The notes under the pieces are model-generated. The model made no database searches. It was not told the origin of the DNA and worked only from the letters and a program-made list of their open reading frames with translations. A program made the translations under genes and the position numbers. Below are positions 1 to 64,000 of a stretch of 64,000 nucleotides of DNA, piece after piece. Within the stretch, counting starts at the first letter, position 1; every line of letters begins with the position of its first letter. Source of the DNA: Ancylobacter defluvii (GTDB lineage Bacteria > Pseudomonadota > Alphaproteobacteria > Rhizobiales > Xanthobacteraceae); contig NZ_JAHBGD010000019.1 of assembly GCF_018390605.1 (NCBI RefSeq), positions 1-64,000 on the forward strand, read 5' to 3'.

Positions 1-53
1 CGGATCTTAACGTTGTAGTCCACAACCCGCTTGACGGGCACAAGGATCTTCAT
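1..53 (-). CDS. etfB: Electron transfer flavoprotein beta subunit, N-terminal fragment (runs off window)
   Basis: Only the first 17 codons lie in the window. They read MKILVPVKRVVDYNVKI, which matches the usual start of bacterial EtfB. EtfAB carries electrons from acyl-CoA dehydrogenases to ETF:ubiquinone oxidoreductase. It lies 36 bp after the thioesterase on the same strand and is the last visible gene of a minus-strand operon that includes an acyl-CoA dehydrogenase, its natural electron donor. The identification rests on a short N-terminus plus context. Confidence 0.72.
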   Translation of the reverse strand, partial: MKILVPVKRVVDYNVKI

Positions 54-89
54 CGTTCTGCCTGCATCCTGGCCGGAGGCCGATCGGAA

Positions 90-533
90 TCAGAGGTTGA
101 GGAGTTTCAGCAGCATGTCGCGTTCCGCCTCCGAAAAGGCGGCCGCACGCCTCTGGGTGCGATCCACATTCACGGTCACCGCGCGCCCGGTCGCCGCGAC
201 CCGCCCGCCGTCGAACAGCGCCTGTCCGAACACCACCGAGGACCGCCGCACCTCGACGATGCGACACGCTGCCTCGACCGTGCCCGGGTAATGCAGCTCG
301 CCGACGAAATCGGCTTCGAGATGCACCAGCATGAAGGTGCGCTCATCGTCGCGGACGAGCGGCGTGCGCCCGGCGATGAAGCGGTTGCGGACGTTCTCGA
401 ACAGCTGGAGGAAGGCGAGATTGTTTACATGCCCGTTCTGGTCGAGGTCGGAAATCCTCAGGCTCTCGGTGGTGAAGAAATCAAAGGACGCCTTCAGTTT
501 GAGGTCGATGGTCGGTTCGGTCGTCTCGCTCAT
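90..533 (-). CDS. Acyl-CoA thioesterase, hotdog fold (4HBT-like)
   Basis: 147 aa, the length of a single hotdog domain. The motif DLDQNGHVNNLAFLQLFENVR (about residues 30-50) is the 4-hydroxybenzoyl-CoA thioesterase/YbgC-type active-site region, with the D and the H-x-N-N helix start. It should hydrolyse an acyl-CoA in the cytoplasm, perhaps to recycle CoA or remove a dead-end thioester of the pathway encoded upstream. It begins 9 bp after the carboxyltransferase stop, so it is part of the same transcript. The acyl substrate cannot be read from sequence. Confidence 0.8.
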   Translation of the reverse strand: MSETTEPTIDLKLKASFDFFTTESLRISDLDQNGHVNNLAFLQLFENVRNRFIAGRTPLVRDDERTFMLVHLEADFVGELHYPGTVEAACRIVEVRRSSVVFGQALFDGGRVAATGRAVTVNVDRTQRRAAAFSEAERDMLLKLLNL

Positions 534-542
534 CGCCGGTCC

Positions 543-2069
543 TCAGCACGTCGTCGGCCAAGTGGACAGGCGGTGCAGTCCGATGCCGCCGGTCGGGCGG
601 CGGGCATGCAGCGCCCGCATGTGGATCAGCCAGTCGCGCGTCTCGCTCGGCTTGATGACGGTCTGCGCCATGAAGGCGTCGGCCAGTGCATAGGCCGAAG
701 TGTCGCGGGTGAGCTGCGCCTCGAGCGCGGCATATTGCTCCGGCGTCTCGCCCGGTTTCAGCCGGTGCAGCACGTTCATCGCCGGCTGCCGGCCCATCAG
801 GCTCACTTCGGCGCTGAACCAGGCCGCCATCTCGTCGCAATAGCCCGCGCCCATATTGAGATGGGCCTGCCCGTAGGACTTGCGCATGATGACGCTGAGC
901 TTCGGCACGCTCGCCGCGCCGAGCGCCTGGAGGTAGTTCATGATCTTGCCGGGCATCTTCTGACGCTCGCCGGCCGCCCCGACCATGAAGCCGGGCGTAT
1001 CGGCGAAGGTGACCAGCGGGATGTTGAAGCTGTCGCAGAGTACGATGAAGCTGACGATCTTGTCGCAGGCCTCGGCGTCCAGCGCGCCGCCCTTGTGCAT
1101 CGGGTTGATGGCGATGATGCCGACCACCTCGCCGGCGAGGCGGGCGAGGCCGGTGAACGCTACCGGTGCGAAACGCTCCTTCAGGGGAAACAGCGTGCCG
1201 GCGTCGAAGATCACCTGAAGGATGCGGCGCACGTCATAGGTGCGCTTGGGACTCTCGGGCAGGATGGCGAGCAGGCTTTCCTGGTCGCCGCCGGGCTCGC
1301 CCGCTGTGGTGCGCGGCGGCAGCTCGTTGGCATGCGAGGGCATATAGGAGAGGAAACGCTTGATGAGCTCGATCGCTTCCTCGTCGGTATCGACGGCACG
1401 GTCGACGGCGCCGGTGACCGAGGTCTGCACCTCCCAGCCGCCAAACTCGCGCGGATCGCCGGCCTCGGCGAGGGCCACGGAGGTGACGTGCTCGCTCGAC
1501 ACCGCCATCACCGCCCCCTTGCGCATGACGACGAAGTCCGACATCGAGGCGTAGAAGGATCCGTCGCCATAGGTGAGGCCGAGGATCGCCGTCGCCCAGG
1601 GCGAGGACCGGTCGCGCCACAGTTCGGAGTGCTCGCCGGCGCGGTGCAGACCCTGTGCGCCCATGATGTCGGGAATGCGTGAGCCCGCACATTCGTTCAG
1701 CAGCACCAGCGGCACGCCGTTCCTGGCGGCGTTGACCTTGGCGTGGTGGAATTTCTTGTCGCCGATCGCCGAGGTCGAGGCGCCGAGCGTGGTGAAGTCC
1801 GCGGCGTGCACCACGACCGGGCGTCCCTCGACGGTCGCGCTGCCGCTCACATAGCCGTCGCCGGCCGAACGTTCGCGATCCTCGGGGCGGATGGAGACGG
1901 CGAGCAGGCCCCATTCGGAGAAACTGCCCTCATCCGTGAGACCTGCCACGCGCTCGCGCGCATTGAGGATATTCTGCGCGCGCCGCTCATCGAGGCGCTT
2001 GGCCGAGCCCATGGCGAGCGAGCGGGCGCGGCGTTCCTCGAGCTCGCTGATTTCCTTTTCGAACGCCAT
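543..2069 (-). CDS. Acyl-CoA carboxylase, carboxyltransferase (beta) subunit
   Basis: 508 aa, the full length of a PccB/MccB-type carboxyltransferase. Two crotonase-like halves are visible. The N-half carries LNECAGSRIPDIMG and an oxyanion-type glycine region. The C-half carries FADTPGFMVGAAGE and MGAGYCDEMAAWFSAEVSLMG. It transfers CO2 from carboxybiotin to an acyl-CoA such as propionyl-CoA. It lies directly after a separate biotin carrier (gap 1 bp). The only biotin carboxylase seen is on the other strand at 10590, so the holoenzyme would have three separate subunits. Propionyl-CoA fits the lyase encoded upstream, but methylcrotonyl-like substrates are not excluded. Confidence 0.88.
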   Translation of the reverse strand: MAFEKEISELEERRARSLAMGSAKRLDERRAQNILNARERVAGLTDEGSFSEWGLLAVSIRPEDRERSAGDGYVSGSATVEGRPVVVHAADFTTLGASTSAIGDKKFHHAKVNAARNGVPLVLLNECAGSRIPDIMGAQGLHRAGEHSELWRDRSSPWATAILGLTYGDGSFYASMSDFVVMRKGAVMAVSSEHVTSVALAEAGDPREFGGWEVQTSVTGAVDRAVDTDEEAIELIKRFLSYMPSHANELPPRTTAGEPGGDQESLLAILPESPKRTYDVRRILQVIFDAGTLFPLKERFAPVAFTGLARLAGEVVGIIAINPMHKGGALDAEACDKIVSFIVLCDSFNIPLVTFADTPGFMVGAAGERQKMPGKIMNYLQALGAASVPKLSVIMRKSYGQAHLNMGAGYCDEMAAWFSAEVSLMGRQPAMNVLHRLKPGETPEQYAALEAQLTRDTSAYALADAFMAQTVIKPSETRDWLIHMRALHARRPTGGIGLHRLSTWPTTC

Positions 2070-2070
2070 G

Positions 2071-2289
2071 TCAGTCGATCCACGCGACGGTCTGCTCGGC
2101 AGCGACGGAGGACTTCTCCGCCACCAGGATCTCGGTGATGCGGCCAGCGCGCGGCGCCAGCACGGGAATCTCCATCTTCATGGATTCGATCAGGACCAGC
2201 TCCTGAAATTCCTCAACCGCGTCGCCGACCGCCACCAGCACCTGCCACACGGTGCCGGACACCTCGGAAAGGACAGCTGTTCGATTCAT
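2071..2289 (-). CDS. Stand-alone biotin carboxyl carrier domain protein
   Basis: 72 aa, a bare biotinyl domain. The biotinylation motif ESMKMEIP places the acceptor lysine at residue 38, about 35 residues before the end, as in biotinyl domains. No Ala/Pro-rich N-terminal extension is present, unlike AccB. It would carry CO2 between the biotin carboxylase (10590-11966) and the carboxyltransferase that follows. The following gene starts 1 bp after its stop. A lipoyl carrier is unlikely because the motif is the biotin M-K-M form. Confidence 0.88.
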   Translation of the reverse strand: MNRTAVLSEVSGTVWQVLVAVGDAVEEFQELVLIESMKMEIPVLAPRAGRITEILVAEKSSVAAEQTVAWID

Positions 2290-2329
2290 TTCTGGGACCT
2301 CTGCATGAACGGGGCGCGCCGTGACGCGG

Positions 2330-3610
2330 CTATTTCGAGAAGACGAGATTGGGCAACCAAAGAGATAGCGAGGGTACGAAGGTAACCAGCATCAGCAGCA
2401 GGAAGAGCAGCACCTCCAGTGGGAACACCCCTTTCGTCACCACGCTGAGCGGCGTCTTCGACACGCTGCTGAGCACGAAGAGATTGAGGCCCACCGGTGC
2501 CGTCAGCAGCGCCAGTTCCATGTTGATCGTCATGACGACGGCGAAATGCACGGGGTCGATGCCCATCGGACCGAGAAGCGGAACGAGGATCGGCAGGGTG
2601 ATCAGCATGATCGCCACGACCTCGAGGAACATGCCGAGGATGACGAGCAGGATGTTGATGATCAGCAGGAACTGCCAGGGTTGCAGATTGATCTCGACGA
2701 TGAAGCGAACGATGGCCACCGGCACACCCGACGCGGTCAGCCAGTGCGCGAAGGCCAGCGCCGTCGCGATGATGACCGTAATGACGGCGGCGCTGCGCAC
2801 CGAATCGCCGATCTCCACCGGCGCCTCGCGCCAGCCGATGCCCTTGTAGTAGAGCAGCGAGATGAGCAGCGCCACCACGGCGGCGAGCACCGACGCCTCC
2901 GTCACCGTGACGAGACCGCCATAGATGCCCACCCCGACGATGACGGGGAGCAACAGGGCCGGCAAGGCATGGAGCGTGACCTGCCAGGCATCCTCGCGGG
3001 ACCGGTGCGGCTCGCGCGGCAGCTTGTGGCGATAGGCGTAGTAGAGCGCGTAGACGAGGAAGATGCCGGCCTGCAGAAGGCCGGGCACGACGCCGGCGAG
3101 AAACAGGCGCGGCACCGACTCCTCGGCGATCAGCGCGAAAAGGATCATCGCCAGGCTGGGAGGAATGAGGATGCCGAGCGTGCCGGAGGCGGCGAGCACG
3201 CCGAGCGAGAACGGCATCGGGTAGTCGCGCTGGGCCATGGCCGGCACGAGGATCGCGCCCATCGCCATCGCCGTGGCGACGGAGGATCCGCAGATCGCCG
3301 AGAACAGCGCGCAGGCCAGGATGGCGACGATGGCAAGCCCGCCACGCACCGAGCCGACCCACAGACTGACGAGGTCGATCATCGCTTTCGCCACCCCGCC
3401 CTTCTGCATGAAGGACGCGGCCATGACGAAGAACGGCACGGCCAGCAGCGTCTCGGAGTTCAGCCCGTCCAGCATCTTCTGGACGACGCCGACCAGCGGG
3501 TCGCCATTGAGCGCGTACATGAGGAAGGCGACGGCGCCGAGCACCAGGTAGATCGGCATGCCGATCGCCAACATCGCGAAGAAGACGAGGCCGAAGACTT
3601 GGACCGCCAT
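2330..3610 (-). CDS. dctM: TRAP transporter large permease, DctM type
   Basis: 426 aa, the usual DctM size. It is almost entirely hydrophobic, with about 12 membrane segments and family signatures such as GSSVATAMAMGAILVPAMAQ and GTLGILIPPSLAMIL. The start chosen is ATG at 3610, reading MAVQVFGLVFFAMLAIG; a longer reading upstream has no family-like sequence and would overlap DctQ. It forms the ion-coupled translocation channel with DctQ, whose stop lies 4 bp upstream. With DctP this is a complete secondary importer, typically for C4-type dicarboxylates or related acids. Confidence 0.92.
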   Translation of the reverse strand: MAVQVFGLVFFAMLAIGMPIYLVLGAVAFLMYALNGDPLVGVVQKMLDGLNSETLLAVPFFVMAASFMQKGGVAKAMIDLVSLWVGSVRGGLAIVAILACALFSAICGSSVATAMAMGAILVPAMAQRDYPMPFSLGVLAASGTLGILIPPSLAMILFALIAEESVPRLFLAGVVPGLLQAGIFLVYALYYAYRHKLPREPHRSREDAWQVTLHALPALLLPVIVGVGIYGGLVTVTEASVLAAVVALLISLLYYKGIGWREAPVEIGDSVRSAAVITVIIATALAFAHWLTASGVPVAIVRFIVEINLQPWQFLLIINILLVILGMFLEVVAIMLITLPILVPLLGPMGIDPVHFAVVMTINMELALLTAPVGLNLFVLSSVSKTPLSVVTKGVFPLEVLLFLLLMLVTFVPSLSLWLPNLVFSK

Positions 3611-3614
3611 GGTC

Positions 3615-4124
3615 TCAGACCTCCGCCGCCGAATGGAGGGCCATGGTCCGCTCGTCGAAGGCGGCGGCGTAACGAACGAACCGTTCGAGATAGCGAAGGA
3701 CGATGAACACCCCGCCGGTCGGAGCGGCGGCATAGTAGAGCCACATGGGAAACATCAGGGCGGTGGCGCTCCGCTCGTCGAGGTCCCAGGCGTCGTAGGT
3801 CGCCTGCCAGCCATACCAGACGAGGCCGGCCCCGAAGAGCAGACCGACGAGGCAGTTCACCAGTTCGAACCAGCGCTGGGTTCTCACCGACACATGCGTG
3901 ATGAGGAAGTCGGCCCGAATGTGCGAGTCGACACGGATCAGTTCGCTGCAGGCGAGGAACATGGCCCAGACGAGCAGATAGATGGACATCTCGGCGCCCC
4001 ACGAGATGCTGTACTCATGGAAAGCCCAGGTGGAAACGATCTGGTAGAAATAGAGCAGGAGTGCAGCGACGCCGAAGCCGCCGATCACCACCCGCAACAG
4101 CATTCCAAGACGATGGGTCATCAC
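3615..4124 (-). CDS. dctQ: TRAP transporter small permease, DctQ type
   Basis: 169 aa with four predicted membrane segments at about residues 12-32, 47-65, 88-108 and 128-150. The conserved small-permease pattern WGAEMSIYLLVWAMFL is in the second segment. It lies between dctP and dctM on the same strand, which is the standard TRAP order. It forms the inner-membrane complex with DctM. The 63-bp gap from dctP contains a hairpin. Confidence 0.9.
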   Translation of the reverse strand: MMTHRLGMLLRVVIGGFGVAALLLYFYQIVSTWAFHEYSISWGAEMSIYLLVWAMFLACSELIRVDSHIRADFLITHVSVRTQRWFELVNCLVGLLFGAGLVWYGWQATYDAWDLDERSATALMFPMWLYYAAAPTGGVFIVLRYLERFVRYAAAFDERTMALHSAAEV

Positions 4125-4150
4125 ATTCGTTCCAGCAGAACCGTGGAGGG

Positions 4151-4174
4151 TCGGGAGAAGTTGCCTCCTCCCGA
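4151..4174 (-). promoter_or_regulatory. Hairpin between dctP and dctQ
   Basis: Perfect 7-bp arms TCGGGAG/CTCCCGA with a 10-nt loop lie in the 63-bp gap after dctP. A stem here could protect the 3' end of the dctP message or partly attenuate the permease genes, so that more binding protein than permease is made. There is no U-tract, so it is not a canonical terminator. Function is inferred from position. Confidence 0.4.
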
Positions 4175-4187
4175 TAGCCGTAGGCCA

Positions 4188-5207
4188 CTAATCGAGCTTG
4201 AGGTCCTCGCGCGCCTCGGCGGCAAGAGCTGGATCGATCTTCAGGGTCTTGATGAGTTCGTCCTGCGACTTCATCAACTCCTTGCGAACCGCCGACAGTT
4301 CGGCGTCGCTCGGAGCGACGACGGTGACGCCATGTTGGGCAAGCACGCCGAGCGCCTGCTTCTGCGCATCGGTGGTCATGGCGCGGTATTCGCCGATATT
4401 CTTCTCCCAGCTCTCGACGATCAGCTTCTGAAGGTCCGGCGGCAGCTTGTCATAGGCCGGCTGGGAGATCATCGGAATGAACTGGTGGAAGAACTCGCGG
4501 TCGGCCAGCGTGTACTTGATGCCGGCCTCCCAGAGCTTGGCCGAGGCGATACTGTTGGACGTGCTGAACAGCGCACCGAAATTGCCCTGGCTCAGACCCA
4601 TGGCGACGTCCGCCCACGGCACCAGCACGGGATCGCCGCCCAGCGCCTTGATGCGCACTTCCGTGCCGGCGCCGCCGAAGGAGCGCACGCGCAGGCCCTT
4701 GAGGTCGGTGCTGGTCTTGAGCGGCGTGTTGGTGCTGTGGGTGTCGCTGTAGCCGTGGTCGAGCCAGCGGCCGATCACCTTGACCCGGAGCTTGTCTTCC
4801 AGGGACTTGTTGATCGCCGCACCGACCCGCCCGTCGCTGACCGCGTACATTCGTTCCTGCGGGACGCCGTAAAACATCGGCAGCAGGAACAGATCGTTGT
4901 TGGGGTCGATGCCGCCGAGCACCCAGTTGCCCGGCATCGCCATATCGACGGAGCCCTGTCGCAGGGCGCGGCCGACATTGAGGTCGTTGAAGAGCTGGGC
5001 CGAATGGAACAGCTCGATGTCGAGCTGCCCGCCGGATTCCTTCTTCAGCAGCTCGAGCCATTTCATGACGACGATGGTGCGGTGATGAGCCGGCGCCGTA
5101 TCGATCGACATTTTCAGCTTGTAGGTCTCGGCCGAGGCCGTTCCCGCGAAAGCGGCAAGCCCGACCGCCATGACGGCGCCGGCCAGTCTGGTCAAGATGG
5201 TCTTCAT
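4188..5207 (-). CDS. dctP: TRAP transporter periplasmic solute-binding protein, DctP type
   Basis: 339 aa with a clear Sec signal peptide (about residues 1-26, ending at ASA before ETYKLK). The body carries DctP-family patterns: a conserved arginine in KGLRVRSFGGAGTEV, the AMGLSQG/ALFSTSNSIAS ligand segment, and the C-terminal helical region with EKNIGEYRAM. It delivers a carboxylate ligand to DctQM. It follows the lyase and CoA-transferase genes by 66 bp, so the ligand is probably the acid activated by them. The ligand itself is not readable from sequence. Confidence 0.92.
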   Translation of the reverse strand: MKTILTRLAGAVMAVGLAAFAGTASAETYKLKMSIDTAPAHHRTIVVMKWLELLKKESGGQLDIELFHSAQLFNDLNVGRALRQGSVDMAMPGNWVLGGIDPNNDLFLLPMFYGVPQERMYAVSDGRVGAAINKSLEDKLRVKVIGRWLDHGYSDTHSTNTPLKTSTDLKGLRVRSFGGAGTEVRIKALGGDPVLVPWADVAMGLSQGNFGALFSTSNSIASAKLWEAGIKYTLADREFFHQFIPMISQPAYDKLPPDLQKLIVESWEKNIGEYRAMTTDAQKQALGVLAQHGVTVVAPSDAELSAVRKELMKSQDELIKTLKIDPALAAEAREDLKLD

Positions 5208-5273
5208 GGTCCCCTCTTTATTGTGCAGGCGCCGGATCGTTCGCCGGGCTCTGTTCGGAAGTCGAAAAGTCCC

Positions 5274-6185
5274 CTACATGCCGATCAGGTCGGCTTGCTT
5301 CAGGATCGCCCCGAACATGCGGATCGAGGCGACGTCGACCATGGTGCCGTCGACCTGGATGGCGCCGAGGCCCTGGGCCTCGGCCTCCTTGTAGGCCGCC
5401 GCGAGCTTGCGGGCGCGGGCGACCTCGCCGGCATTCGGCGTGAACACGTCGAGCGCCCAGTCGATCTGCGCCGGGTGGATGGCCCATTTGCCGACACAGC
5501 CGAGGGTCAGCGAGCGCGAGGCTTCCTCGGTGTAGCCGGCGGGATCGCGGAAATCGGCATAGGGGCCGTCGACCGGATCGATGCCGGCGGCGCGGCAGGC
5601 CATCACCAGGCGGAAGCGCGAATAATGCCAGACGTCGCCCGGATAGGGGCCGACCTTGCCGTCCGGCTTGATCAGCACGCCCATCGAGGCGGAGAAGTCC
5701 CCCATGCCGAAGATCAGGCATTCGAGGCGCGGGGAGGCCTTGGCGATCGCCTCGACGTTCTGCAACCCCTCGACCTCCTCGATCAGTGCCTCGAGGCCGA
5801 TGGATTTCGTCAGCCCGATATCCTGCTCGAGCTGGTTCAGCAACGTATCGGCAAACAGGATGTCGGCGGGCGTCTTCACCTTGGTGAGCATGATGGTGTC
5901 GAGGTTCTCGCGGGCGCCCTCCACCACCTCGATGATGTCGCGATAGGCGTATTTCGTCGTGAAGTCGTTGATGCGGATGCAACGCGTCTTGCGGCCCCAG
6001 TCGAGCGTGTTGAAGGCTTCGACGATCTTCTTGCGGGCACCGGCCTTCTCGCTGGGCGCCACCGCGTCCTCGAGATCGAGGAAGACATGGTCGGCGGCGG
6101 AAGCGGCCGCCTTGCGGATCATCTTTTCCGAGGATCCCGGAACGGCAAGCTGGGCGCGCCTCAGGCGCTGGGGACGAATGGTCAT
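5274..6185 (-). CDS. HpcH/HpaI-CitE-type lyase (L-malyl-CoA/beta-methylmalyl-CoA or citramalyl-CoA lyase-like)
   Basis: 303 aa TIM-barrel lyase of the CitE/Mcl group. N-terminal RRAQLAVPGSS and VFLDLEDAVAP carry the acidic metal ligands. The mid-protein EALIEEVEGLQNVEAIA and GMGDFSASMG motifs and the C-terminal KWAIHPAQI are typical of the malyl-CoA/beta-methylmalyl-CoA lyase branch. Expected reaction: cleavage of a 3-hydroxyacyl-CoA to an acyl-CoA plus glyoxylate or pyruvate. The start ATG overlaps the CoA-transferase stop as ATGA, so translation is probably coupled. Beta-methylmalyl-CoA is favoured by the adjacent MaoC pair, but citramalyl-CoA is an alternative. Confidence 0.82.
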   Translation of the reverse strand: MTIRPQRLRRAQLAVPGSSEKMIRKAAASAADHVFLDLEDAVAPSEKAGARKKIVEAFNTLDWGRKTRCIRINDFTTKYAYRDIIEVVEGARENLDTIMLTKVKTPADILFADTLLNQLEQDIGLTKSIGLEALIEEVEGLQNVEAIAKASPRLECLIFGMGDFSASMGVLIKPDGKVGPYPGDVWHYSRFRLVMACRAAGIDPVDGPYADFRDPAGYTEEASRSLTLGCVGKWAIHPAQIDWALDVFTPNAGEVARARKLAAAYKEAEAQGLGAIQVDGTMVDVASIRMFGAILKQADLIGM

Positions 6186-7441
6186 GCTGCGGTCTCTGTG
6201 GTCTGGGAAAGCAGGGCGCCGAAGATGCCGGCGGCGCGGAGTTCTTCGATGGCAGCGGGAGCGAGCCCGGCCTCGGCGAGCACCTCATCGGTGTGTTCGC
6301 CGAGCAACGGCGCCCGGCGGCGGATGGATCCGGGTGTCTCGGTCATCTTCACCGGTATGCCGGCGAGCATGACGGGCTGGTCCATCCCCGGCTGCTCGAC
6401 CGGCACGATCATCTCGCGGGCGGCGAAATGCGGATCGGCCATGATGTCGGCGACGTTGTAGACCGGACCGAACGGGACGCGCCCGCCCAGCAGGACGAGG
6501 AGCTCCTGCTTGGTCCTGCGCCGCGTGAAGCCGGAGAGGATGTCGATCAGCTCGACATGGTTGTCGTAGCGCACCTGCCAGGTGGAGAACCGCGCGTCGG
6601 CCGGCAGCTCCGGCATGTCGAACAGCCGGCACAACTCGCAGAACATCCGGTCGTCATAGGCGGTGATGGTGCAGGAGCCGTCGCGGGTCGGAAAGGTACC
6701 GAAGGGGCACAGAAAGGGATGCTGGTTGCCTTGCGGCACGGGTACCGTGCCGCCATACGCATATTGGTGGAGGACCCGCTCGCACAAAGCGAGGATCGAA
6801 TCCACCATGCTGACGTCGACGAACTGCCCCTGCCCGGTCCGGCCGGCATGGTGCACCGCGCAGACGATGCCGAAGGCGGCCAGCATGGCCGGTACGATGT
6901 CGCCCACGCCCGGCCCGATCTTTGTCGGCTCACCGCCCAGCTCGCCGGTGATCGCCATGATGCCGCCGAAAGCCTGCGCGACCACATCATAAGCCGGCCA
7001 GTCGCCATAGGGGCTCGGCAGGGTGCGCGCATCGCCAAAGCCGCGGATGGTGGCGTAGACGAGCTTCGGATTGCGCGCCCGCAGCGTCTCGTAGGAAAGA
7101 CCGAGCTTCTCCATGACGCCGGCGCGGTAGTTCTCGACCACCACGTCGGCGCCGTCGATCAACGCCAGCAGCACCTCACGGGCGGCATCCTGCTTGAGGT
7201 CGAGCGTGATGGAGCGCTTGTTGCGGTTCACCGAAGCGAAATAGCCGGCATAGGCCCTCAGCCCGTCCTCGGGATGGAACGGCCCGAAGGTGCGGGTCAC
7301 GTCGCCGGCCGGCGGCTCCACCTTGACGACGTCGGCGCCCTGATCGGCCAGCATCTGTGTGCAATAGGGGCCGGCGAGGAAATGCGTCAGGTCGATCACC
7401 CGGAGGTCGCCGAGCGCTCCCGCCGGCGCGGCGCGGCTCAC
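6182..7441 (-). CDS. Family III CoA transferase (CaiB/BaiF)
   Basis: 419 aa from a GTG start at 7441, chosen because it overlaps the preceding stop as GTGA and puts the family start LGDLRVIDLTHFLAGPYC close to the N-terminus. Motifs: GADVVKVEPPAGD, RNKRSITLDLK, and IGPGVGDIVPAMLAAFG with the probable catalytic Asp. It should move CoA between carboxylic acids without ATP, for example activating an imported dicarboxylate or shifting CoA between the carboxyls of mesaconate. It sits between a MaoC hydratase and the CitE-like lyase, as expected for mesaconyl-CoA or itaconyl-CoA chemistry. Confidence 0.88.
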   Translation of the reverse strand: MSRAAPAGALGDLRVIDLTHFLAGPYCTQMLADQGADVVKVEPPAGDVTRTFGPFHPEDGLRAYAGYFASVNRNKRSITLDLKQDAAREVLLALIDGADVVVENYRAGVMEKLGLSYETLRARNPKLVYATIRGFGDARTLPSPYGDWPAYDVVAQAFGGIMAITGELGGEPTKIGPGVGDIVPAMLAAFGIVCAVHHAGRTGQGQFVDVSMVDSILALCERVLHQYAYGGTVPVPQGNQHPFLCPFGTFPTRDGSCTITAYDDRMFCELCRLFDMPELPADARFSTWQVRYDNHVELIDILSGFTRRRTKQELLVLLGGRVPFGPVYNVADIMADPHFAAREMIVPVEQPGMDQPVMLAGIPVKMTETPGSIRRRAPLLGEHTDEVLAEAGLAPAAIEELRAAGIFGALLSQTTETAA

Positions 7442-7917
7442 GCTGCCCCCCAGTGGCTGGCGCGCTTGACGAGCACCCTGCGCACGCATTCGCAGACGAC
7501 GACGTCGTCCTGGTTCACGCCCCAGTGCTTGAAGGTGACGATGCCGGCATCCTCGCGTCCGGCGTCTTCCTTTGCGAGCACCTCGGTGTAGGAATAGAGC
7601 GTGTCGCCATGGAACACCGGCGACTTCAGCCTCAGTCCGGTCATGCCGATCTCGGCGAGCGCATTCTCGGCGGTATCCTGGCTCGCCATGCCGATCACCA
7701 GCGAGGCAGTGACACCGCCGAAGGTGACGCGCCGGCCGAAGGGCGAATCCTTCATCGCGTGCTCGTCGAAATGGCCGGAGGCGGTGTTCATGACCAGATT
7801 GGTGATCAGCACGTTCTCCAGCGGCTCCACCGTCTTGCCGCGCGCGTGCCTCATCACCTCGCCGACGGTGAACGCCTCGAAATAGCTGTCCTTTGAGGTG
7901 AGCGATGCGATCTTCAT
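7438..7917 (-). CDS. MaoC-type hydratase domain protein (resembles C-terminal half of mesaconyl-CoA hydratase)
   Basis: 159 aa, single hotdog domain. The start is ATG 7917 (MKIASLTSKDSYFEAF), immediately after the dehydrogenase stop; any longer form would run into that gene. The segment YFEAFTVGEVMRHARG followed by FGRRVTFGGVTASLVIGMA and FHGDTLYSYTEVL follows the layout I recall for the second MaoC domain of two-domain mesaconyl-CoA (beta-methylmalyl-CoA) hydratases. Likely reaction: reversible hydration of an enoyl-CoA. Its apparent partner half is encoded at 9070-9573. Assignment to a substrate is inference. Confidence 0.78.
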   Translation of the reverse strand: MKIASLTSKDSYFEAFTVGEVMRHARGKTVEPLENVLITNLVMNTASGHFDEHAMKDSPFGRRVTFGGVTASLVIGMASQDTAENALAEIGMTGLRLKSPVFHGDTLYSYTEVLAKEDAGREDAGIVTFKHWGVNQDDVVVCECVRRVLVKRASHWGAA

Positions 7918-7918
7918 C

Positions 7919-9073
7919 TCACATCCTCCCGAGGATCTGGTCGGAGATGACGCGCAGCTGGATCTCCGAGGTGCCTTCGAACACCTTGGTGAGGCGCGCG
8001 TCGCGCCAGTAGCGCTCGACCGCATGGTGGGTGGTGTAGCCGGCGCCGCCATGGATCTGCAGCGCCTCGGACGTCACCTTCTCGGCCATCTCCGAGGCGA
8101 GATATTTCGCCATCGAGGCTTCGCGATCACAGCGCTCGCCGGTGTCGATGCGGTCGCAGACATAGTGGACGAGCTGCCGGCAGGCCTCGATTTCCGAAGC
8201 CATCCTGGCGATCTTGAATCGCGTGTCCTGGAAGCTGGCGATCGGCTTGCCGAACTGCACCCGCTCCTTGGCGTACTCGACCGCGTCCTCGAGGCCGGCA
8301 CGGGCGACGCCGACCGCACGGGCCGCCGTCTGGGCACGGGCGCATTCGAGGCCCTGGGTCGCGTAGTAGAAGCCCTTGCCCTCTTCCCCGATCATGTTCT
8401 CCGCCGGGATGCGGAAATTGTCGAAGGCGAGCTCGTAGGTCTTCATCCCGAAATAGCCGATCTTCGGGATGGCCGAACCCGCCATGCCCTTCGGGAACTC
8501 GCCTCGCTTCTTCTCGAAGATGAACATGGAAAGGCCGAGATGCCGGCGCTCCGGCGGCGCCTTGGAGGTGCGCGCCACCAGGATGATGAAGTCCGCCTCC
8601 TTGGCGAAGGTGCACCAGTATTTGTTGCCGGTGACGAGATAGGAGTCGCCGTCCTTCACCGCGCGGGTGCTGATCGAGGCGACGTCGGAGCCGGCGCCCG
8701 GCTCGGACATGGCGAAGGCACCGACCATCTCGCCCGCCGCCATCTTCGGGAGGTAGTGCTTGCGCTGTTCCTCGCTCATCATGTGGCTGCCGATGAGCAG
8801 GTTGCCGCGCACGATGATCGAGCCGACCGACATCCAGCCGCGCGCCAGCTCCTCGGACACGAGGCAGTATTCGAAGCAGCCCAGGCCGAGCCCGTCATAT
8901 TCCGGCGGGATGAGGATGCCGAAATAGCCCATCTCGGCGAGCTTTTCGCGCAGCGACATCGGAATGTCGGCGCGCTCGGGATCGAGTTTGTTGGCGAGCG
9001 GGATCACCTCGCGACGGGTGAATTCGCGAGCGTGCTCCTGAATTTCACGCCGCTCTTCGGTCATGTGCGTCAT
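7919..9073 (-). CDS. Acyl-CoA dehydrogenase
   Basis: 384 aa, typical ACAD length. The start ATG 9073 overlaps the upstream MaoC stop as ATGA. Landmarks: GAFAMSEPGAGSDVASI (FAD/substrate segment), YWCTFAKEADFIILVA, ARAVGVARAGLEDAVEYAKER, QIHGGAGYTTHHAVERYWRD, and the C-terminal FEGTSEIQLRVI with the usual catalytic Glu. It oxidises an acyl-CoA to a 2-enoyl-CoA, passing electrons to EtfAB; etfB begins at the end of this same operon. Because it is between two hydratase halves, methylsuccinyl-CoA or a similar branched dicarboxylyl-CoA is a plausible substrate. Confidence 0.92.
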   Translation of the reverse strand: MTHMTEERREIQEHAREFTRREVIPLANKLDPERADIPMSLREKLAEMGYFGILIPPEYDGLGLGCFEYCLVSEELARGWMSVGSIIVRGNLLIGSHMMSEEQRKHYLPKMAAGEMVGAFAMSEPGAGSDVASISTRAVKDGDSYLVTGNKYWCTFAKEADFIILVARTSKAPPERRHLGLSMFIFEKKRGEFPKGMAGSAIPKIGYFGMKTYELAFDNFRIPAENMIGEEGKGFYYATQGLECARAQTAARAVGVARAGLEDAVEYAKERVQFGKPIASFQDTRFKIARMASEIEACRQLVHYVCDRIDTGERCDREASMAKYLASEMAEKVTSEALQIHGGAGYTTHHAVERYWRDARLTKVFEGTSEIQLRVISDQILGRM

Positions 9074-9573
9074 TGGACTGCCACTTCCCGCGGCTTCAGG
9101 CGCGGGACCATGTTGGTGCGGACGAACGAAATGACCCGCTCGCCCTTCTGGTTGAAACCTTCGGTGTGCCAGGTCGCGATGCCCATCATCGGGCTGGATG
9201 AGGAATCGCGCAGGGCGACGACCGTGCTGCGGGCCGTAAGCGTGTCGTCGGGGTAGACGGCGGCGCCGTAGTCGAGGTCGTCGACGCCGAGAAAGGCGCC
9301 GCCCGCCTCCGAAAGGTCCTCGACCGACAGGCCGAGCACGAGGGTGAACACCATCAGCGGGTTGACCGGCGTGTCCGCATGGCCAAGCGCGGCGGCGTAT
9401 TCGCGGTTGAAGTACAGCGGATTGAAATGAAGCGTCAGCGTGGAGAACAGCGCGGCCTCCGAATGGCGCAGTGTCCGCCCCCAATGGTGCTCGAAGCGCT
9501 TTCCCACTTCGAAGGCCTCGAAGTGGTTTCCCTTCGCCCTGAGCACCGCCGAATTTCGAAAATCTGCTGTCAT
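9070..9573 (-). CDS. MaoC-type hydratase domain protein (resembles N-terminal half of mesaconyl-CoA hydratase)
   Basis: 167 aa from ATG 9573 (MTADFRNSAVL), preceded at 11 nt by GGAGGT. Single hotdog domain. In the MaoC signature the usual Asp and His positions read LHFNPLYF, so both are changed. The run DTPVNPLMVFTLVLGLSVEDLS and GAAVYPDDTLTARS matches what I recall of the first domain of two-domain mesaconyl-CoA hydratases. It is the first gene of the long minus-strand operon. The changed residues suggest it works as a non-catalytic partner for the other half (7438-7917) rather than alone. That is inference. Confidence 0.74.
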   Translation of the reverse strand: MTADFRNSAVLRAKGNHFEAFEVGKRFEHHWGRTLRHSEAALFSTLTLHFNPLYFNREYAAALGHADTPVNPLMVFTLVLGLSVEDLSEAGGAFLGVDDLDYGAAVYPDDTLTARSTVVALRDSSSSPMMGIATWHTEGFNQKGERVISFVRTNMVPRLKPREVAVQ

Positions 9574-9634
9574 TTCAATATGAAACCTCCGGCCATGAGG
9601 CCATGGCCACATTTTTCGGCACCGCTGCCTATCC

Positions 9635-9650
9635 TTTAATCACGATTAAA
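9635..9650. promoter_or_regulatory. Perfect palindrome in divergent promoter region, candidate operator
   Basis: TTTAATC-AC-GATTAAA is a perfect 7-bp inverted repeat with a 2-bp centre in the 233-bp gap between the minus-strand CoA operon and the XRE-cupin regulator. It is A+T-rich against a GC-rich background. A binding site for the adjacent regulator is the simplest reading. Confidence 0.5.
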
Positions 9651-9684
9651 TCTTCACGAGCAGGTTCGATGCTATGAAAAAAAA

Positions 9685-9721
9685 TGTCAACGGCAATTTT
9701 CCATGTCATCGAAACTTGACA
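9685..9721. promoter_or_regulatory. Possible divergent -35 elements
   Basis: A consensus -35 hexamer TTGACA is present on the minus strand at 9685-9690 and again on the plus strand at 9716-9721, pointing towards the MaoC operon and the regulator gene respectively. I could not find a convincing -10 box at 16-18 bp for either, so these are weak candidates. Confidence 0.25.
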
Positions 9722-9806
9722 CCAAAATTTCGATAGCACTAATTGTCCATCGATAGCCGCGGAGGCATGGGCCGCACGGCGACGATCGGTTCCCGGGACG
9801 CGTTTC

Positions 9807-10559
9807 ATGGATGACAGGACCAAGATGGCCGGCACAAAGACCCGGACGAAAGCGGCGAAGCCCAAGGCTGCGGTCGTCGAGCCGGTGTCGGCGAAGGCGG
9901 CGGCCAAATCGGCGCGTCCGACGCCTGCCAGCGCGGAGACGACGGCCGACATTTCGCCTGACGACCTTCACGCCGAGTCCGATGCCCGTGTCGGCGCCGT
10001 GGTGCGCGCCGAGCGCCTCCGGCGCAGCTGGTCGCTGGGCACTCTGGCCGAACAGGCATCTATCTCGATCGGCATGTTGAGCCAGATCGAGCGTGGCCTC
10101 GCCACGCCCTCCCTGCGCACGCTGCGGCTTCTCGCCGGCGCGCTCGATATGCCGATCACCCAGTTCTTCGAGGGAGATTCGGTTCCGTCTTCGGCCAACC
10201 CCTTCATCGTGCGGGCCAACGAGCGGCATTGCCTGAATCTGACCGAGACCGGCATCAACAAGATGTTCCTGATGCCGCCGGGGGCGAGCCTGCTCGAAAT
10301 GTGGGAGTTCCGCTTCGCGCCCGGCGGCACCTCGGGCGGCGCACTCTACAACCACAATGGCGAGAAGGCCGGCGTCGTCATCAAGGGCCGCATCCGGCTG
10401 CTCATCGGTGATGAAACCCATGTGCTGGAGGAAGGCGACAGCTTCCGCTTCTCCAGCATGCTGCGTCACCGCGTCGACAACGATTCCGACGAGGAGGCGC
10501 GCGTCTTCTGGGTGGTCACCCCGCCCGCCTCGGGAGGGCGGGCTCCGTCGCGGCAGTGA
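9807..10559 (+). CDS. XRE-family transcriptional regulator with C-terminal cupin domain
   Basis: 250 aa. An Ala/Lys-rich N-terminal tail (1-55) precedes a helix-turn-helix at about 63-120 (RLRRSWSLGTLAEQASISIG, then LSQIERGLATPSL). A cupin sensor domain follows (about 170-240; GAGVVIKGRIRLLIG-like strand and GDSFRFSSMLRHRV). Such HTH-cupin proteins usually sense a small metabolite and control adjacent catabolic genes. It is transcribed divergently from the minus-strand CoA cluster and lies 30 bp upstream of the biotin carboxylase, so it may control both directions. An alternative start is ATG 9825. Confidence 0.88.
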   Translation: MDDRTKMAGTKTRTKAAKPKAAVVEPVSAKAAAKSARPTPASAETTADISPDDLHAESDARVGAVVRAERLRRSWSLGTLAEQASISIGMLSQIERGLATPSLRTLRLLAGALDMPITQFFEGDSVPSSANPFIVRANERHCLNLTETGINKMFLMPPGASLLEMWEFRFAPGGTSGGALYNHNGEKAGVVIKGRIRLLIGDETHVLEEGDSFRFSSMLRHRVDNDSDEEARVFWVVTPPASGGRAPSRQ

Positions 10560-10589
10560 TGCGCCCCATCCGTTTTTGAAGGCTATGTC

Positions 10590-11966
10590 ATGAAGAAAGT
10601 TCTGGTCGCCAATCGCGGCGAGATCGCCAGACGTGTGTTCCGCTCCTGCCGCGCACGAGGCATCGCGACCGTCGCGGTCCATTCCGACGCGGATGCGGCA
10701 GCCGCCCATGTCGCCGAGGCCGACGAGGCTGTCGCGATCGGTCCGGCCCCCGCACGGGAAAGCTATCTGCGCCCCGACGCGGTGATCGCGGCGGCACATG
10801 CGAGCGGGGCGGACTCCATTCATCCCGGCTATGGGTTTCTCGCCGAGAACGCCGCCTTTGCCCAACGGGTCGCCGATAGCGGCCTCACCTGGATCGGCCC
10901 CTCGCCACAGACCATCACCGACATGGGCGACAAGCAGCGCGCGCGCGAGATCGCCAGACGAGCGGGCGTGCCGGTTGTTCCCGGCAGCGCGCGCTTCTCC
11001 ATCGAAGATGAGGGTTGGCAGGAAGCCGCCGCCGAGGTCGGCTATCCCCTGCTCGTCAAGGCGGCCGCGGGCGGCGGCGGCATTGGCATGCGCCGCGTCG
11101 ACAGTCCGGATACGCTCGCCGGCATGTTCGCCGCCACCCGCTCGATGGCGGCGAAGGCCTTCGGCGACGCGACGGTCTATATGGAGCGCTACGTTCCCAG
11201 AGCCCGCCATGTCGAGCTACAGGTCTTCGGCTTCGGCAATGGCGAGGCCATCCATCTTTTCGAGCGGGACTGCTCGCTCCAGCGGCGCTTCCAGAAGGTG
11301 ATCGAGGAGAGCCCCGCCCCCGGCCTTCCCGCGGACACGCGCGCCGCGATGGCGGAGGCGGCGCTGCGTCTCGCCCGCGCCACCCGCTATGCCGGTGCCG
11401 GCACGGTCGAGTTCATTCTCGATGTGGCGAGCGGCGAGTTCTTCTTCCTGGAAATGAACACCCGCATCCAGGTCGAACACCCTGTCACCGAGATGCTGAC
11501 GGGTCGCGATCTCGTCGGCATGCAGCTCGATTTCGCCGCCGGTGTGTTCGACGCAATGCCCCAGGAAAGCATCACCGCGAGCGGCCATGCCGTCGAATGC
11601 CGCCTCTATGCCGAGGATCCCGCCAAGAACTTCCTGCCGGCTCCCGGCCTGATCACGCGCTACGAAGAACCTTCGGACATGGAGGGCATTCGTGTCGATT
11701 CCGCCTATCGCCAGGGCGATGTGGTGACGTCGTTCTACGATCCGATGATCGCCAAGCTCATCGCTCACGCACCGACGCGCGAGGCGGCTATCGACCGGGC
11801 GGTGGAGGCGCTTCGCCGCTTCCGCGTCGAAGGCGTGACGACCAATCGCGACTTCCTCATCGCGTGCCTGAAGGATGCGGAATTCGCCGAGGGCCGCGTG
11901 CACACCGGCTTCATCGAGGCCCGTCGCGCGCTGCTTCTGCAAGCGCTCGCTCCGGCGGCCGAGTAA
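10590..11966 (+). CDS. Biotin carboxylase subunit (AccC/PccA-like, without biotin domain)
   Basis: 458 aa, an AccC-sized protein with ATP-grasp fold. Landmarks: MKKVLVANRGEIARR, IHPGYGFLAENAAFA, KAAAGGGGIGMR (glycine-rich ATP loop), HLFERDCSLQRRFQKVIEE, and FLEMNTRIQVEHPVTE with the catalytic region. It stops before any biotinyl domain, so it needs a separate carrier; the 72-aa carrier at 2071-2289 in the divergent operon is the obvious partner. It carboxylates biotin using ATP and bicarbonate. A housekeeping AccC role is less likely because no accB adjoins it. Confidence 0.92.
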   Translation: MKKVLVANRGEIARRVFRSCRARGIATVAVHSDADAAAAHVAEADEAVAIGPAPARESYLRPDAVIAAAHASGADSIHPGYGFLAENAAFAQRVADSGLTWIGPSPQTITDMGDKQRAREIARRAGVPVVPGSARFSIEDEGWQEAAAEVGYPLLVKAAAGGGGIGMRRVDSPDTLAGMFAATRSMAAKAFGDATVYMERYVPRARHVELQVFGFGNGEAIHLFERDCSLQRRFQKVIEESPAPGLPADTRAAMAEAALRLARATRYAGAGTVEFILDVASGEFFFLEMNTRIQVEHPVTEMLTGRDLVGMQLDFAAGVFDAMPQESITASGHAVECRLYAEDPAKNFLPAPGLITRYEEPSDMEGIRVDSAYRQGDVVTSFYDPMIAKLIAHAPTREAAIDRAVEALRRFRVEGVTTNRDFLIACLKDAEFAEGRVHTGFIEARRALLLQALAPAAE

Positions 11967-12020
11967 TCGGCCCCGCAAGGCCTCACTTTCTCTCGTCCCT
12001 TGAAAACTGGAAGGTCGCCC

Positions 12021-12386
12021 ATGAGCGTCAGCATGCCGATCGAGCGTCTCGGAACCGGCCCGCGCATGTCGCAGGTCAATGTCTTCGGCGGCGAGACCGT
12101 CTATCTCGCCGGACAGATCGCCAAGGCGAAGGCCGGCGCCTCCATCCGTGAGCAGACGGAGGAAATCCTCGCCAATGTCGACGCGCACCTCGCCTCGGTC
12201 GGCAGTTCCAGGGAGCGCATCCTTCAGGCGACCATCCTGCTCGCCGACATGAAGGACTTCGACGAGATGAACAGCGTATGGGACGTCTGGGTGCCGCAGG
12301 GCAGCACGCCCGCCCGCGCATGCTACGAAGCGAAGCTGAACCGCCCGGCGCTTGGCGTCGAGGTCATCATCGTCGCGGCGCGCTGA
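12021..12386 (+). CDS. RidA family protein (Rid/YER057c/UK114)
   Basis: 121 aa. It carries the family pattern VYLAGQIAKAKAG near the N-terminus, IREQTEEILANVDAHL in the middle, and PARACYEAKLNRPALGVEV with the conserved arginine of imine deaminases. Family members hydrolyse reactive enamine/imine intermediates, or act in specific catabolic pathways. It lies 54 bp after the biotin carboxylase and just before an aldehyde dehydrogenase. ATG 12021 (MSVSMPIERLG) is preferred over an upstream TTG. Confidence 0.88.
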   Translation: MSVSMPIERLGTGPRMSQVNVFGGETVYLAGQIAKAKAGASIREQTEEILANVDAHLASVGSSRERILQATILLADMKDFDEMNSVWDVWVPQGSTPARACYEAKLNRPALGVEVIIVAAR

Positions 12387-12421
12387 GCACCTCGATGGCG
12401 TGCGCGCAGCAGGAAACCGTG

Positions 12422-13846
12422 ATGTCCCGGCTCGACCGGTTCTATATCGATGGGGCCTGGGTGGAGCCCAGATCCACGGCCGTCACCTCGCTGGTCGATC
12501 CGGCGAGCGAAGCGGTCATCGGGCAAGTCGCACTCGGCAGCGAGGCAGACGTGGATCGCGCCGTCACTGCCGCGCGGGCCGCCTTTCCGGGCTTTGCGGC
12601 GATGGAGACGGCCGAGCGCATCCAATTGCTCGAACGGATCGCGGAAATCTATCGCCGACGCATGGGCGAGATGGCCCACGCCATTTCGCTGGAGATGGGG
12701 GCACCGATCCGGCTGGCGACCAAGGCACAGGCTCCCGCCGGTCTCGCGCACATCCTTGAGGCGGCAAATGTTCTGCGTCGTTACAACCGCGATGAAATGA
12801 TCGGCAAAACCCTGGTCACCCGGGAGCCGATCGGCGTCTGCGCGCTCATCACGCCCTGGAACTGGCCGATGAACCAGATCGCCTGCAAGGTTGCGCCGGC
12901 GCTTGCGGCCGGCTGCACCATGGTGCTGAAGCCCAGCGAGTTCGCACCGCTCTCGGCCCCGCTCTTCGCCGAAATCCTGGACGAGGCCGGCGTGCCCGCC
13001 GGCGTCTTCAATCTCGTCAACGGCACGGGAACCGTCGTCGGGGCGGCGCTGTCGCGCCACCCGGACATCGACATGATCTCCTTCACCGGCTCGAACCGTG
13101 CCGGCGCGCTCGTGGCAAAGGCCGCGGCCGACAGCGCCAAGCGAGTCCATCAGGAGCTCGGCGGAAAGTCCCCCAATCTTCTTCTCGACGACGTCGATTT
13201 CGCCAAGGCGGTCCCGGCAGCCGTCCGGGCCTGCTTTCTCAACAGCGGCCAGAGCTGCAACGCGCCGACGCGGCTGCTGGTGCCCCGCACCCGGCTTGCC
13301 GAGATCGAGGCCTTGGCGCGCGCCGAGGCTGAATCGCTCATGGTGGGCTCGCCGCTCCACGAAAGCAGCTTCATGGGACCGGTCGTCAGCGCGCGCCAGT
13401 TCGAGCGGATCCAGGCCTTGATCGAAGCTGGCATCGCGGAGGGTGCGAAACTCCTTTGCGGCGGTGTGGGCAGACCGGAACACCTTGCGACGGGCTTCTA
13501 CGTCAAGCCGACCATTTTCAGCGGCGTCGACAATGCGATGAGCATTGCTCAGGAAGAGATATTCGGTCCGGTGCTCTGCATCATCACCTATGAGAACGAA
13601 GAGGAAGCCATCGCCATCGCCAACGACACGCCCTACGGCTTGTCCAGCTACGTCTCCTCGGCCGACCCGCAGCGCGCACGCCGTGTCGCCCGGCAGCTAC
13701 GGGCCGGCATGGTGCATATCAATGGTGCCTTTGCCGACTTCGCCGCACCGTTTGGCGGCTACAAGGCTTCGGGAAACGGCCCCGAATGGGGCCGCCATGG
13801 CGTCGAGAGCTATCTCGAGGTGAAATCGATCTTCGGCCATGCATGA
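12422..13846 (+). CDS. NAD(P)-dependent aldehyde dehydrogenase
   Basis: 474 aa ALDH-superfamily protein. Landmarks: ITPWNWPMNQIACK (cofactor region), FTGSNRAGALV (glycine motif), HQELGGKSPN with the general-base Glu, FLNSGQSCNAPTR with the catalytic Cys, and EEIFGPVLCIITY near the C-terminus. It oxidises an aldehyde to a carboxylate in the cytoplasm. ATG 12422 is chosen because it begins the ALDH domain; an ATG at 12395 is in frame. Last gene of the regulator-accC-ridA-ald run. The substrate is not readable. Confidence 0.92.
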   Translation: MSRLDRFYIDGAWVEPRSTAVTSLVDPASEAVIGQVALGSEADVDRAVTAARAAFPGFAAMETAERIQLLERIAEIYRRRMGEMAHAISLEMGAPIRLATKAQAPAGLAHILEAANVLRRYNRDEMIGKTLVTREPIGVCALITPWNWPMNQIACKVAPALAAGCTMVLKPSEFAPLSAPLFAEILDEAGVPAGVFNLVNGTGTVVGAALSRHPDIDMISFTGSNRAGALVAKAAADSAKRVHQELGGKSPNLLLDDVDFAKAVPAAVRACFLNSGQSCNAPTRLLVPRTRLAEIEALARAEAESLMVGSPLHESSFMGPVVSARQFERIQALIEAGIAEGAKLLCGGVGRPEHLATGFYVKPTIFSGVDNAMSIAQEEIFGPVLCIITYENEEEAIAIANDTPYGLSSYVSSADPQRARRVARQLRAGMVHINGAFADFAAPFGGYKASGNGPEWGRHGVESYLEVKSIFGHA

Positions 13847-13968
13847 CCGCCGGGCGCGGTGCCTAAAGGGACATTCACCGGGCCGTTCGGCATGGCAACG
13901 GCGCCCTCCCTAGGATGCCTGCCGGCGATACAGTTGCACGCGACGCTCGCGCACCGCGCGAATGGAGC

Positions 13969-14131
13969 TCAGATGGGTTTCCACCACCCTCGATGCGCAA
14001 CGGCATAATAGGCGGGCGCGACATGATCGGCGACCAGATATTCCTCGGCTGACGGCAGTTGCCGGACGAACGCATGATCCTGATCGACGCGGCAGACGAA
14101 CTCGTCCTCGAACCTGCCGAGCGGCGAAGAT
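13969..14131 (-). pseudogene. C-terminal fragment of an unidentified gene, opposite strand to uraD remnant
   Basis: Reading leftward from about 14131, one frame gives LGRFEDEFVCRVDQDHA then FVRQLPSAEEYLVADHV and ends GWWKPI before TGA at 13969. The composition looks like real protein, but there is no start of its own and the frame meets a 15-bp inverted repeat at 14109-14146. I do not recognise the family. It may be the tail of a gene cut by the same event that truncated uraD. Confidence 0.35.
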
Positions 14132-14146
14132 CGCTCGGCAGGTTCG
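14109..14146. repeat. 15-bp perfect inverted repeat at a truncation junction
   Basis: CGAACCTGCCGAGCG (14109-14123), an 8-nt spacer, then its exact reverse complement (14132-14146). It lies precisely where the uraD-like reading frame loses its N-terminal part and the opposite-strand fragment begins. It could be a hairpin terminator (but there is no T-tract) or the scar of an inverted duplication or deletion. Confidence 0.75.
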
Positions 14147-14529
14147 GCCAGTTGCGGCCTCCGAGAGCGAGCAGATGCGCCTGCTGTGCGCTCATCCCGA
14201 GCTGGCCGGCCGCGAGGCGCAGGGCGGCGAGCTCATCCCGGCCTCGGAACTCGAACAGGCCAGTGCCGGGCTGAAGCGTCTGGCGCCGCGCGAGCTGGAG
14301 GAACTGCGCCAGCTCAATGCCGCCTATCTCGCCCGGCACGGCTTTCCGTTCATCGTTTGCGTGCACCATTGCACCAAGCGCGGCATCCTGGCGGAACTGG
14401 AAAGGCGTAGCCGCCGCGCCACCGCCTTCGAGCGCGAGGAGGCCTTCGCCCAGATCGCCTGCATCGCCCGCGCGGCTGGAGCCGCTTCTGGATCTCGCGG
14501 AAGCATCCCGCAAAGAGCCGGCTTTATAA
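14147..14529 (+). pseudogene. uraD: Truncated, frameshifted OHCU decarboxylase (uraD) remnant
   Basis: One frame contains the hallmark core of 2-oxo-4-hydroxy-4-carboxy-5-ureidoimidazoline decarboxylase: SESEQMRLLCAHPELAG, then LNAAYLARHGFPFIVCV and TKRGILAELERR. The N-terminal third, including the usual first helix, is missing upstream of the inverted repeat. Near 14465-14470 the frame shifts; the continuation RLEPLLDLAEASRK ends at TAA 14527. The intact enzyme works after urate oxidase and HIU hydrolase to give S-allantoin. Its presence supports a purine/ureide history for the neighbouring genes. Confidence 0.75.
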
Positions 14530-14591
14530 GCCAGCTATTATCTGGCCACGCCGCCAATGCCGCATCGCGCGCCTCACCTCGCGCGCCTCCC

Positions 14592-15806
14592 TCAGCCCGG
14601 CACGTTCTCGACGTGCCGATGCCGGTCGATCCGCTGCGCGATCCCGAGCAGGGACAGGTCGGAGCCCGCGGCGCCCACCAGCGACACCCCCAGCGGGCAT
14701 CCCTCGTGGCGCGCCAGTGGCAGCGAGACCTGCGGCAGGCCGGCAAGCCCGGCGATGCACAGCAGGTTCATGGCCAGGTGCCGATAGGCGACCTCGACCT
14801 CTGCCACCGGCAGCCCCTTCAGCGGCGCGATGCGTGGAACGGTCGGCAGCACCAGAAAAGTGCCGGGCACGATGAGCCGCCGCAACGCGTCGACGATCCG
14901 CGCCCGTTCGATTGTGGCGGTCGCCACCGCTTCCTGCTCCACCGTGCCGGCGAGCCTGAAGCGTTCCTCGACCCCCGGGCCAAATCGCGGTTGCGTGTCC
15001 TCGATCCAGCCGCCGAGGGAGCTCCAGATTTCGGCGGCCTGCAGCGTCCGGAAGGTCGCCGACCAGGCGGACAGCCCCTCGGGAGCGATCTCGATCGTCT
15101 CGGCCGGCCCCAGCAGTTCCTCCACCAGGTGGAAAGCCGGCTCCAGGGCGCCGGCGACATCCGGTGCCAGCGCCTCCAGCGCCTCGCGCGGCTTGAGCAG
15201 GCGGGGCGGCGCCAGTTCCTGCCCCGATGCGGCCCCCAGCAGCGCCTCGCCAGCCCGCAGCAATGTCGAGGCGTCCCGCGCCATCCAGCCGACGCTGTCG
15301 AAACTGGGAGCGAACGGCGCGCAGCCGTCGAGCGGGATCGCGCCATGGCTCGGGCGAAAACCGAAAAGGCCGCAATAGCTCGCCGGCACCCGGATCGATC
15401 CGCCGCAATCCGAGCCGAGGCCGATATCCGCCAGCCCGGCCGCCACCGCGCTGGCCGAGCCCGAGGAGGAGCCGCCGGACACCCGGTCGGGCGCGGCCGG
15501 GTTCAATGGCGCGCCGTAATACGTGTTCTCGCCGGTCAGCGAGTAGCAGAGCTCGTCGCAGACCGTCCGGCCGACCAGCTCCGCACCGGCATCCAGCAGC
15601 CGCGCCACGGCCCAGGCATGGCGGGGCGCCGGTTCGTGGGTACGTAGCCAGTCCGGGTTGCCGTTGCCGGTGACCGAACCCGCAATGTCGAACATGTCCT
15701 TGGCGACGAAGCTCAGGCCGGCAAGCGGCCCGTCTGTCGCTCCCGTGGCGGTGACGTTGTTCGGCCGGCAGAAGGCGCCGGTCGCCTGTGCCTCAGCGGG
15801 CGGCAT
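14592..15806 (-). CDS. Amidase (amidase-signature family)
   Basis: 404 aa, of the short ~400-residue branch. The Ser-cisSer-Lys triad is visible: Lys in SFVAKDMFDIAG, cis-Ser in VSGGSSSGSASAVAAG, and the nucleophile Ser in DCGGSIRVPAS. The start ATG 15806 is preferred because GGAG lies 6 nt upstream; it overlaps the end of the upstream deaminase-like gene by 14 bp, implying coupled translation. It hydrolyses an amide C-N bond, probably in the cytoplasm as no signal peptide is seen. It is the last gene of the LysR-amidohydrolase-amidase group. Confidence 0.88.
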   Translation of the reverse strand: MPPAEAQATGAFCRPNNVTATGATDGPLAGLSFVAKDMFDIAGSVTGNGNPDWLRTHEPAPRHAWAVARLLDAGAELVGRTVCDELCYSLTGENTYYGAPLNPAAPDRVSGGSSSGSASAVAAGLADIGLGSDCGGSIRVPASYCGLFGFRPSHGAIPLDGCAPFAPSFDSVGWMARDASTLLRAGEALLGAASGQELAPPRLLKPREALEALAPDVAGALEPAFHLVEELLGPAETIEIAPEGLSAWSATFRTLQAAEIWSSLGGWIEDTQPRFGPGVEERFRLAGTVEQEAVATATIERARIVDALRRLIVPGTFLVLPTVPRIAPLKGLPVAEVEVAYRHLAMNLLCIAGLAGLPQVSLPLARHEGCPLGVSLVGAAGSDLSLLGIAQRIDRHRHVENVPG

Positions 15807-17040
15807 GGCGCGCTCCATCGGGGAAATGGAGTTCGGCCGGCTTGCGGGTGAGCGTCCGGCGCCCGCGCTTGAAGCCGTCAAGCACCGGAGCCAGCTCGGC
15901 AACGGCAGCCTGCGGACTGGCGGCGTCGAGGACGACGAAATCCGCCGGGTTCCCGACCGCGATGCCGTAGCCGTCCAGGTTCAGCAGCCGGGCCGAGCGG
16001 CTGGTCACCATGTGGAAGCATTCGCCCATGTCGTGCGCCGAGCCGACATGGCAGATGTTGGCGTTCAGATTCGCCATCCGCACCAGCGAGCAGTCGCCGA
16101 AAGGCGTGAAGGGGTTGAGCACGTTGTTGGTCGACAGCGAGCAATTGACGCCGTGGCGCAAAAACTCGTGCGCCTCCGCCACGCCGCGGGTCTTGGCGTG
16201 GTCGCGGTCGCGCCCCATCAGGAACAGGTCGGTCGAGGGCAGCACCGTCAGCGCCACCCCGGCATCGCCCATGCGCCGGGCGATCTCGGCCCGCCGCGCC
16301 GGCTCCACATAGGCGAGCTTGGTGACATGCCCGATCGCCGTGCGCCCGCCCCAGCCGAAGCGCGTCGCGCAATCGCACACATGCTCGAGATCGAGCCAGG
16401 CGGTATCGGTGCCGAAGTCGAGATGCATGTCGATATCGACATCAAATTCCCGCGCCATCTCGAACACCCGGTCGATCTGGCCGTGCGGATCGCTGTCGGT
16501 GTAGGGCGCCGCGCCGACGCAGGTGGCGCCGCCCTTCAGCGCCGCGACCATCAGTTCGTCGGTGCCGGGATTGTTGAGCAGCCCTTCCTGCGGAAACACG
16601 CAGATCTCGATGTCGATCGCCCAGCGATAGGCGTCGCGCACGGCGAGCACGCCCTCGAGGCTGCGCAGGCCGATGCCGGGATCGACCTCCAGATGGGTAC
16701 GCATCTGCGTCGTGCCCTGGGCGATGCACTTCTCCACCGTGCGGCTGGCCCGCGCGAAGACGTCCTCGGCGGTAAAGTCGCGCTTCACCCGGGCGACCTC
16801 GGCGATGGCCTCGGTCAGATCGCCGCGCGCCGACTGGCAGCGCTCCAGAATGCAGGACTTGTCGAGGTGGATATGCGTCTCGACGAATCCGGGGGCGACC
16901 AGCCGGCCTTGCACGTCCAGCCGCTCGGCATCGCCGGACAGCCCCGCCGCGATCGCCACGAAGCGCCCCTCGGCGATACCGATGTCGACCAGCCGCTCCG
17001 GCTCGTCCGGCAGTCGCGCATTGGCTACGATCAGGTCCAT
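15793..17040 (-). CDS. Cytosine-deaminase-like amidohydrolase, active-site Asp replaced
   Basis: 415 aa amidohydrolase-superfamily barrel. Metal ligands: VETHIHLDKS (HxH near residue 65), DMHLDFGTD and AIGHVTKLAY (two further His). At the position where CodA has GHDDVFDP, this protein reads STNNVLNPFTP, so both Asp residues are Asn. Start ATG 17040 is preceded at about 8 nt by GAGGAG. It lies between the LysR gene and the amidase on the same strand. It probably hydrolyses a cyclic or linear C-N bond, but classic cytosine deamination is doubtful without the Asp. Confidence 0.8.
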   Translation of the reverse strand: MDLIVANARLPDEPERLVDIGIAEGRFVAIAAGLSGDAERLDVQGRLVAPGFVETHIHLDKSCILERCQSARGDLTEAIAEVARVKRDFTAEDVFARASRTVEKCIAQGTTQMRTHLEVDPGIGLRSLEGVLAVRDAYRWAIDIEICVFPQEGLLNNPGTDELMVAALKGGATCVGAAPYTDSDPHGQIDRVFEMAREFDVDIDMHLDFGTDTAWLDLEHVCDCATRFGWGGRTAIGHVTKLAYVEPARRAEIARRMGDAGVALTVLPSTDLFLMGRDRDHAKTRGVAEAHEFLRHGVNCSLSTNNVLNPFTPFGDCSLVRMANLNANICHVGSAHDMGECFHMVTSRSARLLNLDGYGIAVGNPADFVVLDAASPQAAVAELAPVLDGFKRGRRTLTRKPAELHFPDGARHAAR

Positions 17041-17081
17041 CTCTCGGTCTCCTCGCAATCAGGCATCAGCGTGTGCAGGCA

Positions 17082-18044
17082 TCAGCGTGTGGCGGTACGC
17101 AGCGTGTCAGGGCGTGCCCGGTCGCCCCGGAGCCGGGCCAGCCAGACGCCCGCCCCCACCATTTCGGCGATCACGTCGGCCATGACCTTGGCCACCGCCT
17201 CGCTGCCGCGCGGGTTCATCGTGCGCTGCGAGACCACGACCGACAGCCGCCAGGACGGGGTGGGATCGACGATCGGCACGGCGACCATCTCGCCGCGCTC
17301 CATCTCGTCGGAAAAGGCGAAATGCGGCATCACCGCCAGCGCCTTGCGGGCACGCACCATGCGGGCGATGGCGGGAAGGCTGTCACAGGCCATGGCGTTG
17401 GGCACCACATCGTGGCGGGCGGCGAACTGCTCGATCACCGTGCGCATCACATTGGGCGCGCCGGGCAGCACGATGGGAAGCGCGAACATATCGCGGAAGG
17501 AGATGCTGCCGAGCGCCGCCACCGGATGATCCGGCGGCACGAACAGCATCAGGTCCTCCACCATCATCTCGGTCCACGCCACATGCTCGAAGGCCTTGTG
17601 GTCGTAGAGCAGGGCGACGTCCAGCCGCCCCAGCTGGATGAAGTCGTCCAGATAGCCGGTCATCGCTTCGACGATGTGCAGCGTGATGTTCGGCTGGCGC
17701 TCCGCCATGGCGGTGATCAGCGGCAGGGACAGGCCGCGGCACGCCGAGGTGGGCAACCCCACCGAGACCCGCCCGGACGGAGTCTGCGATTGCGAGCGCA
17801 CGACGTCGCGTGTGCGCTCGACCTCCTCGAGGATGCGCCGCGCGTGGTCGTAGAGCTGCTGCCCGATCTCGGTCGGCGTCACGCCGCGGGCATGGCGCAG
17901 CAGCAGCTCGACCCCGAGTTCCTCCTCCAGATTCTTCATCTGCTGGCTGAGCGAGGGTTGCGCGATGCGCAGCACCTCGGCGGCACGCGAGAAATTTCCG
18001 CTTTCGGCAATCTGAACGAAATATTTGAGCTGACGCAGATCCAT
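17082..18044 (-). CDS. LysR-family transcriptional regulator
   Basis: 320 aa. The N-terminal winged helix is MDLRQLKYFVQIAESGNFS followed by LRIAQPSLSQQMKNLEEELG (residues 1-60), of the CbbR/CynR/Nac branch. An effector-binding domain follows from about residue 90. ATG 18044 begins the standard LysR N-terminus; the longer reading to 18131 runs into the A+T-rich promoter. It faces the binding-protein gene of the long plus-strand operon across a 306-bp gap and heads the deaminase-amidase operon, so it is placed to control both. Confidence 0.92.
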   Translation of the reverse strand: MDLRQLKYFVQIAESGNFSRAAEVLRIAQPSLSQQMKNLEEELGVELLLRHARGVTPTEIGQQLYDHARRILEEVERTRDVVRSQSQTPSGRVSVGLPTSACRGLSLPLITAMAERQPNITLHIVEAMTGYLDDFIQLGRLDVALLYDHKAFEHVAWTEMMVEDLMLFVPPDHPVAALGSISFRDMFALPIVLPGAPNVMRTVIEQFAARHDVVPNAMACDSLPAIARMVRARKALAVMPHFAFSDEMERGEMVAVPIVDPTPSWRLSVVVSQRTMNPRGSEAVAKVMADVIAEMVGAGVWLARLRGDRARPDTLRTATR

Positions 18045-18350
18045 GGACAGGCCTTTCATCGCCAACTCTGCCGCGCAAAGGCCAAATGTCAAATGACTAA
18101 AAAATAGTCCATATGCACAAACTATTGACACTAGCTTTCAATTTATTAAGTAAAAACAATAAGATACATGAATCATAGAGTCATATGAATTGCCTATAAT
18201 TCATTGCAATAGTTATTGCCTATATCACCGATTGGAAAATCATCTTTGTCGATAGGCCACACTTATACGTAGCCTCGCTTCGTACCCGACAGTAACGGGC
18301 CCACACGCCCACCCCATCCGTTCATCCTGGCCACGACAGGAGAAATAAAC
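18045..18350. promoter_or_regulatory. Divergent control region with 10-bp direct repeats
   Basis: This 306-bp non-coding gap separates the LysR gene from the plus-strand importer-hydrolase operon. Its middle (about 18090-18245) is strikingly A+T-rich. ATTGCCTATA occurs twice, at 18189-18198 and 18215-18224, 26 bp apart on the same face of the helix (about 2.5 turns), with palindromic ATTGCAAT at 18203-18210 between them. The arrangement suggests LysR recognition and activation sites. A ribosome site AGGAGA lies 7 nt before the ATG at 18351. Confidence 0.6.
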
Positions 18351-19541
18351 ATGTCTTCCAAGGGACTTATGCGCAGCCAGCTTCTGGCGGCGACGGTGGC
18401 GTTCGGCCTTTTGAGCTCGGTGGCACACGCCCAGCAGCAGCCCTGCATCGGCAACTCGGCCGCCGTCACCGGCCCGGCCGCGTTTTCCGGGCAGGCCATC
18501 AAGATGGGCGCGCAGATCGCCATTGACGAGATCAACGAGGCCGGCGGCGTGCTCGGCCAGAAGCTGCGGCTGGTGCAGTATGACGACGCTGGCGCGCCGC
18601 CGCGCGGCGTCGACAACACGAGGCGCATCGCGCTGGCCGACAAGTGCATCGCGGTGCTGGGCGGCTTCCATTCCACCGTCGCGGTGGCGCAGGTCGAGCC
18701 GGTGCACGAGATCGGCATCCCCTACATGGGCGTGTGGGCGGCCAACACCAAGGCGGTGGAGAACGGGCGCGACCCGAACTTCATGTTCCGCGTCTCCGCC
18801 AAGGACAAATGGGTCGCCCGCTTCCTCGTCGACGAGGCGCTTAAGGTCTCGAAGGACGGCAAGATCGCGTTCTTCTACGAGAACACCGGCTGGGGCAACG
18901 GCGCGCTCCCGGACATCAAGGCGGCGATGGCCGCGCGCGGCAAGGAACTCGTCGCGGCGGAGACCTTCAACTGGAACGACCAGGACATGTCCCCGCAGGT
19001 CATCCGCGCCCGCGATGCCGGCGCGGAAGTGGTGATGATCTGGTCGCTCGACCGCGAAGGCAACCAGGTCCTGCGCGCCATGGACAAGATCGGCTACAAG
19101 CCGGCCGTCATCGGCGCCTGGGGCATCAGCGGCAATCTCGGCGAGCTCGCCGGCCCGCTCGCCAATGGCGTGCGCGTCATGCAGACCTATTCCTTCCTCA
19201 CGCCGCAGAGCGAGACGGGCAAGAAGATGCTCGCGACGCTGGCCGCCAAATACGGCCTGAACGATCCCTCGGCGATCAAGGCGGCATCCGGCATCGCCGA
19301 TGCCTATGACGCCGTCTACATCCTCGCCGATGCCATCAAGATCGCCGGAGCCTTCGACTGGGCGAAGGTCCAGAAGGCGCTCTACGAGGTCAATCGCGAC
19401 GGCCTGGTGGCGCCCTACAAGCCGGCCTTCGACAAGTCCGACCCCGAGCGGAACGACGCCCTGCTGCCGGAGAACTACCTGCTCGCGGTGTGGCACGACG
19501 GCAAGCTGATCCCCTTCAAGGGCTCGCCCTACGACAAGTGA
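18351..19541 (+). CDS. Branched-chain-type ABC transporter periplasmic binding protein (Peripla_BP_6)
   Basis: 396 aa with Sec signal peptide (about residues 1-27, VAHAQQ cleavage area). The mature part has the LivK-type two-lobed pattern: GQAIKMGAQIAIDEINEAGG near its start, LVQYDDAGAPPRG, and GFHSTVAVAQVEPVHE. First gene of a liv-type operon; the permease begins 62 bp later, after a strong GC hairpin. Members of this family bind amino acids, amides, ureas and aromatic acids, so the ligand is open. Context with deaminases and amidases suggests a nitrogen compound. Confidence 0.9.
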   Translation: MSSKGLMRSQLLAATVAFGLLSSVAHAQQQPCIGNSAAVTGPAAFSGQAIKMGAQIAIDEINEAGGVLGQKLRLVQYDDAGAPPRGVDNTRRIALADKCIAVLGGFHSTVAVAQVEPVHEIGIPYMGVWAANTKAVENGRDPNFMFRVSAKDKWVARFLVDEALKVSKDGKIAFFYENTGWGNGALPDIKAAMAARGKELVAAETFNWNDQDMSPQVIRARDAGAEVVMIWSLDREGNQVLRAMDKIGYKPAVIGAWGISGNLGELAGPLANGVRVMQTYSFLTPQSETGKKMLATLAAKYGLNDPSAIKAASGIADAYDAVYILADAIKIAGAFDWAKVQKALYEVNRDGLVAPYKPAFDKSDPERNDALLPENYLLAVWHDGKLIPFKGSPYDK

Positions 19542-19546
19542 ACCGG

Positions 19547-19571
19547 GGACGGCGGCGCACCGCCGCCGTCC
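19547..19571 (+). terminator. Strong GC hairpin after the binding-protein gene (attenuator-like)
   Basis: GGACGGCGGCG, loop CAC, CGCCGCCGTCC: a perfect 11-bp stem starting 5 nt after the stop codon, followed by TTCTC and no T-run. It probably stabilises the upstream message or partly terminates, giving excess binding protein over membrane components. Confidence 0.55.
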
Positions 19572-19603
19572 TTCTCACCGGCACGATGCGAGGACCCCGG
19601 CAT

Positions 19604-20479
19604 ATGTCGACCGTGGCGCAATACATCTTCTCCGGGCTGGCGATCGGCGGCATCTACGCGCTGGTCGCCCTCGGCTTCCACATCATGTGGTCCGCCGCCC
19701 GCGCGGTGAATTTCGCCCATGGCGACACGCTGATGATCGGCGGCCTCATGGCCGCCTATCTGGTGGCGAGCGGATGGTCGCTCGTCCTCGCCTGCGGGCT
19801 GGCGATCCTGGCCGGAGGCGCCTTCGGCTTCGTTCTCGAGCGTCTTGCCGTCCGTCCCTTTGCCGGGCAGGCAAACTCCATCGGCTGGATGCTGACCACC
19901 ATCGCCGTCGGCATCATGGTCGAGAGCCTGGCGACGATCGAAACCCAGGGCTATGCGCTCCCCCTGCCCTCGCCCGGCGTCGCCGGCTCGGTGCAGGTCT
20001 TCGGCGCCGGCCTCTACCCGCAGGAACTGGTCATCCCCGTCATCGCGGTGATCGCCATGGCCGGGCTGCGCCTGCTCCAGCGCCACACGCTGATCGGCCG
20101 CGCCATGCAGGCCGTCGCCCACAACAAGAACGCCGCGGCGCTGATGGGCATCGACGTCAATCTGGTCATCGCCTTTTCCTTCGCGCTGGCGAGCCTCACC
20201 GGCGCGGCGGCGGGCGTGCTGATCGCGCCGGTGGTGCAGGCCTCCGCCACCATGGGCGTGCTGCCGGGGCTCAAGGGCTTCGCGGTCGCCATCATGGGCG
20301 GCATCACCTCGGCGCCGGGCGTGGTGCTCACCGGCCTCGCCTATGGCGTGATCGAGAAATTCGTCGAGGGCTACATCTCCACCGCGGCACGCGAGATCGT
20401 CGGCTTCTCGCTGATGATCGTGGTGCTGCTCGTCTTCCCGCAGGGCCTGTTCGGCAAGCGCGAGGTGGCCAAGGTATGA
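19604..20479 (+). CDS. Branched-chain-type ABC transporter permease, LivH family
   Basis: 291 aa, LivH size, with about eight membrane segments. Family patterns: GLAIGGIYALVALGFHIMW at the N-terminus, NFAHGDTLMIGG, and MGVLPGLKGFAVAIMGG near the C-terminus. ATG 19604 is chosen because it begins the hydrophobic domain. Its stop overlaps the start of the LivM-LivG fusion as ATGA. It forms one half of the inner-membrane channel. Confidence 0.93.
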   Translation: MSTVAQYIFSGLAIGGIYALVALGFHIMWSAARAVNFAHGDTLMIGGLMAAYLVASGWSLVLACGLAILAGGAFGFVLERLAVRPFAGQANSIGWMLTTIAVGIMVESLATIETQGYALPLPSPGVAGSVQVFGAGLYPQELVIPVIAVIAMAGLRLLQRHTLIGRAMQAVAHNKNAAALMGIDVNLVIAFSFALASLTGAAAGVLIAPVVQASATMGVLPGLKGFAVAIMGGITSAPGVVLTGLAYGVIEKFVEGYISTAAREIVGFSLMIVVLLVFPQGLFGKREVAKV

Positions 20480-22269
20480 GCCGCCTCCACGCAATCGGCT
20501 TCCTGCTGCTGGCGGCGATCCTCGTCGCCGTGCCGCTCGCCTCGGGCAACGAGTACGAGCTGCGGCTGTTCATGCTGTTCCTGATCTACGCGATCATCGC
20601 CGTCGGGCTCAACGTGCTGGTCGGGCTCGCCGGGCTGGTCTCGCTCGGCCAGGCGGGGCTGTTCGCGCTCGGCTCCTATACCGGCGCCATCGTGGCGACG
20701 CGGCTCGGCTTCGACATGATCAGCTCCGGCCTGATCGCCGCCATCGTCGCCGGCCTGTTCGGCGTGCTGCTGGCCTATCCCACCGTGCGGGTGCGCGGCG
20801 TCTATCTCGCCGTCGTCACCATTGCCTTCGGCCTGATCGTCGAGAACGTCGCCATCGAATGGCAGTCGCTCACCGGCGGCACGACGGGTATCACCTCCAT
20901 TCCCGCCCCTAACGCCTTCGGCGTCGCGTTGTCGGGCTATGCCTATTACGGCGTGCTGGCGGTGTCGCTGTTCCTGCTGGTGCTGGCCACCCATCACCTG
21001 AAGAACTCGCGCTACGGCCGCGCCATGCTGGCGATCGCACAGAGCGAGACGGCGGCGCGGGCGCTGGGGCTTAACCCCACCGCCCTGCGCACCCTCGCCT
21101 TCGTGGTCGCGGCGGTGACGTCGGGCATCGCCGGCACCTACTATGCCTTCCTCAACGCCTATATCTCGCCCGACATCTTCACTTTCACCGACAGCGTGCG
21201 CTTCCTGCTGATGGTGATCCTGGGCGGCGCGGCCTCGACCTTTGGCCCGGTGATCGGCGCCTACATCCTCACCTATCTGCCGGAATACCTTCAGGAATTC
21301 GCGGTCTGGCAGAAATTCGCCTATGGCGCGCTGCTGCTCGTGGTGATGTTCGTGCTGCCGCGCGGCATCATGGGCTCGCTGGGCGCGCTCGCCGCGCGCC
21401 TGCGCCCGGCGGCGAAGGCCGCACCCCTGGAGGCTGGGTTGCCGGCCGAGGTCACGCTGGCGCCGGACGCGAGCCGGCCGCATGCCGAGCTGGTGGCGCG
21501 TGACCTCACGGTGCGCTTTGGCGGCCTCACCGCGCTCGCCTCCGCCTCGCTGCGGGTGAAGCCTGGCGAGATCCACGCGCTGATCGGGCCGAACGGCGCC
21601 GGCAAGTCGACCTTCGTCAACACCATTTCCGGCTTCTACCGGCCGACCTCCGGCGCCTGCGAACTCGACGGCGTCCAGCTCACCGGCCTGTCCTCCCATG
21701 AGATCGCGCGCGTCGGCCTCGCCCGCACCTTCCAGAACACCGAGCTGTTCGGCGAAATGACCGTGCTGGAGAACGTGATGGTCGGCTACCAGCAGCGCCT
21801 CGGCTACGGCATCGCCGCGGCGGTGCTGCACACGCCGGCGATGCGCCGCGAGGAGACCCGCTGCCGCCGGACGGCGGCCGGGCTGCTCGCCTTCGTCGGG
21901 CTCGAGGCCTATGCGAACGAGCAGGCCCGCTTCCTGCCCTTCGGCCTGCAGCGCCGGCTGGAGATCGCCCGCGCGCTCGCCGCCGGGCCGCGCCTGCTGC
22001 TGCTCGACGAGCCCGCCGCCGGCCTGACCACCCAGGAGATCGACGCGCTCGAGGCGATGATCCGCAAGATCGCCGGCCTCGGCGTCAGCGTGCTGCTCAT
22101 CGAGCACCATGTCGAGCTGATCATGGCGGTCGCCGACACCGTGACCGTCCTCGATTACGGCCAGGTGATCGCCAGCGACACGCCTTCCGTGGTGCAGGCG
22201 GACCCGCGCGTCGTCGAGGCGTATTTCGGCACCTCGGGCCATGGCGCCACCGCGGAGGCTTCGGCATGA
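20476..22269 (+). CDS. Fused LivM permease / LivG ATPase of branched-chain-type ABC transporter
   Basis: 597 aa. Residues about 1-305 are a LivM-type permease (VGLAGLVSLGQAGLFALGSY; VRVRGVYLAVVTIAFGLIVE). After an Ala/Pro-rich linker (about 305-340) comes a LivG-type ATPase with Walker A GPNGAGKST near residue 370, LARTFQNTELF (Q-loop region), LPFGLQRRLEIARAL signature and Walker B LLLLDEPAAGL. The joining is in frame with no break and is also known from other alphaproteobacteria. It overlaps LivH upstream and LivF downstream by ATGA, so all are co-translated. Confidence 0.93.
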   Translation: MSRLHAIGFLLLAAILVAVPLASGNEYELRLFMLFLIYAIIAVGLNVLVGLAGLVSLGQAGLFALGSYTGAIVATRLGFDMISSGLIAAIVAGLFGVLLAYPTVRVRGVYLAVVTIAFGLIVENVAIEWQSLTGGTTGITSIPAPNAFGVALSGYAYYGVLAVSLFLLVLATHHLKNSRYGRAMLAIAQSETAARALGLNPTALRTLAFVVAAVTSGIAGTYYAFLNAYISPDIFTFTDSVRFLLMVILGGAASTFGPVIGAYILTYLPEYLQEFAVWQKFAYGALLLVVMFVLPRGIMGSLGALAARLRPAAKAAPLEAGLPAEVTLAPDASRPHAELVARDLTVRFGGLTALASASLRVKPGEIHALIGPNGAGKSTFVNTISGFYRPTSGACELDGVQLTGLSSHEIARVGLARTFQNTELFGEMTVLENVMVGYQQRLGYGIAAAVLHTPAMRREETRCRRTAAGLLAFVGLEAYANEQARFLPFGLQRRLEIARALAAGPRLLLLDEPAAGLTTQEIDALEAMIRKIAGLGVSVLLIEHHVELIMAVADTVTVLDYGQVIASDTPSVVQADPRVVEAYFGTSGHGATAEASA

Positions 22270-23024
22270 ACGTCACCGACAGCGCGACCGACGCCCCCCT
22301 CCTCGACATCCGCAATCTCGAGCTGCGCTACGGCGCCGCCGTCGCGGTGCGCGACATCTCGCTCAGCGTGAAGCGCGGGCAGCTGGTGGCGGTGATCGGC
22401 AATAACGGCGCCGGCAAGTCCTCCATGGTGCGCGGCGCCAGCGGTCTGGTGCGCCCCTCGAAGGGACGGGTGTTCTTTCGCGGCGAGGACACCACCTCGC
22501 TGCCGGCCAACCGCAAGGTGCGGCGCGGCCTGGTCATGGTGCCGGAGGGGCGACTGCTGTTCCCCGACCAGAGCGTCGAGGACAATCTGATCCTCGGCGC
22601 CTATGCGCATGGCGGCCTCAAGGGTGCCCGCGCGCGGGAGACGCTGGAGAAGGTCCTCACCCTGTTCCCGCGCCTCAGGGAACGGCTCGCCCAGCAGGCC
22701 GGCTCGATGTCCGGCGGCGAGCAGCAGATGCTCGCCATCGCCCGCGGCCTGATGGGCGAGCCCGAATTGCTGATCATCGACGAACTCTCCCTCGGCCTGG
22801 CGCCGAAGATCGTCGACCAGCTGATGGCCGTGCTCGCCGAGCTCAACCGGCAGGGCCTGTCGATCCTGCTGGTCGAGCAGCTGGCCGCGCATGCGCTCGC
22901 CATCGCCGACCATGCCTATGTGATCGCCAACGGCCACGTGGTGCGGCACGGGCCGAGCGCGGAAATCGCGCGCGATCCCGAGGTGATGGAAGCCTTCCTC
23001 GGCAAGAAGAAATCCTCCGCCTGA
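22266..23024 (+). CDS. Branched-chain-type ABC transporter ATPase, LivF family
   Basis: 252 aa. Walker A is GNNGAGKSS with Ser in place of the common Thr. The Q-loop region is MVPEGRLLFPDQSVEDNLILG, characteristic of LivF. The signature is MSGGEQQMLAIARGLM and Walker B is LLIIDELSLGLAP. It pairs with the LivG part of the preceding fusion to power uptake. Start overlaps the previous stop as ATGA. The next gene follows after 45 bp. Confidence 0.94.
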   Translation: MNVTDSATDAPLLDIRNLELRYGAAVAVRDISLSVKRGQLVAVIGNNGAGKSSMVRGASGLVRPSKGRVFFRGEDTTSLPANRKVRRGLVMVPEGRLLFPDQSVEDNLILGAYAHGGLKGARARETLEKVLTLFPRLRERLAQQAGSMSGGEQQMLAIARGLMGEPELLIIDELSLGLAPKIVDQLMAVLAELNRQGLSILLVEQLAAHALAIADHAYVIANGHVVRHGPSAEIARDPEVMEAFLGKKKSSA

Positions 23025-23069
23025 GGCGCCCGCACGGCGCCGCCTTTCCTAACCGTTCAAGGAGCGAAC

Positions 23070-23765
23070 ATGTCCCGCGTCATCGACCTGAGCCTGCTCA
23101 TCGAGGACAACATGCCGGCCCACAAGCTGTTCCAGCGGCCGGTCATCACCACCCATCTGAGCCATGAGCGCTCGGCGGCGTTCGGCCTCGGCGTGCCGGG
23201 CGACGCCATGACCTTCCAGACCAACTTCATCGCCATGCTCGACCATGTCGGCACCCATGTCGATGCCTTCCGCCATGTGAAGCCGGATGGCGCGCCGATC
23301 GACGAGATGCCGCTCGAGATGTTCATGGGCAAGGCGGTGTGCTTCGATCTGCGGCACATCCCCGATCTCGGCGACATCACCGCCGAGGACATGCAGGTGG
23401 CCGAGGAGAAGGCCGGCGTGAAGGTGGACGGCCACATCGTGCTTTTGTGCACCGGCTTCCACGCCCGCAACTACCCGACGCTGGATTCGGTGTGGAAGAA
23501 CCCGCTGCTCACCGTCGAGGCGACGCGCTGGCTTTATGACCGCGGCTCGAAGATGCACGGCGTCGAAGGCCCTTCCACCGACAAGCCCAGCGACGACATC
23601 TTCGCCCAGCACCGCCTGTGCCGCGAGCTCGGCATCAGCCACTGGGAGTGGCTGGTCAATCTGGAAGAGCTGATCGGCAAGGGCGAGTTCCAGTTCTTCG
23701 GCGCGCCGCTGAAGTTCAAGGGCGGCTCCGGCTCGCCGGTGCGCGCTTTCGCCATCGTGAACTGA
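23070..23765 (+). CDS. Cyclase-family metal-dependent hydrolase (kynurenine formamidase/isatin hydrolase-like)
   Basis: 231 aa. The metal-binding motif reads HVGTHVDAFRH (about residues 57-67), where the family consensus H-x-G-T-H-x-D-x-P-x-H has Phe instead of Pro. GVEGPSTDKP near residue 165 is another family segment. Enzymes of this fold hydrolyse formamide, cyclic amide or lactam bonds. It follows the liv-type ATPase by 45 bp and precedes an amidase, so it probably acts on the imported compound. ATG 23070 lies after AAGGAGCGAAC. Confidence 0.86.
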   Translation: MSRVIDLSLLIEDNMPAHKLFQRPVITTHLSHERSAAFGLGVPGDAMTFQTNFIAMLDHVGTHVDAFRHVKPDGAPIDEMPLEMFMGKAVCFDLRHIPDLGDITAEDMQVAEEKAGVKVDGHIVLLCTGFHARNYPTLDSVWKNPLLTVEATRWLYDRGSKMHGVEGPSTDKPSDDIFAQHRLCRELGISHWEWLVNLEELIGKGEFQFFGAPLKFKGGSGSPVRAFAIVN

Positions 23766-23771
23766 ACGCCG

Positions 23772-23793
23772 GCCGGGCGGCGTGCCGTCCGGC
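23772..23793 (+). terminator. Hairpin between cyclase-family gene and amidase
   Basis: GCCGGGCGG, loop CGTG, CCGTCCGGC: a 9-bp stem with one G-T pair, 6 nt after the stop codon. No T-run follows, so it may be a message-stabilising or attenuating stem rather than a full stop. Confidence 0.35.
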
Positions 23794-23818
23794 ATCGTTC
23801 TTGCTCTTCAAGTCGGTG

Positions 23819-25267
23819 ATGATGTCCTGTTTGCTAGCACATGCTCCCTTTGCCCATCTGAGCGCCCGCGAGACGCGCGACCGTATCGCGCGGCGCGAGC
23901 TCTCGCCGGTGGAACTCACCCGCGCCGCGCTCGACGCCGCGCGGGCGACGCAGGACAGCCTCAACGCCTTCTTCCTCATCTTCGAGGAGGAGGCGATGGC
24001 CGCGGCGCGGGCGGCGGAGGAGACGGTCCTGCGCGGCGACGCGCTCGGCCCGCTGCACGGCGTGCCGTTCTCGGCCAAGGACCTGATGGCAGTGAAGGGC
24101 GCGCCCTATGCCTCCGGCTCGCGCGCCATGGCGGACAATATCGCCCAGGTCGATGCACCGGCGGTGCAGCGTGCCAGGGCGGCGGGCGCCATCCTCATCG
24201 GCAAGACCACCACCAGCGAGTTCGGCTGCAAGCCGGTCGGCGACAGCCCGCTGACCGGCATCACCCGCAACCCGTGGAACCTCGAAAAGACGCCGGGCGG
24301 CTCCAGCGCCGGGGCTGCCGCCTCGGTGGCGGCCGGCATCACCCCCTTCGCGCTCGGCACCGATGGCGGCGGCTCGATCCGCATTCCCTGCGCCTTTTCC
24401 GGCCTCGCCGGCCTCAAGGGGCAGTTCGGCCGGGTGCCGGTGTGGCCGGTCTCGGCGACGCCCACCCTCGCCCATGTCGGGCCGATCGCCCGCGACATCG
24501 CCGATGCCGCGCTCATGTTCGCCGCCATCGCCGGCTATGACGCGCGCGATCCCTTCAGCGTCGCCGGCCCGGTGCCGGATGTCGAGGCCGCCATCGGCGC
24601 CTCCATCGAGGGCATGCGCATCGCCTGGAGCCCGACGCTGGGCTATGCCCGCCCGGATGCCGAGGTGCTGCGCGTGACCGAGGCGGCAGCCCGGCGCCTC
24701 GCCGATCTCGGCGCCGTCGTCGAGGAGGTCGGGAGCGTCTTCGAGACCGACCCGGCCGATCTGTGGATCGCCGAGTTCTATGCCGGCGTCGGCACCCGCC
24801 TGCGCAGCGTCATCGAGAACCAGCGCGATTTGCTCGATCCGTCCGTCGCCGTGGTGCTGGAAGCCGCGCTCGGGCAGGAGATGCGCGCCTATTACGAGAC
24901 GGTGTTCAAGCGCTACGCGCTGCGGGACGAGATGCGCCGGTTCTTCGAGCGCTACGACGCCCTGCTCTCGCCGGTGCTGCCGGTCGCCTCGCTCGATGCC
25001 GGCCTCGACATGCCCGCGCATCTTTCCGACCGCAATCTGGTGAGCTGGGTCTTCTACACCTACCCGTTCAACCTCACGGGCCAGCCCGCCGCCAGCGTCT
25101 GCGCCGGTCTCGATGCCGCCGGCATGCCGGTCGGCCTGCAAATCGTCGGCCGGACATTGGGCGAGGCCGATGTGATCAGGCTCGCCAGCGCCGTGGAACG
25201 GCTGCGCCCGGCCAGCGACCTCCTGCCTCCCGCCCTGCGTCCTCCCCAAAGCGAGCACCTGTCATGA
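23819..25267 (+). CDS. Amidase (amidase-signature family, GatA/aryl-acylamidase type)
   Basis: 482 aa, full family length. Triad: Lys in GVPFSAKDLMAVKG, cis-Ser in TPGGSSAGAAASVAAG, and nucleophile Ser in TDGGGSIRIPCAFSG. The C-terminus has the usual PFNLTGQPAASVCAGL segment. ATG 23819 is used; an ATG directly follows at 23822. Its stop overlaps the next start as ATGA. It hydrolyses an amide bond in the cytoplasm; it is the second amidase of the island and not closely similar to the one at 14592. Confidence 0.9.
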   Translation: MMSCLLAHAPFAHLSARETRDRIARRELSPVELTRAALDAARATQDSLNAFFLIFEEEAMAAARAAEETVLRGDALGPLHGVPFSAKDLMAVKGAPYASGSRAMADNIAQVDAPAVQRARAAGAILIGKTTTSEFGCKPVGDSPLTGITRNPWNLEKTPGGSSAGAAASVAAGITPFALGTDGGGSIRIPCAFSGLAGLKGQFGRVPVWPVSATPTLAHVGPIARDIADAALMFAAIAGYDARDPFSVAGPVPDVEAAIGASIEGMRIAWSPTLGYARPDAEVLRVTEAAARRLADLGAVVEEVGSVFETDPADLWIAEFYAGVGTRLRSVIENQRDLLDPSVAVVLEAALGQEMRAYYETVFKRYALRDEMRRFFERYDALLSPVLPVASLDAGLDMPAHLSDRNLVSWVFYTYPFNLTGQPAASVCAGLDAAGMPVGLQIVGRTLGEADVIRLASAVERLRPASDLLPPALRPPQSEHLS

Positions 25268-25740
25268 GCACGCCCGAAATCTTCATGCGCCGCGCCATCG
25301 AGATCAGCCGGGACAAGATGCGCGCCGACGGCTCGGCGCCGTTCGGCTGCGTCATCGTCAAGGATGGCGAGATCGTCGGCGAAGGGGTGAACAACGTCGT
25401 CAATAATCACGACGCCACCTCGCATGGCGAGGTGGAGGCCATCCGCGATGCCGGCCGCCGCCTGAAGACCTGGGATCTCTCCGGCTGCGATCTCTACACC
25501 ACCTGCGAACCCTGCGAGATGTGCGTCGCCTCGATGTTCTGGGCGAAGATCTCGCGCATGTACTACGCGAACACGCTCAAGGACTGCACCGAGGTCGGCT
25601 TCGACCTCGAGCCCCTGACGCAGGCGGTTCGCGCCGACCTCCACGACCGCGCTCTCCCCGCCGAACGCCTGCTCGCCACCGAGGCGCGCGAGGTGCTGGA
25701 CGAGTGGGTCGCCTCGCCGGGGTTCAACGCCTTCCAGTGA
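25264..25740 (+). CDS. Nucleoside/guanine-deaminase-like CMP/dCMP deaminase family protein
   Basis: 158 aa cytidine-deaminase-fold protein, guanine-deaminase size. Zinc site: TTCEPCEMCVASMFW gives PCxxC. The usual H-A-E is SHGEVEAIR, so Ala is replaced by Gly while the zinc His and catalytic Glu are kept. The N-terminal APFGCVIVKDGEIVGEG is the conserved first strand pair. Expected reaction: hydrolytic removal of an exocyclic amino group from a purine- or pterin-like ring. Translation is coupled to the amidase by ATGA. Confidence 0.86.
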   Translation: MSTPEIFMRRAIEISRDKMRADGSAPFGCVIVKDGEIVGEGVNNVVNNHDATSHGEVEAIRDAGRRLKTWDLSGCDLYTTCEPCEMCVASMFWAKISRMYYANTLKDCTEVGFDLEPLTQAVRADLHDRALPAERLLATEAREVLDEWVASPGFNAFQ

Positions 25741-25822
25741 CGTGCCGACGCCTGCGCCCATGCCGGCTGCGGAAAAGGCCGGCCAATACCTTCAAACAAC
25801 CTTCCCGACGGAGCCATCGTCA

Positions 25823-26983
25823 ATGAACGAGTTCGACGACAAGATCACGGACTTCCGCGCGCTGCTTCATCCGCTCAATCGCCGCCGCTTCATGCAGGGC
25901 GCCAGCGCGCTGGCCGGCGCCGCCGCCATCGGCGCCTCGGCCGTGCCGGAGACCGCCTATGCGCAGGACAAGGTGCTGAACCTGCTCTGCTGGCCCGGCC
26001 ATGGCGATCCGGCCTTCGTGAAGCCCTTCGAGGAGAAGTACGGCTGCAAGGTCGTCGCCAAGGAATATGTCGGCGGCGAGCCGATGCTGGCGCTGATGAA
26101 CCAGTCGCCTCCCGGCACGTTCGACGTAGTGCTGGCGGATGCCGAATATATCGGCATGCTCGCCCAGAGCAGCCTCATCGACAAGATGGACCCGGCCGAC
26201 TACCCGCTCGCCGACTACTGGCCGGAGTTCCAGAAGTTCGGCCCGCACTGGGTGAACGAGAGCCTTTACTCGGTACTGATCCGCTTCGGCTATCTCGGCA
26301 TCGCCTATCGGACCGACGTGCTCAGCGAGAAGGATGTCGAATCCTACAAGGTGCTGTGGGACGACAAGCTGAAGGGCAAGCTCGGCTTCTTCGACTGGTA
26401 CCTGCCGACCATGGGCTGCCTCAGCCTGTATGATGGCAACAAGGCGCCCTTCGACATCTCCGCCGAAGCCTTCGACAAGCTGAAGAAGACCCTGTTCTCG
26501 CTGAAGCCGCAGGCCTCGGGCTTCTACTCGATGGCCGACCAGTTCTCGATGCTGACCAACGGCACCGCAGCGGCGATCCCCGGCGTCGGCGACTGGGTGG
26601 TGCTGCTCCTGCAGAAGAACGGCGTGCCGGTCTCGGCCACCGTTCCGAAGGAGGGCGGCATCCAGTGGACGGAATCGATGTCCATCGTCTCCTCCTCCAC
26701 CAAGAAGGACCTCGCCAAGGCGTTCATCCAGTACGCCTCCTCGCCGGAAGGCCAGGCCCGCTCGGCGATTCTGCCGTCCTACTGGGCTTCGATTCCCAAC
26801 AAGAAGGGCTGGGACTTGCTGATCAAGGATCATCCGGCCGAAGCCAAGGCGCTGCGCCATACCTTCGACGCGCGCAACGTCATGGATGAGTACAAGGACG
26901 GCAGGATTCACATCCGCCAGACCCCGGTGAAGCAGTCCATCGAGGAATGGAACGACGTCTGGTCGGAATTCAAGTCGATGTAA
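25823..26983 (+). CDS. ABC transporter periplasmic binding protein, spermidine/putrescine (PotD) type
   Basis: 386 aa with a twin-arginine-type signal (NRRRFMQGASALAGAAA, about residues 21-37, cleavage near YAQD). The mature part has the PotD/ModA-like start LNLLCWPGHGDPAF and the segment FDVVLADAEYIGML. It starts the second importer of the operon, 82 bp after the deaminase. Polyamine-type binding proteins also bind other cationic nitrogen compounds. The Tat signal is unusual for such proteins in enteric bacteria but common in alphaproteobacteria. Confidence 0.88.
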   Translation: MNEFDDKITDFRALLHPLNRRRFMQGASALAGAAAIGASAVPETAYAQDKVLNLLCWPGHGDPAFVKPFEEKYGCKVVAKEYVGGEPMLALMNQSPPGTFDVVLADAEYIGMLAQSSLIDKMDPADYPLADYWPEFQKFGPHWVNESLYSVLIRFGYLGIAYRTDVLSEKDVESYKVLWDDKLKGKLGFFDWYLPTMGCLSLYDGNKAPFDISAEAFDKLKKTLFSLKPQASGFYSMADQFSMLTNGTAAAIPGVGDWVVLLLQKNGVPVSATVPKEGGIQWTESMSIVSSSTKKDLAKAFIQYASSPEGQARSAILPSYWASIPNKKGWDLLIKDHPAEAKALRHTFDARNVMDEYKDGRIHIRQTPVKQSIEEWNDVWSEFKSM

Positions 26984-26991
26984 GCCCCAAT

Positions 26992-27023
26992 GCCGGACGG
27001 CGGCCTCCCGGTCGCCGTCCGGC
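26992..27023 (+). terminator. Strong hairpin after the PotD-like gene (attenuator-like)
   Basis: GCCGGACGGCG, 10-nt loop, CGCCGTCCGGC: perfect 11-bp stem beginning 8 nt after the stop. It occupies the same position as the hairpin after the other binding-protein gene at 19547-19571, which supports a role in raising binding-protein expression relative to the permeases. No T-run. Confidence 0.55.
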
Positions 27024-27072
27024 TCCGGCCCGTCACGCCTTCCGACCACGCCCCGCCACGAGCGCTCGCCCT

Positions 27073-27981
27073 ATGTCCGACGCACGATCCACCCAGACCT
27101 TGCCGTCGGCCTCACCGGTCACCTCATCGGCCCGGGCGACCCGGCTGCGTTTCGCCGCCTTCTGGGGTCTGCCGCCGCTGGTCTGGCAGCTGGCATTCTT
27201 CGTCGTGCCGCTCGGTTTCCTCGTCGCCATGACCTTCTGGTCGGTGAAGAGCTTCCGGCTGACGCCGGATGCGACGCTCGCCAACTGGACCTTCATCCTG
27301 AACGCCGGCTTCTTCCGCAACGCCTATGTCTACACCTTCTGGCTCGCCGGCCTCACCGCGCTGTTGGCAAGCCTGATCGCCTTTCCCGCCGCCTATACGC
27401 TGGCGTTCCGGCTGCAGCCGGCGACCCGGCGCTTCCTCGTCTTCATGCTGGTGGTGCCGTTCTTCACCTCCTATCCGGTCCGCATCTACTCGACGCAGAT
27501 CTTCTTCAGCCCGCAGGGCATCATCAACGCCGCGCTGCACCCGCTGGGCCTCGGCCCCATCTCGGTGCTCAACAGCCCGACCGGGACAGTGATCGGCTAT
27601 CTCGTGCTGACGCTTCCGCTCGTCGTGTTGCTGCAAACCTTCGCTTTGATGAACGTTCCCAAGACCTTGATCGAGGCAGCGCACAATCTTGGCTGCGGCC
27701 GGCTGCGCACCATTCTTACCGTGATCGTGCCCTCCGCCCGCATCGGGTTGGTCGTCGCGGCGACCTTCGCCTTCGTGCTCGCCTTCGGTGACTATGTGGC
27801 GCCGCTCTATCTCGGCGGCTCCAAGCCGCCGACCCTGTCGATCCTGATCGCCGACCAGGTAAAGTCCGGCAACCATTGGCCCCGCGCCTCGGTGGTCGCG
27901 GTGATCATGATACTTACCCTGGTGGCGGTGATGAGCACGATGCTCGCCCTCGCCTATGGCCGCAGGGGAGCGAAGCCATGA
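27073..27981 (+). CDS. ABC transporter permease, PotB type
   Basis: 302 aa with six predicted membrane segments after a 35-residue polar N-terminus. The EAA loop is EAAHNLGCGRLRTILTVIV (near residue 205). VVPFFTSYPVRIYS is a typical PotB-type segment. ATG 27073 (MSDARSTQ) begins after the hairpin. The stop overlaps the next permease start as ATGA. Partner of the PotC-like protein. Confidence 0.92.
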   Translation: MSDARSTQTLPSASPVTSSARATRLRFAAFWGLPPLVWQLAFFVVPLGFLVAMTFWSVKSFRLTPDATLANWTFILNAGFFRNAYVYTFWLAGLTALLASLIAFPAAYTLAFRLQPATRRFLVFMLVVPFFTSYPVRIYSTQIFFSPQGIINAALHPLGLGPISVLNSPTGTVIGYLVLTLPLVVLLQTFALMNVPKTLIEAAHNLGCGRLRTILTVIVPSARIGLVVAATFAFVLAFGDYVAPLYLGGSKPPTLSILIADQVKSGNHWPRASVVAVIMILTLVAVMSTMLALAYGRRGAKP

Positions 27982-28784
27982 GCCGGGCCCTGCTGCGCCG
28001 GGCGGCGCTCCTCGTCTGGACCTTTCTGGTCTTCACCTTCATCTTCGCGCCGATCATCTCGACGATCGTCTTCTCCTTCAACGCCGATCGCTTTCCGAGC
28101 CTGCCCTGGGGTGGCTTCAGCCTCCAGTGGTACGAGGCGGTCTTCGCCGATGCCAGCGTCCAGCGTGGTCTGGTGAACAGCCTGATCGTCGCCGGGGCGA
28201 CGTCGGTAATCGCCACCTTCCTCGGCTTCGCCGCCGCCTATGTCGACTACAGGTATCGCTTCTTCGGCAAGGCCGCCTACACCGCCATCGTCGCCCTGCC
28301 GCCGACCGTGCCGGTGGTAATCCTCGGCGTCGCGATGCTGACCTTCGAGGGACGCATCGGCCTCTCCGGCACGCTGACCGGCGTCACCGTCGGCCATGTC
28401 GTCCTCGCCGCGCCCTTCGCCATGGCGCTGGTCCGCATGCGCCTCGCCGATCTCGATCCCGATATCGAGAGAGCCGCGTGGAACCTCGGCGCGACGCCCT
28501 GGTCGACCATTACCGGCGTCGTCATCCCGTTCTGCCTGCCGGCGATCCTCGCTTCGATCTTCCTCACCGCCGCGGTCTCCTTCGACGAGTTCATGATCGC
28601 CTGGTTCGTCTCGGGGGTGAACGAGACGCTGCCGGTCCGCGTGCTTGCCATGCTCCAGGGACAGGTCAGTCCCCGCATCAACGCCATCGGCGCCCTCGTC
28701 TTCGCCGTATCGATGACTTTGGTCGTCGCCGCCCAGATTCTGCTCGGGCGCAACGGCCGTCGCAGCAAGGAAACCCAGCCATGA
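27978..28784 (+). CDS. ABC transporter permease, PotC type
   Basis: 268 aa with six membrane segments. The conserved N-terminal pattern of PotC proteins is visible: FIFAPIISTIVFSFNADR then SLQWYEAVFAD. The EAA loop is ERAAWNLGATPWSTITGVV. AVSFDEFMIAWFVSG is the usual C-terminal segment. Both ends overlap neighbours by ATGA, so the three importer genes are co-translated. Confidence 0.93.
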   Translation: MSRALLRRAALLVWTFLVFTFIFAPIISTIVFSFNADRFPSLPWGGFSLQWYEAVFADASVQRGLVNSLIVAGATSVIATFLGFAAAYVDYRYRFFGKAAYTAIVALPPTVPVVILGVAMLTFEGRIGLSGTLTGVTVGHVVLAAPFAMALVRMRLADLDPDIERAAWNLGATPWSTITGVVIPFCLPAILASIFLTAAVSFDEFMIAWFVSGVNETLPVRVLAMLQGQVSPRINAIGALVFAVSMTLVVAAQILLGRNGRRSKETQP

Positions 28785-29878
28785 CGACCACGAAAGCCGG
28801 CCCGATGCTGGAGATCGACCGTGTCGCCAAGCGCTATGGCGGAACGCTAGCCGTCGCCGAGGTGTCGTTCACCATCGGAAAAGGCGAGTTCATCGCGCTG
28901 ATGGGTCCCTCCGGCTGCGGCAAGACAACGACGCTGCGGATGATCGCCGGGCTCGATACGCCGAGCGAGGGAGAAATTCGCCTGTGGGGCCGGCGCATCA
29001 ACGAGGATGCCCCCTGGGAACGCGATGCCCCCCTGGTCTGGCAGAACTACGCGCTGTTTCCTTTCCTCTCGGTGGTGAAGAACGTCGAATTCGGCCTCAA
29101 GCAGCGCCGGGTGCCCGCCGCCGAACGCCGCAAGAAGGCGATGGAATGGATGGAGCGGCTCGGCATTGCCGGCTTTGCCGAGCGCGGCGTCGACCAGCTC
29201 TCCGGCGGCCAGCGGCAGCGCGTCGCCCTCGCCCGTGCCTTGGCTCTCGAACCCGAAATGCTGCTGCTCGACGAGCCGTTATCCGCCCTCGATCCGCATT
29301 TGCGGGTGCGCATGCAGTCGGAGCTGGTGCGCCTCCATCGGGAGCTCGGCATCACCTTCGTCTGCGTGACGCATAGCCATTCGGAAGCCTTCGCCATGGC
29401 GGACCGCGTCGTCATCATGAGCGAGGGTCGCGTGCAGCAGATCGGCGCGCCACGCGAGATCTACCGCCGCGCCTCCAACCGTTTCGTCGCCGAGTTCGTC
29501 GGCGGCAACAACCTGTTCTCCGGCACGGCGTCGAGCGCGGGCAACGGGGCGCTACGCGTCGAGGGACCGTTCGGCGCGGCGCTGGCGCCACGTCCGTCGG
29601 AACCGGCAATCCACGATGGTGCGGCGGTGACGCTGGTGGTGGCGGCCGACCGCATCGACATCGCCTCGGCCCGGTCGGGCATCGGCAACGAGATCGACGC
29701 ACGGGTAGTGACGCTGGAAGTCGTCGGCTCATCCGCCACGGTGTTTCTCGAAACCGCCGGCGGCGTGGATCTGCGCGTGCAGCGTTCTCTGCATGAAATC
29801 GAGAACACCCCTCTCAATCCCGGGCAGGCCGTCATCGCCCGCTGGTCGCAGGACGAAGGCTACTTCCTGCCGGCCTGA
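28781..29878 (+). CDS. ABC transporter ATPase, PotA type
   Basis: 365 aa: ATPase domain (1-240) plus TOBE regulatory domain (about 290-363). Walker A GPSGCGKTT, Q-loop WQNYALFPFLSV, signature QLSGGQRQRVALARAL, Walker B MLLLDEPLSALDP, switch His in CVTHSHSEAF. It powers the PotBCD-like importer. The next gene, an amidohydrolase, starts 31 bp later. Confidence 0.94.
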   Translation: MTTTKAGPMLEIDRVAKRYGGTLAVAEVSFTIGKGEFIALMGPSGCGKTTTLRMIAGLDTPSEGEIRLWGRRINEDAPWERDAPLVWQNYALFPFLSVVKNVEFGLKQRRVPAAERRKKAMEWMERLGIAGFAERGVDQLSGGQRQRVALARALALEPEMLLLDEPLSALDPHLRVRMQSELVRLHRELGITFVCVTHSHSEAFAMADRVVIMSEGRVQQIGAPREIYRRASNRFVAEFVGGNNLFSGTASSAGNGALRVEGPFGAALAPRPSEPAIHDGAAVTLVVAADRIDIASARSGIGNEIDARVVTLEVVGSSATVFLETAGGVDLRVQRSLHEIENTPLNPGQAVIARWSQDEGYFLPA

Positions 29879-29909
29879 CCCCCATCCAGTCCTTCTACGG
29901 AGTGAACCG

Positions 29910-31445
29910 ATGTCGACCTTCATTCGCGGTGCCACCGTGCTCGCCATGGGCGGCGCCTCCGGCAGCACGCCCTTCACCGGCGATCTGCTTGTCGAGGGCG
30001 ACCGCATCGCGGCGATCGGCCCGAACCTTCCGGTGCCGGACGGCGCCACCATCATCGAGGGCGCCGGCAAGCTGGTGATGCCAGGCCTCATCAACGCGCA
30101 CCTGCATTCCGGCGAGGCGCTGTTCAAGGGCCGCTACGACAATCTGCCGCTCGAATTGTGGATGCTCTATTCCTACCCCATTCTCGGCGCCAAGGCGCTT
30201 GCCGAGCGGATGATCTATCTGCGTTCCATGGTGGTCGCCATCGAGTCGCTGAAGACCGGCGTCACCTGCCTGACCGACGACATCTTCGAGGCGCCGCGCC
30301 AGTCGCTGGCGCAGCTCGGCGCCGCCGTGCAGGCCTATGACGATGCCGGCATCCGCGCCACCGTCTCCGGCCATGTGATGGACAAGGACTTCCTCGATTC
30401 CATCCCGTTTTCGCGCGAGCACGTCCCCGCCGACCTGCAGGCCGAGGTCGCCAAGCTCGGCGTGCCGACGACCGCGGAATATATCGACTTCGCCAAGGAG
30501 GCCTACGCCGCCTTCCATGGCCGCTCGGGCCGCATCCGCTTCATGGTCGCCCCCTCGGCGCCACAGCGCTGCACGCCGGAGCTGATGCAGGCGGCGAACG
30601 AGCTGGCGCTGGAATGGAAGGTGCCGTTCCACACCCACATCGTCGAGACCAAGGTGCAGGGCGTCACCGGCCCGGCGATCTACGGCAAGACGTTGATGCG
30701 CTACATGGACGATCTCGGCCTCATGCATTCCGGCACCACCATCGCCCATTCGATCTGGGTGACGTCGGACGATATCGCGCTGATGGGCGAGGCCGGCGTC
30801 TCCATCGTTCACAACACCATCTCGAACCAGAAGCTCGGCGCCGGCGTCGCCCCGGTGCGTCAGCTTCTCGACGCCGGCGTCAATGTCGCGCTCGGCTCGG
30901 ACGGCATCTGCTCCAACGATACGCCGCGCATGTTCGACGTGATGCATGCCTGCGGCCTGATCCACAAGGTGACGACGCCGGACTACAAGCAGTGGGTGAG
31001 CGCCGCCGAGGTGCTGCACGCCTGCACGCTTGCCGGCGCCAAGAGCGCGCTGATCGGCCACGAGGCCGGCTCGCTCGAAGCTGGCAAGAAGGCTGACCTG
31101 CTGATCATCAACCTCAACACGGTGAGCTTCACGCCGCGCAATGACATCCTCAACCACCTCGTCTATTGCGAGAACGGTTCATCCATCGAGAAGGTGATGG
31201 TGAACGGCGAGATCGTGGTCGAGAACGGCAAGCTGACCAAGATCGACGAAGAAGCCTTGCTCGCCGAGCTTCAGGCGGCGATGCCGGGCTTTAATGAGTA
31301 TCATTCCGGCGTGGAGCGGACGAACAAGGCGTTCGAACCTTCCTTCGACGCCATTCATCGCCGCTGCAACCAGATCGACATCGGCGTGCATCGCCTCATC
31401 GGCAACAGCGACATGTGGCCATCAACGCCGTCGGGGAACTTCTGA
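29910..31445 (+). CDS. Amidohydrolase, Atz/Trz-chlorohydrolase / SAH-deaminase type
   Basis: 511 aa, somewhat longer than the usual 440-480. Metal ligands: INAHLHSGEALF (HxH), VPFHTHIVETK (His with following Glu) and TIAHSIWVTSDD (His), and LGSDGICSNDTP with the catalytic Asp. A GGAG site lies 8 nt before ATG 29910. The family deaminates or hydrolyses C-N or C-Cl bonds of triazines, guanine, cytosine or adenosine-like rings. Its place after a cationic-compound importer and before a creatininase-family gene suggests stepwise opening of an N-heterocycle. The extra C-terminal tail is unassigned. Confidence 0.88.
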   Translation: MSTFIRGATVLAMGGASGSTPFTGDLLVEGDRIAAIGPNLPVPDGATIIEGAGKLVMPGLINAHLHSGEALFKGRYDNLPLELWMLYSYPILGAKALAERMIYLRSMVVAIESLKTGVTCLTDDIFEAPRQSLAQLGAAVQAYDDAGIRATVSGHVMDKDFLDSIPFSREHVPADLQAEVAKLGVPTTAEYIDFAKEAYAAFHGRSGRIRFMVAPSAPQRCTPELMQAANELALEWKVPFHTHIVETKVQGVTGPAIYGKTLMRYMDDLGLMHSGTTIAHSIWVTSDDIALMGEAGVSIVHNTISNQKLGAGVAPVRQLLDAGVNVALGSDGICSNDTPRMFDVMHACGLIHKVTTPDYKQWVSAAEVLHACTLAGAKSALIGHEAGSLEAGKKADLLIINLNTVSFTPRNDILNHLVYCENGSSIEKVMVNGEIVVENGKLTKIDEEALLAELQAAMPGFNEYHSGVERTNKAFEPSFDAIHRRCNQIDIGVHRLIGNSDMWPSTPSGNF

Positions 31446-31446
31446 A

Positions 31447-32232
31447 ATGCCCGTCTCCAACACCCTCATCGCCGATCTCACCTGGTACGACTTCGCGGAA
31501 AAGGTGAAGGCAAACCCGATCGTGTTCCTTCCCATCGGTTCGGTGGAACAGCACGGTCCGCATCTGCCGCTCTCCACCGATATCCTGCTGCCGCAGGCTA
31601 TCGCAGCGGAGGTGGCCGAGCGTGTCGGCGGCCTCGTCGCCCCGCCGGTGGCCTATGGCTACAAGTCACAGCCGAAATCCGGCGGCGGCAACCATTTTCC
31701 CGGCACGCTCAGCCTCGATGCCGGCGTGCTGATCGGCCTCGTGCGCAACGTCGTCAACGAGCTCGTGCGGCACGGCGTGCGCCGCATCGTGCTGTTCGAC
31801 GGCCATATGGAAAACCAGTGGTTCCTGGTCGAGGCCGCCGATCTCGCGCTACGCGATCAGGCGATGCTCGGGCGCAGCGACGTGAAGATCATCAAGCTCG
31901 GCTATTGGGAGTTCATCACCAAGACTACCGAGAAGGTGCTGTTTCCCGACGGCTTCCCGAGCTGGGAGCTGGAGCATGCGGCGGTGATGGAGACCTCCGT
32001 CATGCTGCACATCCGGCCCGATCTCGTGCGGAGCGAACTCATCCCCGACGGTCCGGCAGCGGATTTCCCGCCCTACGATATCTACCCCTTCGACACCCGC
32101 CCGATCCCCCCCACCGGGGTGCTCTCCTCGGCGGGCTCGGCCTCGGCGGAAAAGGGAGCGGCCGTTCTGGCGCAAGTGGTACCCGATATCGCCGATGCCC
32201 TGATCAAGGCCTTCGATGCACCGACAGCGTAA
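31447..32232 (+). CDS. Creatininase-family protein (creatinine amidohydrolase-like)
   Basis: 261 aa, family size. Metal-binding residues: GSVEQHGPHLPLSTD (Glu, His, Asp), GGGNHFPGTLSL, FDGHMENQWFL (usually NGHGGN), and LEHAAVMETS where the family commonly has HAGE-ETS. The last motif loses the Glu seen in creatininase. Family members open creatinine-type lactams or act on formamido-pyrimidines in flavin and peptide-cofactor pathways. It starts 1 bp after the amidohydrolase stop and is the last gene of the operon. Confidence 0.85.
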   Translation: MPVSNTLIADLTWYDFAEKVKANPIVFLPIGSVEQHGPHLPLSTDILLPQAIAAEVAERVGGLVAPPVAYGYKSQPKSGGGNHFPGTLSLDAGVLIGLVRNVVNELVRHGVRRIVLFDGHMENQWFLVEAADLALRDQAMLGRSDVKIIKLGYWEFITKTTEKVLFPDGFPSWELEHAAVMETSVMLHIRPDLVRSELIPDGPAADFPPYDIYPFDTRPIPPTGVLSSAGSASAEKGAAVLAQVVPDIADALIKAFDAPTA

Positions 32233-32258
32233 CGCTGCGCCATCGTAGTGCGTTCGCA

Positions 32259-32297
32259 GCAGGGGAGCACCATCCGCAGCAGGCCTCGCTCCCCTGC
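32259..32297 (+). terminator. Inverted repeat ending the long operon
   Basis: GCAGGGGAGC and GCTCCCCTGC form perfect 10-bp arms around a 19-nt loop, 26 bp after the creatininase-family stop. There is no T-run. Position at the end of the operon, just before decayed DNA, supports a termination or message-end role. Confidence 0.45.
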
Positions 32298-32424
32298 AGT
32301 CGATGAGACCCCGCCTTTGCCAACGCCCGCCTTCTAGCGACTGGCTTTCACGGACGACGCCAAAACCCTCCCGGCGTGGTGGCGATGGTCAGCGTGACGG
32401 CCAGCATGCAGGTCGGGCTCAGCC

Positions 32425-32800
32425 GAGTAGTGCCGATCTGATGGTGATGAGCCGCGACGCACCGACTAACATCACCAACGCGCTGCTGATCGTCGAGCCG
32501 ACGGACAGCACGGTCGCGGCCTATGTCTTGCCGAGGGCCGATACTCGTGGCTTCATCGGTCTTTAGGCGCAGCGTATCCTTCGCACCGGCCGATCCGGCT
32601 ACGGGAGCGCCGCCGAGCAGGTGGACCTGATCGGCTTCGACCCAGCGACGGATTTCACCATCCTTCCCTGGCTCTCCGAGCGGCTGGCCGGCACGATGCA
32701 GCCCGATGATGTGATCTTAGGCGGCAGTCGGGATCTGCCTTTGGGCTCGCAAGCCCTCAAGCAGGCCGTCCACATCGCCGACGGCGTGATCGTGCCATGA
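32425..32800 (+). pseudogene. Remnant of an FtsX/MacB-type ABC transporter permease
   Basis: One frame reads SADLMVMSRDAPTNITNALL, then a TAG at 32564, and continues AQRILRTGRSGYGSAAEQVDL, GFDPATDFTILPWLSERL and PDDVILGGS before TGA at about 32798. The FDP..DFTILPWL and DDVILG pattern resembles the periplasmic domain of FtsX-like permeases. No start, membrane segments or full length remain. The stop is consistent with CAG to TAG. Confidence in decay is high, in the exact family moderate. Confidence 0.55.
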
Positions 32801-32994
32801 ATAGACCGCATCTCCGGGATCTCGAACGCCTGAGTTCGGCAGAGAAGGACGCGCTGATCGTCAATCTCTGGAAGACCTTGCAGGCGCTCGATTGCCCCCT
32901 GCCCGTTCCCATGTGGCGCGGCTTCGACGGATGCTGGCCAGTCCGCCGATACGCCGCCCGGAGCGGACCGGCTGGCATTGATCCGGCGCATTGA
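32797..32994 (+). pseudogene. IS66-type transposase N-terminal remnant
   Basis: The first ~25 codons, MNRPHLRDLERLSSAEKDAL then LWKTLQAL, match the start of IS66 transposases as I recall them. After that the sequence turns unrelated and stops at 32994. Only a scrap of the element remains, with no terminal repeats recognised. Confidence 0.5.
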
Positions 32995-33642
32995 AACGAC
33001 CGCAGCCTCTCCTCGCGCATGGCACCGTTTCGGCCAGCGGCAACCATGGCTCTCGAAGCTGCTGGACTATCGCCCGCTCCAGATCCTGCTCGCCGTCATT
33101 GGCCTCGGATTGGTCGGTGACTTCGGCATCGGTTGGTATCAGCGCCAGCAGACGACCGCGCGGCAATAAGAAAGGCTGCGCCTCGAACAGGCTGCGTTCG
33201 GTGGCCTCTACATGGAACTCGTCCGTGCCGGTCCTGTACCGCAGGACAGTGCCCACCAAGCAACGCTGAGGCTGCGACGCACCTTGCCGGAGAGCGCGAT
33301 GTATATATTGCAGAATCCGCCTCGGGTTTTCGTGCAGACCGGTTTGGTATGGCGCAAAGTGCGAGCGTGCACTCCCGTCGACAATTCGTGAGGTGTGACA
33401 AGGCTTGAAGATGGACCGATGTTGTCGTGATCTTCGAGGCCAATGTCGAAGGTTGGCGCGAACTGATCCCCAGTTACATGCATGTGCGGCTTCAGTTCGA
33501 CCAGTTGATCAGCTTGCCGAGCGAGCCGGACGACGACATCGTGGAGCGCCAGAAACGCTTTTGCTTCTACCTGAGGCCACAAGGCACGGATGATTCGGAA
33601 ATCGGGCAGCGGGTGGGCTTCAGCGGCCCGCCTTCATGCTGA
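32978..33642 (+). pseudogene. Broken gene for an unidentified membrane-anchored protein
   Basis: The frame from 32978 gives a basic start, then one membrane segment (LQILLAVIGLGLVGDFGIGW) and RQQTTARQ, then TAA at 33167. The same frame continues plausibly as ERLRLEQAAFGGLYMELVRAG and LRRTLPESAMYILQNPPRVF before TGA at about 33391. A different frame then yields IFEANVEGWRELIPSYMHV and IVERQKRFCFYLRPQG to 33642. The pieces look like one protein with a nonsense codon and a later frameshift or deletion. I do not recognise the family. Confidence 0.45.
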
Positions 33643-33810
33643 TGCCGCCGTATTAGCGACTCCAGGGAAAGCCGTGGCCTCGGGAATTTTTTTGCCCAAG
33701 CTAAATCAGAGCGGAATATTCGGCCGCCCGATACCGCTTTGTGAGCCTTGACCGCCTGGCCCAAGCGCGAGCAGCCTGCAGTGGCGGCCAGGCGGTCGAG
33801 GGGGATGGGA

Positions 33811-34707
33811 ATGGATCGCTGGCAGGCCATGAAGGTGTTCGTCAAAGTTGCCGAAGCGGAGAGCTTCGCCGAGGCGGGACGCCAGTTGAACATGAGCCCG
33901 CCGGCGATCACGCGCGCCATCTACGCCTTGGAAGAACAGATCGGCGTCCGGCTTCTCACTAGGACCACGCGATCGGTGAAGATCACCGAGGCGGGAAGAC
34001 GGTATTTCGATGACTGCCGCCGTATCCTTGCCGACATCGCCGATGCCGAGGCATCCGCCGCAGGCTCGCACGCCAACCCGACCGGCACGCTCATCGTCAC
34101 CGGGTCGGTGATGTTCGGCCAGATGTATACGCTGCCCATTCTCCTCGAATATCTCGATCGATATCCCTCGGTGACGGGGCGCAGCCTGTTCGTGGACCGC
34201 ATAGTGAACATCATCGAGGAAGGCATCGATGTTGCGATCCGGATCGGGCATCTGCCGGATTCCGGTCTCAGCGCCATAAAGGTCGGCTCGGTCAAGCGGG
34301 TGATCTGCGGGGCTCCGTCCTATTTCGAGAAGCATGGGGTTCCCCAGGTTCCGGCCGATCTGGCGCAGCATCGGATCGTCGCGCCGACGGCCGCCTGGGC
34401 ATCGCCCGAATGGCAGTTCGGGGAGGAAACAAAGACCAGCGTCACCGTCCGCCCCCGGCTGCTCTGCAATACCAACGAGGCCGCGATCACCGCTGCCGAG
34501 CAAGGATGGGGTCTCACCCGTATCCTTTCCTACCAGATAGGTCCCGCCCTGTTGGAGGGACGCCTTCAAACCGTGCTCTCCGCATATGAAGAGAAGGCGC
34601 TGCCGATCCATGTCGTGCACGCAGAAGGAAGGCACGCACCGGCCAAGGTGAGAACCTTCGTCGACTTGGCGGTCGAGCGCCTGCGCGCCAACCGATTGTT
34701 CAACTGA
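33811..34707 (+). CDS. LysR-family transcriptional regulator (CrgA-like)
   Basis: 298 aa. N-terminal winged helix: MDRWQAMKVFVKVAEAESF then LNMSPPAITRAIYALEEQIG and LLTRTTRSVKITEAG. The effector domain has DVAIRIGHLPDSGLSAIKVG, typical of the CrgA/DmlR group. ATG 33811 is preferred, 6-8 nt after GAGGGGG; ATG 33805 is an alternative. It is intact although flanked by decayed DNA, and lies upstream of an alpha/beta hydrolase with a T-N11-A palindrome between them. Confidence 0.91.
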   Translation: MDRWQAMKVFVKVAEAESFAEAGRQLNMSPPAITRAIYALEEQIGVRLLTRTTRSVKITEAGRRYFDDCRRILADIADAEASAAGSHANPTGTLIVTGSVMFGQMYTLPILLEYLDRYPSVTGRSLFVDRIVNIIEEGIDVAIRIGHLPDSGLSAIKVGSVKRVICGAPSYFEKHGVPQVPADLAQHRIVAPTAAWASPEWQFGEETKTSVTVRPRLLCNTNEAAITAAEQGWGLTRILSYQIGPALLEGRLQTVLSAYEEKALPIHVVHAEGRHAPAKVRTFVDLAVERLRANRLFN

Positions 34708-34774
34708 TGCCGAAGCCTGCGGATCGTGCGCGGACAGTGCGTGCCGACCGGACTGCGCATCGCGTGGCCGCACG

Positions 34775-34797
34775 ATTATTCCATTATAAGGAATAAT
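34775..34797. promoter_or_regulatory. Palindromic LysR-type site (T-N11-A) upstream of alpha/beta hydrolase
   Basis: ATTATTCC, 7-bp spacer ATTATAA, GGAATAAT: perfect 8-bp arms containing a T-N11-A core (TCC...GGA). It lies 68 bp after the LysR gene and 105 bp before the hydrolase start, in an A+T-rich patch. A likely LysR operator for the hydrolase-flavoprotein pair. Confidence 0.6.
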
Positions 34798-34901
34798 AAC
34801 TTCCAATATTTACCGATTAAAGCCTTGAGAAGGAAGGGCTATTTCTCTTCTCGAGGCTGGCATCACGTCGTTCATCGGCCTCGACAAAGATGGAGGACGC
34901 T

Positions 34902-35798
34902 ATGAACCGACCCAATATCTCCCCCGCGCCGGTCACCGTTCGCTACCGTTCCGCGACGGTCGATGGTGTAGAGATGTTCTATCGGGAAGCCGGTCCGGCG
35001 GATGGGCCTGTCGTGCTGCTGCTGCACGGCTTTCCGACGTCGTCGCACATGTTCCGCAACCTGATGCCGCTACTCGGCGATCGGTACCGCGTCATCGCCC
35101 CGGACTATCCGGGCTTCGGCCAGAGCGCCGCGCCCGATCACACGACGTTTTCCTACAGCTTCGGCCATTATGCCGACCTGGTGGATACGCTTCTCGGCCA
35201 GCTCGGCATCACCCGCTATGCCATGTACGTCATGGATTACGGCGCGCCGGTCGGCTACCGCCTCGCCCTGAAGCATCCCGAACGCGTCAGCGGCCTGATC
35301 ATCCAGAACGGCAATGCCTATGAAGAGGGCCTGGGCGCGTTCTGGGATCCGGTCAAGGCCTATTGGGCGGATGGATCCGCGCAGCACCGGGAGGCTCTGT
35401 CCGGCCTCGTGACGCTCGAGATCACGAAGTTCCAGTACACCGATGGCGTCAAGGACCTGTCGCGCATCAGCCCGGACAATTGGGTGCACGACCAGGCGCT
35501 GCTCGATCGGCCGGGCAACAAGGATATTCAGCTCGACCTGTTCTACGACTATCGCACCAACGTCCCGCTCTATCCGCAATTCCAGCAGTTCTTCCGTGAG
35601 CGTAAGCCGCCGACCCTGATCGTCTGGGGCAAGAACGACAAGATCTTCCCTGAGGAGGGCGCACATCCCTATCTCCGCGACCTGCCGGCGGCCGAGCTTC
35701 ACATCCTCGACACCGGGCATTTCGCGCTCGAAGACAAGCTCGACGAGATGGCCCCGCTGATCCACGATTTCCTTGATCGCAACGTTGCGGCGCGCTGA
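34902..35798 (+). CDS. Alpha/beta hydrolase, epoxide hydrolase/haloalkane dehalogenase-like (Asp nucleophile)
   Basis: 298 aa. Oxyanion motif [15 protein letters not shown]. The nucleophile elbow [12 protein letters not shown] carries Asp, as in epoxide hydrolases and haloalkane dehalogenases, not Ser. The acid is in [12 protein letters not shown] and the His in [11 protein letters not shown] cap region lies at about 130-210. ATG 34902 has GGAGG 5 nt upstream; an earlier ATG 34890 lacks one. It is cytoplasmic and paired with the flavoprotein at 35901. The substrate is unknown. Confidence 0.88.
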
Positions 35799-35843
35799 GG
35801 CGCCTGACCGCGCGGCCGCACTCGGAACCCGCTGAAAAGGAAG

Positions 35844-35881
35844 CTCCCGGCCGAGATGCCCGACGGAGGCATGGCCGGGAG
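35844..35881 (+). terminator. Long hairpin between hydrolase and flavoprotein genes
   Basis: CTCCCGGCC-GAG-ATGCC, loop CGACGGA, GGCAT-GGCCGGGAG: a 14-bp stem with a 3-nt bulge, in the 102-bp gap between two co-directional genes. No T-run. It may attenuate the second gene or protect the first message. Confidence 0.5.
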
Positions 35882-35900
35882 TTCACGTCGGAGAACCATC

Positions 35901-36530
35901 ATGTCCTATGGATTTATGGATATCGCCGTGACCCCTAGTGTCCGGGCCGCTCAGGCCGAGATGGGCGCCGATCACATCTGGACCGATTTCGAGGGTCATC
36001 GCGAATTCGGGCGGTTCACCGAGAACGAGGCCGCCTTCATTGCCGAGCGCGACAGCTTCTACATCGCCTCGGTTTCCGAAACCGGCTGGCCCTACGTCCA
36101 GCATCGCGGCGGCCCACCAGGCTTTCTCAAGATGATCGACGACAGGACGCTGGCCTTCGCCGATTATCGTGGCAACCGGCAGTACATCAGCACGGGAAAT
36201 ATCGCGGCGAACGACAGGGTTTGCCTCTTCCTGATGGACTATCCCAGACGCGCGCGACTGAAGATCTACGCGCATGTCGAGAAACTGGCGCTCGATGCCG
36301 ACCCCGCCCTGACCGACCAGGTCACCGACGTCGCCTACAGGGCAAAGCTGGAACGGATTTTCCGGCTGCGGCTGGAGGCCTTTGACTGGAACTGCCAGCA
36401 GCACATCACCCCGCGCTTCACCGAGGCGGAGGTGGCCCGTGCGGTCCACCCGCTCCGTGAGCGCCTCGCCAAGCTGGAGGCCGAGAACGCGGCGCTGCGC
36501 GCCAGGCTCGCGCCCACCGACGGTCAGTGA
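35901..36530 (+). CDS. Pyridoxamine 5'-phosphate oxidase-family FMN-binding protein
   Basis: 209 aa. It has a split-barrel pattern, with FYIASVSETGWPYVQHRGGPPG (a common PNPOx-like strand set) near residues 60-80, DYRGNRQYISTGNI and RRARLKIYAHVEKL. The last 30 residues (LRERLAKLEAENAALRARL) form a short coiled coil, suggesting dimerisation. ATG 35901 follows GGAG. Family members bind FMN or F420 and reduce or degrade small molecules or haem. It probably works with the preceding hydrolase. Confidence 0.82.
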   Translation: MSYGFMDIAVTPSVRAAQAEMGADHIWTDFEGHREFGRFTENEAAFIAERDSFYIASVSETGWPYVQHRGGPPGFLKMIDDRTLAFADYRGNRQYISTGNIAANDRVCLFLMDYPRRARLKIYAHVEKLALDADPALTDQVTDVAYRAKLERIFRLRLEAFDWNCQQHITPRFTEAEVARAVHPLRERLAKLEAENAALRARLAPTDGQ

Positions 36531-36570
36531 AGAGCCGTGTCTTGTCGCAGCCGTCGTTCACGGTGACGGA

Positions 36571-36940
36571 CTAGCGAACGCGGACCTGATGGCCAGGTTC
36601 GGAATCGTTGGGATAGTGCGGCGCCGGCTTCGAGACCTCGTCGAGACGCTTCAGCGCCTCGTCCGGCAGCGTTCAGCTGCTGGTGGCGAGATTGACCTTG
36701 AACTGGCTGGCGGTCCGGGCCCCGAGGATGATGCTCGCCACCGCTGGCTTCTCCAGTAGCCAGCGTAATGCCACGCTGGCCGGCGTGAAGCCAAGCTCCG
36801 CGGCCACCTCGAGCAGCTCCGCGACGATTGCGCCACGGTTAGGTGCCAGAAAGGGGATGCGGCTGCTGAAGCCCTGCCCGTTCTGCGAGCCTGTGTTCGC
36901 CGCTGGCTCAGGGCCTTCCTTGCCGCAAAGTATCAGCGCG
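36571..36940 (-). pseudogene. Aldo/keto reductase C-terminal remnant with in-frame TGA
   Basis: Reading leftward: VAAELGFTPASVALRWLLEK, IILGARTASQFKVNLATSS, then TGA (36673-36675), then in the same frame TLPDEALKRLDEVS to TAG at 36571. In intact aldo/keto reductases this join reads ...W-(S/T)-L-(P/S)..., so the TGA looks like a former TGG. Only the C-terminal ~130 residues remain; the upstream part (about 36860-36940) is barely recognisable. Confidence 0.7.
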
Positions 36941-36983
36941 ACGCCCGTCCGCCGGGCGCCCCACCACACCGTTCGAGCAGAGC

Positions 36984-37095
36984 CAACGCGATCAGAAGCC
37001 CGGAACGGAAGCCGCTATCGATGCTCATCTGGCCGTCACCCGCGACTTCGGCCTCGATCCGGCCCAGCTCACCATCGCCTATGTCACCACAAGTA
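36984..37095 (+). pseudogene. Second aldo/keto reductase scrap, opposite strand
   Basis: The frame AIDAHLAVTRDFGLDPAQLTI then AYVTT resembles the helix-strand near the C-terminus of YajO/Tas-type aldo/keto reductases. It is about 37 codons, with nothing recognisable on either side. It is on the opposite strand from the larger remnant next to it, so the two come from different genes or an inversion. Confidence 0.45.
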
Positions 37096-37118
37096 TCCGT
37101 CAGAAGGCTGCACTGATG

Positions 37119-37445
37119 TCAGCTCTTGACGGGATCGTGCTTTTCCACGCCCAGGGCAGCAATTCGTCGAGCCCGGGCCGAGCGATGAAGATGCGGCACC
37201 CGCCAATCGATCGCCACCTCACCCTGGTCCAGCCGGTCGCGCCAGATGCGCAGGAACGTCGGCGAGAGCTGCAGCGCGGCGGCGTACTCGCGCACGCCCA
37301 TGCCGCTCCATTTCATCGCCTCGACATGCATTGCTCAGAACGCCTGGAGCACACGATTGTGCTTGTCGGTGTTCACGGCAAACCGCAACCGAGCGCGTCT
37401 CTTCTGACGCTCTTCCTGGGCTTCGCGGCGCCGCTGAGGGCGATA
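37119..37445 (-). pseudogene. Transposase-like helix-turn-helix protein remnant with in-frame TGA
   Basis: Leftward, one frame reads RFAVNTDKHNRVLQAF, TGA, then MHVEAMKWSGMGVREYAAAL, LSPTFLRIWRDRL and EVAIDWRVP, ending at 37119. The second part matches the HTH protein commonly carried by IS66-type elements in rhizobia as I recall it. The TGA sits where a Trp is expected. No terminal repeats were found. Confidence 0.5.
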
Positions 37446-37507
37446 AATCTCATGTAAAATGCAGAATATATTCAGAAACAATATATAATTAAACCAATAT
37501 TTAATGC

Positions 37508-38227
37508 CTAATCTAATCCAAACACCTTAGAAGCTACATTATCAAGATGAAGTCGCATGAATTTTTCGGCGCTTTCCGGATTTCGGTTCGAGATAGCCGA
37601 GACGATATCCACGTGCTCCTTGAACTCCCGGCGTCCCGGCTGCGGCCCATTCGCATCCTCTCTTAGTCGCCCCCAAGCAACGGCCCTGCGAACAGTATTC
37701 AACGTATCGAACATAACAAGAAGAAGTGAATTTCGAGCCGATTCAGCAATGGCTCGATGCAAACGGTTATCCCAATGCTCAGCTCGGCGCCATGACGTCG
37801 CCTCGCTTCCCCGCAAAAGGCAGAGGTTCATTTCGGATATATTCGCCGAGGTGGCATTTATAGCCGCTTCACGGGCCATCATGGGCTCGAAGAGGATCCT
37901 CGCCCGCATCACCTCTGCCGGGCTGGTCAGATGCGCCAGATTGACGATTTCCATCGGCCCGTCGGACTGCCGAGGGCCGACAAAGGTACCCTTGCCTACG
38001 TGGCGCCAGACCTGGCCATCGGCTTCGGCGATTGCAAGCGCCTTGCGTAATTCGCCACGCGAAACCCCCAGCAGATCACAAAGCTCACGCTCCGCCGGCA
38101 GGCGCTGATTGGGAGCCAATTGTGATTGGGCAAGGAAGGCCTGCAGCTGGGTATAGGCTGCGAGCTCTCTGCCGGATTGAATTTCGGCGGCAACTACCAC
38201 GTCCGCAAATTCCATCGCTTTCTCCAT
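37508..38227 (-). CDS. GntR-family transcriptional regulator, FadR/FCD type
   Basis: 239 aa. N-terminal winged helix at about 25-85 (LAPNQRLPAERELCDLLGVS, ELRKALAIAEADGQVWRHVG), then an all-helical FCD ligand domain with ARILFEPMMAREAA and the metal-site region RLHRAIAES and EFKEHVDIVSAI. ATG 38227 or 38215 may be used. It is transcribed divergently from the VOC-oligopeptide-type operon and is its probable repressor. Base composition is lower in GC than its neighbours, hinting at separate acquisition. Confidence 0.9.
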   Translation of the reverse strand: MEKAMEFADVVVAAEIQSGRELAAYTQLQAFLAQSQLAPNQRLPAERELCDLLGVSRGELRKALAIAEADGQVWRHVGKGTFVGPRQSDGPMEIVNLAHLTSPAEVMRARILFEPMMAREAAINATSANISEMNLCLLRGSEATSWRRAEHWDNRLHRAIAESARNSLLLVMFDTLNTVRRAVAWGRLREDANGPQPGRREFKEHVDIVSAISNRNPESAEKFMRLHLDNVASKVFGLD

Positions 38228-38538
38228 GCCGAAGCCTGCGGACTATTCGACCAGAAAAGGTCATGGCGAGTGTCACCGATGCTGTCAAGCGGCAAAAAAT
38301 GCGTTGCGGCGCGAATGGCGCTTGCAAACCAATCCGGAGCCGGTCTTTAATTGGTCAAGAAATTGGTTAGATCGGTTCGGCAGCTAAGGTCGGCGCGAAA
38401 CCGACTTGGAAGGTTGAGCCTTCATCAAGATCCTGCGCATCCGCGATGGGGCGCAGTCGACACAACGTCTTAAGAAGCAGAAACAGCTGCAGATGCGCAT
38501 GCTGTGTGCCTGAAACTATATGTAACGAGGACACATCC
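38228..38538. promoter_or_regulatory. Divergent intergenic region with AATTGGT direct repeats
   Basis: This 311-bp gap lies between the GntR gene and the VOC gene. AATTGGT occurs at 38349-38355 and 38361-38367, 12 bp apart. No clear -10/-35 pair, palindrome or RNA gene was recognised elsewhere in it. A ribosome site (AACGAGGACAC) precedes ATG 38539. The repeats are a weak operator candidate. Confidence 0.3.
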
Positions 38539-38931
38539 ATGATTGTCGGCATTGACCACATCGAACTGATCGTCAGAGACGTGAAAGAATTCGTGGAATT
38601 CTATCAGAAGCTGGGCTTCAAGCTCCTGAACTGGACCGATCATCATGGCGGCTCGGCCGAGCTGCAGCTGCCGGGCGAAAACCAGCCGATATTCGAGATC
38701 CATCAACTCCTCACCGAGGAGAACCCGGGGATCAACCACATTTCCTTCAGGGTCCGGGACATCGACGGCACGCATGCCGACCTGGTGAGCAAGGGCATCA
38801 GCTTCTACCGGGATGTGCATCCCTCCCCGTCGACCGGCCGCAAGAACGCTCTGCTGCGCGATCCGGATGGCTGGCGCCTCCAGCTCAGCGACGAGCAGCG
38901 CGTCGAACACGTCCAGCACGAGACCGTCTAA
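38539..38931 (+). CDS. VOC-family protein (glyoxalase/bleomycin-resistance/dioxygenase fold)
   Basis: 130 aa, one VOC module. MIVGIDHIELIVRDVKEFVE begins the first beta-alpha-beta unit with a metal-type His (HIEL). PGINHISFRVRDIDG begins the second unit with another His, and LLRDPDGWRLQL closes it. These proteins bind a divalent metal and act as lyases, isomerases or dioxygenases. First gene of the operon; the ATPase gene starts 3 bp after it. Its role is probably to convert the substrate imported by the transporter. Confidence 0.86.
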   Translation: MIVGIDHIELIVRDVKEFVEFYQKLGFKLLNWTDHHGGSAELQLPGENQPIFEIHQLLTEENPGINHISFRVRDIDGTHADLVSKGISFYRDVHPSPSTGRKNALLRDPDGWRLQLSDEQRVEHVQHETV

Positions 38932-38934
38932 CCA

Positions 38935-39987
38935 ATGAATGCGGGAGGCGTCCGGTGCGCGGGCGCCTCCAATGCCCCCAAAGGGCCTGCCAGAAGCGAT
39001 GAGGGCGTCTTGCCGGAGGAGGTAATCAGCATCCGCAACCTTCACACCCACTTCCGCACGGAAGATGGCGTCGTGAAATCCGTTCGCGGCGTCGATCTCG
39101 ATATTGGTCGCGGCGAGGTTGTCGGATTGGTCGGGGAATCCGGCTCGGGAAAGAGCGTCACCGCTCATTCGGTGATGCGTCTCATCCCGCCGTCGGGACG
39201 GATCGTCGAAGGACAGATCCTCTTCGAGGGGGCGGATCTCGCCCAGGCTTCCGTGCGGCAGATGCAGAAAGTTCGCGGTGATCGCATCGCGATGATCTTC
39301 CAGGAGCCGATGACCTCGCTCAACCCCGTGCTGCGCGTCGGCGAACAGGTCGCGGATGTGCTGCGGCTCCATCGCGGGCTTTCAAAGCGGGAGGCGCTCG
39401 ACGAGGCGCGCGACCTTCTCGGGCGTGTCGGCATTCCTGATCCGCAGGCCCGGCTCGCGAGCTTTCCGCATGAACTGAGCGGCGGCCAGCGGCAACGGGT
39501 GATGATTGCCACCGCGCTCGCCTGCCGGCCCCAGCTCATCATCGCCGATGAGCCGACCACGGCGCTCGACGTCACCATCCAGGCGCAGATCCTCGATCTT
39601 CTGCGCGATCTCAAGCGCGATTTCGGCTGCTCGGTATTGCTGATTACCCACGATCTCGGCGTCATCTCGGAAACCGCCGATCGGGTCGCCGTCATGTATG
39701 CCGGCCAGATCGTCGAGGTCGCCGAAGTTGCCGCACTGTTCGATGAGCCGATGCATCCCTACACGATCGGCCTCATGCGTTCGGTTCCCCGCCTCGACGG
39801 CGATCTGCCGGAGGATCGGCTCCTGCCGGTGATCGGCGGCGTGGTGCCAAATCTCGCTGAATTGCCGGCAGGTTGCGCTTTTCAGACCCGCTGCCCGCAT
39901 GTGCATGAGCGCTGTCGCTCGCAGGAGCCGCTGCTGCACGCCGTCCATTCCGGTCATCAGGTCAGGTGTTGGCTCCATGATGCTTGA
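38935..39987 (+). CDS. Oligopeptide-type ABC transporter ATPase, OppD/DppD
   Basis: 350 aa. Walker A GESGSGKSVT, Q-loop FQEPMTSLNPV, signature ELSGGQRQRVMIATAL, Walker B LIIADEPTTALDV, and the C-terminal oligo_HPY region (MHPYTIGLMRSVPR; GCAFQTRCPHVHERC with iron-sulphur-type Cys). About 30 N-terminal residues before VISIRNL are not conserved and no good ribosome site precedes ATG 38935, so the true start could be slightly downstream. It overlaps OppF by 11 bp. Confidence 0.92.
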   Translation: MNAGGVRCAGASNAPKGPARSDEGVLPEEVISIRNLHTHFRTEDGVVKSVRGVDLDIGRGEVVGLVGESGSGKSVTAHSVMRLIPPSGRIVEGQILFEGADLAQASVRQMQKVRGDRIAMIFQEPMTSLNPVLRVGEQVADVLRLHRGLSKREALDEARDLLGRVGIPDPQARLASFPHELSGGQRQRVMIATALACRPQLIIADEPTTALDVTIQAQILDLLRDLKRDFGCSVLLITHDLGVISETADRVAVMYAGQIVEVAEVAALFDEPMHPYTIGLMRSVPRLDGDLPEDRLLPVIGGVVPNLAELPAGCAFQTRCPHVHERCRSQEPLLHAVHSGHQVRCWLHDA

Positions 39988-41062
39988 ACACACCGCAAGC
40001 ATCGACGGCACGATGCCGGAGCAGATGGCCCCGCGCGACGAGGCGCCACTGCTTCAGCTCGTCGATGTGCGTAAATATTTCCCCGGCCGCAAACTGTTCT
40101 TCAAGACCGGCCTGACCGCGGTGAAGGCGGTCGACGGCGTATCGCTGTCGGTGCGTCGCGGTGAAACGCTCGGCCTCGTCGGCGAGTCGGGCTGCGGCAA
40201 GAGCACGCTCGGACGTTGCATCCTGCATCTCGATCCGCCGACGACCGGGCAGGTGCTGTTCGAGGGCAGAGACCTCGCGACGCTGTCGCCGGAGGAGATG
40301 CGCGGCCGCCGGCGCGACATGCAGATCGTGTTCCAGGATCCCTATTCGGCGCTCAACCCGCGCAAGACGGTGGGCTCCATCCTGACGGAGGCCTACCGCA
40401 TCCACGGCCTGCTCACGCCGGCGCAGCGGGTCGAAAGGGTATGTGAGCTTCTCGATATGGTCGGGCTGCGGGCCGAGCATATCCATCGCTATCCGCACGA
40501 ATTCAGCGGCGGCCAGCGCCAGCGCATCTGCATCGCCCGCGCCATCGCGCTGGACCCCAAGCTGGTGATCGCCGACGAAGCCGTCTCGGCCCTCGACGTC
40601 TCGGTCCAGGCGCAGGTGCTCAACCTGATGGTGGCACTACAGAAGCGTCTCGGCCTCACCTATGTGTTCATCTCCCACGATCTGCGGGTGGTGCGCCACA
40701 TCAGCGACCGCGTCGGCGTGATGTATCTCGGCCGGCTGGTTGAACTGAGCGACACCGCTTCGCTCTACCGGCGCCCGCTGCACCCCTATGCCGAAGCGCT
40801 GCTTTCCGCCGTGCCCCGGCTTGGCCCGCGCAAGGACGGCACGCGCATCGTGCTGAAGGGCGACATCCCATCGGCGATGAACGCGCCGAGCGGCTGTGCC
40901 TTCCATCCGCGTTGTCCCCACCGCCGCGAGCGCTGCGCCGTCGATGTGCCGGAACTGCGCGAGCACGCACCGGGACGCTTCGCCGCCTGCCATTACCCGC
41001 TTCTCGACCAGCCTGCACCCCAAGAACACAACAGAGTCCAGAGCATAGGGGCGTCCGCATGA
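39977..41062 (+). CDS. Oligopeptide-type ABC transporter ATPase, OppF/DppF
   Basis: 361 aa. Typical OppF start region VDVRKYFPGRKLFF, Walker A GESGCGKST, VFQDPYSALNPRKTV, signature EFSGGQRQRICIARAI, Walker B LVIADEAVSALDV, and a C-terminal oligo_HPY segment with CAFHPRCPHRRERC. ATG 39977 or 39980. Its stop overlaps the first binding-protein start as ATGA. Confidence 0.93.
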   Translation: MMLEHTASIDGTMPEQMAPRDEAPLLQLVDVRKYFPGRKLFFKTGLTAVKAVDGVSLSVRRGETLGLVGESGCGKSTLGRCILHLDPPTTGQVLFEGRDLATLSPEEMRGRRRDMQIVFQDPYSALNPRKTVGSILTEAYRIHGLLTPAQRVERVCELLDMVGLRAEHIHRYPHEFSGGQRQRICIARAIALDPKLVIADEAVSALDVSVQAQVLNLMVALQKRLGLTYVFISHDLRVVRHISDRVGVMYLGRLVELSDTASLYRRPLHPYAEALLSAVPRLGPRKDGTRIVLKGDIPSAMNAPSGCAFHPRCPHRRERCAVDVPELREHAPGRFAACHYPLLDQPAPQEHNRVQSIGASA

Positions 41063-42681
41063 AAAGCATGATCGCGAAAAGTCTGCGATGCGGCGGCGCG
41101 ACCGCCCGCATCGCGCTCGTCTCGCTGGCATTGGCTGCCGTCGGCAGCACCGCATCTCAGGCCACGCCTGCGGGCGGCAAGGAGGGCGGAGCGATGGTGG
41201 TGGCGCTGCCGGGCGATCCGCCGGTGATCAACTCGACCATCACCACCGACATCTCGTCCAGCAACATCTCGGGACAGGTCTACAGCACCATCGTCCGCCT
41301 CGACCGCGACGGCAAGGTGCTGCCCTATCTCGCCAAGTCCTGGGATATCTCCCCGGATGGCCTGACCTACACCTTCCACCTGTATGAGGGCATCAAGTGG
41401 CATGACGGCACGCCGTTTACGGCGGAAGACGTCGCCTGGAGCCTGTGGAACGTCAACAAGAAGTATAACGGGCCGGCCTCGGGCCTGCTGGCGCCGGTGG
41501 AATCGATTACCGCGCCGGATGCCGACACCGTGGTGTTCAAGCTGAAATACCCGTCGCCGCCGCTGCTGCGCGGGCTGGCCTATTTCAACTCGTCGACCAT
41601 CGTGCCCAAGCACCTGTTCGACAATGGCCAGGATCCCCGCAACAACCCGGCCAACCTGAAGCCGGTCGGCACCGGTCCCTTCGTGTTCAAGGAATACAAG
41701 AAGGGCAGCCACATCATCCTTGAGAAGAACCCGAACTTCCATCTCGAGGGCCTGCCGCATCTCGACCGGCTGGTGTTCCAGATCATCCCCAATGAAGGCG
41801 CGCGGTCGATCGCGCTGGAGAAGGGCGATATCGACTTCATCCCCTATTACGCCATGCCGCTCGGCGAGACCGAGACGCTGCGCAAGAACAAGGAACTGGT
41901 CGTCACCTTCGCCAAGCGGATGATCGCCGGCGAGTACATGGCCTTCCTCAATACGCGCGAAGGTCCCCTCGCCAAGAAGGAAGTCCGTCAGGCTCTCTAT
42001 TATGCGCTGAACCGGCCGGACATGCTGGAGAAGGCGGGTTTCGGCTACGGCAAGATTTCCGCCGGCCCGGTCTCCTCCGAGCAGCCGATCTTCTATACCG
42101 AGGACGTGCGCAAATACGGCTATGATCCGGCGCTCGCCAACAAGATGCTCGACGAGGCCGGTTACCCCCGCGGTGCCGATGGCAAGCGTTTCAAGCTGCG
42201 CGTCAGCTTCGACCTCAAGGAAGGGCCGATGAACGACGTGGCGCGGCTGATGCGCGTCAACTTCGCCGCCGTGGGCGTCGATCTCGAGATCATGGGCATG
42301 GACAGCGGTGCGTGGCGCGACACCGCGTTCAAGGACTGGAACTTCGACATCACCATGGGGAGCTTCTCGACCGGGCCGGACCCTGCCGTCGGCGTCGAGC
42401 GCATCTATGTCTGCCGCAACATCGAACGGCTGATGGCACGGAATGCTTCGGGATATTGCAACCCGCAGCTCGACGAGATCTTCGACAAGGCGAGCCGCGA
42501 AGGCGACGAAGCCAAGCGCGTGGCGCTCTATCGCGAAGTGCAGAAGATCCTGGTCGAAGACGCGCCGCATTGGTGGCTGTGGGACCGCTACTACCCCATC
42601 GCCTTCAACGCCAGGCTCGAGGGGCTGCTCGACGACCCGACCGGCTATGGCGCCTTCGACGTCGTCTACTGGAAGAACTGA
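41059..42681 (+). CDS. Oligopeptide-type ABC transporter binding protein (SBP_bac_5), copy 1
   Basis: 540 aa with a Sec signal peptide (about residues 1-36). Family patterns: LAKSWDISPDGLTYTFHL, GIKWHDGTPFTAEDVAW, GTGPFVFKEYKKG and the C-terminal HWWLWDRYYPIAFNA. It is followed 74 bp later by a second, closely similar binding protein. Translation is coupled to OppF. Such proteins bind peptides, opines, nickel complexes or other solutes. The ligand is open. Confidence 0.91.
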   Translation: MKSMIAKSLRCGGATARIALVSLALAAVGSTASQATPAGGKEGGAMVVALPGDPPVINSTITTDISSSNISGQVYSTIVRLDRDGKVLPYLAKSWDISPDGLTYTFHLYEGIKWHDGTPFTAEDVAWSLWNVNKKYNGPASGLLAPVESITAPDADTVVFKLKYPSPPLLRGLAYFNSSTIVPKHLFDNGQDPRNNPANLKPVGTGPFVFKEYKKGSHIILEKNPNFHLEGLPHLDRLVFQIIPNEGARSIALEKGDIDFIPYYAMPLGETETLRKNKELVVTFAKRMIAGEYMAFLNTREGPLAKKEVRQALYYALNRPDMLEKAGFGYGKISAGPVSSEQPIFYTEDVRKYGYDPALANKMLDEAGYPRGADGKRFKLRVSFDLKEGPMNDVARLMRVNFAAVGVDLEIMGMDSGAWRDTAFKDWNFDITMGSFSTGPDPAVGVERIYVCRNIERLMARNASGYCNPQLDEIFDKASREGDEAKRVALYREVQKILVEDAPHWWLWDRYYPIAFNARLEGLLDDPTGYGAFDVVYWKN

Positions 42682-42697
42682 GCCGACAGTGCAGGCG

Positions 42698-42717
42698 GGC
42701 GCGGGGTTTCCCGCGCC
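42698..42717 (+). terminator. Hairpin between the two binding-protein genes
   Basis: GGCGCGGG, loop GTTT, CCCGCGCC: a perfect 8-bp stem 16 nt after the first binding-protein stop. It parallels the hairpins found after the other binding-protein genes in the window. No T-run. Confidence 0.45.
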
Positions 42718-42755
42718 TGGACATCCCCCCAACCATCCGATTCCGGAGAGCTGCC

Positions 42756-44336
42756 ATGTCCGCCAAAGCCGTGTCGTTTCTGGTCGCCGCCACGATGTCC
42801 GCCTTGGCCGCGCCCGCCGCATTCGCGCAAGGCAAGCCGATCCGCACCTTTGTCGTCGGCATTCCCGGCGACCTTGCCGTCATAAACTCGACCATCACCA
42901 CGGACATCTCGTCGAGCATCGTCGGCGGCCAGATCTACAGCACGGTGGTGCGCCTCGACAAAGACGGCCAGGTCGTGCCCTCGCTCGCCAAGTCGTGGGA
43001 GATCTCGCCCGACGGGCTGACCTATACTTTCAAATTCTATGACGACATCAAATGGCATGACGGCGTGCCCTTCACCGCCGAAGACGTCGCCTGGAGCCTG
43101 TGGAACGTCAACAAGAAGTATAATGGCCCGGCTTCAGGCCTGCTGGAGGCGGTGGACTCCATCACCGCGCCGGACAAGACCACGGCAGTCTTCAAGCTGA
43201 AATATCCCTATCCGCCGCTGTTGCGCGGATTGGCCTATTTCAACTCTTCGACCATCGTCGCCAAGCATATCTTCGACGATGGCGGCGACCCGCGGAAGAA
43301 CCCGACCAATCTCAAGCCGATCGGCACCGGCCCCTTCATATTCAAGGAGTACAAGAAGGGCAGCTATATCGCGATGGAGCGAAACCCCGCCTACCATGTC
43401 GAGGGGCTGCCGCATATCGAGCGGCTGATGTTCCAGATCATTCCGAACGAGGCGTCGCGCGGCCTCGCCATCGAGAAGGGCGATATCGACTTCATCACCT
43501 ATAATTCGATGCCACTCGGCGAGGTCGATCGGCTGCGCGAGAGCAAGAACGTCACCGTCGCGTTCCAGAAGCGCGTCATTGCCGGCCAGTATCAGGCGTT
43601 CCTGAACACACGGAAGGGACCTCTCGCCAAGAAGGAGGTCCGGCAGGCGCTCTACCACGCCATGGACCGCGCCGCGATGCTGGAAAAGGCGGGCTTCGGA
43701 TTCGGCAAGGTTTCCAAGGGCGGCCCGATTTCTTCCGAACAGCCGATCTTCTACACGGAGAACGTGCCGCAATATGACTACGATCCGGCGCTCGCCAACA
43801 AGATACTGGACGAGGCCGGTTTCCCGAAGGATGCCGGCGGCAAGCGCTTCTCGCTGCGCGTCAGCTACTCGCTCGCCGAAGGTCCGCTGAACGATGTGGC
43901 CCGGCTGATGCGCAGCAATTTCGCCGCCGTCGGCGTCGAGCTCATCGACCAGGGCATGGACGCCGGCGCGTGGCGCGACAGCGCCTTCGTGAAATGGGAT
44001 TTCGACATCACCATGGGCTCCTTCGCCAGTGGCCCGGATCCGGCGATCGGCGCCCAGACCTTCTTCCTGTGCTCACGCATCGAGCCCCTGTTCGGCCGCA
44101 ACGCCTCCGGCTACTGCAATCCGAAGGTCGATGAGCTGCTCAATACCGCGGCGCAGGAAATCGACGAGCAGAAGCGCGTGCAGCTCTATCACCAGGCCGC
44201 GGCGCTGATTGCCGAGGACGTGCCGCATTGGTGGCTGTGGGACCGCTATTACCCCATCGCCTTCAATGCCAACGTCGTTGGCGTCACCGACGACGTTACC
44301 GGCTACGGCACGCTCGACCAGATTTCCGGCAAATGA
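42756..44336 (+). CDS. Oligopeptide-type ABC transporter binding protein (SBP_bac_5), copy 2
   Basis: 526 aa with signal peptide (about 1-24, AAFAQG). It shares long identical runs with the preceding protein, such as EDVAWSLWNVNKKYNGPASG and PLAKKEVRQALYHA. It differs at many scattered positions, including segments that may line the pocket (ITYNSMPLGEVD versus IPYYAMPLGETE). A tandem duplication followed by divergence is likely. GGAGAG lies before ATG 42756. Both copies look intact. Confidence 0.91.
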   Translation: MSAKAVSFLVAATMSALAAPAAFAQGKPIRTFVVGIPGDLAVINSTITTDISSSIVGGQIYSTVVRLDKDGQVVPSLAKSWEISPDGLTYTFKFYDDIKWHDGVPFTAEDVAWSLWNVNKKYNGPASGLLEAVDSITAPDKTTAVFKLKYPYPPLLRGLAYFNSSTIVAKHIFDDGGDPRKNPTNLKPIGTGPFIFKEYKKGSYIAMERNPAYHVEGLPHIERLMFQIIPNEASRGLAIEKGDIDFITYNSMPLGEVDRLRESKNVTVAFQKRVIAGQYQAFLNTRKGPLAKKEVRQALYHAMDRAAMLEKAGFGFGKVSKGGPISSEQPIFYTENVPQYDYDPALANKILDEAGFPKDAGGKRFSLRVSYSLAEGPLNDVARLMRSNFAAVGVELIDQGMDAGAWRDSAFVKWDFDITMGSFASGPDPAIGAQTFFLCSRIEPLFGRNASGYCNPKVDELLNTAAQEIDEQKRVQLYHQAAALIAEDVPHWWLWDRYYPIAFNANVVGVTDDVTGYGTLDQISGK

Positions 44337-44370
44337 GCCGGCTATCTCCGGCATCCAACGGGAGCGGACG

Positions 44371-45342
44371 ATGAGTCTGTTGGTCTTCGTCATCCGGCGG
44401 TTGCTCTATATCGTGCCGCTCCTCGTCTGCGCGGTAACGGTGATCTTCTTCCTCGTCCACGCTGCGCCGGGCGATCCGGTCGACTACATCATCGGCGAAG
44501 CTGGCGCCGACAGCGAGGTCGTCGCCCGCCTGCGCGCCGAGATGGGACTGGACCAGCCGCTGCTGGTCCAGCTCTGGCGCTATGTCCTCCAGGTGCTGAG
44601 CGGCAATCTCGGTTATTCGCTGGTATCGAGCGCGCCCGTGCTCGACCTGATCCTTGAGCGCTTTCCCGCGACGCTGCTGCTGATGGCGAGCCAGTACACG
44701 CTGTCCGCCATCCTCGGCGTTCTGCTCGGGGTTCTCGCCGCGCGGCGCCCCAACTCGCCGGTGGACACCGCGCTGACCTTCCTGTCGCTGACCAGCTTCT
44801 CGCTGCCGATCTTCTGGCTCGGGCAGATGATGATCCTCGCCTTCGGCTACCATCTGAACTGGTTTCCGATCCAGGGCATGAGCAACCTGCGCGAAGGCTA
44901 TACCGGCTGGCGCTACGCGCTCGACCTCGCCCACCACATGGTGCTGCCGGTGGCGACGCTGACCATCTTCAATCTCGGCCTCATCATGCGCCTCACCCGC
45001 GCCAGCATGCTGCAGGTGGTTGGGCAGGACTATGTGAAGGTCGCCTACGCCAAAGGGCATTCCGAGCGAACGGTGCTGCTGCGCCACGCGCTGCGCAACG
45101 CGCTCCTGCCGGTGGTGACGGTGGTCGGGCTGGAAATTCCCGGCCTGATCGCCGGCGCCGTGCTCGCCGAGACGGTGTTTGCCTGGCCGGGACTTGGCCG
45201 CCTGACCTTCGATGCCATCAACTCGCGCGACTATCCGCTGCTGATGGGCATGTTCATCTTCATCTCCTTCTTCGTGATCGTGGCCAACCTGCTCGTGGAC
45301 ATCATCTATGGGCTGCTCGATCCGCGGATCCGCTACCAGTGA
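44371..45342 (+). CDS. Oligopeptide-type ABC transporter permease, OppB/DppB
   Basis: 323 aa with six membrane segments. N-terminal FVIRRLLYIVPLLVCAVTVI and HAAPGDPVDYI are the usual DppB start. The EAA-type loop is VAYAKGHSERTVLLRHALRN and the C-terminal AETVFAWPGLGRLTFDAI is conserved. GGAGCGG precedes ATG 44371. OppC follows after 7 bp. Confidence 0.94.
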   Translation: MSLLVFVIRRLLYIVPLLVCAVTVIFFLVHAAPGDPVDYIIGEAGADSEVVARLRAEMGLDQPLLVQLWRYVLQVLSGNLGYSLVSSAPVLDLILERFPATLLLMASQYTLSAILGVLLGVLAARRPNSPVDTALTFLSLTSFSLPIFWLGQMMILAFGYHLNWFPIQGMSNLREGYTGWRYALDLAHHMVLPVATLTIFNLGLIMRLTRASMLQVVGQDYVKVAYAKGHSERTVLLRHALRNALLPVVTVVGLEIPGLIAGAVLAETVFAWPGLGRLTFDAINSRDYPLLMGMFIFISFFVIVANLLVDIIYGLLDPRIRYQ

Positions 45343-45349
45343 GGCCGCC

Positions 45350-46210
45350 ATGTCGATGAGCCTTCCCGTATCGATGAGCGTGCCCGCGGGACCCGGCCGG
45401 CGCGCCTGGCGCCGATTGCGCCGGCAGAAAACCGCGGTTTTCGGCATGGCGGTCACCACCGTCTTCCTGCTGACCGCCATCCTCGCTCCCGCGCTGGCGC
45501 CCTATGGATTACTGGACATCGGCCGCTCCTTCGTGCCGCCTTCGGCCACCCACTGGCTGGGCACAGACAGTCTCGGCAGCGACGTGCTGAGCAACATCAT
45601 CTTCGGCGCGCGGACGTCGTTGATCGTCGGCGTGTTCGCCATGGTGACCTCGTCGGTGATCGGCATCACCCTCGGCAGCATCGCCGGCTATTTCGGCGGC
45701 TGGGTCGACGACGCCCTGATGCGGGTGACCGAACTATTCCAGATCCTGCCGCAGTTCTTCCTGGCCATCGTGATCGTGGCCCTGTTCGGGTCGAGCATCT
45801 GGAACATCGTCCTGGTGATCGGCATCCTCGCCTGGCCGGTCACCGCCCGTCTGATCCGGGCCGAGTTCCTCACGCTGAAGCGGCGGGACTTCGTCGAGGC
45901 GGCGCGCAGCCTCGGCATGTCCAATCGCGACATCATCATCCGCGAGATCCTGCCGAATGCCCTGCCGCCGATCATCGTCAACGGCACGCTGCAAATCTCC
46001 GGCGCCATTCTGCTCGAGACCAGCCTCGCCTTTCTCGGCCTCGGCGACCCGAATGTGATGAGCTGGGGAACCATGCTCCACAACGCGCAGGAATTCTTCA
46101 ACCGCGCCTGGTGGATGGCGGCGTTTCCCGGCCTCGCGCTGTTCCTGGCGACGCTGAGCCTGAACCTCATCGGCGACGCGCTGAACGATGCCTTGAACCC
46201 GAAGCGATGA
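45350..46210 (+). CDS. Oligopeptide-type ABC transporter permease, OppC/DppC
   Basis: 286 aa. A short basic N-terminus precedes the first membrane segment (about 35-55). LGTDSLGSDVLSNIIFGART is the DppC hallmark. The EAA loop is EAARSLGMSNRDIIIREILPN, and SLAFLGLGDPNVMSWGTML is near the C-terminus. ATG 45350 has GAGG 6 nt upstream. Last gene of the operon; a 17-bp perfect hairpin follows. Confidence 0.94.
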   Translation: MSMSLPVSMSVPAGPGRRAWRRLRRQKTAVFGMAVTTVFLLTAILAPALAPYGLLDIGRSFVPPSATHWLGTDSLGSDVLSNIIFGARTSLIVGVFAMVTSSVIGITLGSIAGYFGGWVDDALMRVTELFQILPQFFLAIVIVALFGSSIWNIVLVIGILAWPVTARLIRAEFLTLKRRDFVEAARSLGMSNRDIIIREILPNALPPIIVNGTLQISGAILLETSLAFLGLGDPNVMSWGTMLHNAQEFFNRAWWMAAFPGLALFLATLSLNLIGDALNDALNPKR

Positions 46211-46295
46211 ATGGCCGAGGGCCCCATGGCCCGCAGCGCGGCTTCACGTTCGTCGCCATCACGTGTGACGAGGCCCATCGTGATCGAGCGCACCA

Positions 46296-46331
46296 GCGCA
46301 TGTGGGAAGATGTTCATCTTCCCACATGCGC
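46296..46331. terminator. 17-bp perfect hairpin between convergent genes
   Basis: GCGCATGTGGGAAGATG, TT, CATCTTCCCACATGCGC: perfect 17-bp arms with a 2-nt centre, lying between the end of the plus-strand transporter operon and the end of the minus-strand cupin gene. No T-run on either side. The position suits a bidirectional terminator, possibly Rho-assisted. Confidence 0.65.
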
Positions 46332-46343
46332 CCCTGATCGGCG

Positions 46344-46697
46344 TCACGCCTCGTAGGTTACCCAGATCTTGCGGGTGGTCTCGATAACGTTCCACACGCC
46401 ACGGAAGCCGGGTCGCATGACGAAGCTGACGCCCGGCTTCAGCACCACCGTCTCGCCCCCCTCCTCGGTAAGTTCCGAATGGCCGGAGACGATATGCATG
46501 AACTCCCAGCCGTCCTTGACGACGTTCCACGCACCGGGCGCCACTTCCCAGACGCCGGTCTCGACCTTGCCATCCGGGGTTTTCTCCAGATCCCATGTCT
46601 TGTTGGAGGGATCGCCGGCAATGACGCGCTCCGGGCGCGGCGCGCCGAGGACCGGCTCGCCAGGACTGACGGCGTCGATGACAAGAATGGTGCTCAT
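46344..46697 (-). CDS. Cupin-domain protein
   Basis: 117 aa, a single small beta-barrel of the cupin_3 (DUF861) type. Landmarks: GVWEVAPGAWNVVKDGWEFM, HIVSGHSELTEEGG and VLKPGVSFVMRPGFRGVWNV. Metal-type His and Glu residues are present at EFMHIVSGH. Proteins of this type often accompany amine or ureide catabolic enzymes, with unclear function. Last gene of the minus-strand PuuA/PuuB-type operon, 21 bp after the reductase gene. Confidence 0.8.
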   Translation of the reverse strand: MSTILVIDAVSPGEPVLGAPRPERVIAGDPSNKTWDLEKTPDGKVETGVWEVAPGAWNVVKDGWEFMHIVSGHSELTEEGGETVVLKPGVSFVMRPGFRGVWNVIETTRKIWVTYEA

Positions 46698-46718
46698 GAT
46701 AGGTTCTCCGTTCAGTTC

Positions 46719-47663
46719 TCAGTAGCCGCGGGCGCGGTCGCCCACCGGCTCAGGCGGCAGGCCGGTCTCGATGCGGCGGATATTGGCGGTCACCGCATCG
46801 CCGCAGATCTCGGCATTGCCGTCGCTGGCGATATGCGGCGTCACCCGCACCTTGGGGTGCGTCCAGAACGGGCTGTCCTGCGGCATCGGCTCGGGGTCGA
46901 ACACGTCGAGCGCCGCGCCGGCGAGATGGCCGGAATCGAGCGCCGCCAGCAGGTCGGCCGGCACCAGATGGTTGCCGCGGCCGATATTGATCACCACCGC
47001 CCCCTTGGGCAGCGCCGCGAACAGCTCGGCATTCAGGATGCCGACCGTGTCTTCGGTCGCCGGCAGCACCGAGAGGAGGAAGTAGCTCTCCGCCAGCATC
47101 GCCTTCAGCCCGTCGGCACCGGAGAAGCTGGTCACGCCGTCGATCTGCCGGGCGCTGCGCGACCAGCCGAGGACCGAGAAGCCGAGCCCTGCCAGCGCGC
47201 GCGCCGCTGCCCCGCCCATCTCGCCGAGGCCGAGCACGCCGACCTTCAGCTTGGCCTTGTCGCGGATCTGCAGGAACGCCCACTTCCTGCTTGCCTGCTG
47301 GGCGCTGGCGACGTCCATCAGCCGGTAATAATGCAGCACCGCATGCAGGGCGTAGTCGCGCATCTGTTCGCGGGTCTTGTCATGCATCAGCCGCACGATC
47401 GGCGGGCCGGGCGGCAGTTCCGGATCGGCCAGCACATGGTCGATGCCGGCACCCATGGAGAAGATAGCCTCCAGATTGGGCAGGCGCGCCATCAGCCCGG
47501 CCGTGGGCTTCCACACCAGCGCATAGGCGATACTGGCCGGGTCGTAGCTCTCGCTCTCGTCATGCACAACGAGATCGGGCATGTGGGCCTTCAGCGCCTC
47601 CCGATAGGGCTCCGGATCCTCGCCGGTGGCGGCGATGAGAAGCGCTCTGGCGTCACGGTTCAT
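46719..47663 (-). CDS. ghrA: D-2-hydroxyacid dehydrogenase, glyoxylate/hydroxypyruvate reductase A type
   Basis: 314 aa, GhrA size. NAD(P) fold with GVLGLGEMGGAAARAL, catalytic Arg in INIGRGNHL, Glu in DVFDPEPMP, and His in VTPHIASDG. It reduces glyoxylate or hydroxypyruvate, or acts on another 2-oxoacid. Start ATG 47663 overlaps the double-ATPase stop as ATGA, so it is co-translated with the importer. The gene symbol is by family resemblance. Confidence 0.86.
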   Translation of the reverse strand: MNRDARALLIAATGEDPEPYREALKAHMPDLVVHDESESYDPASIAYALVWKPTAGLMARLPNLEAIFSMGAGIDHVLADPELPPGPPIVRLMHDKTREQMRDYALHAVLHYYRLMDVASAQQASRKWAFLQIRDKAKLKVGVLGLGEMGGAAARALAGLGFSVLGWSRSARQIDGVTSFSGADGLKAMLAESYFLLSVLPATEDTVGILNAELFAALPKGAVVINIGRGNHLVPADLLAALDSGHLAGAALDVFDPEPMPQDSPFWTHPKVRVTPHIASDGNAEICGDAVTANIRRIETGLPPEPVGDRARGY

Positions 47664-49303
47664 GATGGTCTCCGGTCTGGAAATGCGTCTTGCGAACGTG
47701 TCTTGCGGGCAGCGATCACGGCATCGAGCCAGCCGAGCCGCAGCTCCGGCACGGCGCGGATCAGCGCTTCGGTATAGGGATGATAGGGAGGTTGCAGCAC
47801 CTGCGCCGTCGGCCCGGTCGCGACGATGGCGCCATTACGCATCACCGCCACATGGTCGGCCAGCGCCTCGACGGCGCCGAAGTCGTGGGTGATGAAGAAA
47901 TAGCTCACCCCTTCCTCCGCCTGCAGCCGCGCCAGCAACTTCAGCACCCCGTCGGCGACCAGCGGGTCGAGCGCGCTCGTCACCTCGTCGCAGACGATCA
48001 GGCGCGGGCGGGCGGCCAAGGCGCGGGCGATGCACACGCGCTGCTTCTGCCCGCCGGACAGCGCACCGGGGCGGCGGTCGGCGAGCTCCGGCTTGAGTTC
48101 CACCTGTTCCAGCAGCGCCGCCACCGCCGCCTCGCGCGCCGCACCGGACAGGCCCTGGAAACGCCCGAGCGGCGCGCCGATGATCTCGCGCACCCGCTGG
48201 CGCGGGTTCAGCGCCATGTCCGGGTTCTGGTGCACGATCTGGATGTCGCGCAGGTCGTCGAGCGGGCGCCGATGCATGTCCGGCTCCAATGGCCGTCCGG
48301 CAAAGACCAGGCGCCCGGCCTTTGCCGGCAGCAGCCCGCAGATCACCTTGCCGAGCGTCGACTTGCCCGAGCCGGATTCGCCCACCACCGCCAGCGTGCG
48401 CCCCTCCGGCACGACGAGGCTCAGATTCTCGACGATGTTCACATTGCCGTAGCCGGCGGTGACGCCCCGCATCTCCAGCAGTGGCGGACGCTCGGGCTGC
48501 ACCGCATGGCGCAGGCCGCGAGCGGCGATCAACTGGCGGGTGTATTCCGTCGCCGGGGCCTCGATCACCTGCTTCACCGAACCCGTCTCGACCATCCTGC
48601 CGTGCCGCAGCACCATGATGGCGTCGGCCATCTGCGCCACGAGAGCGAGGTCGTGCGAGATATACAGTCCCGCCATGCCCTCCTCGCGGATCGCTTGCCG
48701 CATGGCGAGGATCACCTCGATCTGGGTGGTGACGTCGAGCGCGGTGGTCGGCTCGTCGAACACGATGAGGTCCGGCCGCGCGCACATCGCCATCGCGGTC
48801 ATCGCGCGCTGGAGCTGACCGCCGGAAGCCTGATGCGGGAACTTCTCGCCGAAGGTCTCCGGTGACGGCAATTCCAGCTTGGCGAACAGTTCGATCGCCC
48901 GCCGGCGCGCATCGGCCTTGCTCATCAGCCGGCGCTGCACGCTGGTCTCGATCACCTGGTCGATCAGCCGGAACGCCGGGTTGAAGGCCGAGGCCGCCGA
49001 TTGCGCGACATAGGCCACCCGCCTTCCCCGAATGTCGCGCAGCAGCGCCGGCCCGCCGGTCAGGAGGTCGATGCCGCCGAGCCGCACCTCGCCCGCACGC
49101 ACATAGGCGCCGCCGCGCACCGCGCCGAGCGCGGTAAGGCCGAGCGTCGACTTGCCGGCACCGGATTCGCCGATCAGTCCCAGCACCTGCCCGCGCGCCA
49201 ATGTCAGCGAGATGTCCTGCAGCAGATGCGCGGTGCTGCCATTTGGCAGTGTCGCGTCGATATGGAGGCCGCGTATCTCCAGCAGCGGCGTCATCGTGTT
49301 CAT
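47660..49303 (-). CDS. Fused double ATPase of dipeptide-type ABC transporter (DppD-DppF)
   Basis: 547 aa with two complete ATPase modules. First: Walker A GESGAGKST near residue 45, YVAQSAASAFNPA, signature QASGGQLQRAM and Walker B LIVFDEPTTALDV. Second: Walker A GESGSGKST near 307, VHQNPDMALNPR, signature ALSGGQKQRVCIARAL and LIVCDEVTSALDP. ATG 49303 overlaps the permease stop as ATGA. Each half lacks the long C-terminal oligo_HPY extension except around PPYHPYTEALIRAVPEL. It supplies both ATPases of the importer. Confidence 0.93.
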   Translation of the reverse strand: MNTMTPLLEIRGLHIDATLPNGSTAHLLQDISLTLARGQVLGLIGESGAGKSTLGLTALGAVRGGAYVRAGEVRLGGIDLLTGGPALLRDIRGRRVAYVAQSAASAFNPAFRLIDQVIETSVQRRLMSKADARRRAIELFAKLELPSPETFGEKFPHQASGGQLQRAMTAMAMCARPDLIVFDEPTTALDVTTQIEVILAMRQAIREEGMAGLYISHDLALVAQMADAIMVLRHGRMVETGSVKQVIEAPATEYTRQLIAARGLRHAVQPERPPLLEMRGVTAGYGNVNIVENLSLVVPEGRTLAVVGESGSGKSTLGKVICGLLPAKAGRLVFAGRPLEPDMHRRPLDDLRDIQIVHQNPDMALNPRQRVREIIGAPLGRFQGLSGAAREAAVAALLEQVELKPELADRRPGALSGGQKQRVCIARALAARPRLIVCDEVTSALDPLVADGVLKLLARLQAEEGVSYFFITHDFGAVEALADHVAVMRNGAIVATGPTAQVLQPPYHPYTEALIRAVPELRLGWLDAVIAARKTRSQDAFPDRRPS

Positions 49304-50142
49304 CGTCCGCCTCCGCGCCGGGCGACCAGCCAGTCGCCGATCAGGTTCACGCTGATGGCGAGAAGGGCGATGAACCCCGCCGGCACCAGCGGAGTGAGCC
49401 GCCCATAGTTCAGCGCCCCGACATTCTCGCGCACCATGCCGCCCCAATCCGCCATTGGCGGCTGCACGCCGAGGCCGAGGAAGGACAGCGAGGCGACGAA
49501 CAGGAAGGCGAACACGAAGCGCAGCCCGAATTCGGAAATCAGCGGGATCGCCGCATTGGGCAATATTTCCCGCCACATGATGCGGGCGGTGGAATCGCGC
49601 CGCAGCCGCGCCACATCGACGAAGTCGCGCGCCGCGATGTCGATGCCGAGCGAGCGGGTCAGCCGGAACACCCGCAGGCTGGCGATGAAGGCGGCGGTCA
49701 GCGTCAGCGTCACCAGCGAGGTGCCGGAGACGCTCAGCGCCAGCAGCGCCAGCACCAGCGGCGGCAGCGCCATGAACAGGTCGACGATACGGCTGATCAC
49801 CGCGTCCGCCCATCCGCCCAGCGTCACCGCCGCCAGACCCAGCGCCCCGCCGACGGCGAAGGCCAGGGTGACGATGGCCAGGGACAGGCCGATCGAGGTG
49901 CGGGCGCCGAAGATGATGCGCGAGAGCATGTCGCGCCCGAGCTGGTCGGTGCCGAGGGGGTGGGCGAGATCTGGCGCCTGCCAGGGCATGGCGACCAGAT
50001 CGGCCTCGCCATAGGGAGCGATCCAGTCGGCGCCGATCACGCAGACGAGGCAGGCGAGGCAGAACAGCGCCGCCAGCGCGACCGGCAGGCCGGCGAGGCG
50101 GGAGGGAGCGGCCGGACGGGCCGTGGCGTCAGAAAGGCTCAT
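49300..50142 (-). CDS. Dipeptide-type ABC transporter permease, DppC
   Basis: 280 aa with six membrane segments. LGTDQLGRDMLSRIIFGART is the DppC hallmark. The EAA loop is DVARLRRDSTARIMWREILPN, with Leu-Arg where family members usually have Gly. SLSFLGLGVQPPMADWGGM is near the C-terminus. Start ATG 50142 overlaps the DppB stop as ATGA. Confidence 0.93.
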   Translation of the reverse strand: MSLSDATARPAAPSRLAGLPVALAALFCLACLVCVIGADWIAPYGEADLVAMPWQAPDLAHPLGTDQLGRDMLSRIIFGARTSIGLSLAIVTLAFAVGGALGLAAVTLGGWADAVISRIVDLFMALPPLVLALLALSVSGTSLVTLTLTAAFIASLRVFRLTRSLGIDIAARDFVDVARLRRDSTARIMWREILPNAAIPLISEFGLRFVFAFLFVASLSFLGLGVQPPMADWGGMVRENVGALNYGRLTPLVPAGFIALLAISVNLIGDWLVARRGGGR

Positions 50143-51086
50143 CGCGCATATCTCAGCCGGGGATTGAGCGCGATCGCCAACAGGTCGGCGATCATGTTGA
50201 GCAGGATATAGGTGGCGGCGAAGATCAGCCCGCAGGCCTGCACCACGGTGATGTCCTGCTTCGACACCGAATCGACCATCAGCTGCCCCATGCCGGGATA
50301 GGCGAAGATGGCCTCGACGATGATCAGCCCGACTACCAGGTCGGCAAGATTCAGCACCACCACCGCGGCGATGGGGCTCATGACGTTGGGCAGCACGTGG
50401 CGCACCACCACCTTCCATTCCGGCAGGCCCTTGAGCAGGGCGGTGCCGACATAGTCGGAATCCATCACCGAGACGATGCTGGCCCGCGTCATGCGGATCA
50501 TGTGGGCGCAGGAGGTGATCACCAGCGTCAGCACCGGCAGCGCCAGCAGCGGCAGCATGCGCTCGAAGCTCATGCCGGCGGTGATGATGGAGATCGACGG
50601 CACCCAGTGCAGGTTCACCGCGAACACGGCGATCGCCATGTAGGCGAAGAAGAATTCCGGCGTCGCCACCGTCACCATCGACAGCACGAGGATCGCGCGG
50701 TCGAACAGCCGGTTGCGGAAGATCGCCGCCAGCGTGCCGAGCCCCACCGCCAGCGGCACCGCGATCAGGGCGGCGGCACCGGCGAGAATGAGCGTGTTCT
50801 TCAGCCGCGTGGCGATCAGCGGCGCGATCTCGCGGCCATTGGTCAGCGAGGTGCCGAGGTCGCCCCGGAACAAGCCGCCGAGCCATTGCAGGTAGCGCGC
50901 GAGCGCGGGGGCGTCGACGCCGCGCGAGCGGCGCAGCGCCTCCACCGTCTCCGGCGTTGCCGAGGAGCCGAGGAGCTTGGTGGCGAAGTCGCCCGGAAGC
51001 AGCTCGCCGGCAAAAAACAGGAGGGCGGAGGCCATGAGGACCAGAACGATCCCCATGGCCAGCCGCTTGGCGAGAATGACCAGCAT
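50139..51086 (-). CDS. Dipeptide-type ABC transporter permease, DppB
   Basis: 315 aa with six membrane segments. N-terminal LAKRLAMGIVLVLMASALLF, then GELLPGDFATKLLG (a variant of the PGDP motif), EAA loop TALLKGLPEWKVVVRHVLPN and VEAIFAYPGMGQLMVDSV. The start ATG 51086 shares one base with the stop of the binding-protein gene (TGATG). Partner of DppC. Confidence 0.93.
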   Translation of the reverse strand: MLVILAKRLAMGIVLVLMASALLFFAGELLPGDFATKLLGSSATPETVEALRRSRGVDAPALARYLQWLGGLFRGDLGTSLTNGREIAPLIATRLKNTLILAGAAALIAVPLAVGLGTLAAIFRNRLFDRAILVLSMVTVATPEFFFAYMAIAVFAVNLHWVPSISIITAGMSFERMLPLLALPVLTLVITSCAHMIRMTRASIVSVMDSDYVGTALLKGLPEWKVVVRHVLPNVMSPIAAVVVLNLADLVVGLIIVEAIFAYPGMGQLMVDSVSKQDITVVQACGLIFAATYILLNMIADLLAIALNPRLRYAR

Positions 51087-52693
51087 CAGCCTTCGAGCCA
51101 GACGCGTTCGGTGAAGCGCGCACCCATCAGGTACCAGGACGGCGTCGGCATCAGGCCCTTCACCCGCGGGCTGTAGGCGTCGATGAAGTCGGCGAAGACC
51201 GGCACCACATGGCCGGCATTGTCGTGGATCAGCGTCTGCAGCTCGCCATACATCGCCTTGCGCTTGCCGGCGTCGAGCTCGCCGCGCGCCTGCACCAGCA
51301 GTTCGTCGAAGCGGGCATTGGACCAGAACGACTCGTTCCATGGCGCCGCCGAGGCATAGACCATCGACATGATCATGTCGGCGGTCGGCCGGCCCATCCA
51401 CACGCCGGTGGTCATCGGCTTGTCGACGTTCAGCCAGATCTGGTCCCAGTAGCCGTCGGCCGGCTGGCGGACGACATCGATGGTGATGCCCGCCGGCAGC
51501 GCCGCCTGCCGGTAGAGCTGGCCGACATTGGCCGAGTTGGCGAAGGTGGCGTCGGAGGTGTTGAGCTCGATCTTGAAGCTCTCCATGCCGGCCTTCTTGA
51601 GGAAGAACTTCGCCTTTTCCGGATCGTAGGGGGTCTGCGCCAGATCGGGATTGAACATCGGGTCGGTGGTGGCGAGCGGCTGGTCGTTGCCGATCTTGCC
51701 ATTGCCGCGCAGCACGATATCGAGGATCTTCTTGCGGTCGATGGCGTGCTTCATCGCCTCGCGCAGGTTCGGATCGGTGAAGGGACCCTTCTTGCAATTC
51801 AGCGCATAGCTCCAGAACTGGCCGCCGGAGGAGTTCACCACCTGCACGCCGGCATTGCCCTTCAGCATCTCCACCGCCGCCGGGTCGACAAGGCCGAGCG
51901 CGTCGATCTGGCCGGATTGCAGCGCGGCGATACGGGCCTGGGTGTCGTTGAGGACGAGGAACTCGACCTCCTCGACATGGGCGCGGCCGGGCTTCCAGTA
52001 ATTCTTGTTGTGCACCCAGGTGGCGCGCACGCCGGGCTCGAACGAGGTCTGCTTGTAGCCGCCGGTGCCGACCGGCTTCATCCAGTCCTCGAACCCGTCC
52101 GGCGTGATCGCCATGTGGTCGCCGGTGAAATTATACGGGAAGTCGGCATTGGCGCTCTTCAGCGTCACCTGGATCTGGTTGGCGTCGAGCTTCTTGATGT
52201 CGGCAATCGCCGCCATCAGGCTCTTGGCGCCGGACTGGGACTTCTCGCCGCGATGGCGGTTGATCGAATAGATCACGTCGTCGGCAGTCAGCGTCTTGCC
52301 GTTGTGGAATTCGACGCCCTTGCGGATGTTGAAGATCCATTCGGTGGCGCCGGGCTTGGCTTCCCAGCTCTCGGCCAGCTCGGGCTTGATGGTCTTGTCG
52401 GGGTTCAGCTCGACGAGGTGGTTATAGGTCGTGTAGGCGGCCATCACCCCGAACTCGTCCTGGCGCAGCGCCGGGTCGTTGGTGTTGGTGGTGGCGCCGA
52501 GAATGCCGGCGCGCAGCTGCCCGCCCTTTTTCGGCTCATCGGCGCGGGCGGCGCCCGGCATCAGCAGGCCGCCGGCCCCGGCGACGAGGCCGAGCGCGGC
52601 GGCGGACTTCATCAGGTCGCGGCGGCTGATACCGCCATGACCGTGATTGCCCGCGCCGGGCATGATGCGGATCTTTCCCATGTCGTTGCTCAT
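51086..52693 (-). CDS. Dipeptide-type ABC transporter binding protein (SBP_bac_5) with Tat signal
   Basis: 535 aa. It carries a twin-arginine signal (ISRRDLMKSAAALGLVAG, about residues 22-39, cleavage near ARADE). Family patterns: ELAESWEAKPGATEWIFNIR, VEFHNGKTLTADDVIYSINR and GTGGYKQTSFEPG. ATG 52693 is chosen after an AGAGAGGACC site. It is the first importer gene, 121 bp after the PuuB-like gene. Its likely cargo is a substrate or product of the gamma-glutamylation enzymes. Confidence 0.9.
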   Translation of the reverse strand: MSNDMGKIRIMPGAGNHGHGGISRRDLMKSAAALGLVAGAGGLLMPGAARADEPKKGGQLRAGILGATTNTNDPALRQDEFGVMAAYTTYNHLVELNPDKTIKPELAESWEAKPGATEWIFNIRKGVEFHNGKTLTADDVIYSINRHRGEKSQSGAKSLMAAIADIKKLDANQIQVTLKSANADFPYNFTGDHMAITPDGFEDWMKPVGTGGYKQTSFEPGVRATWVHNKNYWKPGRAHVEEVEFLVLNDTQARIAALQSGQIDALGLVDPAAVEMLKGNAGVQVVNSSGGQFWSYALNCKKGPFTDPNLREAMKHAIDRKKILDIVLRGNGKIGNDQPLATTDPMFNPDLAQTPYDPEKAKFFLKKAGMESFKIELNTSDATFANSANVGQLYRQAALPAGITIDVVRQPADGYWDQIWLNVDKPMTTGVWMGRPTADMIMSMVYASAAPWNESFWSNARFDELLVQARGELDAGKRKAMYGELQTLIHDNAGHVVPVFADFIDAYSPRVKGLMPTPSWYLMGARFTERVWLEG

Positions 52694-52814
52694 CTGGTCC
52701 TCTCTGGTGGGTTCGGTCCGTTTCGGACTCGTGTCGTGAAGGCGTGCGCCAGCGCCCGATCGTCGCGAAAGCGGACCGTGGCAGCGGGCGAAAAGAGGTG
52801 GATCGGGGCGCGCG

Positions 52815-54104
52815 TCATCGCAGCCGCTCCCGCAGCGTGTAGTACCACATGCCCAGTGCCAGGGACTGGTGGGCGAGCCATGCGCCCATCGGCAGCCGCA
52901 GGCGGCGCACGGCGTCGAACACGTCGAACTCGCCCATGGTGCCGGTGATGGCCCGCGCCATGATCTCGGCGACGATATGCGTGGTGGCGATGCCGTGGCC
53001 GGAATAGCCCTCGGCATAGAAGATGTTCGGCGCCACCCGCCCCAGATGCGGGATGCGGTTGGCGATGATCCCGGCCTTGCCGGACCACTGGAAATCGATG
53101 CCGACGCCCTTGAGGCGCGGATAGGTGCGCTCCAGTGCCGGGCGCAGCTCGGCGGCGATGTCGGCGCTGTCGCGGCCCGAATAATTGGTACCGCCGCCGA
53201 AGATCAGCCGCCGGTCGGCGGTCAGCCGGTGATAGTCGAGCACGAAGCGGTTATCATAGACCGCGATGTCCAGCGGGTTGATCGCCCGTGCCGTCGCCTC
53301 GTCCAGCGGCGCGGTGGCGAGAATGCCGAGCGAGGCGGGGAACAGCACGCCGCGCATCTTGCCCCGGCCGAGCCGGTGATAGGCATTGCCGGCCAGCATC
53401 ACCGTGTCGGCCGTCACCCGCCCCTGCGCGGTCTCCACCACCGGCCGCTTGCCTGGTGTGAGGCGCGTGACCTCGCTGTCCTCGAAGATCCGCACCCCGA
53501 GCCCGGCCGCTGCCACCGCCTCGCCGATGACCAGGTTCAGCGAATGCACATGCATGTTGCGGCGATTGTGCAGCCCGGCGAGATAGATCGGCACCTCGAT
53601 GAGCGAGGCAAGCGCCTCGCCTTCGACCAGCGACACGTCTTCGCCCATGCCGCGCGCCACCGCCTCGGCGTGCATCGCCTTCAGCTCGCCGACATGCACC
53701 TTCTTGGTGGCGGCCTGCAGATGGCCGTGCTTCAAATCGCAGTCGATGGCGTATCGGGCGACGCGCTCGCGGATGATGGCATGGCCGCGCCAGCGCAGGT
53801 TCCAGATATAGTCGTCGGCCGCCGCACCCAGCGTGCGGCGGAATTCGCGCCCCATGGCGACGTCGCCGGAGAGCGAGCCGGTGATCTGCCCGCCATTGCG
53901 CCCCGTGGCGCCCCAGCCGATACGGTTGGCCTCCAGCACCACCACCTTCAACCCGCGCTCGGCGAGTTCCAGCGCGGTATTGATGCCGGTGAAGCCGCCG
54001 CCGACGATGCAGACATCCGCCTCGACGCTCTCTGTGAGGCACGGGAACGGCGCGTAGGGCTTGGCGGTGGCGGCGTAATAGGAGCCGGTGTGAGGAGTTG
54101 CCAT
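52815..54104 (-). CDS. puuB: FAD-dependent amine oxidase, gamma-glutamylputrescine oxidase (PuuB)-like
   Basis: 429 aa DAO-fold flavoprotein. N-terminal FAD motif DVCIVGGGFTGINTALELAE, then GATGRNGGQITGSLSGD, and C-terminal YSGHGIATTHIVAEIMA. It shows the PuuB-type start TGSYYAATAKPYAPFPCL. ATG 54104. It should oxidise a gamma-glutamylated amine to the aldehyde, releasing ammonia and peroxide. It lies 11 bp after the PuuA-like synthetase. No aldehyde dehydrogenase or hydrolase of the Puu route adjoins, so the later steps are elsewhere or differ. Confidence 0.86.
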   Translation of the reverse strand: MATPHTGSYYAATAKPYAPFPCLTESVEADVCIVGGGFTGINTALELAERGLKVVVLEANRIGWGATGRNGGQITGSLSGDVAMGREFRRTLGAAADDYIWNLRWRGHAIIRERVARYAIDCDLKHGHLQAATKKVHVGELKAMHAEAVARGMGEDVSLVEGEALASLIEVPIYLAGLHNRRNMHVHSLNLVIGEAVAAAGLGVRIFEDSEVTRLTPGKRPVVETAQGRVTADTVMLAGNAYHRLGRGKMRGVLFPASLGILATAPLDEATARAINPLDIAVYDNRFVLDYHRLTADRRLIFGGGTNYSGRDSADIAAELRPALERTYPRLKGVGIDFQWSGKAGIIANRIPHLGRVAPNIFYAEGYSGHGIATTHIVAEIMARAITGTMGEFDVFDAVRRLRLPMGAWLAHQSLALGMWYYTLRERLR

Positions 54105-54115
54105 TCCCGCCCGCC

Positions 54116-55456
54116 TCACACGCTGTGCAGGTAGCTGCGATATTCGAGCTCGGAAATCTCCGCCTCGAACACCGCCAGCTCCTGCCGCTTGCAGGTGGCG
54201 AACATGGTGATGAAGTCGGCCGGGAACAGCCGGGCCATCAATTCGCTCGTCTCGAAGGTCTCGATCGCCTGCCGCCAGTCCGGCGGAATGGCGCGTCCGG
54301 CCGCCTTGTAGACATTGCCCTGCGTCGGCGCCGGCGGGGCGATGCCGGCCTCGATGCCGTCCAGCGCGGCGGCGAGGATGGCAGCCAGCACCAGATAGGG
54401 ATTGGCGTCGGCGCCGGAGACCCGGTGCTCGATGCGCCGCGCCGGGTTCGGCCCGCCGGGAATGCGCACCGCCGCGGTGCGGTTCTCATAGCCCCATGCC
54501 GCCGTGGTGGGCGCGAGCGTGCCCGGCCGCAGCCGGCGCGACGAGTTGCGGTGCGGCGCGAAGATCAGCGTAGAGTCGTGCATCGCCTCCAGCAGCCCGG
54601 CCACCGCATGGCGCATCAGGTCGGTGCCGGCCGGGGTGCCGTCGTCGAAGACATTGCGCCCCTCGCCGTCGAGCAGGCTGAAATGCACATGCAGCCCGCT
54701 GCCGGAATGGTTCGCATAGGGCTTGGCCATGAAGCTCGCCGCCAGACCGTGCCGGCGGGCGACATTCTTGACAATCTGCTTGAAGAACACCGTATCGTCG
54801 GCGACGCGCAGCAGGTCGGGGCCGTGGACGAGGTTGAACTCGTACTGGCCGGGACCGCTTTCGGAGATCGCCGCATCCACCGCGACGCCGCAGGCCTCCG
54901 CCATCGCATAGACGTCGTCGAGAAAGGGACCGACATTCGCCAGTTCCTGCAGACAATAAATAGTGTCGCCGGCGCCCTCATGCGCCTCCGGCAGCGGCGT
55001 CAGCGGGCGGGCGCGCGCCTCATTGGGGTCGACGAGGTAGAATTCCAGCTCGGTCGCCACCACCGGGGTCAGGCCACGCGCGGCAAAGCGCGACGCGACA
55101 TCGGCCAGCACCCGGCGCGGATCGCCGAAGAACGGCGCGCCGCTCTCCAGCCGCATCCACATCGGCAGCAGCAGGGCCGGCGTCTCTGTCCAGCTGAGCG
55201 GGATCGGCCCGCGGCCGGTCGGCTCGACGATGCCGTCAAGATCGCCGCGGTCGAACAGCGCGTTGCCGAGCACGTCGGTGCCCCAGATATCGACGCCGAT
55301 CGAGGACATCGGCATGCGGATGCCGGCCTTCAGCACCTTCTCGGCGCCCGCCGCGCGCACCCGCTTGCCACGAAAAATCCCGTTGAGGTCGCAATGCGCG
55401 GCGAGCAAAAAGCTCGGCGGCTCCGGCAAACTGCGGTTCACGGCGCCTCGCGGCAT
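54116..55456 (-). CDS. puuA: Glutamine synthetase family, gamma-glutamylpolyamine synthetase (PuuA)-like
   Basis: 446 aa, GS type used for gamma-glutamylation. N-terminal domain with DLNGIFRGKRV, catalytic domain with ATELEFYLVD, SGPGQYEFNLVHG, NHSGSGLHVHFSL and RTAAVRIPGGPNPARRIEHR. It ligates glutamate to an amine (putrescine or similar) using ATP. It heads the minus-strand operon, opposite the GntR gene. PuuA branch rather than true GlnA is supported by the DLNG N-terminus and the PuuB neighbour. The amine is not known. Confidence 0.86.
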   Translation of the reverse strand: MPRGAVNRSLPEPPSFLLAAHCDLNGIFRGKRVRAAGAEKVLKAGIRMPMSSIGVDIWGTDVLGNALFDRGDLDGIVEPTGRGPIPLSWTETPALLLPMWMRLESGAPFFGDPRRVLADVASRFAARGLTPVVATELEFYLVDPNEARARPLTPLPEAHEGAGDTIYCLQELANVGPFLDDVYAMAEACGVAVDAAISESGPGQYEFNLVHGPDLLRVADDTVFFKQIVKNVARRHGLAASFMAKPYANHSGSGLHVHFSLLDGEGRNVFDDGTPAGTDLMRHAVAGLLEAMHDSTLIFAPHRNSSRRLRPGTLAPTTAAWGYENRTAAVRIPGGPNPARRIEHRVSGADANPYLVLAAILAAALDGIEAGIAPPAPTQGNVYKAAGRAIPPDWRQAIETFETSELMARLFPADFITMFATCKRQELAVFEAEISELEYRSYLHSV

Positions 55457-55489
55457 TTTGTACTCCGGTCCGGTGGCGTGTCGTTACGT

Positions 55490-55517
55490 GTTATAATACA
55501 TGCCTAGGTCATATAAC
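55490..55517. promoter_or_regulatory. Imperfect palindrome between puuA-like and GntR genes, candidate operator
   Basis: GTTATA and TATAAC form exact 6-bp arms 16 bp apart, with further matches inside, in the short A+T-rich gap between divergent genes. The likely site for the adjacent GntR-type regulator, covering both promoters. Confidence 0.45.
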
Positions 55518-55543
55518 AACGATCCGAAGGGATGAGATGGCTC

Positions 55544-56224
55544 ATGAATGATGTCAGCGGCGAGTATCAGCCGGACACTGTTGCCGACGCGCTACACCGT
55601 GACCTGCGGAGCCGCATCTGGGAGGGCGAGTTCATGCCCGGCGACCGGGTGTCGATCCGCGCGGTGGCGCAGGAGCATGGCTTGAGCGTCATCCCGGTGC
55701 GGGATGCGGTGCGCCGGCTGGTGGCGGAAGGCGCGTTGCGTTTTGCCGACAGCCGCACCATCGAGGTGCCGCGGCTCAGCCTCACCAATCACCGCGACGT
55801 GGTGTTCGCCCGCATGCAGATCGAGCCGGAAGCGGCACGCCGGGCCTTCGAGCACCTGACGCAGGCCGATCTGAACGAACTCGTCCGTCACGACATGCGG
55901 GTCAACACCGCCATCGAGACCGACGACCGGCGGCTCTACATGAAGAGCAATTTCGATTTCCACTTCCTGATCTACCGGCGCGCCAACGCCCCGACCCTGA
56001 TGCGGATCATCGAGATGCTGTGGCTGCAATCCGGCCCGTCCATGCGCTACATATCGAGCCAGTACGGTTCGGCGGCCTTCGCCATCGATTATCACCGCGC
56101 CGCCACCGATGCGCTGGCGGCGCGCGACGGCGAGGGTTTCGTCGCCGCCATCCGCTCGGATATCGGCCAGGGCATGGAATACATCCTGCGCGCCGAACGC
56201 GAGCTCGTCGAACGAGCAAGCTGA
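55544..56224 (+). CDS. GntR-family transcriptional regulator, FCD type
   Basis: 226 aa from ATG 55544 (MNDVSGEYQP). An in-frame ATG at 55532 directly abuts the AAGGG site and is less likely. Winged helix: IWEGEFMPGDRVSIRAVAQE then LSVIPVRDAVRRLVAEGAL. The FCD ligand domain has MQIEPEAARRAF, NFDFHFLIYRRA and AIDYHRAATDALAARD, containing the metal-type His residues. Divergent from the puuA-like operon, which it probably represses. Confidence 0.9.
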   Translation: MNDVSGEYQPDTVADALHRDLRSRIWEGEFMPGDRVSIRAVAQEHGLSVIPVRDAVRRLVAEGALRFADSRTIEVPRLSLTNHRDVVFARMQIEPEAARRAFEHLTQADLNELVRHDMRVNTAIETDDRRLYMKSNFDFHFLIYRRANAPTLMRIIEMLWLQSGPSMRYISSQYGSAAFAIDYHRAATDALAARDGEGFVAAIRSDIGQGMEYILRAERELVERAS

Positions 56225-56550
56225 GGCCGGCGTCATCGAGATGACGAGACCGAGGACCCGCGCCTTGCTGTTCTGAACCGTCAGAATTCTGCGCATCGGC
56301 TGGCGGCCTGGAATTCATTTGGATGCCTGGAATTCATTCCGATCCGGCTGCTCGGACCCCGCCTTACGCCGCAGAAGCCCCGCAATCGGACGGCATTCCG
56401 GAGCACGAACCAGCCCGTCGCCGCCTCGCTCACGCGCCAGAGATTGGAAGGGAAGGCAGCAGACGCGCTTCCGAAGGCCGACCGCGCGTCACCTGACCCC
56501 GCTTTCAGGCCGGCGAGGAAGCGGCCGGCCTCACATAGGGAGACGCCTCA
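56225..56550. other. Non-coding gap with a 14-bp direct repeat
   Basis: This 326-bp stretch lies between convergent genes. GCCTGGAATTCATT occurs twice, at 56306-56319 and 56325-56338, 19 bp apart. No gene, terminator with a T-run, or RNA was recognised in the rest. Confidence 0.5.
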
Positions 56551-57672
56551 TCACGGTGCCAGCCGCACCCGGTCGGCAACACGCACCCGATCGTTCAGCA
56601 CCGCGCCGATCGCCCAGATCACCCCGCGCCGCAAGGGCGCCAGCGCCGGAGGCCAATGCGTGGTCAGGCTGTCGAGCCGTGCCGACCAATTCTGCGTCTG
56701 GTCGGATATCCAGCGATATTCCGCCTCCCAGGCTTTCAGCCCGGCCGTCACGTCGCGGTGCCCTTCGAGCGTCTTCGCCAGCGAATAGCCGTTGGTAATG
56801 GCGAGACCCGCGCCTTGCGCCAGCGTCGGCGGCAACGCGGTCGCGGCATCGCCGACAATCGCCGCGCGTCCGTTCGACCAAGCCTTGGCCTTCGCCAGCG
56901 GGTAGGCATGGCGGACCAGCGCCGTGTCCTCCGGTATGCGGTCGAAGAAGCCGGCCAGGGCCGGGAACGCCGCCTTCCACGACGCCGTGTCGAGCGGCAG
57001 CGCCGTCCCGCGCGCGTCGTCGTTCGGGCAGCTGAGATAGGCGTAGGTCAGGCCCGGCGACGAAGGGGTGATGCCGATCCGTCGCTTGCCCGACCAGTAT
57101 TCGCGCATCACCAGATCGGCCTCCGCCGCGCCGCGCGGGATGAGCAGCCGCGTGGCGCCGGCGGATCGCTCCTCGACAAGGCCGGTGAGGCCGAGCGCGT
57201 CGCGCAGGCGCGAGCGGAAACCGTTGGCCGCCACGGCGAGGTCGACGCGGCGGCGCTCGCCGGCGGCGGTGACCACCGTGCCGTCGGCATGCATCCCGGT
57301 GATCATCGAATCGGTGACGATCTCGACGCCGGCCCGCCGCGCGGCCTCGGCGAGGCCCAGCACCAGATCGGCGCGGGGCAGCACATACCAGGGTTCGGCC
57401 GGATCGAAGCTCCGATGCTGGATCAGCCGGCCCTCCGCGTCCCGCCGCTCGGTGCCGGTAAGGGTGACGCTGTTGCGCAGGATGGTGCCGGCAATGCCGT
57501 GATACTCGAAGATCGAGACGGTGTTGCGCATCAGATAGATGCCGGCACCGACTTCGCGAATCTCCGGGCTGCGCTCATGCACCCGCACCTTCCAGCCGCG
57601 CAAGGCCAGCGCCCATCCGCAGGCGAGGCCGGCAATGCCTCCGCCGGCAATCTCCGCCGTGCGCTCGCCCAT
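56551..57672 (-). CDS. FAD-dependent monooxygenase, salicylate/6-hydroxynicotinate hydroxylase type
   Basis: 373 aa single-component aromatic hydroxylase. FAD motif AEIAGGGIAGLACGWALAL, DG-like segment DLAVAANGFRSRLR, and second FAD motif AAIVGDAATALPPTLAQGAG. It inserts an oxygen into an aromatic or heteroaromatic ring with NAD(P)H. ATG 57672 shares a base with the upstream stop (TGATG). Its neighbours (alpha/beta hydrolases, importer) fit a ring-cleavage route, perhaps of a pyridine-like compound, but the substrate is not readable. Confidence 0.87.
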   Translation of the reverse strand: MGERTAEIAGGGIAGLACGWALALRGWKVRVHERSPEIREVGAGIYLMRNTVSIFEYHGIAGTILRNSVTLTGTERRDAEGRLIQHRSFDPAEPWYVLPRADLVLGLAEAARRAGVEIVTDSMITGMHADGTVVTAAGERRRVDLAVAANGFRSRLRDALGLTGLVEERSAGATRLLIPRGAAEADLVMREYWSGKRRIGITPSSPGLTYAYLSCPNDDARGTALPLDTASWKAAFPALAGFFDRIPEDTALVRHAYPLAKAKAWSNGRAAIVGDAATALPPTLAQGAGLAITNGYSLAKTLEGHRDVTAGLKAWEAEYRWISDQTQNWSARLDSLTTHWPPALAPLRRGVIWAIGAVLNDRVRVADRVRLAP

Positions 57673-58382
57673 CACCGCACCCCTGAAAATTCGGCGCTCG
57701 CACCATAGGCCAGCACCTCGACCTTGACCGGCGCCCCGGCGAGTTCCCGTACCAGTTCGTCGGCGGAGGCGGCGAGCAGCGGGAAGGTGGCGTAATGCGC
57801 CGGGATGACCGTCTCGAAGTGAAAGAAGCGCTTGCAGGCGATAGCGGCCTGCCTCGCGTCCATGGTGAAGCGGTCGCCGATCGGGACGATGCCGATCTGC
57901 GGGCGGTACAATTCGTCGATCAACGCCATGTCGCCGAACAGGCCGGTATCGCCCATGTGGTAGAGCGTGGGCTGGCTCTCGGCACGGATGACGAGGCCCA
58001 TGGCGGGCCCGAGATAGACCATTTTGCCGTCGACGATCATCGAGGAGGAATGCGTCGCCTCGGTGAACGACACCTTGAACGCCCCGCAATCGATGGTGCC
58101 GCCAATATTGCCGGGATTGACCTTCGCCACCCCCTGAAGCGCCAGCCAGCCGCACACTTCCGGCGAACTGACCAGCTCGGCACCGGTCGCGCCGCAGATC
58201 TCGACCGTATCGCCGACATGGTCCTCGTGGCCGTGGGTGAGCAGCACATGCGTGCAGCCGGCAATCATCTCCTCGAAATTGCCGGCATAGGCCGGCTGGT
58301 ACTTGAGAAACGGGTCGATCAGCAGCACCGCTCCGGGAAGCTCGACACGAAAGGCGGAATGTCCGAACCAGGTGATCTTCAT
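57672..58382 (-). CDS. Metal-dependent hydrolase, metallo-beta-lactamase fold (UPF0173-like)
   Basis: 236 aa. The start MKITWFGHSAFRVEL is typical of the UPF0173 group. The zinc motif is LLTHGHEDHVGD (HxHxDH), with a further metal Asp in YHMGDTGLFGDM and His in VIPAHYATFP. It hydrolyses an ester, amide or lactone. It lies 39 bp after the importer ATPase stop and is coupled to the monooxygenase. The role in the pathway is inferred from position only. Confidence 0.86.
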   Translation of the reverse strand: MKITWFGHSAFRVELPGAVLLIDPFLKYQPAYAGNFEEMIAGCTHVLLTHGHEDHVGDTVEICGATGAELVSSPEVCGWLALQGVAKVNPGNIGGTIDCGAFKVSFTEATHSSSMIVDGKMVYLGPAMGLVIRAESQPTLYHMGDTGLFGDMALIDELYRPQIGIVPIGDRFTMDARQAAIACKRFFHFETVIPAHYATFPLLAASADELVRELAGAPVKVEVLAYGASAEFSGVR

Positions 58383-58421
58383 GGGCTTTGGTCTTCCACT
58401 ATTGATGAATGGGCCGCCGCT

Positions 58422-59213
58422 TCAGTCGAGATGCGGGAGGCGGAATTCGCTGTGGCCGAGCATGAACTGGCGGGTGCGCTCGCCCTTGGGGTGCAGCATC
58501 ACCTGCTCGGGCGGCCCCTGCTCGTAGATGCGTCCCTCGCTGAGGAACACCACTTCGTCGGCAATATGGTAGGCGAAGCCGAGCTCGTGGGTGACGATGA
58601 GCATGGTCATGCCGTCCTCGCGCAGCGAGCGCATCGTGCGCAGCACCTCGCCCACCAGTTCCGGATCGAGCGCCGAGGTCGCCTCGTCGAACAGCATCAC
58701 GTCCGGGTCCATCGCCAGCGCACGGCAGATGGCGACGCGCTGCTGCTGGCCGCCCGAGAGATGCGAGGGATAGGCGCCGCCGCGTCCGGCGAGGCCCACG
58801 CGGGCGAGCAGATCCTCCGCCCGCGCCGCCGCCTCCTCGCGGCTGCGTCCCAGCACGGCGCGCTGGCCTTCCATGATGTTCTCCAGCGCCGTCATGTGCG
58901 GGAACAGGTTGAACTGCTGGAAGACGATACCGATACGGGCGCGCAGCACCCGGAGCTCGCGGTCGGAATAGCTGCGCTCGCCCGCGGCGCCCTTCGGCGT
59001 GCCGACCGGCCGGCCATTGAAGGCGACGGTGCCGGCGGTGGGTGTCTCCAGGAAATTCACGCAGCGCAGCAGCGTGCTCTTGCCCGAGCCGCTGGCGCCG
59101 AGCAACACCACCGTCTTTCCCTTCGGCACCACGAGATCGATGCCCTTGAGCACCTCATGCGCGCCGAAGCTTTTCCGCAAGCCCGAGATTTCGATGACGT
59201 TGTCGGTGGTCAC
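58422..59213 (-). CDS. Polar amino-acid-type ABC transporter ATPase (GlnQ/HisP)
   Basis: 263 aa from a GTG start at 59213, which overlaps the permease stop as GTGA. Walker A GASGSGKST, Q-loop VFQQFNLFPHMTALEN, signature HLSGGQQQRVAICRAL, Walker B VMLFDEATSALDPELV, switch His in IVTHELGFA. It energises the two permeases encoded just upstream. Confidence 0.94.
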   Translation of the reverse strand: MTTDNVIEISGLRKSFGAHEVLKGIDLVVPKGKTVVLLGASGSGKSTLLRCVNFLETPTAGTVAFNGRPVGTPKGAAGERSYSDRELRVLRARIGIVFQQFNLFPHMTALENIMEGQRAVLGRSREEAAARAEDLLARVGLAGRGGAYPSHLSGGQQQRVAICRALAMDPDVMLFDEATSALDPELVGEVLRTMRSLREDGMTMLIVTHELGFAYHIADEVVFLSEGRIYEQGPPEQVMLHPKGERTRQFMLGHSEFRLPHLD

Positions 59214-59893
59214 GGGGCGCTCCTGCGTAGACGGGCTTCGAGGCGGCGGAGGAGATAGGAAGCCGGAATCACGATGGCGATGAAGATCGCCGCCACGAGG
59301 GTGAACACCTCGACCGGATTGAAGTAGCTGTTGGAGATCTGCTGCGCCGAATAGACCAGTTCGGGATAGGCGATGACCGAGGCGAGCGAGGTGAGCTTGA
59401 ACAGCTCGATCCAGCGATTGGTAAAGGCCGGGATCATGTTCCGCACCGCCTGGGGCAGCACGATGCGGAACATGACGCGGGCCCGGCTCATGCCCAGCGC
59501 GTTCGCGGCCTCCCACTGTCCCTTCGGCACCGCCTGCATGCCGGCCCGGAAAATCTCCGCCGAGAAGGCGCCGGAATTCAGCGACAGGCCGAGTGCGGCG
59601 GCGATAAAGGCACTGATCTCGAAATTGACGAGGATCGGCAGCGCGAAGAAGAACCAGAGGATCTGCACCAGCACCGGCGTGTTGCGGAACACCTCGACAT
59701 AGGCGATCGCAAGGGCGTGCAGCATGCGCCCGCCGGCATAGCGCATCACGCCGAAGACCAGCCCGAGCAGCAGGCTCGCCACCAGGCAGACCGCCGCGAG
59801 TTCCAGCGTGTAGACGAGTCCGCGTCCCAGCGCCGGCAGGCTGATCATGAGACTAGGCGAGAGCATGAGACTGGGCGAGAGAAGGAAATCCAT
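59210..59893 (-). CDS. Polar amino-acid-type ABC transporter permease (HisQ/HisM family), second
   Basis: 227 aa with about five membrane segments. FRNTPVLVQILWFFFALP is the conserved motif, and the EAA-type loop is EAANALGMSRARVMFRIVLPQ. The N-terminus repeats LSPSLM twice because of an 18-bp tandem duplication in the DNA (59847-59882). ATG 59893. It lies 11 bp after the first permease and forms a heterodimer with it. Confidence 0.92.
   Translation of the reverse strand: MDFLLSPSLMLSPSLMISLPALGRGLVYTLELAAVCLVASLLLGLVFGVMRYAGGRMLHALAIAYVEVFRNTPVLVQILWFFFALPILVNFEISAFIAAALGLSLNSGAFSAEIFRAGMQAVPKGQWEAANALGMSRARVMFRIVLPQAVRNMIPAFTNRWIELFKLTSLASVIAYPELVYSAQQISNSYFNPVEVFTLVAAIFIAIVIPASYLLRRLEARLRRSAP
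59847..59882. repeat. 18-bp tandem duplication inside the permease N-terminus
   Basis: Two adjacent 18-bp copies (59847-59864 and 59865-59882) differ at only a few bases. They encode the repeated LSPSLM block ahead of the first membrane segment. In-frame and probably a slippage product. Confidence 0.7.
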
Positions 59894-59904
59894 CACATGC
59901 TCCC

Positions 59905-60585
59905 TCAGCGCGCGGTAAATTCGCCGCTGCGGGCAAGGCGGTGCTCGATGAGCCGCGTAAGCTGGCTGCACAGCAGGATGACGAGGAAGAACATCACCGC
60001 GATCGCCGAAAAGATCTCCAGCGTCCGGTAGGTGCGGTAGGAGATATCCTGCGCGACGAACAAAAGGTCGCCGAAGGAAACCGTGGCGGCAATGGTCGAG
60101 GTCTTCAGCAGTTCGATATAGCGCTCCAGGAACACCGGCAGCATGCGCCGCACCGCCTGCGGCAGGATGATGGTGCGCAGCATGCGCGGGTAGCTGAGGC
60201 CGATGCCGCGCGCGGCATCCCACTGCCCCTTGCCGATGGCGGCGATGCCGCCGCGGAACACTTCCGACAGGAAGGCGCTCGACAGGATCGACAGCGCGAT
60301 GGCCGCCGCCTCGAATCCGCCGAGCCGGAGGCCGGTCAGCCGCGGCAGGGCGAAATAGAGCCAGTAGAGCTGCACCAGCGCCGGCGTGGCGCGGAACACT
60401 TCCACATAGACCGTCGCCGGCCAGGACAGCCAGCGATGCGACGAGAGGCGCAGCAGCGCCACCGCCAGGCCGAGCGGCGTGCCGATGAGGATGGCGATCA
60501 GCGTCAGCAGCAGCGTATTGCCGAGGCCCCAGAACAGCAGCCCGGCATTGTCGCTGATGACGGAGAAGTCCCACTGATAGTGCAT
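59905..60585 (-). CDS. Polar amino-acid-type ABC transporter permease (HisQ/HisM family), first
   Basis: 226 aa with about five membrane segments. Conserved FRATPALVQLYWLYFALP, EAA-type loop DAARGIGLSYPRMLRTIILPQ. ATG 60585 (MHYQWDFSVIS) is the usual start of this family. It lies 112 bp after the binding-protein gene and 11 bp before the second permease. Confidence 0.93.
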   Translation of the reverse strand: MHYQWDFSVISDNAGLLFWGLGNTLLLTLIAILIGTPLGLAVALLRLSSHRWLSWPATVYVEVFRATPALVQLYWLYFALPRLTGLRLGGFEAAAIALSILSSAFLSEVFRGGIAAIGKGQWDAARGIGLSYPRMLRTIILPQAVRRMLPVFLERYIELLKTSTIAATVSFGDLLFVAQDISYRTYRTLEIFSAIAVMFFLVILLCSQLTRLIEHRLARSGEFTAR

Positions 60586-60697
60586 TGCCGATCCTTGGGA
60601 GCGCTTCCTTGATGGTCGCGGCCGATGAGCCGGTAGAGGGCTCGGCGGACAGGAGGCGGGCCGGCACGTCCCGGCCGCCCCGCCTTGTTCGCAGGCG

Positions 60698-61564
60698 TTA
60701 TTTCGCGCTCGTCCAGGCTTCGCGCTGGATGCCGGGCACGCCGCTCGGATCCATGCCACGGCTCTTCAGGAACGCCTCGTACCATTCCTGGGTCTTGCCG
60801 GTGTTGTAGAAATAGCCGTCCGCCACCGAGAGGAAGTCGCGGAAGGTCTTGTCCGGCTCGCGCCGCACCGCGACGTCGGACGAGTCGATGTGATAGGGCG
60901 TTGGGATGGTGATCGTGCCCTTGCCGACGCGGCTATGCATCACCGCCAGTGTCGGGTGATACAGCAGCACGGCGTCCGCATTGCCGTTCTGGAAAGCGGT
61001 GAGTTGCTCGGCATAGGAAGGGAAGCGCAGCACCTTCGCCTTCGACAGATAGGTGGTGACGAACTGATCCTCCGAGGCGCCATGCGGCACGGCGATGGTG
61101 AGGTTGGGATCGTTGGCCTGGTCCCAGGTCTTGATCTCCAGCCCGTCGCGTTGCAGCAGCGCGAGACCGGAATAGGCGAGCGGCGCATTGCCGTAGTCGA
61201 CGGTGAGCGCGCGCTTGGGCGTGATGTTCAGCAGCGGCATCAGGTCGATCTTGCTCGACTGGAGCGCCGCGATGGCGGTTCCCCAGGTCACCTCGACGAG
61301 TTCGAGCTTCACCCCCATCGCCTCGGCGAGCGCCGCCGCATAGGACGGGCCGATGCCGGTCCATTGTCCGGTGGCGGGGTCCTTGAAGAACCACGGCTCC
61401 GCCTGGGCGACGCCGACCTTGATCACCTTGTCGGACTGGATCTTGTCCCATGTGCTGGCCTGCGCCGAGGCGCGGTCGGCCGGGCCGACGAGGCCGGCGG
61501 CGATGCCAAGAGCCAGGACGGCGTATTTCATTCGGCTCCAGATGCGCTGCGATCGTTCATGCAT
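60698..61564 (-). CDS. Polar amino-acid-type ABC transporter binding protein (SBP_bac_3)
   Basis: 288 aa with signal peptide (about residues 1-32, ending RASAQA). Family patterns: VIKVGVAQAEPWFFKDP near the mature start, WTGIGPSYAAALAEAMGVKL, LEVTWGTAIAAL-like segment and FLSVADGYFYNTGKTQEWY. ATG 61564 is chosen; GGGGAACG lies upstream. It begins 37 bp after the alpha/beta hydrolase stop. The ligand may be an acidic or heterocyclic compound rather than an amino acid, given the neighbours. Confidence 0.91.
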   Translation of the reverse strand: MHERSQRIWSRMKYAVLALGIAAGLVGPADRASAQASTWDKIQSDKVIKVGVAQAEPWFFKDPATGQWTGIGPSYAAALAEAMGVKLELVEVTWGTAIAALQSSKIDLMPLLNITPKRALTVDYGNAPLAYSGLALLQRDGLEIKTWDQANDPNLTIAVPHGASEDQFVTTYLSKAKVLRFPSYAEQLTAFQNGNADAVLLYHPTLAVMHSRVGKGTITIPTPYHIDSSDVAVRREPDKTFRDFLSVADGYFYNTGKTQEWYEAFLKSRGMDPSGVPGIQREAWTSAK

Positions 61565-61601
61565 GACACGTTCCCCTTTTTTTGAACTTGCATGACCCAG
61601 G

Positions 61602-62402
61602 CTATCGATAGGCGTAAGCTGTCCTTTCGTTGACGAAGCCAAGCACGGCCTCGCCGAGGGCGGCGCCGGCTTCGAGCGAGACGAGGTGGCGTACGCCCGG
61701 CAGTATCGTCAGCGTGGCATCGTTCAGCGCCTCGCTGACCTGACGCGCCATTTGCGGCGTCGCATTGGCATCGTCCTCGCCGGTAAGCACGAGAACGGGA
61801 GCGGCGATCTGCGCCGCCTCGTCGGCGATCGCGCCGTCGACGGTGGCGAAGACCCGGTAGGCGGACAGAAAGCTGGCAAAGGGCGTGGCAAGCAGCACCG
61901 CGCGCAGTCGCGCCTCGATATCGGGATGCGCGGCGCGAAACGGCGGAGACAGCCAGCGCTCGACCGAGGCATCCAGCGTGCCGGCGACGCCGTCGGCGGC
62001 GGTCTCGCGGAATCGCGCGGCTACGGCTCGCGACTGTTCCGGTGTCCGGCGCCCCAGCGGCGAAACCAGCACCAGCCCCGCCACCCGTTCCGGGTGGAGA
62101 CGGGCGAACCGCCGCGCGATGAAGCTGCCGAAGGCGGCGCCGACCAGCACCGCCTTGTCGACGCCGGCCGCGTCCAGCACGGAGGCGAGGTCCTCGACAT
62201 AGGCATCGAGCGAATCCGATTCAAAGCCGCGTTCGTCGCTGCCATGGCCGGGCAGATCGTAGCTGACGACACGGAGATGCGGGGCCAGCGCCGCAACCTG
62301 TTGCCGCCAGACCCAGCGGGAGAGACCCACGCCATGGATGAGCACGACCGTGTGTCCCGCGCCGGCGGCGGAAATCCGTGCCGCGAGTTGGGTGCCCGCC
62401 AT
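61602..62402 (-). CDS. Alpha/beta hydrolase-fold protein lacking the nucleophile Ser
   Basis: 266 aa. Oxyanion motif VVLIHGVGLSRWVWR and the usual YDLPGHGSDE are present, with an acid in VLTGEDDANATP and a His in PGVRHLVSLE. At the nucleophile elbow, where G-x-S-x-G is expected, the protein reads LVGAAFGSFIA, so the central residue is Ala. The next gene upstream is a similar hydrolase with a normal elbow, sharing a base (TGATG). It may be a binding or regulatory partner or use other chemistry. Confidence 0.85.
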   Translation of the reverse strand: MAGTQLAARISAAGAGHTVVLIHGVGLSRWVWRQQVAALAPHLRVVSYDLPGHGSDERGFESDSLDAYVEDLASVLDAAGVDKAVLVGAAFGSFIARRFARLHPERVAGLVLVSPLGRRTPEQSRAVAARFRETAADGVAGTLDASVERWLSPPFRAAHPDIEARLRAVLLATPFASFLSAYRVFATVDGAIADEAAQIAAPVLVLTGEDDANATPQMARQVSEALNDATLTILPGVRHLVSLEAGAALGEAVLGFVNERTAYAYR

Positions 62403-63253
62403 CAGCAGGATTCCCCGGAGGCCAGGGCCTGTCGACGATGCGCGTCGCGCGTGCGCACCCAGAAGTCCCGCAGCCTTTCATTGATCCGCTGCGGCGAGAC
62501 GAACGCCATCATGTGCCGCTCCCCCGGCAGAATCTGCGCCTCGCCGTGGGGCGCCTCGCGCGCCATGGCCTCCGACATCGCCGGCGTCGAATTGGGGTCC
62601 AGCTCGCCGGTCATGAACAGGGCGGGCGGCGCCAGTCGCGGCATTGTCTCGACAAGCGCACGATCGGAGCGGGCAAACAGCGCATAGCTCCGGCCATATC
62701 CGGCCGCATCGACGGTGGAGAGGTGGCGCCTTACGGTCCGTTCCGCCTCCGCCAGTTCTTCGGGGACGGGCGAACCGAACCAGCGTCCGATCGCGATGTC
62801 GAAACTGTCCGCGAGCCCGACCGCCGCGATTTCGTCGGCCCGGCGGATGACCGCCTCGGATTGCTCGGGCGTCCGGCACCAGACCGCGTTGAGCGCCACC
62901 AGGCTACGCACCCGCATCGGGTGCGCCGCCGCGAAGGACATCGAGACCAGCGCGCCCATCGAATGGCCCACGACATGCGCGCTTTCAAGGCCCAGATGGT
63001 CGAGCAGGGCGTCGAACTGGCGAATATGGAGAGCGAGCGTATCCGCCGGCCCGGAGGTGCGGGCCGAGCCGCCATGATTGAGCATGTCGAAGGCGACGAC
63101 ATCGTGATCGACGGCCAGATCGGCGAATTGCGGCGCCCAGATCTCGGCATTGAGCCCCACGCCATGGACGAAGACGATCGGCTCGCCCTGTCCCTGGCGC
63201 AGATACGCGGTGCCATCGGGCGTGTGGCGGCGGTGAAGCGACGGCGTGCCCAT
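62402..63253 (-). CDS. Alpha/beta hydrolase with normal Ser-Asp-His triad
   Basis: 283 aa. HGVGLNAEIWAPQ oxyanion region, FDMLNHGGS, nucleophile elbow VVGHSMGALVSM, acid in FMTGELDPNSTP, and His in LPGERHMMAF. It resembles bacterial enol-lactone hydrolases and N-formylmaleamate deformylase-type enzymes. It begins 1 bp after the AA_synth gene and is coupled to the Ala-type paralogue that follows. It probably hydrolyses an ester or amide made by the pathway. Confidence 0.88.
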   Translation of the reverse strand: MGTPSLHRRHTPDGTAYLRQGQGEPIVFVHGVGLNAEIWAPQFADLAVDHDVVAFDMLNHGGSARTSGPADTLALHIRQFDALLDHLGLESAHVVGHSMGALVSMSFAAAHPMRVRSLVALNAVWCRTPEQSEAVIRRADEIAAVGLADSFDIAIGRWFGSPVPEELAEAERTVRRHLSTVDAAGYGRSYALFARSDRALVETMPRLAPPALFMTGELDPNSTPAMSEAMAREAPHGEAQILPGERHMMAFVSPQRINERLRDFWVRTRDAHRRQALASGESC

Positions 63254-63254
63254 G

Positions 63255-63845
63255 TCAGAGTTCCAGCGGTCCGAGTTCTTTCAGATCCTGATAGCGGTCG
63301 CCGATGCGGTGGTGCGGGCGACCGCCGATCGAGGCACCGAGGGCGACGACGATCTCGTCGGCCGCCGGCGCATCGGGGATCGAGAAGTTCACGGTGAGGT
63401 AGTGGGAGCGCATCCCCTCATCCAGCTTGTGCATGAGCGGGATCATGATCGCGGTGCCGGCGCCGGCCCGGATGTTGGTGAAGCTGAGATAGGACTTGGC
63501 GCCGACGGCTTTCCGGTAATGGTTGCCGAAACGCAGCGTGTGGATGAGCGCGGAGGCGTGCTCGACCTCGCCGTCGAGGCCGACGACGGCGGCCTTGCCA
63601 TAGCCCTCGATGGCCTGCCCGCCCCCCGCCATGTCGCAGACGGCCGCCGTCAGCAGCGCGCCGAGATCCCCCGCCACGGCGTGGATTTCCGGGCGCAGAT
63701 CCTCGACGAATCCCCGTCCGGCCCATGGGTTCTTCAGCACCGCCGCGACGCCGATCAGCTTGAACGGCGCGCCGACGGCCTTGCCTCCCTCGATCCGCGT
63801 GTCCTCGACATACGTCACGAGCTTTCGCAGCGCGGCCACCATCAT
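63255..63845 (-). CDS. AA_synth (DUF1185) family protein
   Basis: 196 aa matching the family pattern: RKLVTYVEDTRIEGGK at the N-terminus, NPWAGRGFVEDL, EGYGKAAVVGLDGEVEHASA, and a C-terminal ADEIVVALGASIGGRPHHRIG. The family is named for amino acid synthesis, but its biochemical role is not established as far as I know. It is usually next to hydrolases and importers as here. First gene of the minus-strand set facing the partial regulator. Start at the first or second of two Met codons. Confidence 0.83.
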   Translation of the reverse strand: MMVAALRKLVTYVEDTRIEGGKAVGAPFKLIGVAAVLKNPWAGRGFVEDLRPEIHAVAGDLGALLTAAVCDMAGGGQAIEGYGKAAVVGLDGEVEHASALIHTLRFGNHYRKAVGAKSYLSFTNIRAGAGTAIMIPLMHKLDEGMRSHYLTVNFSIPDAPAADEIVVALGASIGGRPHHRIGDRYQDLKELGPLEL

Positions 63846-63866
63846 CTTCCTCTCGACGTTGATAGG

Positions 63867-63908
63867 ATGATATCATGGTATACCATAATATTGGATGTCA
63901 ACGTTGAC
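63867..63908. promoter_or_regulatory. Three stacked palindromes in the divergent promoter region
   Basis: ATGATATCAT (63867-63876), ATGGTATACCAT (63875-63886) and GTCAACGTTGAC (63897-63908) are each perfect palindromes. They lie within 42 bp between the AA_synth gene and the partial plus-strand gene. The TGGTATACCA core fits the TGGT-N-ACCA style of FadR/GntR operators. Confidence 0.6.
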
Positions 63909-63950
63909 TCCCGGTAACGAAGCGCGGAAATGAAAGAGGCAGGGGGAAAC

Positions 63951-64000
63951 ATGGCCGACACGCTGAATCTGAGGGTCGATCGCACGACCAAGACGCTGCG
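63951..64000 (+). CDS. Start of a plus-strand gene, probable regulator (runs off window)
   Basis: ATG 63951 follows AGGCAGGGGGAAAC and opens a frame reading MADTLNLRVDRTTKTLR to the window edge. Such a start resembles GntR/FCD regulators, which often begin with a short tail before the helix-turn-helix. The GntR-style palindrome just upstream and the divergent orientation support this. Only 16 full codons are visible, so the assignment is tentative. Confidence 0.35.
   Translation, partial: MADTLNLRVDRTTKTL

Follow-up and report, generated by a model that had tools for sequence, protein, structure and literature searches.

Which compound would be taken up and dismantled by two ABC importers and five C-N hydrolases encoded in a single row? 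The question is raised by an operon of Ancylobacter at positions 18351..32232 (+ strand) of the window, by which we mean the whole 64,000-nucleotide stretch of DNA analysed. The first-pass annotation had these coordinates right, and open frames and family matches confirm its two full importers, its five hydrolases (here Cyc, AmdA, Dea, AtzTrz and Crn) and their common direction. Its fourteen genes are 13 open frames, LivM and LivG being fused at 20476-22269, and the figure stands if domains are counted. The 12 junction gaps measure, in order, 62, -4, -4, 45, 53, -4, 82, 89, -4, -4, 31 and 1 nt, which bears out the coupling by ATGA or gaps under 100 bp: ATGA overlaps make up five of them and include the AmdA-Dea junction, where the two halves of the operon meet, and the largest gap is 89 nt. 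Across the LysR gene the annotation also rightly saw a deaminase-like amidohydrolase and another amidase, namely AmhB (15793..17058, - strand; cytosine-deaminase-like, a companion gene scoring below every cut-off shown) and AmdB (14592..15902, - strand; NF006169, 519 bits vs cut-off 391). The idea that a nitrogen-containing ring compound is imported and hydrolytically broken down agrees with the genes as well, and the annotation's list of substrates included creatinine and hydantoin, which the relatives single out. The suggestion of an undescribed system goes too far: the predicted steps, from creatinine over N-methylhydantoin and N-carbamoylsarcosine to sarcosine, follow for the most part a route already described. 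The kind of system is therefore known, and any novelty would lie in the enzymes for some steps.

The LysR gene together with the first half, Liv-Cyc-AmdA, is called module A, and the second half, Dea-Pot-AtzTrz-Crn, module B. All operon genes lie on the + strand. Module A begins with a LivK-type binding protein (18351..19541; Peripla_BP_6, PF13458), followed by the permease LivH (19604..20479), a LivM-LivG fusion of permease and ATPase (20476..22269, 597 aa; annotated as one frame also in Bradyrhizobium sp. 186) and the ATPase LivF (22266..23024), and it closes with Cyc, a cyclase-family metal hydrolase (23070..23765; Cyclase, PF04199), and AmdA, an amidase-signature hydrolase (23819..25267; Amidase, PF01425). 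Module B comprises the CDA-fold deaminase Dea (25264..25740; PF00383), a PotD-type binding protein with a twin-arginine-like leader (25823..26983; SBP_bac_8), the permeases PotB (27073..27981) and PotC (27978..28784), the ATPase PotA (28781..29878), the Atz/Trz-type amidohydrolase AtzTrz (29910..31445; Amidohydro_1) and the creatininase Crn (31447..32232; Creatininase, TIGR04448). Families were assigned by a family scan, and LivH, LivM-G, LivF, PotB, PotC and PotA were identified by general appearance and by comparison with annotated orthologues, those of the Liv genes in module A loci.

Creatinine is degraded in Pseudomonas putida 77 and Corynebacterium glutamicum ATCC 14067 by a creatinine deaminase, the ATP-dependent N-methylhydantoin amidohydrolase HyuAB and an N-carbamoylsarcosine amidohydrolase (CSH). 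The link to this route comes from two congeners. On plasmid pLGM of A. pratisalsi and in A. radicis, a gene here called LysR2 is followed by CSH-HyuA-HyuB-Dea-PotDBCA-Crn, in which Dea, Pot and Crn are 74-84% identical to those described here, and the gene annotated as an isochorismatase matches the N-carbamoylsarcosine amidohydrolase 1NBA with 248 bits (next match 125 bits, of the same name). The slot of CSH-HyuA-HyuB is taken in our operon by Liv-Cyc-AmdA. This arrangement narrows the substrate to creatinine and predicts the steps of the pathway. The Pot-type importer, with a binding protein predicted to bind creatinine or creatine, would take up either compound, and Crn would interconvert them. 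Dea, possibly helped by AtzTrz, would deaminate creatinine to N-methylhydantoin, which the Liv importer may also bring in as such; Cyc would open its ring without ATP to give N-carbamoylsarcosine, and AmdA would cleave that to sarcosine, ammonia and CO2. Sarcosine would then pass to a SoxB-type sarcosine oxidase encoded elsewhere in the genome, and soxB scores above its cut-off in all 30 genomes of our genus survey (source genome included) vs none of 14 controls, 11 of which give weaker matches. Gene content, order, control region, deletion scars and motifs are read directly from the DNA, and from these we infer every substrate and every step. That the operon serves creatinine or creatine utilisation, the last two hydrolytic steps likely being carried out by enzymes non-homologous to the known ones, we judge to be an even call.

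Crn scores 371.1 bits against TIGR04448, the creatininase equivalog (cut-off 235), and 274-276 bits against P. putida creatininase chains; in the alignment it keeps E34, H36, D45, H120, E122, W154, W174 and H178, which we take to be metal and active-site residues, and has M for Y121. Equivalog and residues, taken together, count for the creatinine reading of this predicted activity. Dea, the predicted creatinine deaminase, has the zinc motif PCEMC, and its structure prediction gave a good model (pLDDT 87) whose fold matches, guanosine and guanine deaminases (both among the best) and TadA, do not reveal the substrate. Cyc, the predicted ATP-free N-methylhydantoin hydrolase, carries the metal motif HVGTHVDAFRH at residues 59-69; its own structure prediction (pLDDT 39) was of no use. 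AmdA, the predicted N-carbamoylsarcosine amidase, keeps K87, S162 and S186, presumably the Lys-cisSer-Ser triad of the amidase signature, in at least 97% of 25 aligned rows. The role of AtzTrz is the least certain, and it may be a second cyclic-guanidine deaminase: among 25 of 41 families shown it passes no equivalog cut-off (best 281.9 bits vs 609), and H64, H66, H241/H243, E246, H280 and D331, which we assume to be candidate metal ligands, are kept in at least 97% of 19 aligned rows.

Two known activities were considered for Cyc and rejected. Isatin hydrolases are marked, in the part of the literature consulted, by HxG[T/A]HxDxPxH and a GLQC/GLAS signature (PMC6117287). Cyc shares with isatin hydrolase and bacterial kynurenine formamidase the PF04199 family and the metal motif HxGTHxD..H, and the opening of a five-membered lactam ring by isatin hydrolase parallels its predicted reaction; unlike them, its translation has F for P in the motif and neither GLQC nor GLAS, and it scores only 60.8 bits against the arylformamidase KynB model TIGR03035, far under the cut-off of 223.05.

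Within the genus, a Dea orthologue (at least 78% identical) occurs in 15 of the 30 genomes; Cyc lies about 2.2 kb upstream of it in eight, HyuAB-CSH in two and neither in five. The full operon is found in five of the 30, and three more have Cyc-AmdA and module B without Liv (L087/L218, L092, L215). The five genomes with module B alone keep LysR and Dea-Pot-AtzTrz-Crn and lack Liv-Cyc-AmdA, and all four of these that were examined bear deletion scars of module A; the full operon is thus, on sequence evidence, older than several losses. The divergent control region (18045..18350), between LivK and the LysR-type regulator (17082..18044, - strand, 320 aa; HTH_1, LysR_substrate), contains TGCCTATAA-N9-ATAG, which is LysR-box-like, and ATTGGAAAATCATCTTTG, both largely conserved in an alignment of 10 loci. 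The region preceding LivK here is the one that precedes module B in module-A-less strains, and the LysR orthologue heads module A alone as well as module-A-less operons, so that one regulator and one control region are common to the full, Liv-less and module-A-less versions, which counts for the creatinine reading. The regulator scores 188.6 bits against NAC (cut-off 309); in 17900-32700 a consensus scan found no sigma-70 sites, and terminator-like sites were at chance level. A report on C. glutamicum, seen in part, describes N-methylhydantoin as a dead end and proposes that HyuB/CshA of strain ATCC 14067 process it further (PMC8864220). Such a dead end fits the module-A-less Ancylobacter strains, and the genus may serve as a natural knock-out series in which strains that keep this control region but lack the ring-opening half should get no further than N-methylhydantoin.

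Scattering of the two halves in relatives, which the first-pass annotation had named as evidence against a single system, was found in part. Module A occurs without module B in 11 of 119 family genomes sampled, belonging to five other genera (fetched stretches; two of the 11 are known from short contigs only), and also in G308; inside the genus the halves are linked in the five full and three Cyc-AmdA genomes, module B standing alone in five, with scars in four. An alternative would therefore be two pathways behind one promoter, module B for creatinine and module A for a different cyclic ureide or imide, for example hydantoin or its 5-substituted derivatives, the two having been joined because one regulator responds to an intermediate of both or to a demand for nitrogen. 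The solitary module A loci and the five congeners with module B alone suit this idea, as do the TRAP importer that accompanies Cyc-AmdA in Indioceanicola (annotated; L124 is similar by look) and the Cyc-AmdA of Cupriavidus oxalaticus, which adjoins a hydantoinase/carbamoylase-family amidase (TIGR01879, 394 bits vs cut-off 204). The Cupriavidus gene L105:15656-16606, which we take to be a D-carbamoylase, matches NCBIfam aguB far below its cut-off. The solitary modules and the TRAP pairing mean that the natural substrate of module A may be another cyclic ureide or imide. Against two pathways stand the LysR gene and control region common to both modules, the ATGA coupling of AmdA to Dea, the retention of Cyc-AmdA beside module B in the three Liv-less genomes, the single Liv-less unit Cyc-AmdA-Pot-AtzTrz in G538 and the filling of the same slot by CSH-HyuAB in two species; we consider two pathways rather unlikely.

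Some other 2-amino ring, guanine-, pterin- or triazine-like, could also be imagined as the substrate, with Dea and AtzTrz as deaminases, Cyc opening the ring, AmdA cutting the product and Crn acting as a cyclic amidohydrolase on an intermediate. The nearest solved relatives of Dea are indeed guanine and guanosine deaminases, and AtzTrz falls into the triazine/8-oxoguanine/MTA deaminase group. Its relatives (53-54%) in Sinorhizobium and Ensifer have a nucleoside hydrolase and an importer of the BMP type as neighbours, an observation that counts against the creatinine reading. However, the same Dea-Pot-Crn block occurs with CSH-HyuAB, the Pot family repeatedly adjoins creatininase, and the Dea group shows HGE in 26 of 26 rows from 22 different loci in place of the HAE of B. 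subtilis guanine deaminase, a mark that is imperfectly diagnostic, as G holds in at least 90%, short of all 13 rows, once two 44% relatives are added (alignment A4). We regard such a substrate as improbable. Least probable of all, and in our estimate very doubtful, is that Crn is the sole creatinine enzyme, feeding creatine into a creatinase-like route, with Dea and AtzTrz serving purines or pyrimidines; in several plasmid clusters a creatininase does stand beside an M24-family gene and genes for a Pot importer, but the source genome has no creatinase match at E 1e-30 (query: an M24 gene from a creatininase cluster of Mesorhizobium), by which the classical creatinase route was rejected there, and the two genus genomes with such a match (88%) have neither Dea (E 1e-30) nor Cyc (E 1e-60).

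Returning to creatinine as the substrate, further neighbourhoods count on both sides. Of 22 records of plasmid-borne PotD relatives, 14 have a creatininase no more than 5 kb away, and three more have Dea within that distance. Across the order, with Crn counted at 44% identity or more and Dea at 40% or more, one or the other lies near 15 of 31 PotD places, neither near 15, and Cyc-AtzTrz near one; among the 15 lacking both, three show a deaminase match of lower identity (30-31%), and some adjoin a CE4-like and a ureohydrolase-like gene, which counts against creatinine. So do the creatininase-like genes in clusters unlike creatinine use, the different LysR of the A. pratisalsi operon and the five Dea-operon congeners in which no ring opener and no carbamoylase adjoins Dea. 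A strict rule of HyuAB-CSH or Cyc-AmdA, never both, was rejected: A. pratisalsi carries a chromosomal module A (Cyc 94%) besides its plasmid HyuAB-CSH, and the two arms are therefore not exclusive, which likewise counts against the creatinine reading.

Compared with the known N-methylhydantoin route, the operon shares its Pot/Dea/Crn block with Ancylobacter operons encoding HyuAB and CSH, and the predicted intermediates are identical, whereas it has Cyc and AmdA in the slot of HyuAB and CSH. The HyuA orthologue of A. pratisalsi is absent from the source genome, where the best matches (41% and 38%) are paralogues, and orthologues at 98-100% occur in only two of the 30 genomes; CSH likewise has no match in the source genome at E 1e-30, and has matches in four of the 30, two at 99-100% and two at 36% identity. 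The known deaminase is of the CodA type, unlike both candidate deaminases of the operon; the cytosine-deaminase-like AmhB sits across LysR, outside it. The M24 creatininase clusters on Mesorhizobium, Shinella and Azoarcus plasmids share a creatininase and a same-family PotDBCA importer, and differ by the M24 gene that the present operon lacks; that of Mesorhizobium sp. B2-1-8 also has a sarcosine oxidase, and Azoarcus pAZKH holds within 20 kb an M24-family gene (called creatinase by neighbourhood only), creatininase, Pot (49-54%), HyuA (63%), HyuB (67%) and CSH (69%).

The pathway and the enzyme families are already known; should the creatinine reading be right, it is the enzyme set that is a new variant. 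A bolder form, which we hold tentatively and somewhat short of even, is a second, wholly non-orthologous creatinine pathway whose three hydrolytic steps following uptake each have an enzyme unrelated to the classical one, CDA-fold Dea for CodA, ATP-free Cyc for ATP-driven HyuAB and amidase-type AmdA for isochorismatase-type CSH, the stand-alone Liv-Cyc-AmdA of many proteobacteria being a dedicated N-methylhydantoin scavenging system. If the creatinine reading is right, genes would be assigned to ATP-free N-methylhydantoin hydrolysis, an activity which the available portion of a report describes in Clostridium sp. FS41, together with a genome in which only the subunit B gene of the known enzyme was found (PMC4417704). 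That activity is the reaction predicted for Cyc, in an anaerobe. The pairing of cyclase and amidase that recurs beside Liv, TRAP and Pot importers would gain its first role, and the operon would supply candidates for a creatinine deaminase and an importer that could be useful in creatinine assays. Among the matches listed, a literature search gave no paper on the gene set or on a cyclase-family N-methylhydantoin hydrolase, and none on creatinine use by Ancylobacter, a weak test given its loose word matching. AmhB also adjoins the module A LysR in four loci of genus g41 (L034, L035, L037 and L038).

Thirteen genes on the plus strand (18351-32232) make up the operon: LivK, LivH, a fused LivM-LivG, LivF, the PF04199 cyclase-family hydrolase Cyc and the amidase-signature hydrolase AmdA (module A), followed by the CDA-fold deaminase Dea, PotD, PotB, PotC, PotA, the amidohydrolase AtzTrz and the creatininase Crn (module B). 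All junctions are 89 nt or shorter, and five of them are ATGA overlaps, including the AmdA-Dea junction at which the two modules meet. A LysR gene (17082-18044) is divergent to the operon, and behind it are AmhB, a cytosine-deaminase-like amidohydrolase, and AmdB, a second amidase. The genome containing the window measures 5.28 Mb; among named operons the closest, from Ancylobacter sp. Lp-2 (locus L083), has 89-96% identity per operon protein. All ten loci compared align across the control region, which contains the invariant blocks GCCTAT, CTATA, GGAAA, and TCTTTG. Strong RNA hairpins are located directly 3' of both binding-protein genes, at 19542-19603 after the LivK-type gene (-33.6 kcal/mol, z -3.0) and at 26984-27072 after PotD (-40.0 kcal/mol, z -2.8), placed as if to favor binding-protein mRNA over the remaining operon.

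The pathway proposed here, creatinine degradation via N-methylhydantoin, is already known, as are the protein families; the enzyme combination of this operon was not found in the published literature searched. In the predicted route, creatinine or creatine would enter through Pot and be interconverted by Crn. Deamination of creatinine by Dea would give N-methylhydantoin, whose ring Cyc would open; AmdA would then cleave off the carbamoyl group, and the resulting sarcosine would pass to a soxB-type oxidase. Liv would import N-methylhydantoin, a role that we infer only from the company of Cyc-AmdA. The soxB-type oxidase scores above cut-off in all 30 Ancylobacter genomes and in none of 14 control genomes, 11 of which have weaker matches. 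Neither N-carbamoylsarcosine amidohydrolase (CSH) nor creatinase has a match at E 1e-30 in the A. defluvii genome and HyuA is represented by 38-41% paralogues only, thus the classical enzymes for those steps were not found in this genome.

Crn lies above the creatininase equivalog cut-off and keeps its active-site residues, and the catalytic motifs of their families are intact in Cyc and AmdA. In the Dea group HGE replaces HAE in all 26 rows, representing 22 different loci, and the Dea structure model resembles guanosine deaminase, guanine deaminase, and TadA. Guanine and creatinine have a 2-amino-4-oxo ring edge in common. One member of the cyclase family is isatin hydrolase, a cyclic amidohydrolase that, according to the sections consulted, has a metal site and carries the motif HxG[T/A]HxDxPxH (PMC6117287). 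Cyc has F in place of the P of this motif and lacks the isatin signature. Clostridium sp. FS41 is reported to hydrolyze N-methylhydantoin without ATP, and its genome paper, in the part consulted, found a gene for just one subunit of the known enzyme (PMC4417704). Cyc is a candidate enzyme for ATP-free hydrolysis of this kind.

The link to creatinine comes through the plasmid (pLGM) operon of A. pratisalsi, in which an isochorismatase-family gene and HyuA-HyuB stand ahead of a Dea-PotDBCA-Crn block with 74-84% identity to that of the window. The best match of the isochorismatase-family protein is N-carbamoylsarcosine amidohydrolase 1NBA (248 bits), ahead of a second match of the same name at 125 bits. 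The HyuA-HyuB pair, which scores below the caprolactamase cut-offs, belongs to the same type as P. putida 77's ATP-dependent N-methylhydantoin amidohydrolase (PMC8453981, sections consulted). The steps of these two enzymes are the last two of the N-methylhydantoin route from creatinine, as outlined in the consulted part of PMC8864220. Azoarcus plasmid pAZKH carries, within 20 kb, an M24-family gene, a creatininase, Pot (49-54%), HyuA (63%), HyuB (67%), and CSH (69%). A 13-row branch of the PotD tree, supported at 100/100, contains the window together with A. pratisalsi and A. radicis.

Gene neighborhoods across the Pot family also tend to point toward creatinine. A PotD relative (E 1e-60) occurs in 22 plasmid records. 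Of these, 14 have a creatininase within 5 kb (20 of 22 creatininase records covered), three more have Dea, and one is a Bradyrhizobium operon Pot-AtzTrz-Liv-Cyc-AmdA; the other four have no creatininase, Dea, or Bradyrhizobium-type operon as far as seen, two of them having been inspected. An order-wide sample of 347 genomes (E 1e-90) gave PotD relatives in 28, at 31 places; Crn (at least 44%) or Dea (at least 40%) is in the inspected stretch at 15 of them, Cyc-AtzTrz is at one, and 15 are without Crn or Dea at these thresholds, three of these having a 30-31% deaminase match and several being on short contigs. The A. defluvii genome has a second PotDBCA-Dea set (L173, G000:C25:104845-109349; PotD 55-57%, Dea 49-53%); downstream of it lie, by look, genes for a GntR-like regulator and a flavin-reductase-like protein. 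Minimal Pot-Dea sets also occur on plasmids of Variovorax, Agrobacterium, and R. leguminosarum. A second creatininase-like gene (L079, G000:C5:128117-128869; 48-49%) has, by look, SDR-like genes before it and a ureohydrolase-like gene after it.

A Dea orthologue (at least 78%) is present in 15 of 30 Ancylobacter genomes, A. defluvii included. Five of these 15 hold the full operon (A. defluvii, G210/L083, G202, G211/L084, and G212/L085), three retain Cyc-AmdA and lack Liv (A. rudongensis G205, A. mangrovi G201, and G209), five lack module A (A. aquaticus G084, A. polymorphus G022, A. vacuolatus G165, strain 501b G186, and G204), and two, A. pratisalsi (G136, on pLGM) and A. radicis (G103), have CSH-HyuA-HyuB in its place. 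A scar search covering four of the five loci lacking module A, all except G204, found remnants of it between LysR and Dea in all four. A. aquaticus keeps the livK 5' end, 59 nt of livMG, and two stretches of amdA, 287 nt (74% identical) and 197 nt (71%) long. A. polymorphus retains the 5' end of livK as well as that of cyc. In A. vacuolatus and 501b short pieces of livMG are left, and the alignment of these two loci with the full operon of L085 extends into the start of livK. In A. rudongensis and A. mangrovi, cyc directly follows the livK start. Because of these remnants and of the livK start joined to cyc, we conclude that parts of module A were deleted from a once-full operon, whereas module B was retained together with LysR and the control region; the remnant end points differ, which argues for more than one deletion event.

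A search of 119 family genomes (E 1e-30) gave Cyc matches in 34, A. defluvii included, the others showing 83-90% identity in 11 genomes, 59% in one, and 37-45% in the rest. Surroundings were fetched for 20 of the matching genomes. Liv genes precede Cyc in all 11 close loci (83-90%), and both AmdA after Cyc and a LysR orthologue ahead of Liv-Cyc are found in 10 of 10 with contigs reaching that far; AmhB-AmdB follow behind LysR in four of the 11 (genus g41). Module B was absent from the fetched stretches of all 11, two of which are contigs of 6.5 and 5.6 kb. The eight fetched loci with Cyc near 43% share no other operon gene except importer paralogues. Five of 398 genomes in a phylum sample (E 1e-70) match Cyc: A. 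defluvii, G308 with divergent LysR and Liv-Cyc-AmdA, G538 with divergent LysR and Cyc-AmdA-PotDBCA-AtzTrz, G521 with Cyc-AmdA, and G238, where by look TRAP-like importer genes accompany Cyc and AmdA and a CobW-like GTPase gene sits between these two. Cupriavidus also has a CobW-type GTPase gene in that position, as does Paraburkholderia by look; its presence there fits a metal-dependent enzyme. In the C. oxalaticus plasmid locus L105, Liv-Cyc-CobW-AmdA adjoins a hydantoinase/carbamoylase-family amidase and diaminopropionate ammonia-lyase.

Since module A often occurs in the absence of module B, its substrate could be broader than N-methylhydantoin or different. A. pratisalsi itself has a separate chromosomal Liv-Cyc-AmdA with divergent LysR in addition to the plasmid HyuAB-CSH, and the LysR of its plasmid operon differs from that of the window. 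AtzTrz is the weakest role assignment: it is not in the A. pratisalsi or A. radicis operons, it is split into two frames in Bradyrhizobium sp. 186, and in Sinorhizobium and Ensifer its relatives (53-54%) adjoin a nucleoside hydrolase. L111 (a Terrarubrum flagellatum plasmid), L168, and L169 combine Pot, Crn, Dea, and AtzTrz with a cytosine-deaminase-like gene and show no match to Cyc, AmdA, or HyuAB, and therefore some holders of module B would open the ring differently or never. Some PotD relatives of 41-47% accompany CE4-like or ureohydrolase-like genes instead, and the sets of Pot with a CE4-like gene possibly represent another cyclic ureide pathway. Loci L130, L182, L183, and L186 have Pot-importer relatives beside a polysaccharide-deacetylase (CE4)-like gene (annotated in L130, by look in the others), with a ureohydrolase-like gene, by look, in L183 and L186 too.

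Elsewhere in the window, an acyl-CoA-type catabolic cluster (90-13846) comprises thioesterase, carboxyltransferase, TRAP importer, HpcH/HpaI lyase, CoA transferase, and acyl-CoA dehydrogenase genes on the minus strand and a cupin regulator, biotin carboxylase, RidA-like gene, and aldehyde dehydrogenase (the last by look) on the plus strand. A tandem pair of family-5 binding proteins lies at 40912-44336 within one oligopeptide-type ABC cluster.
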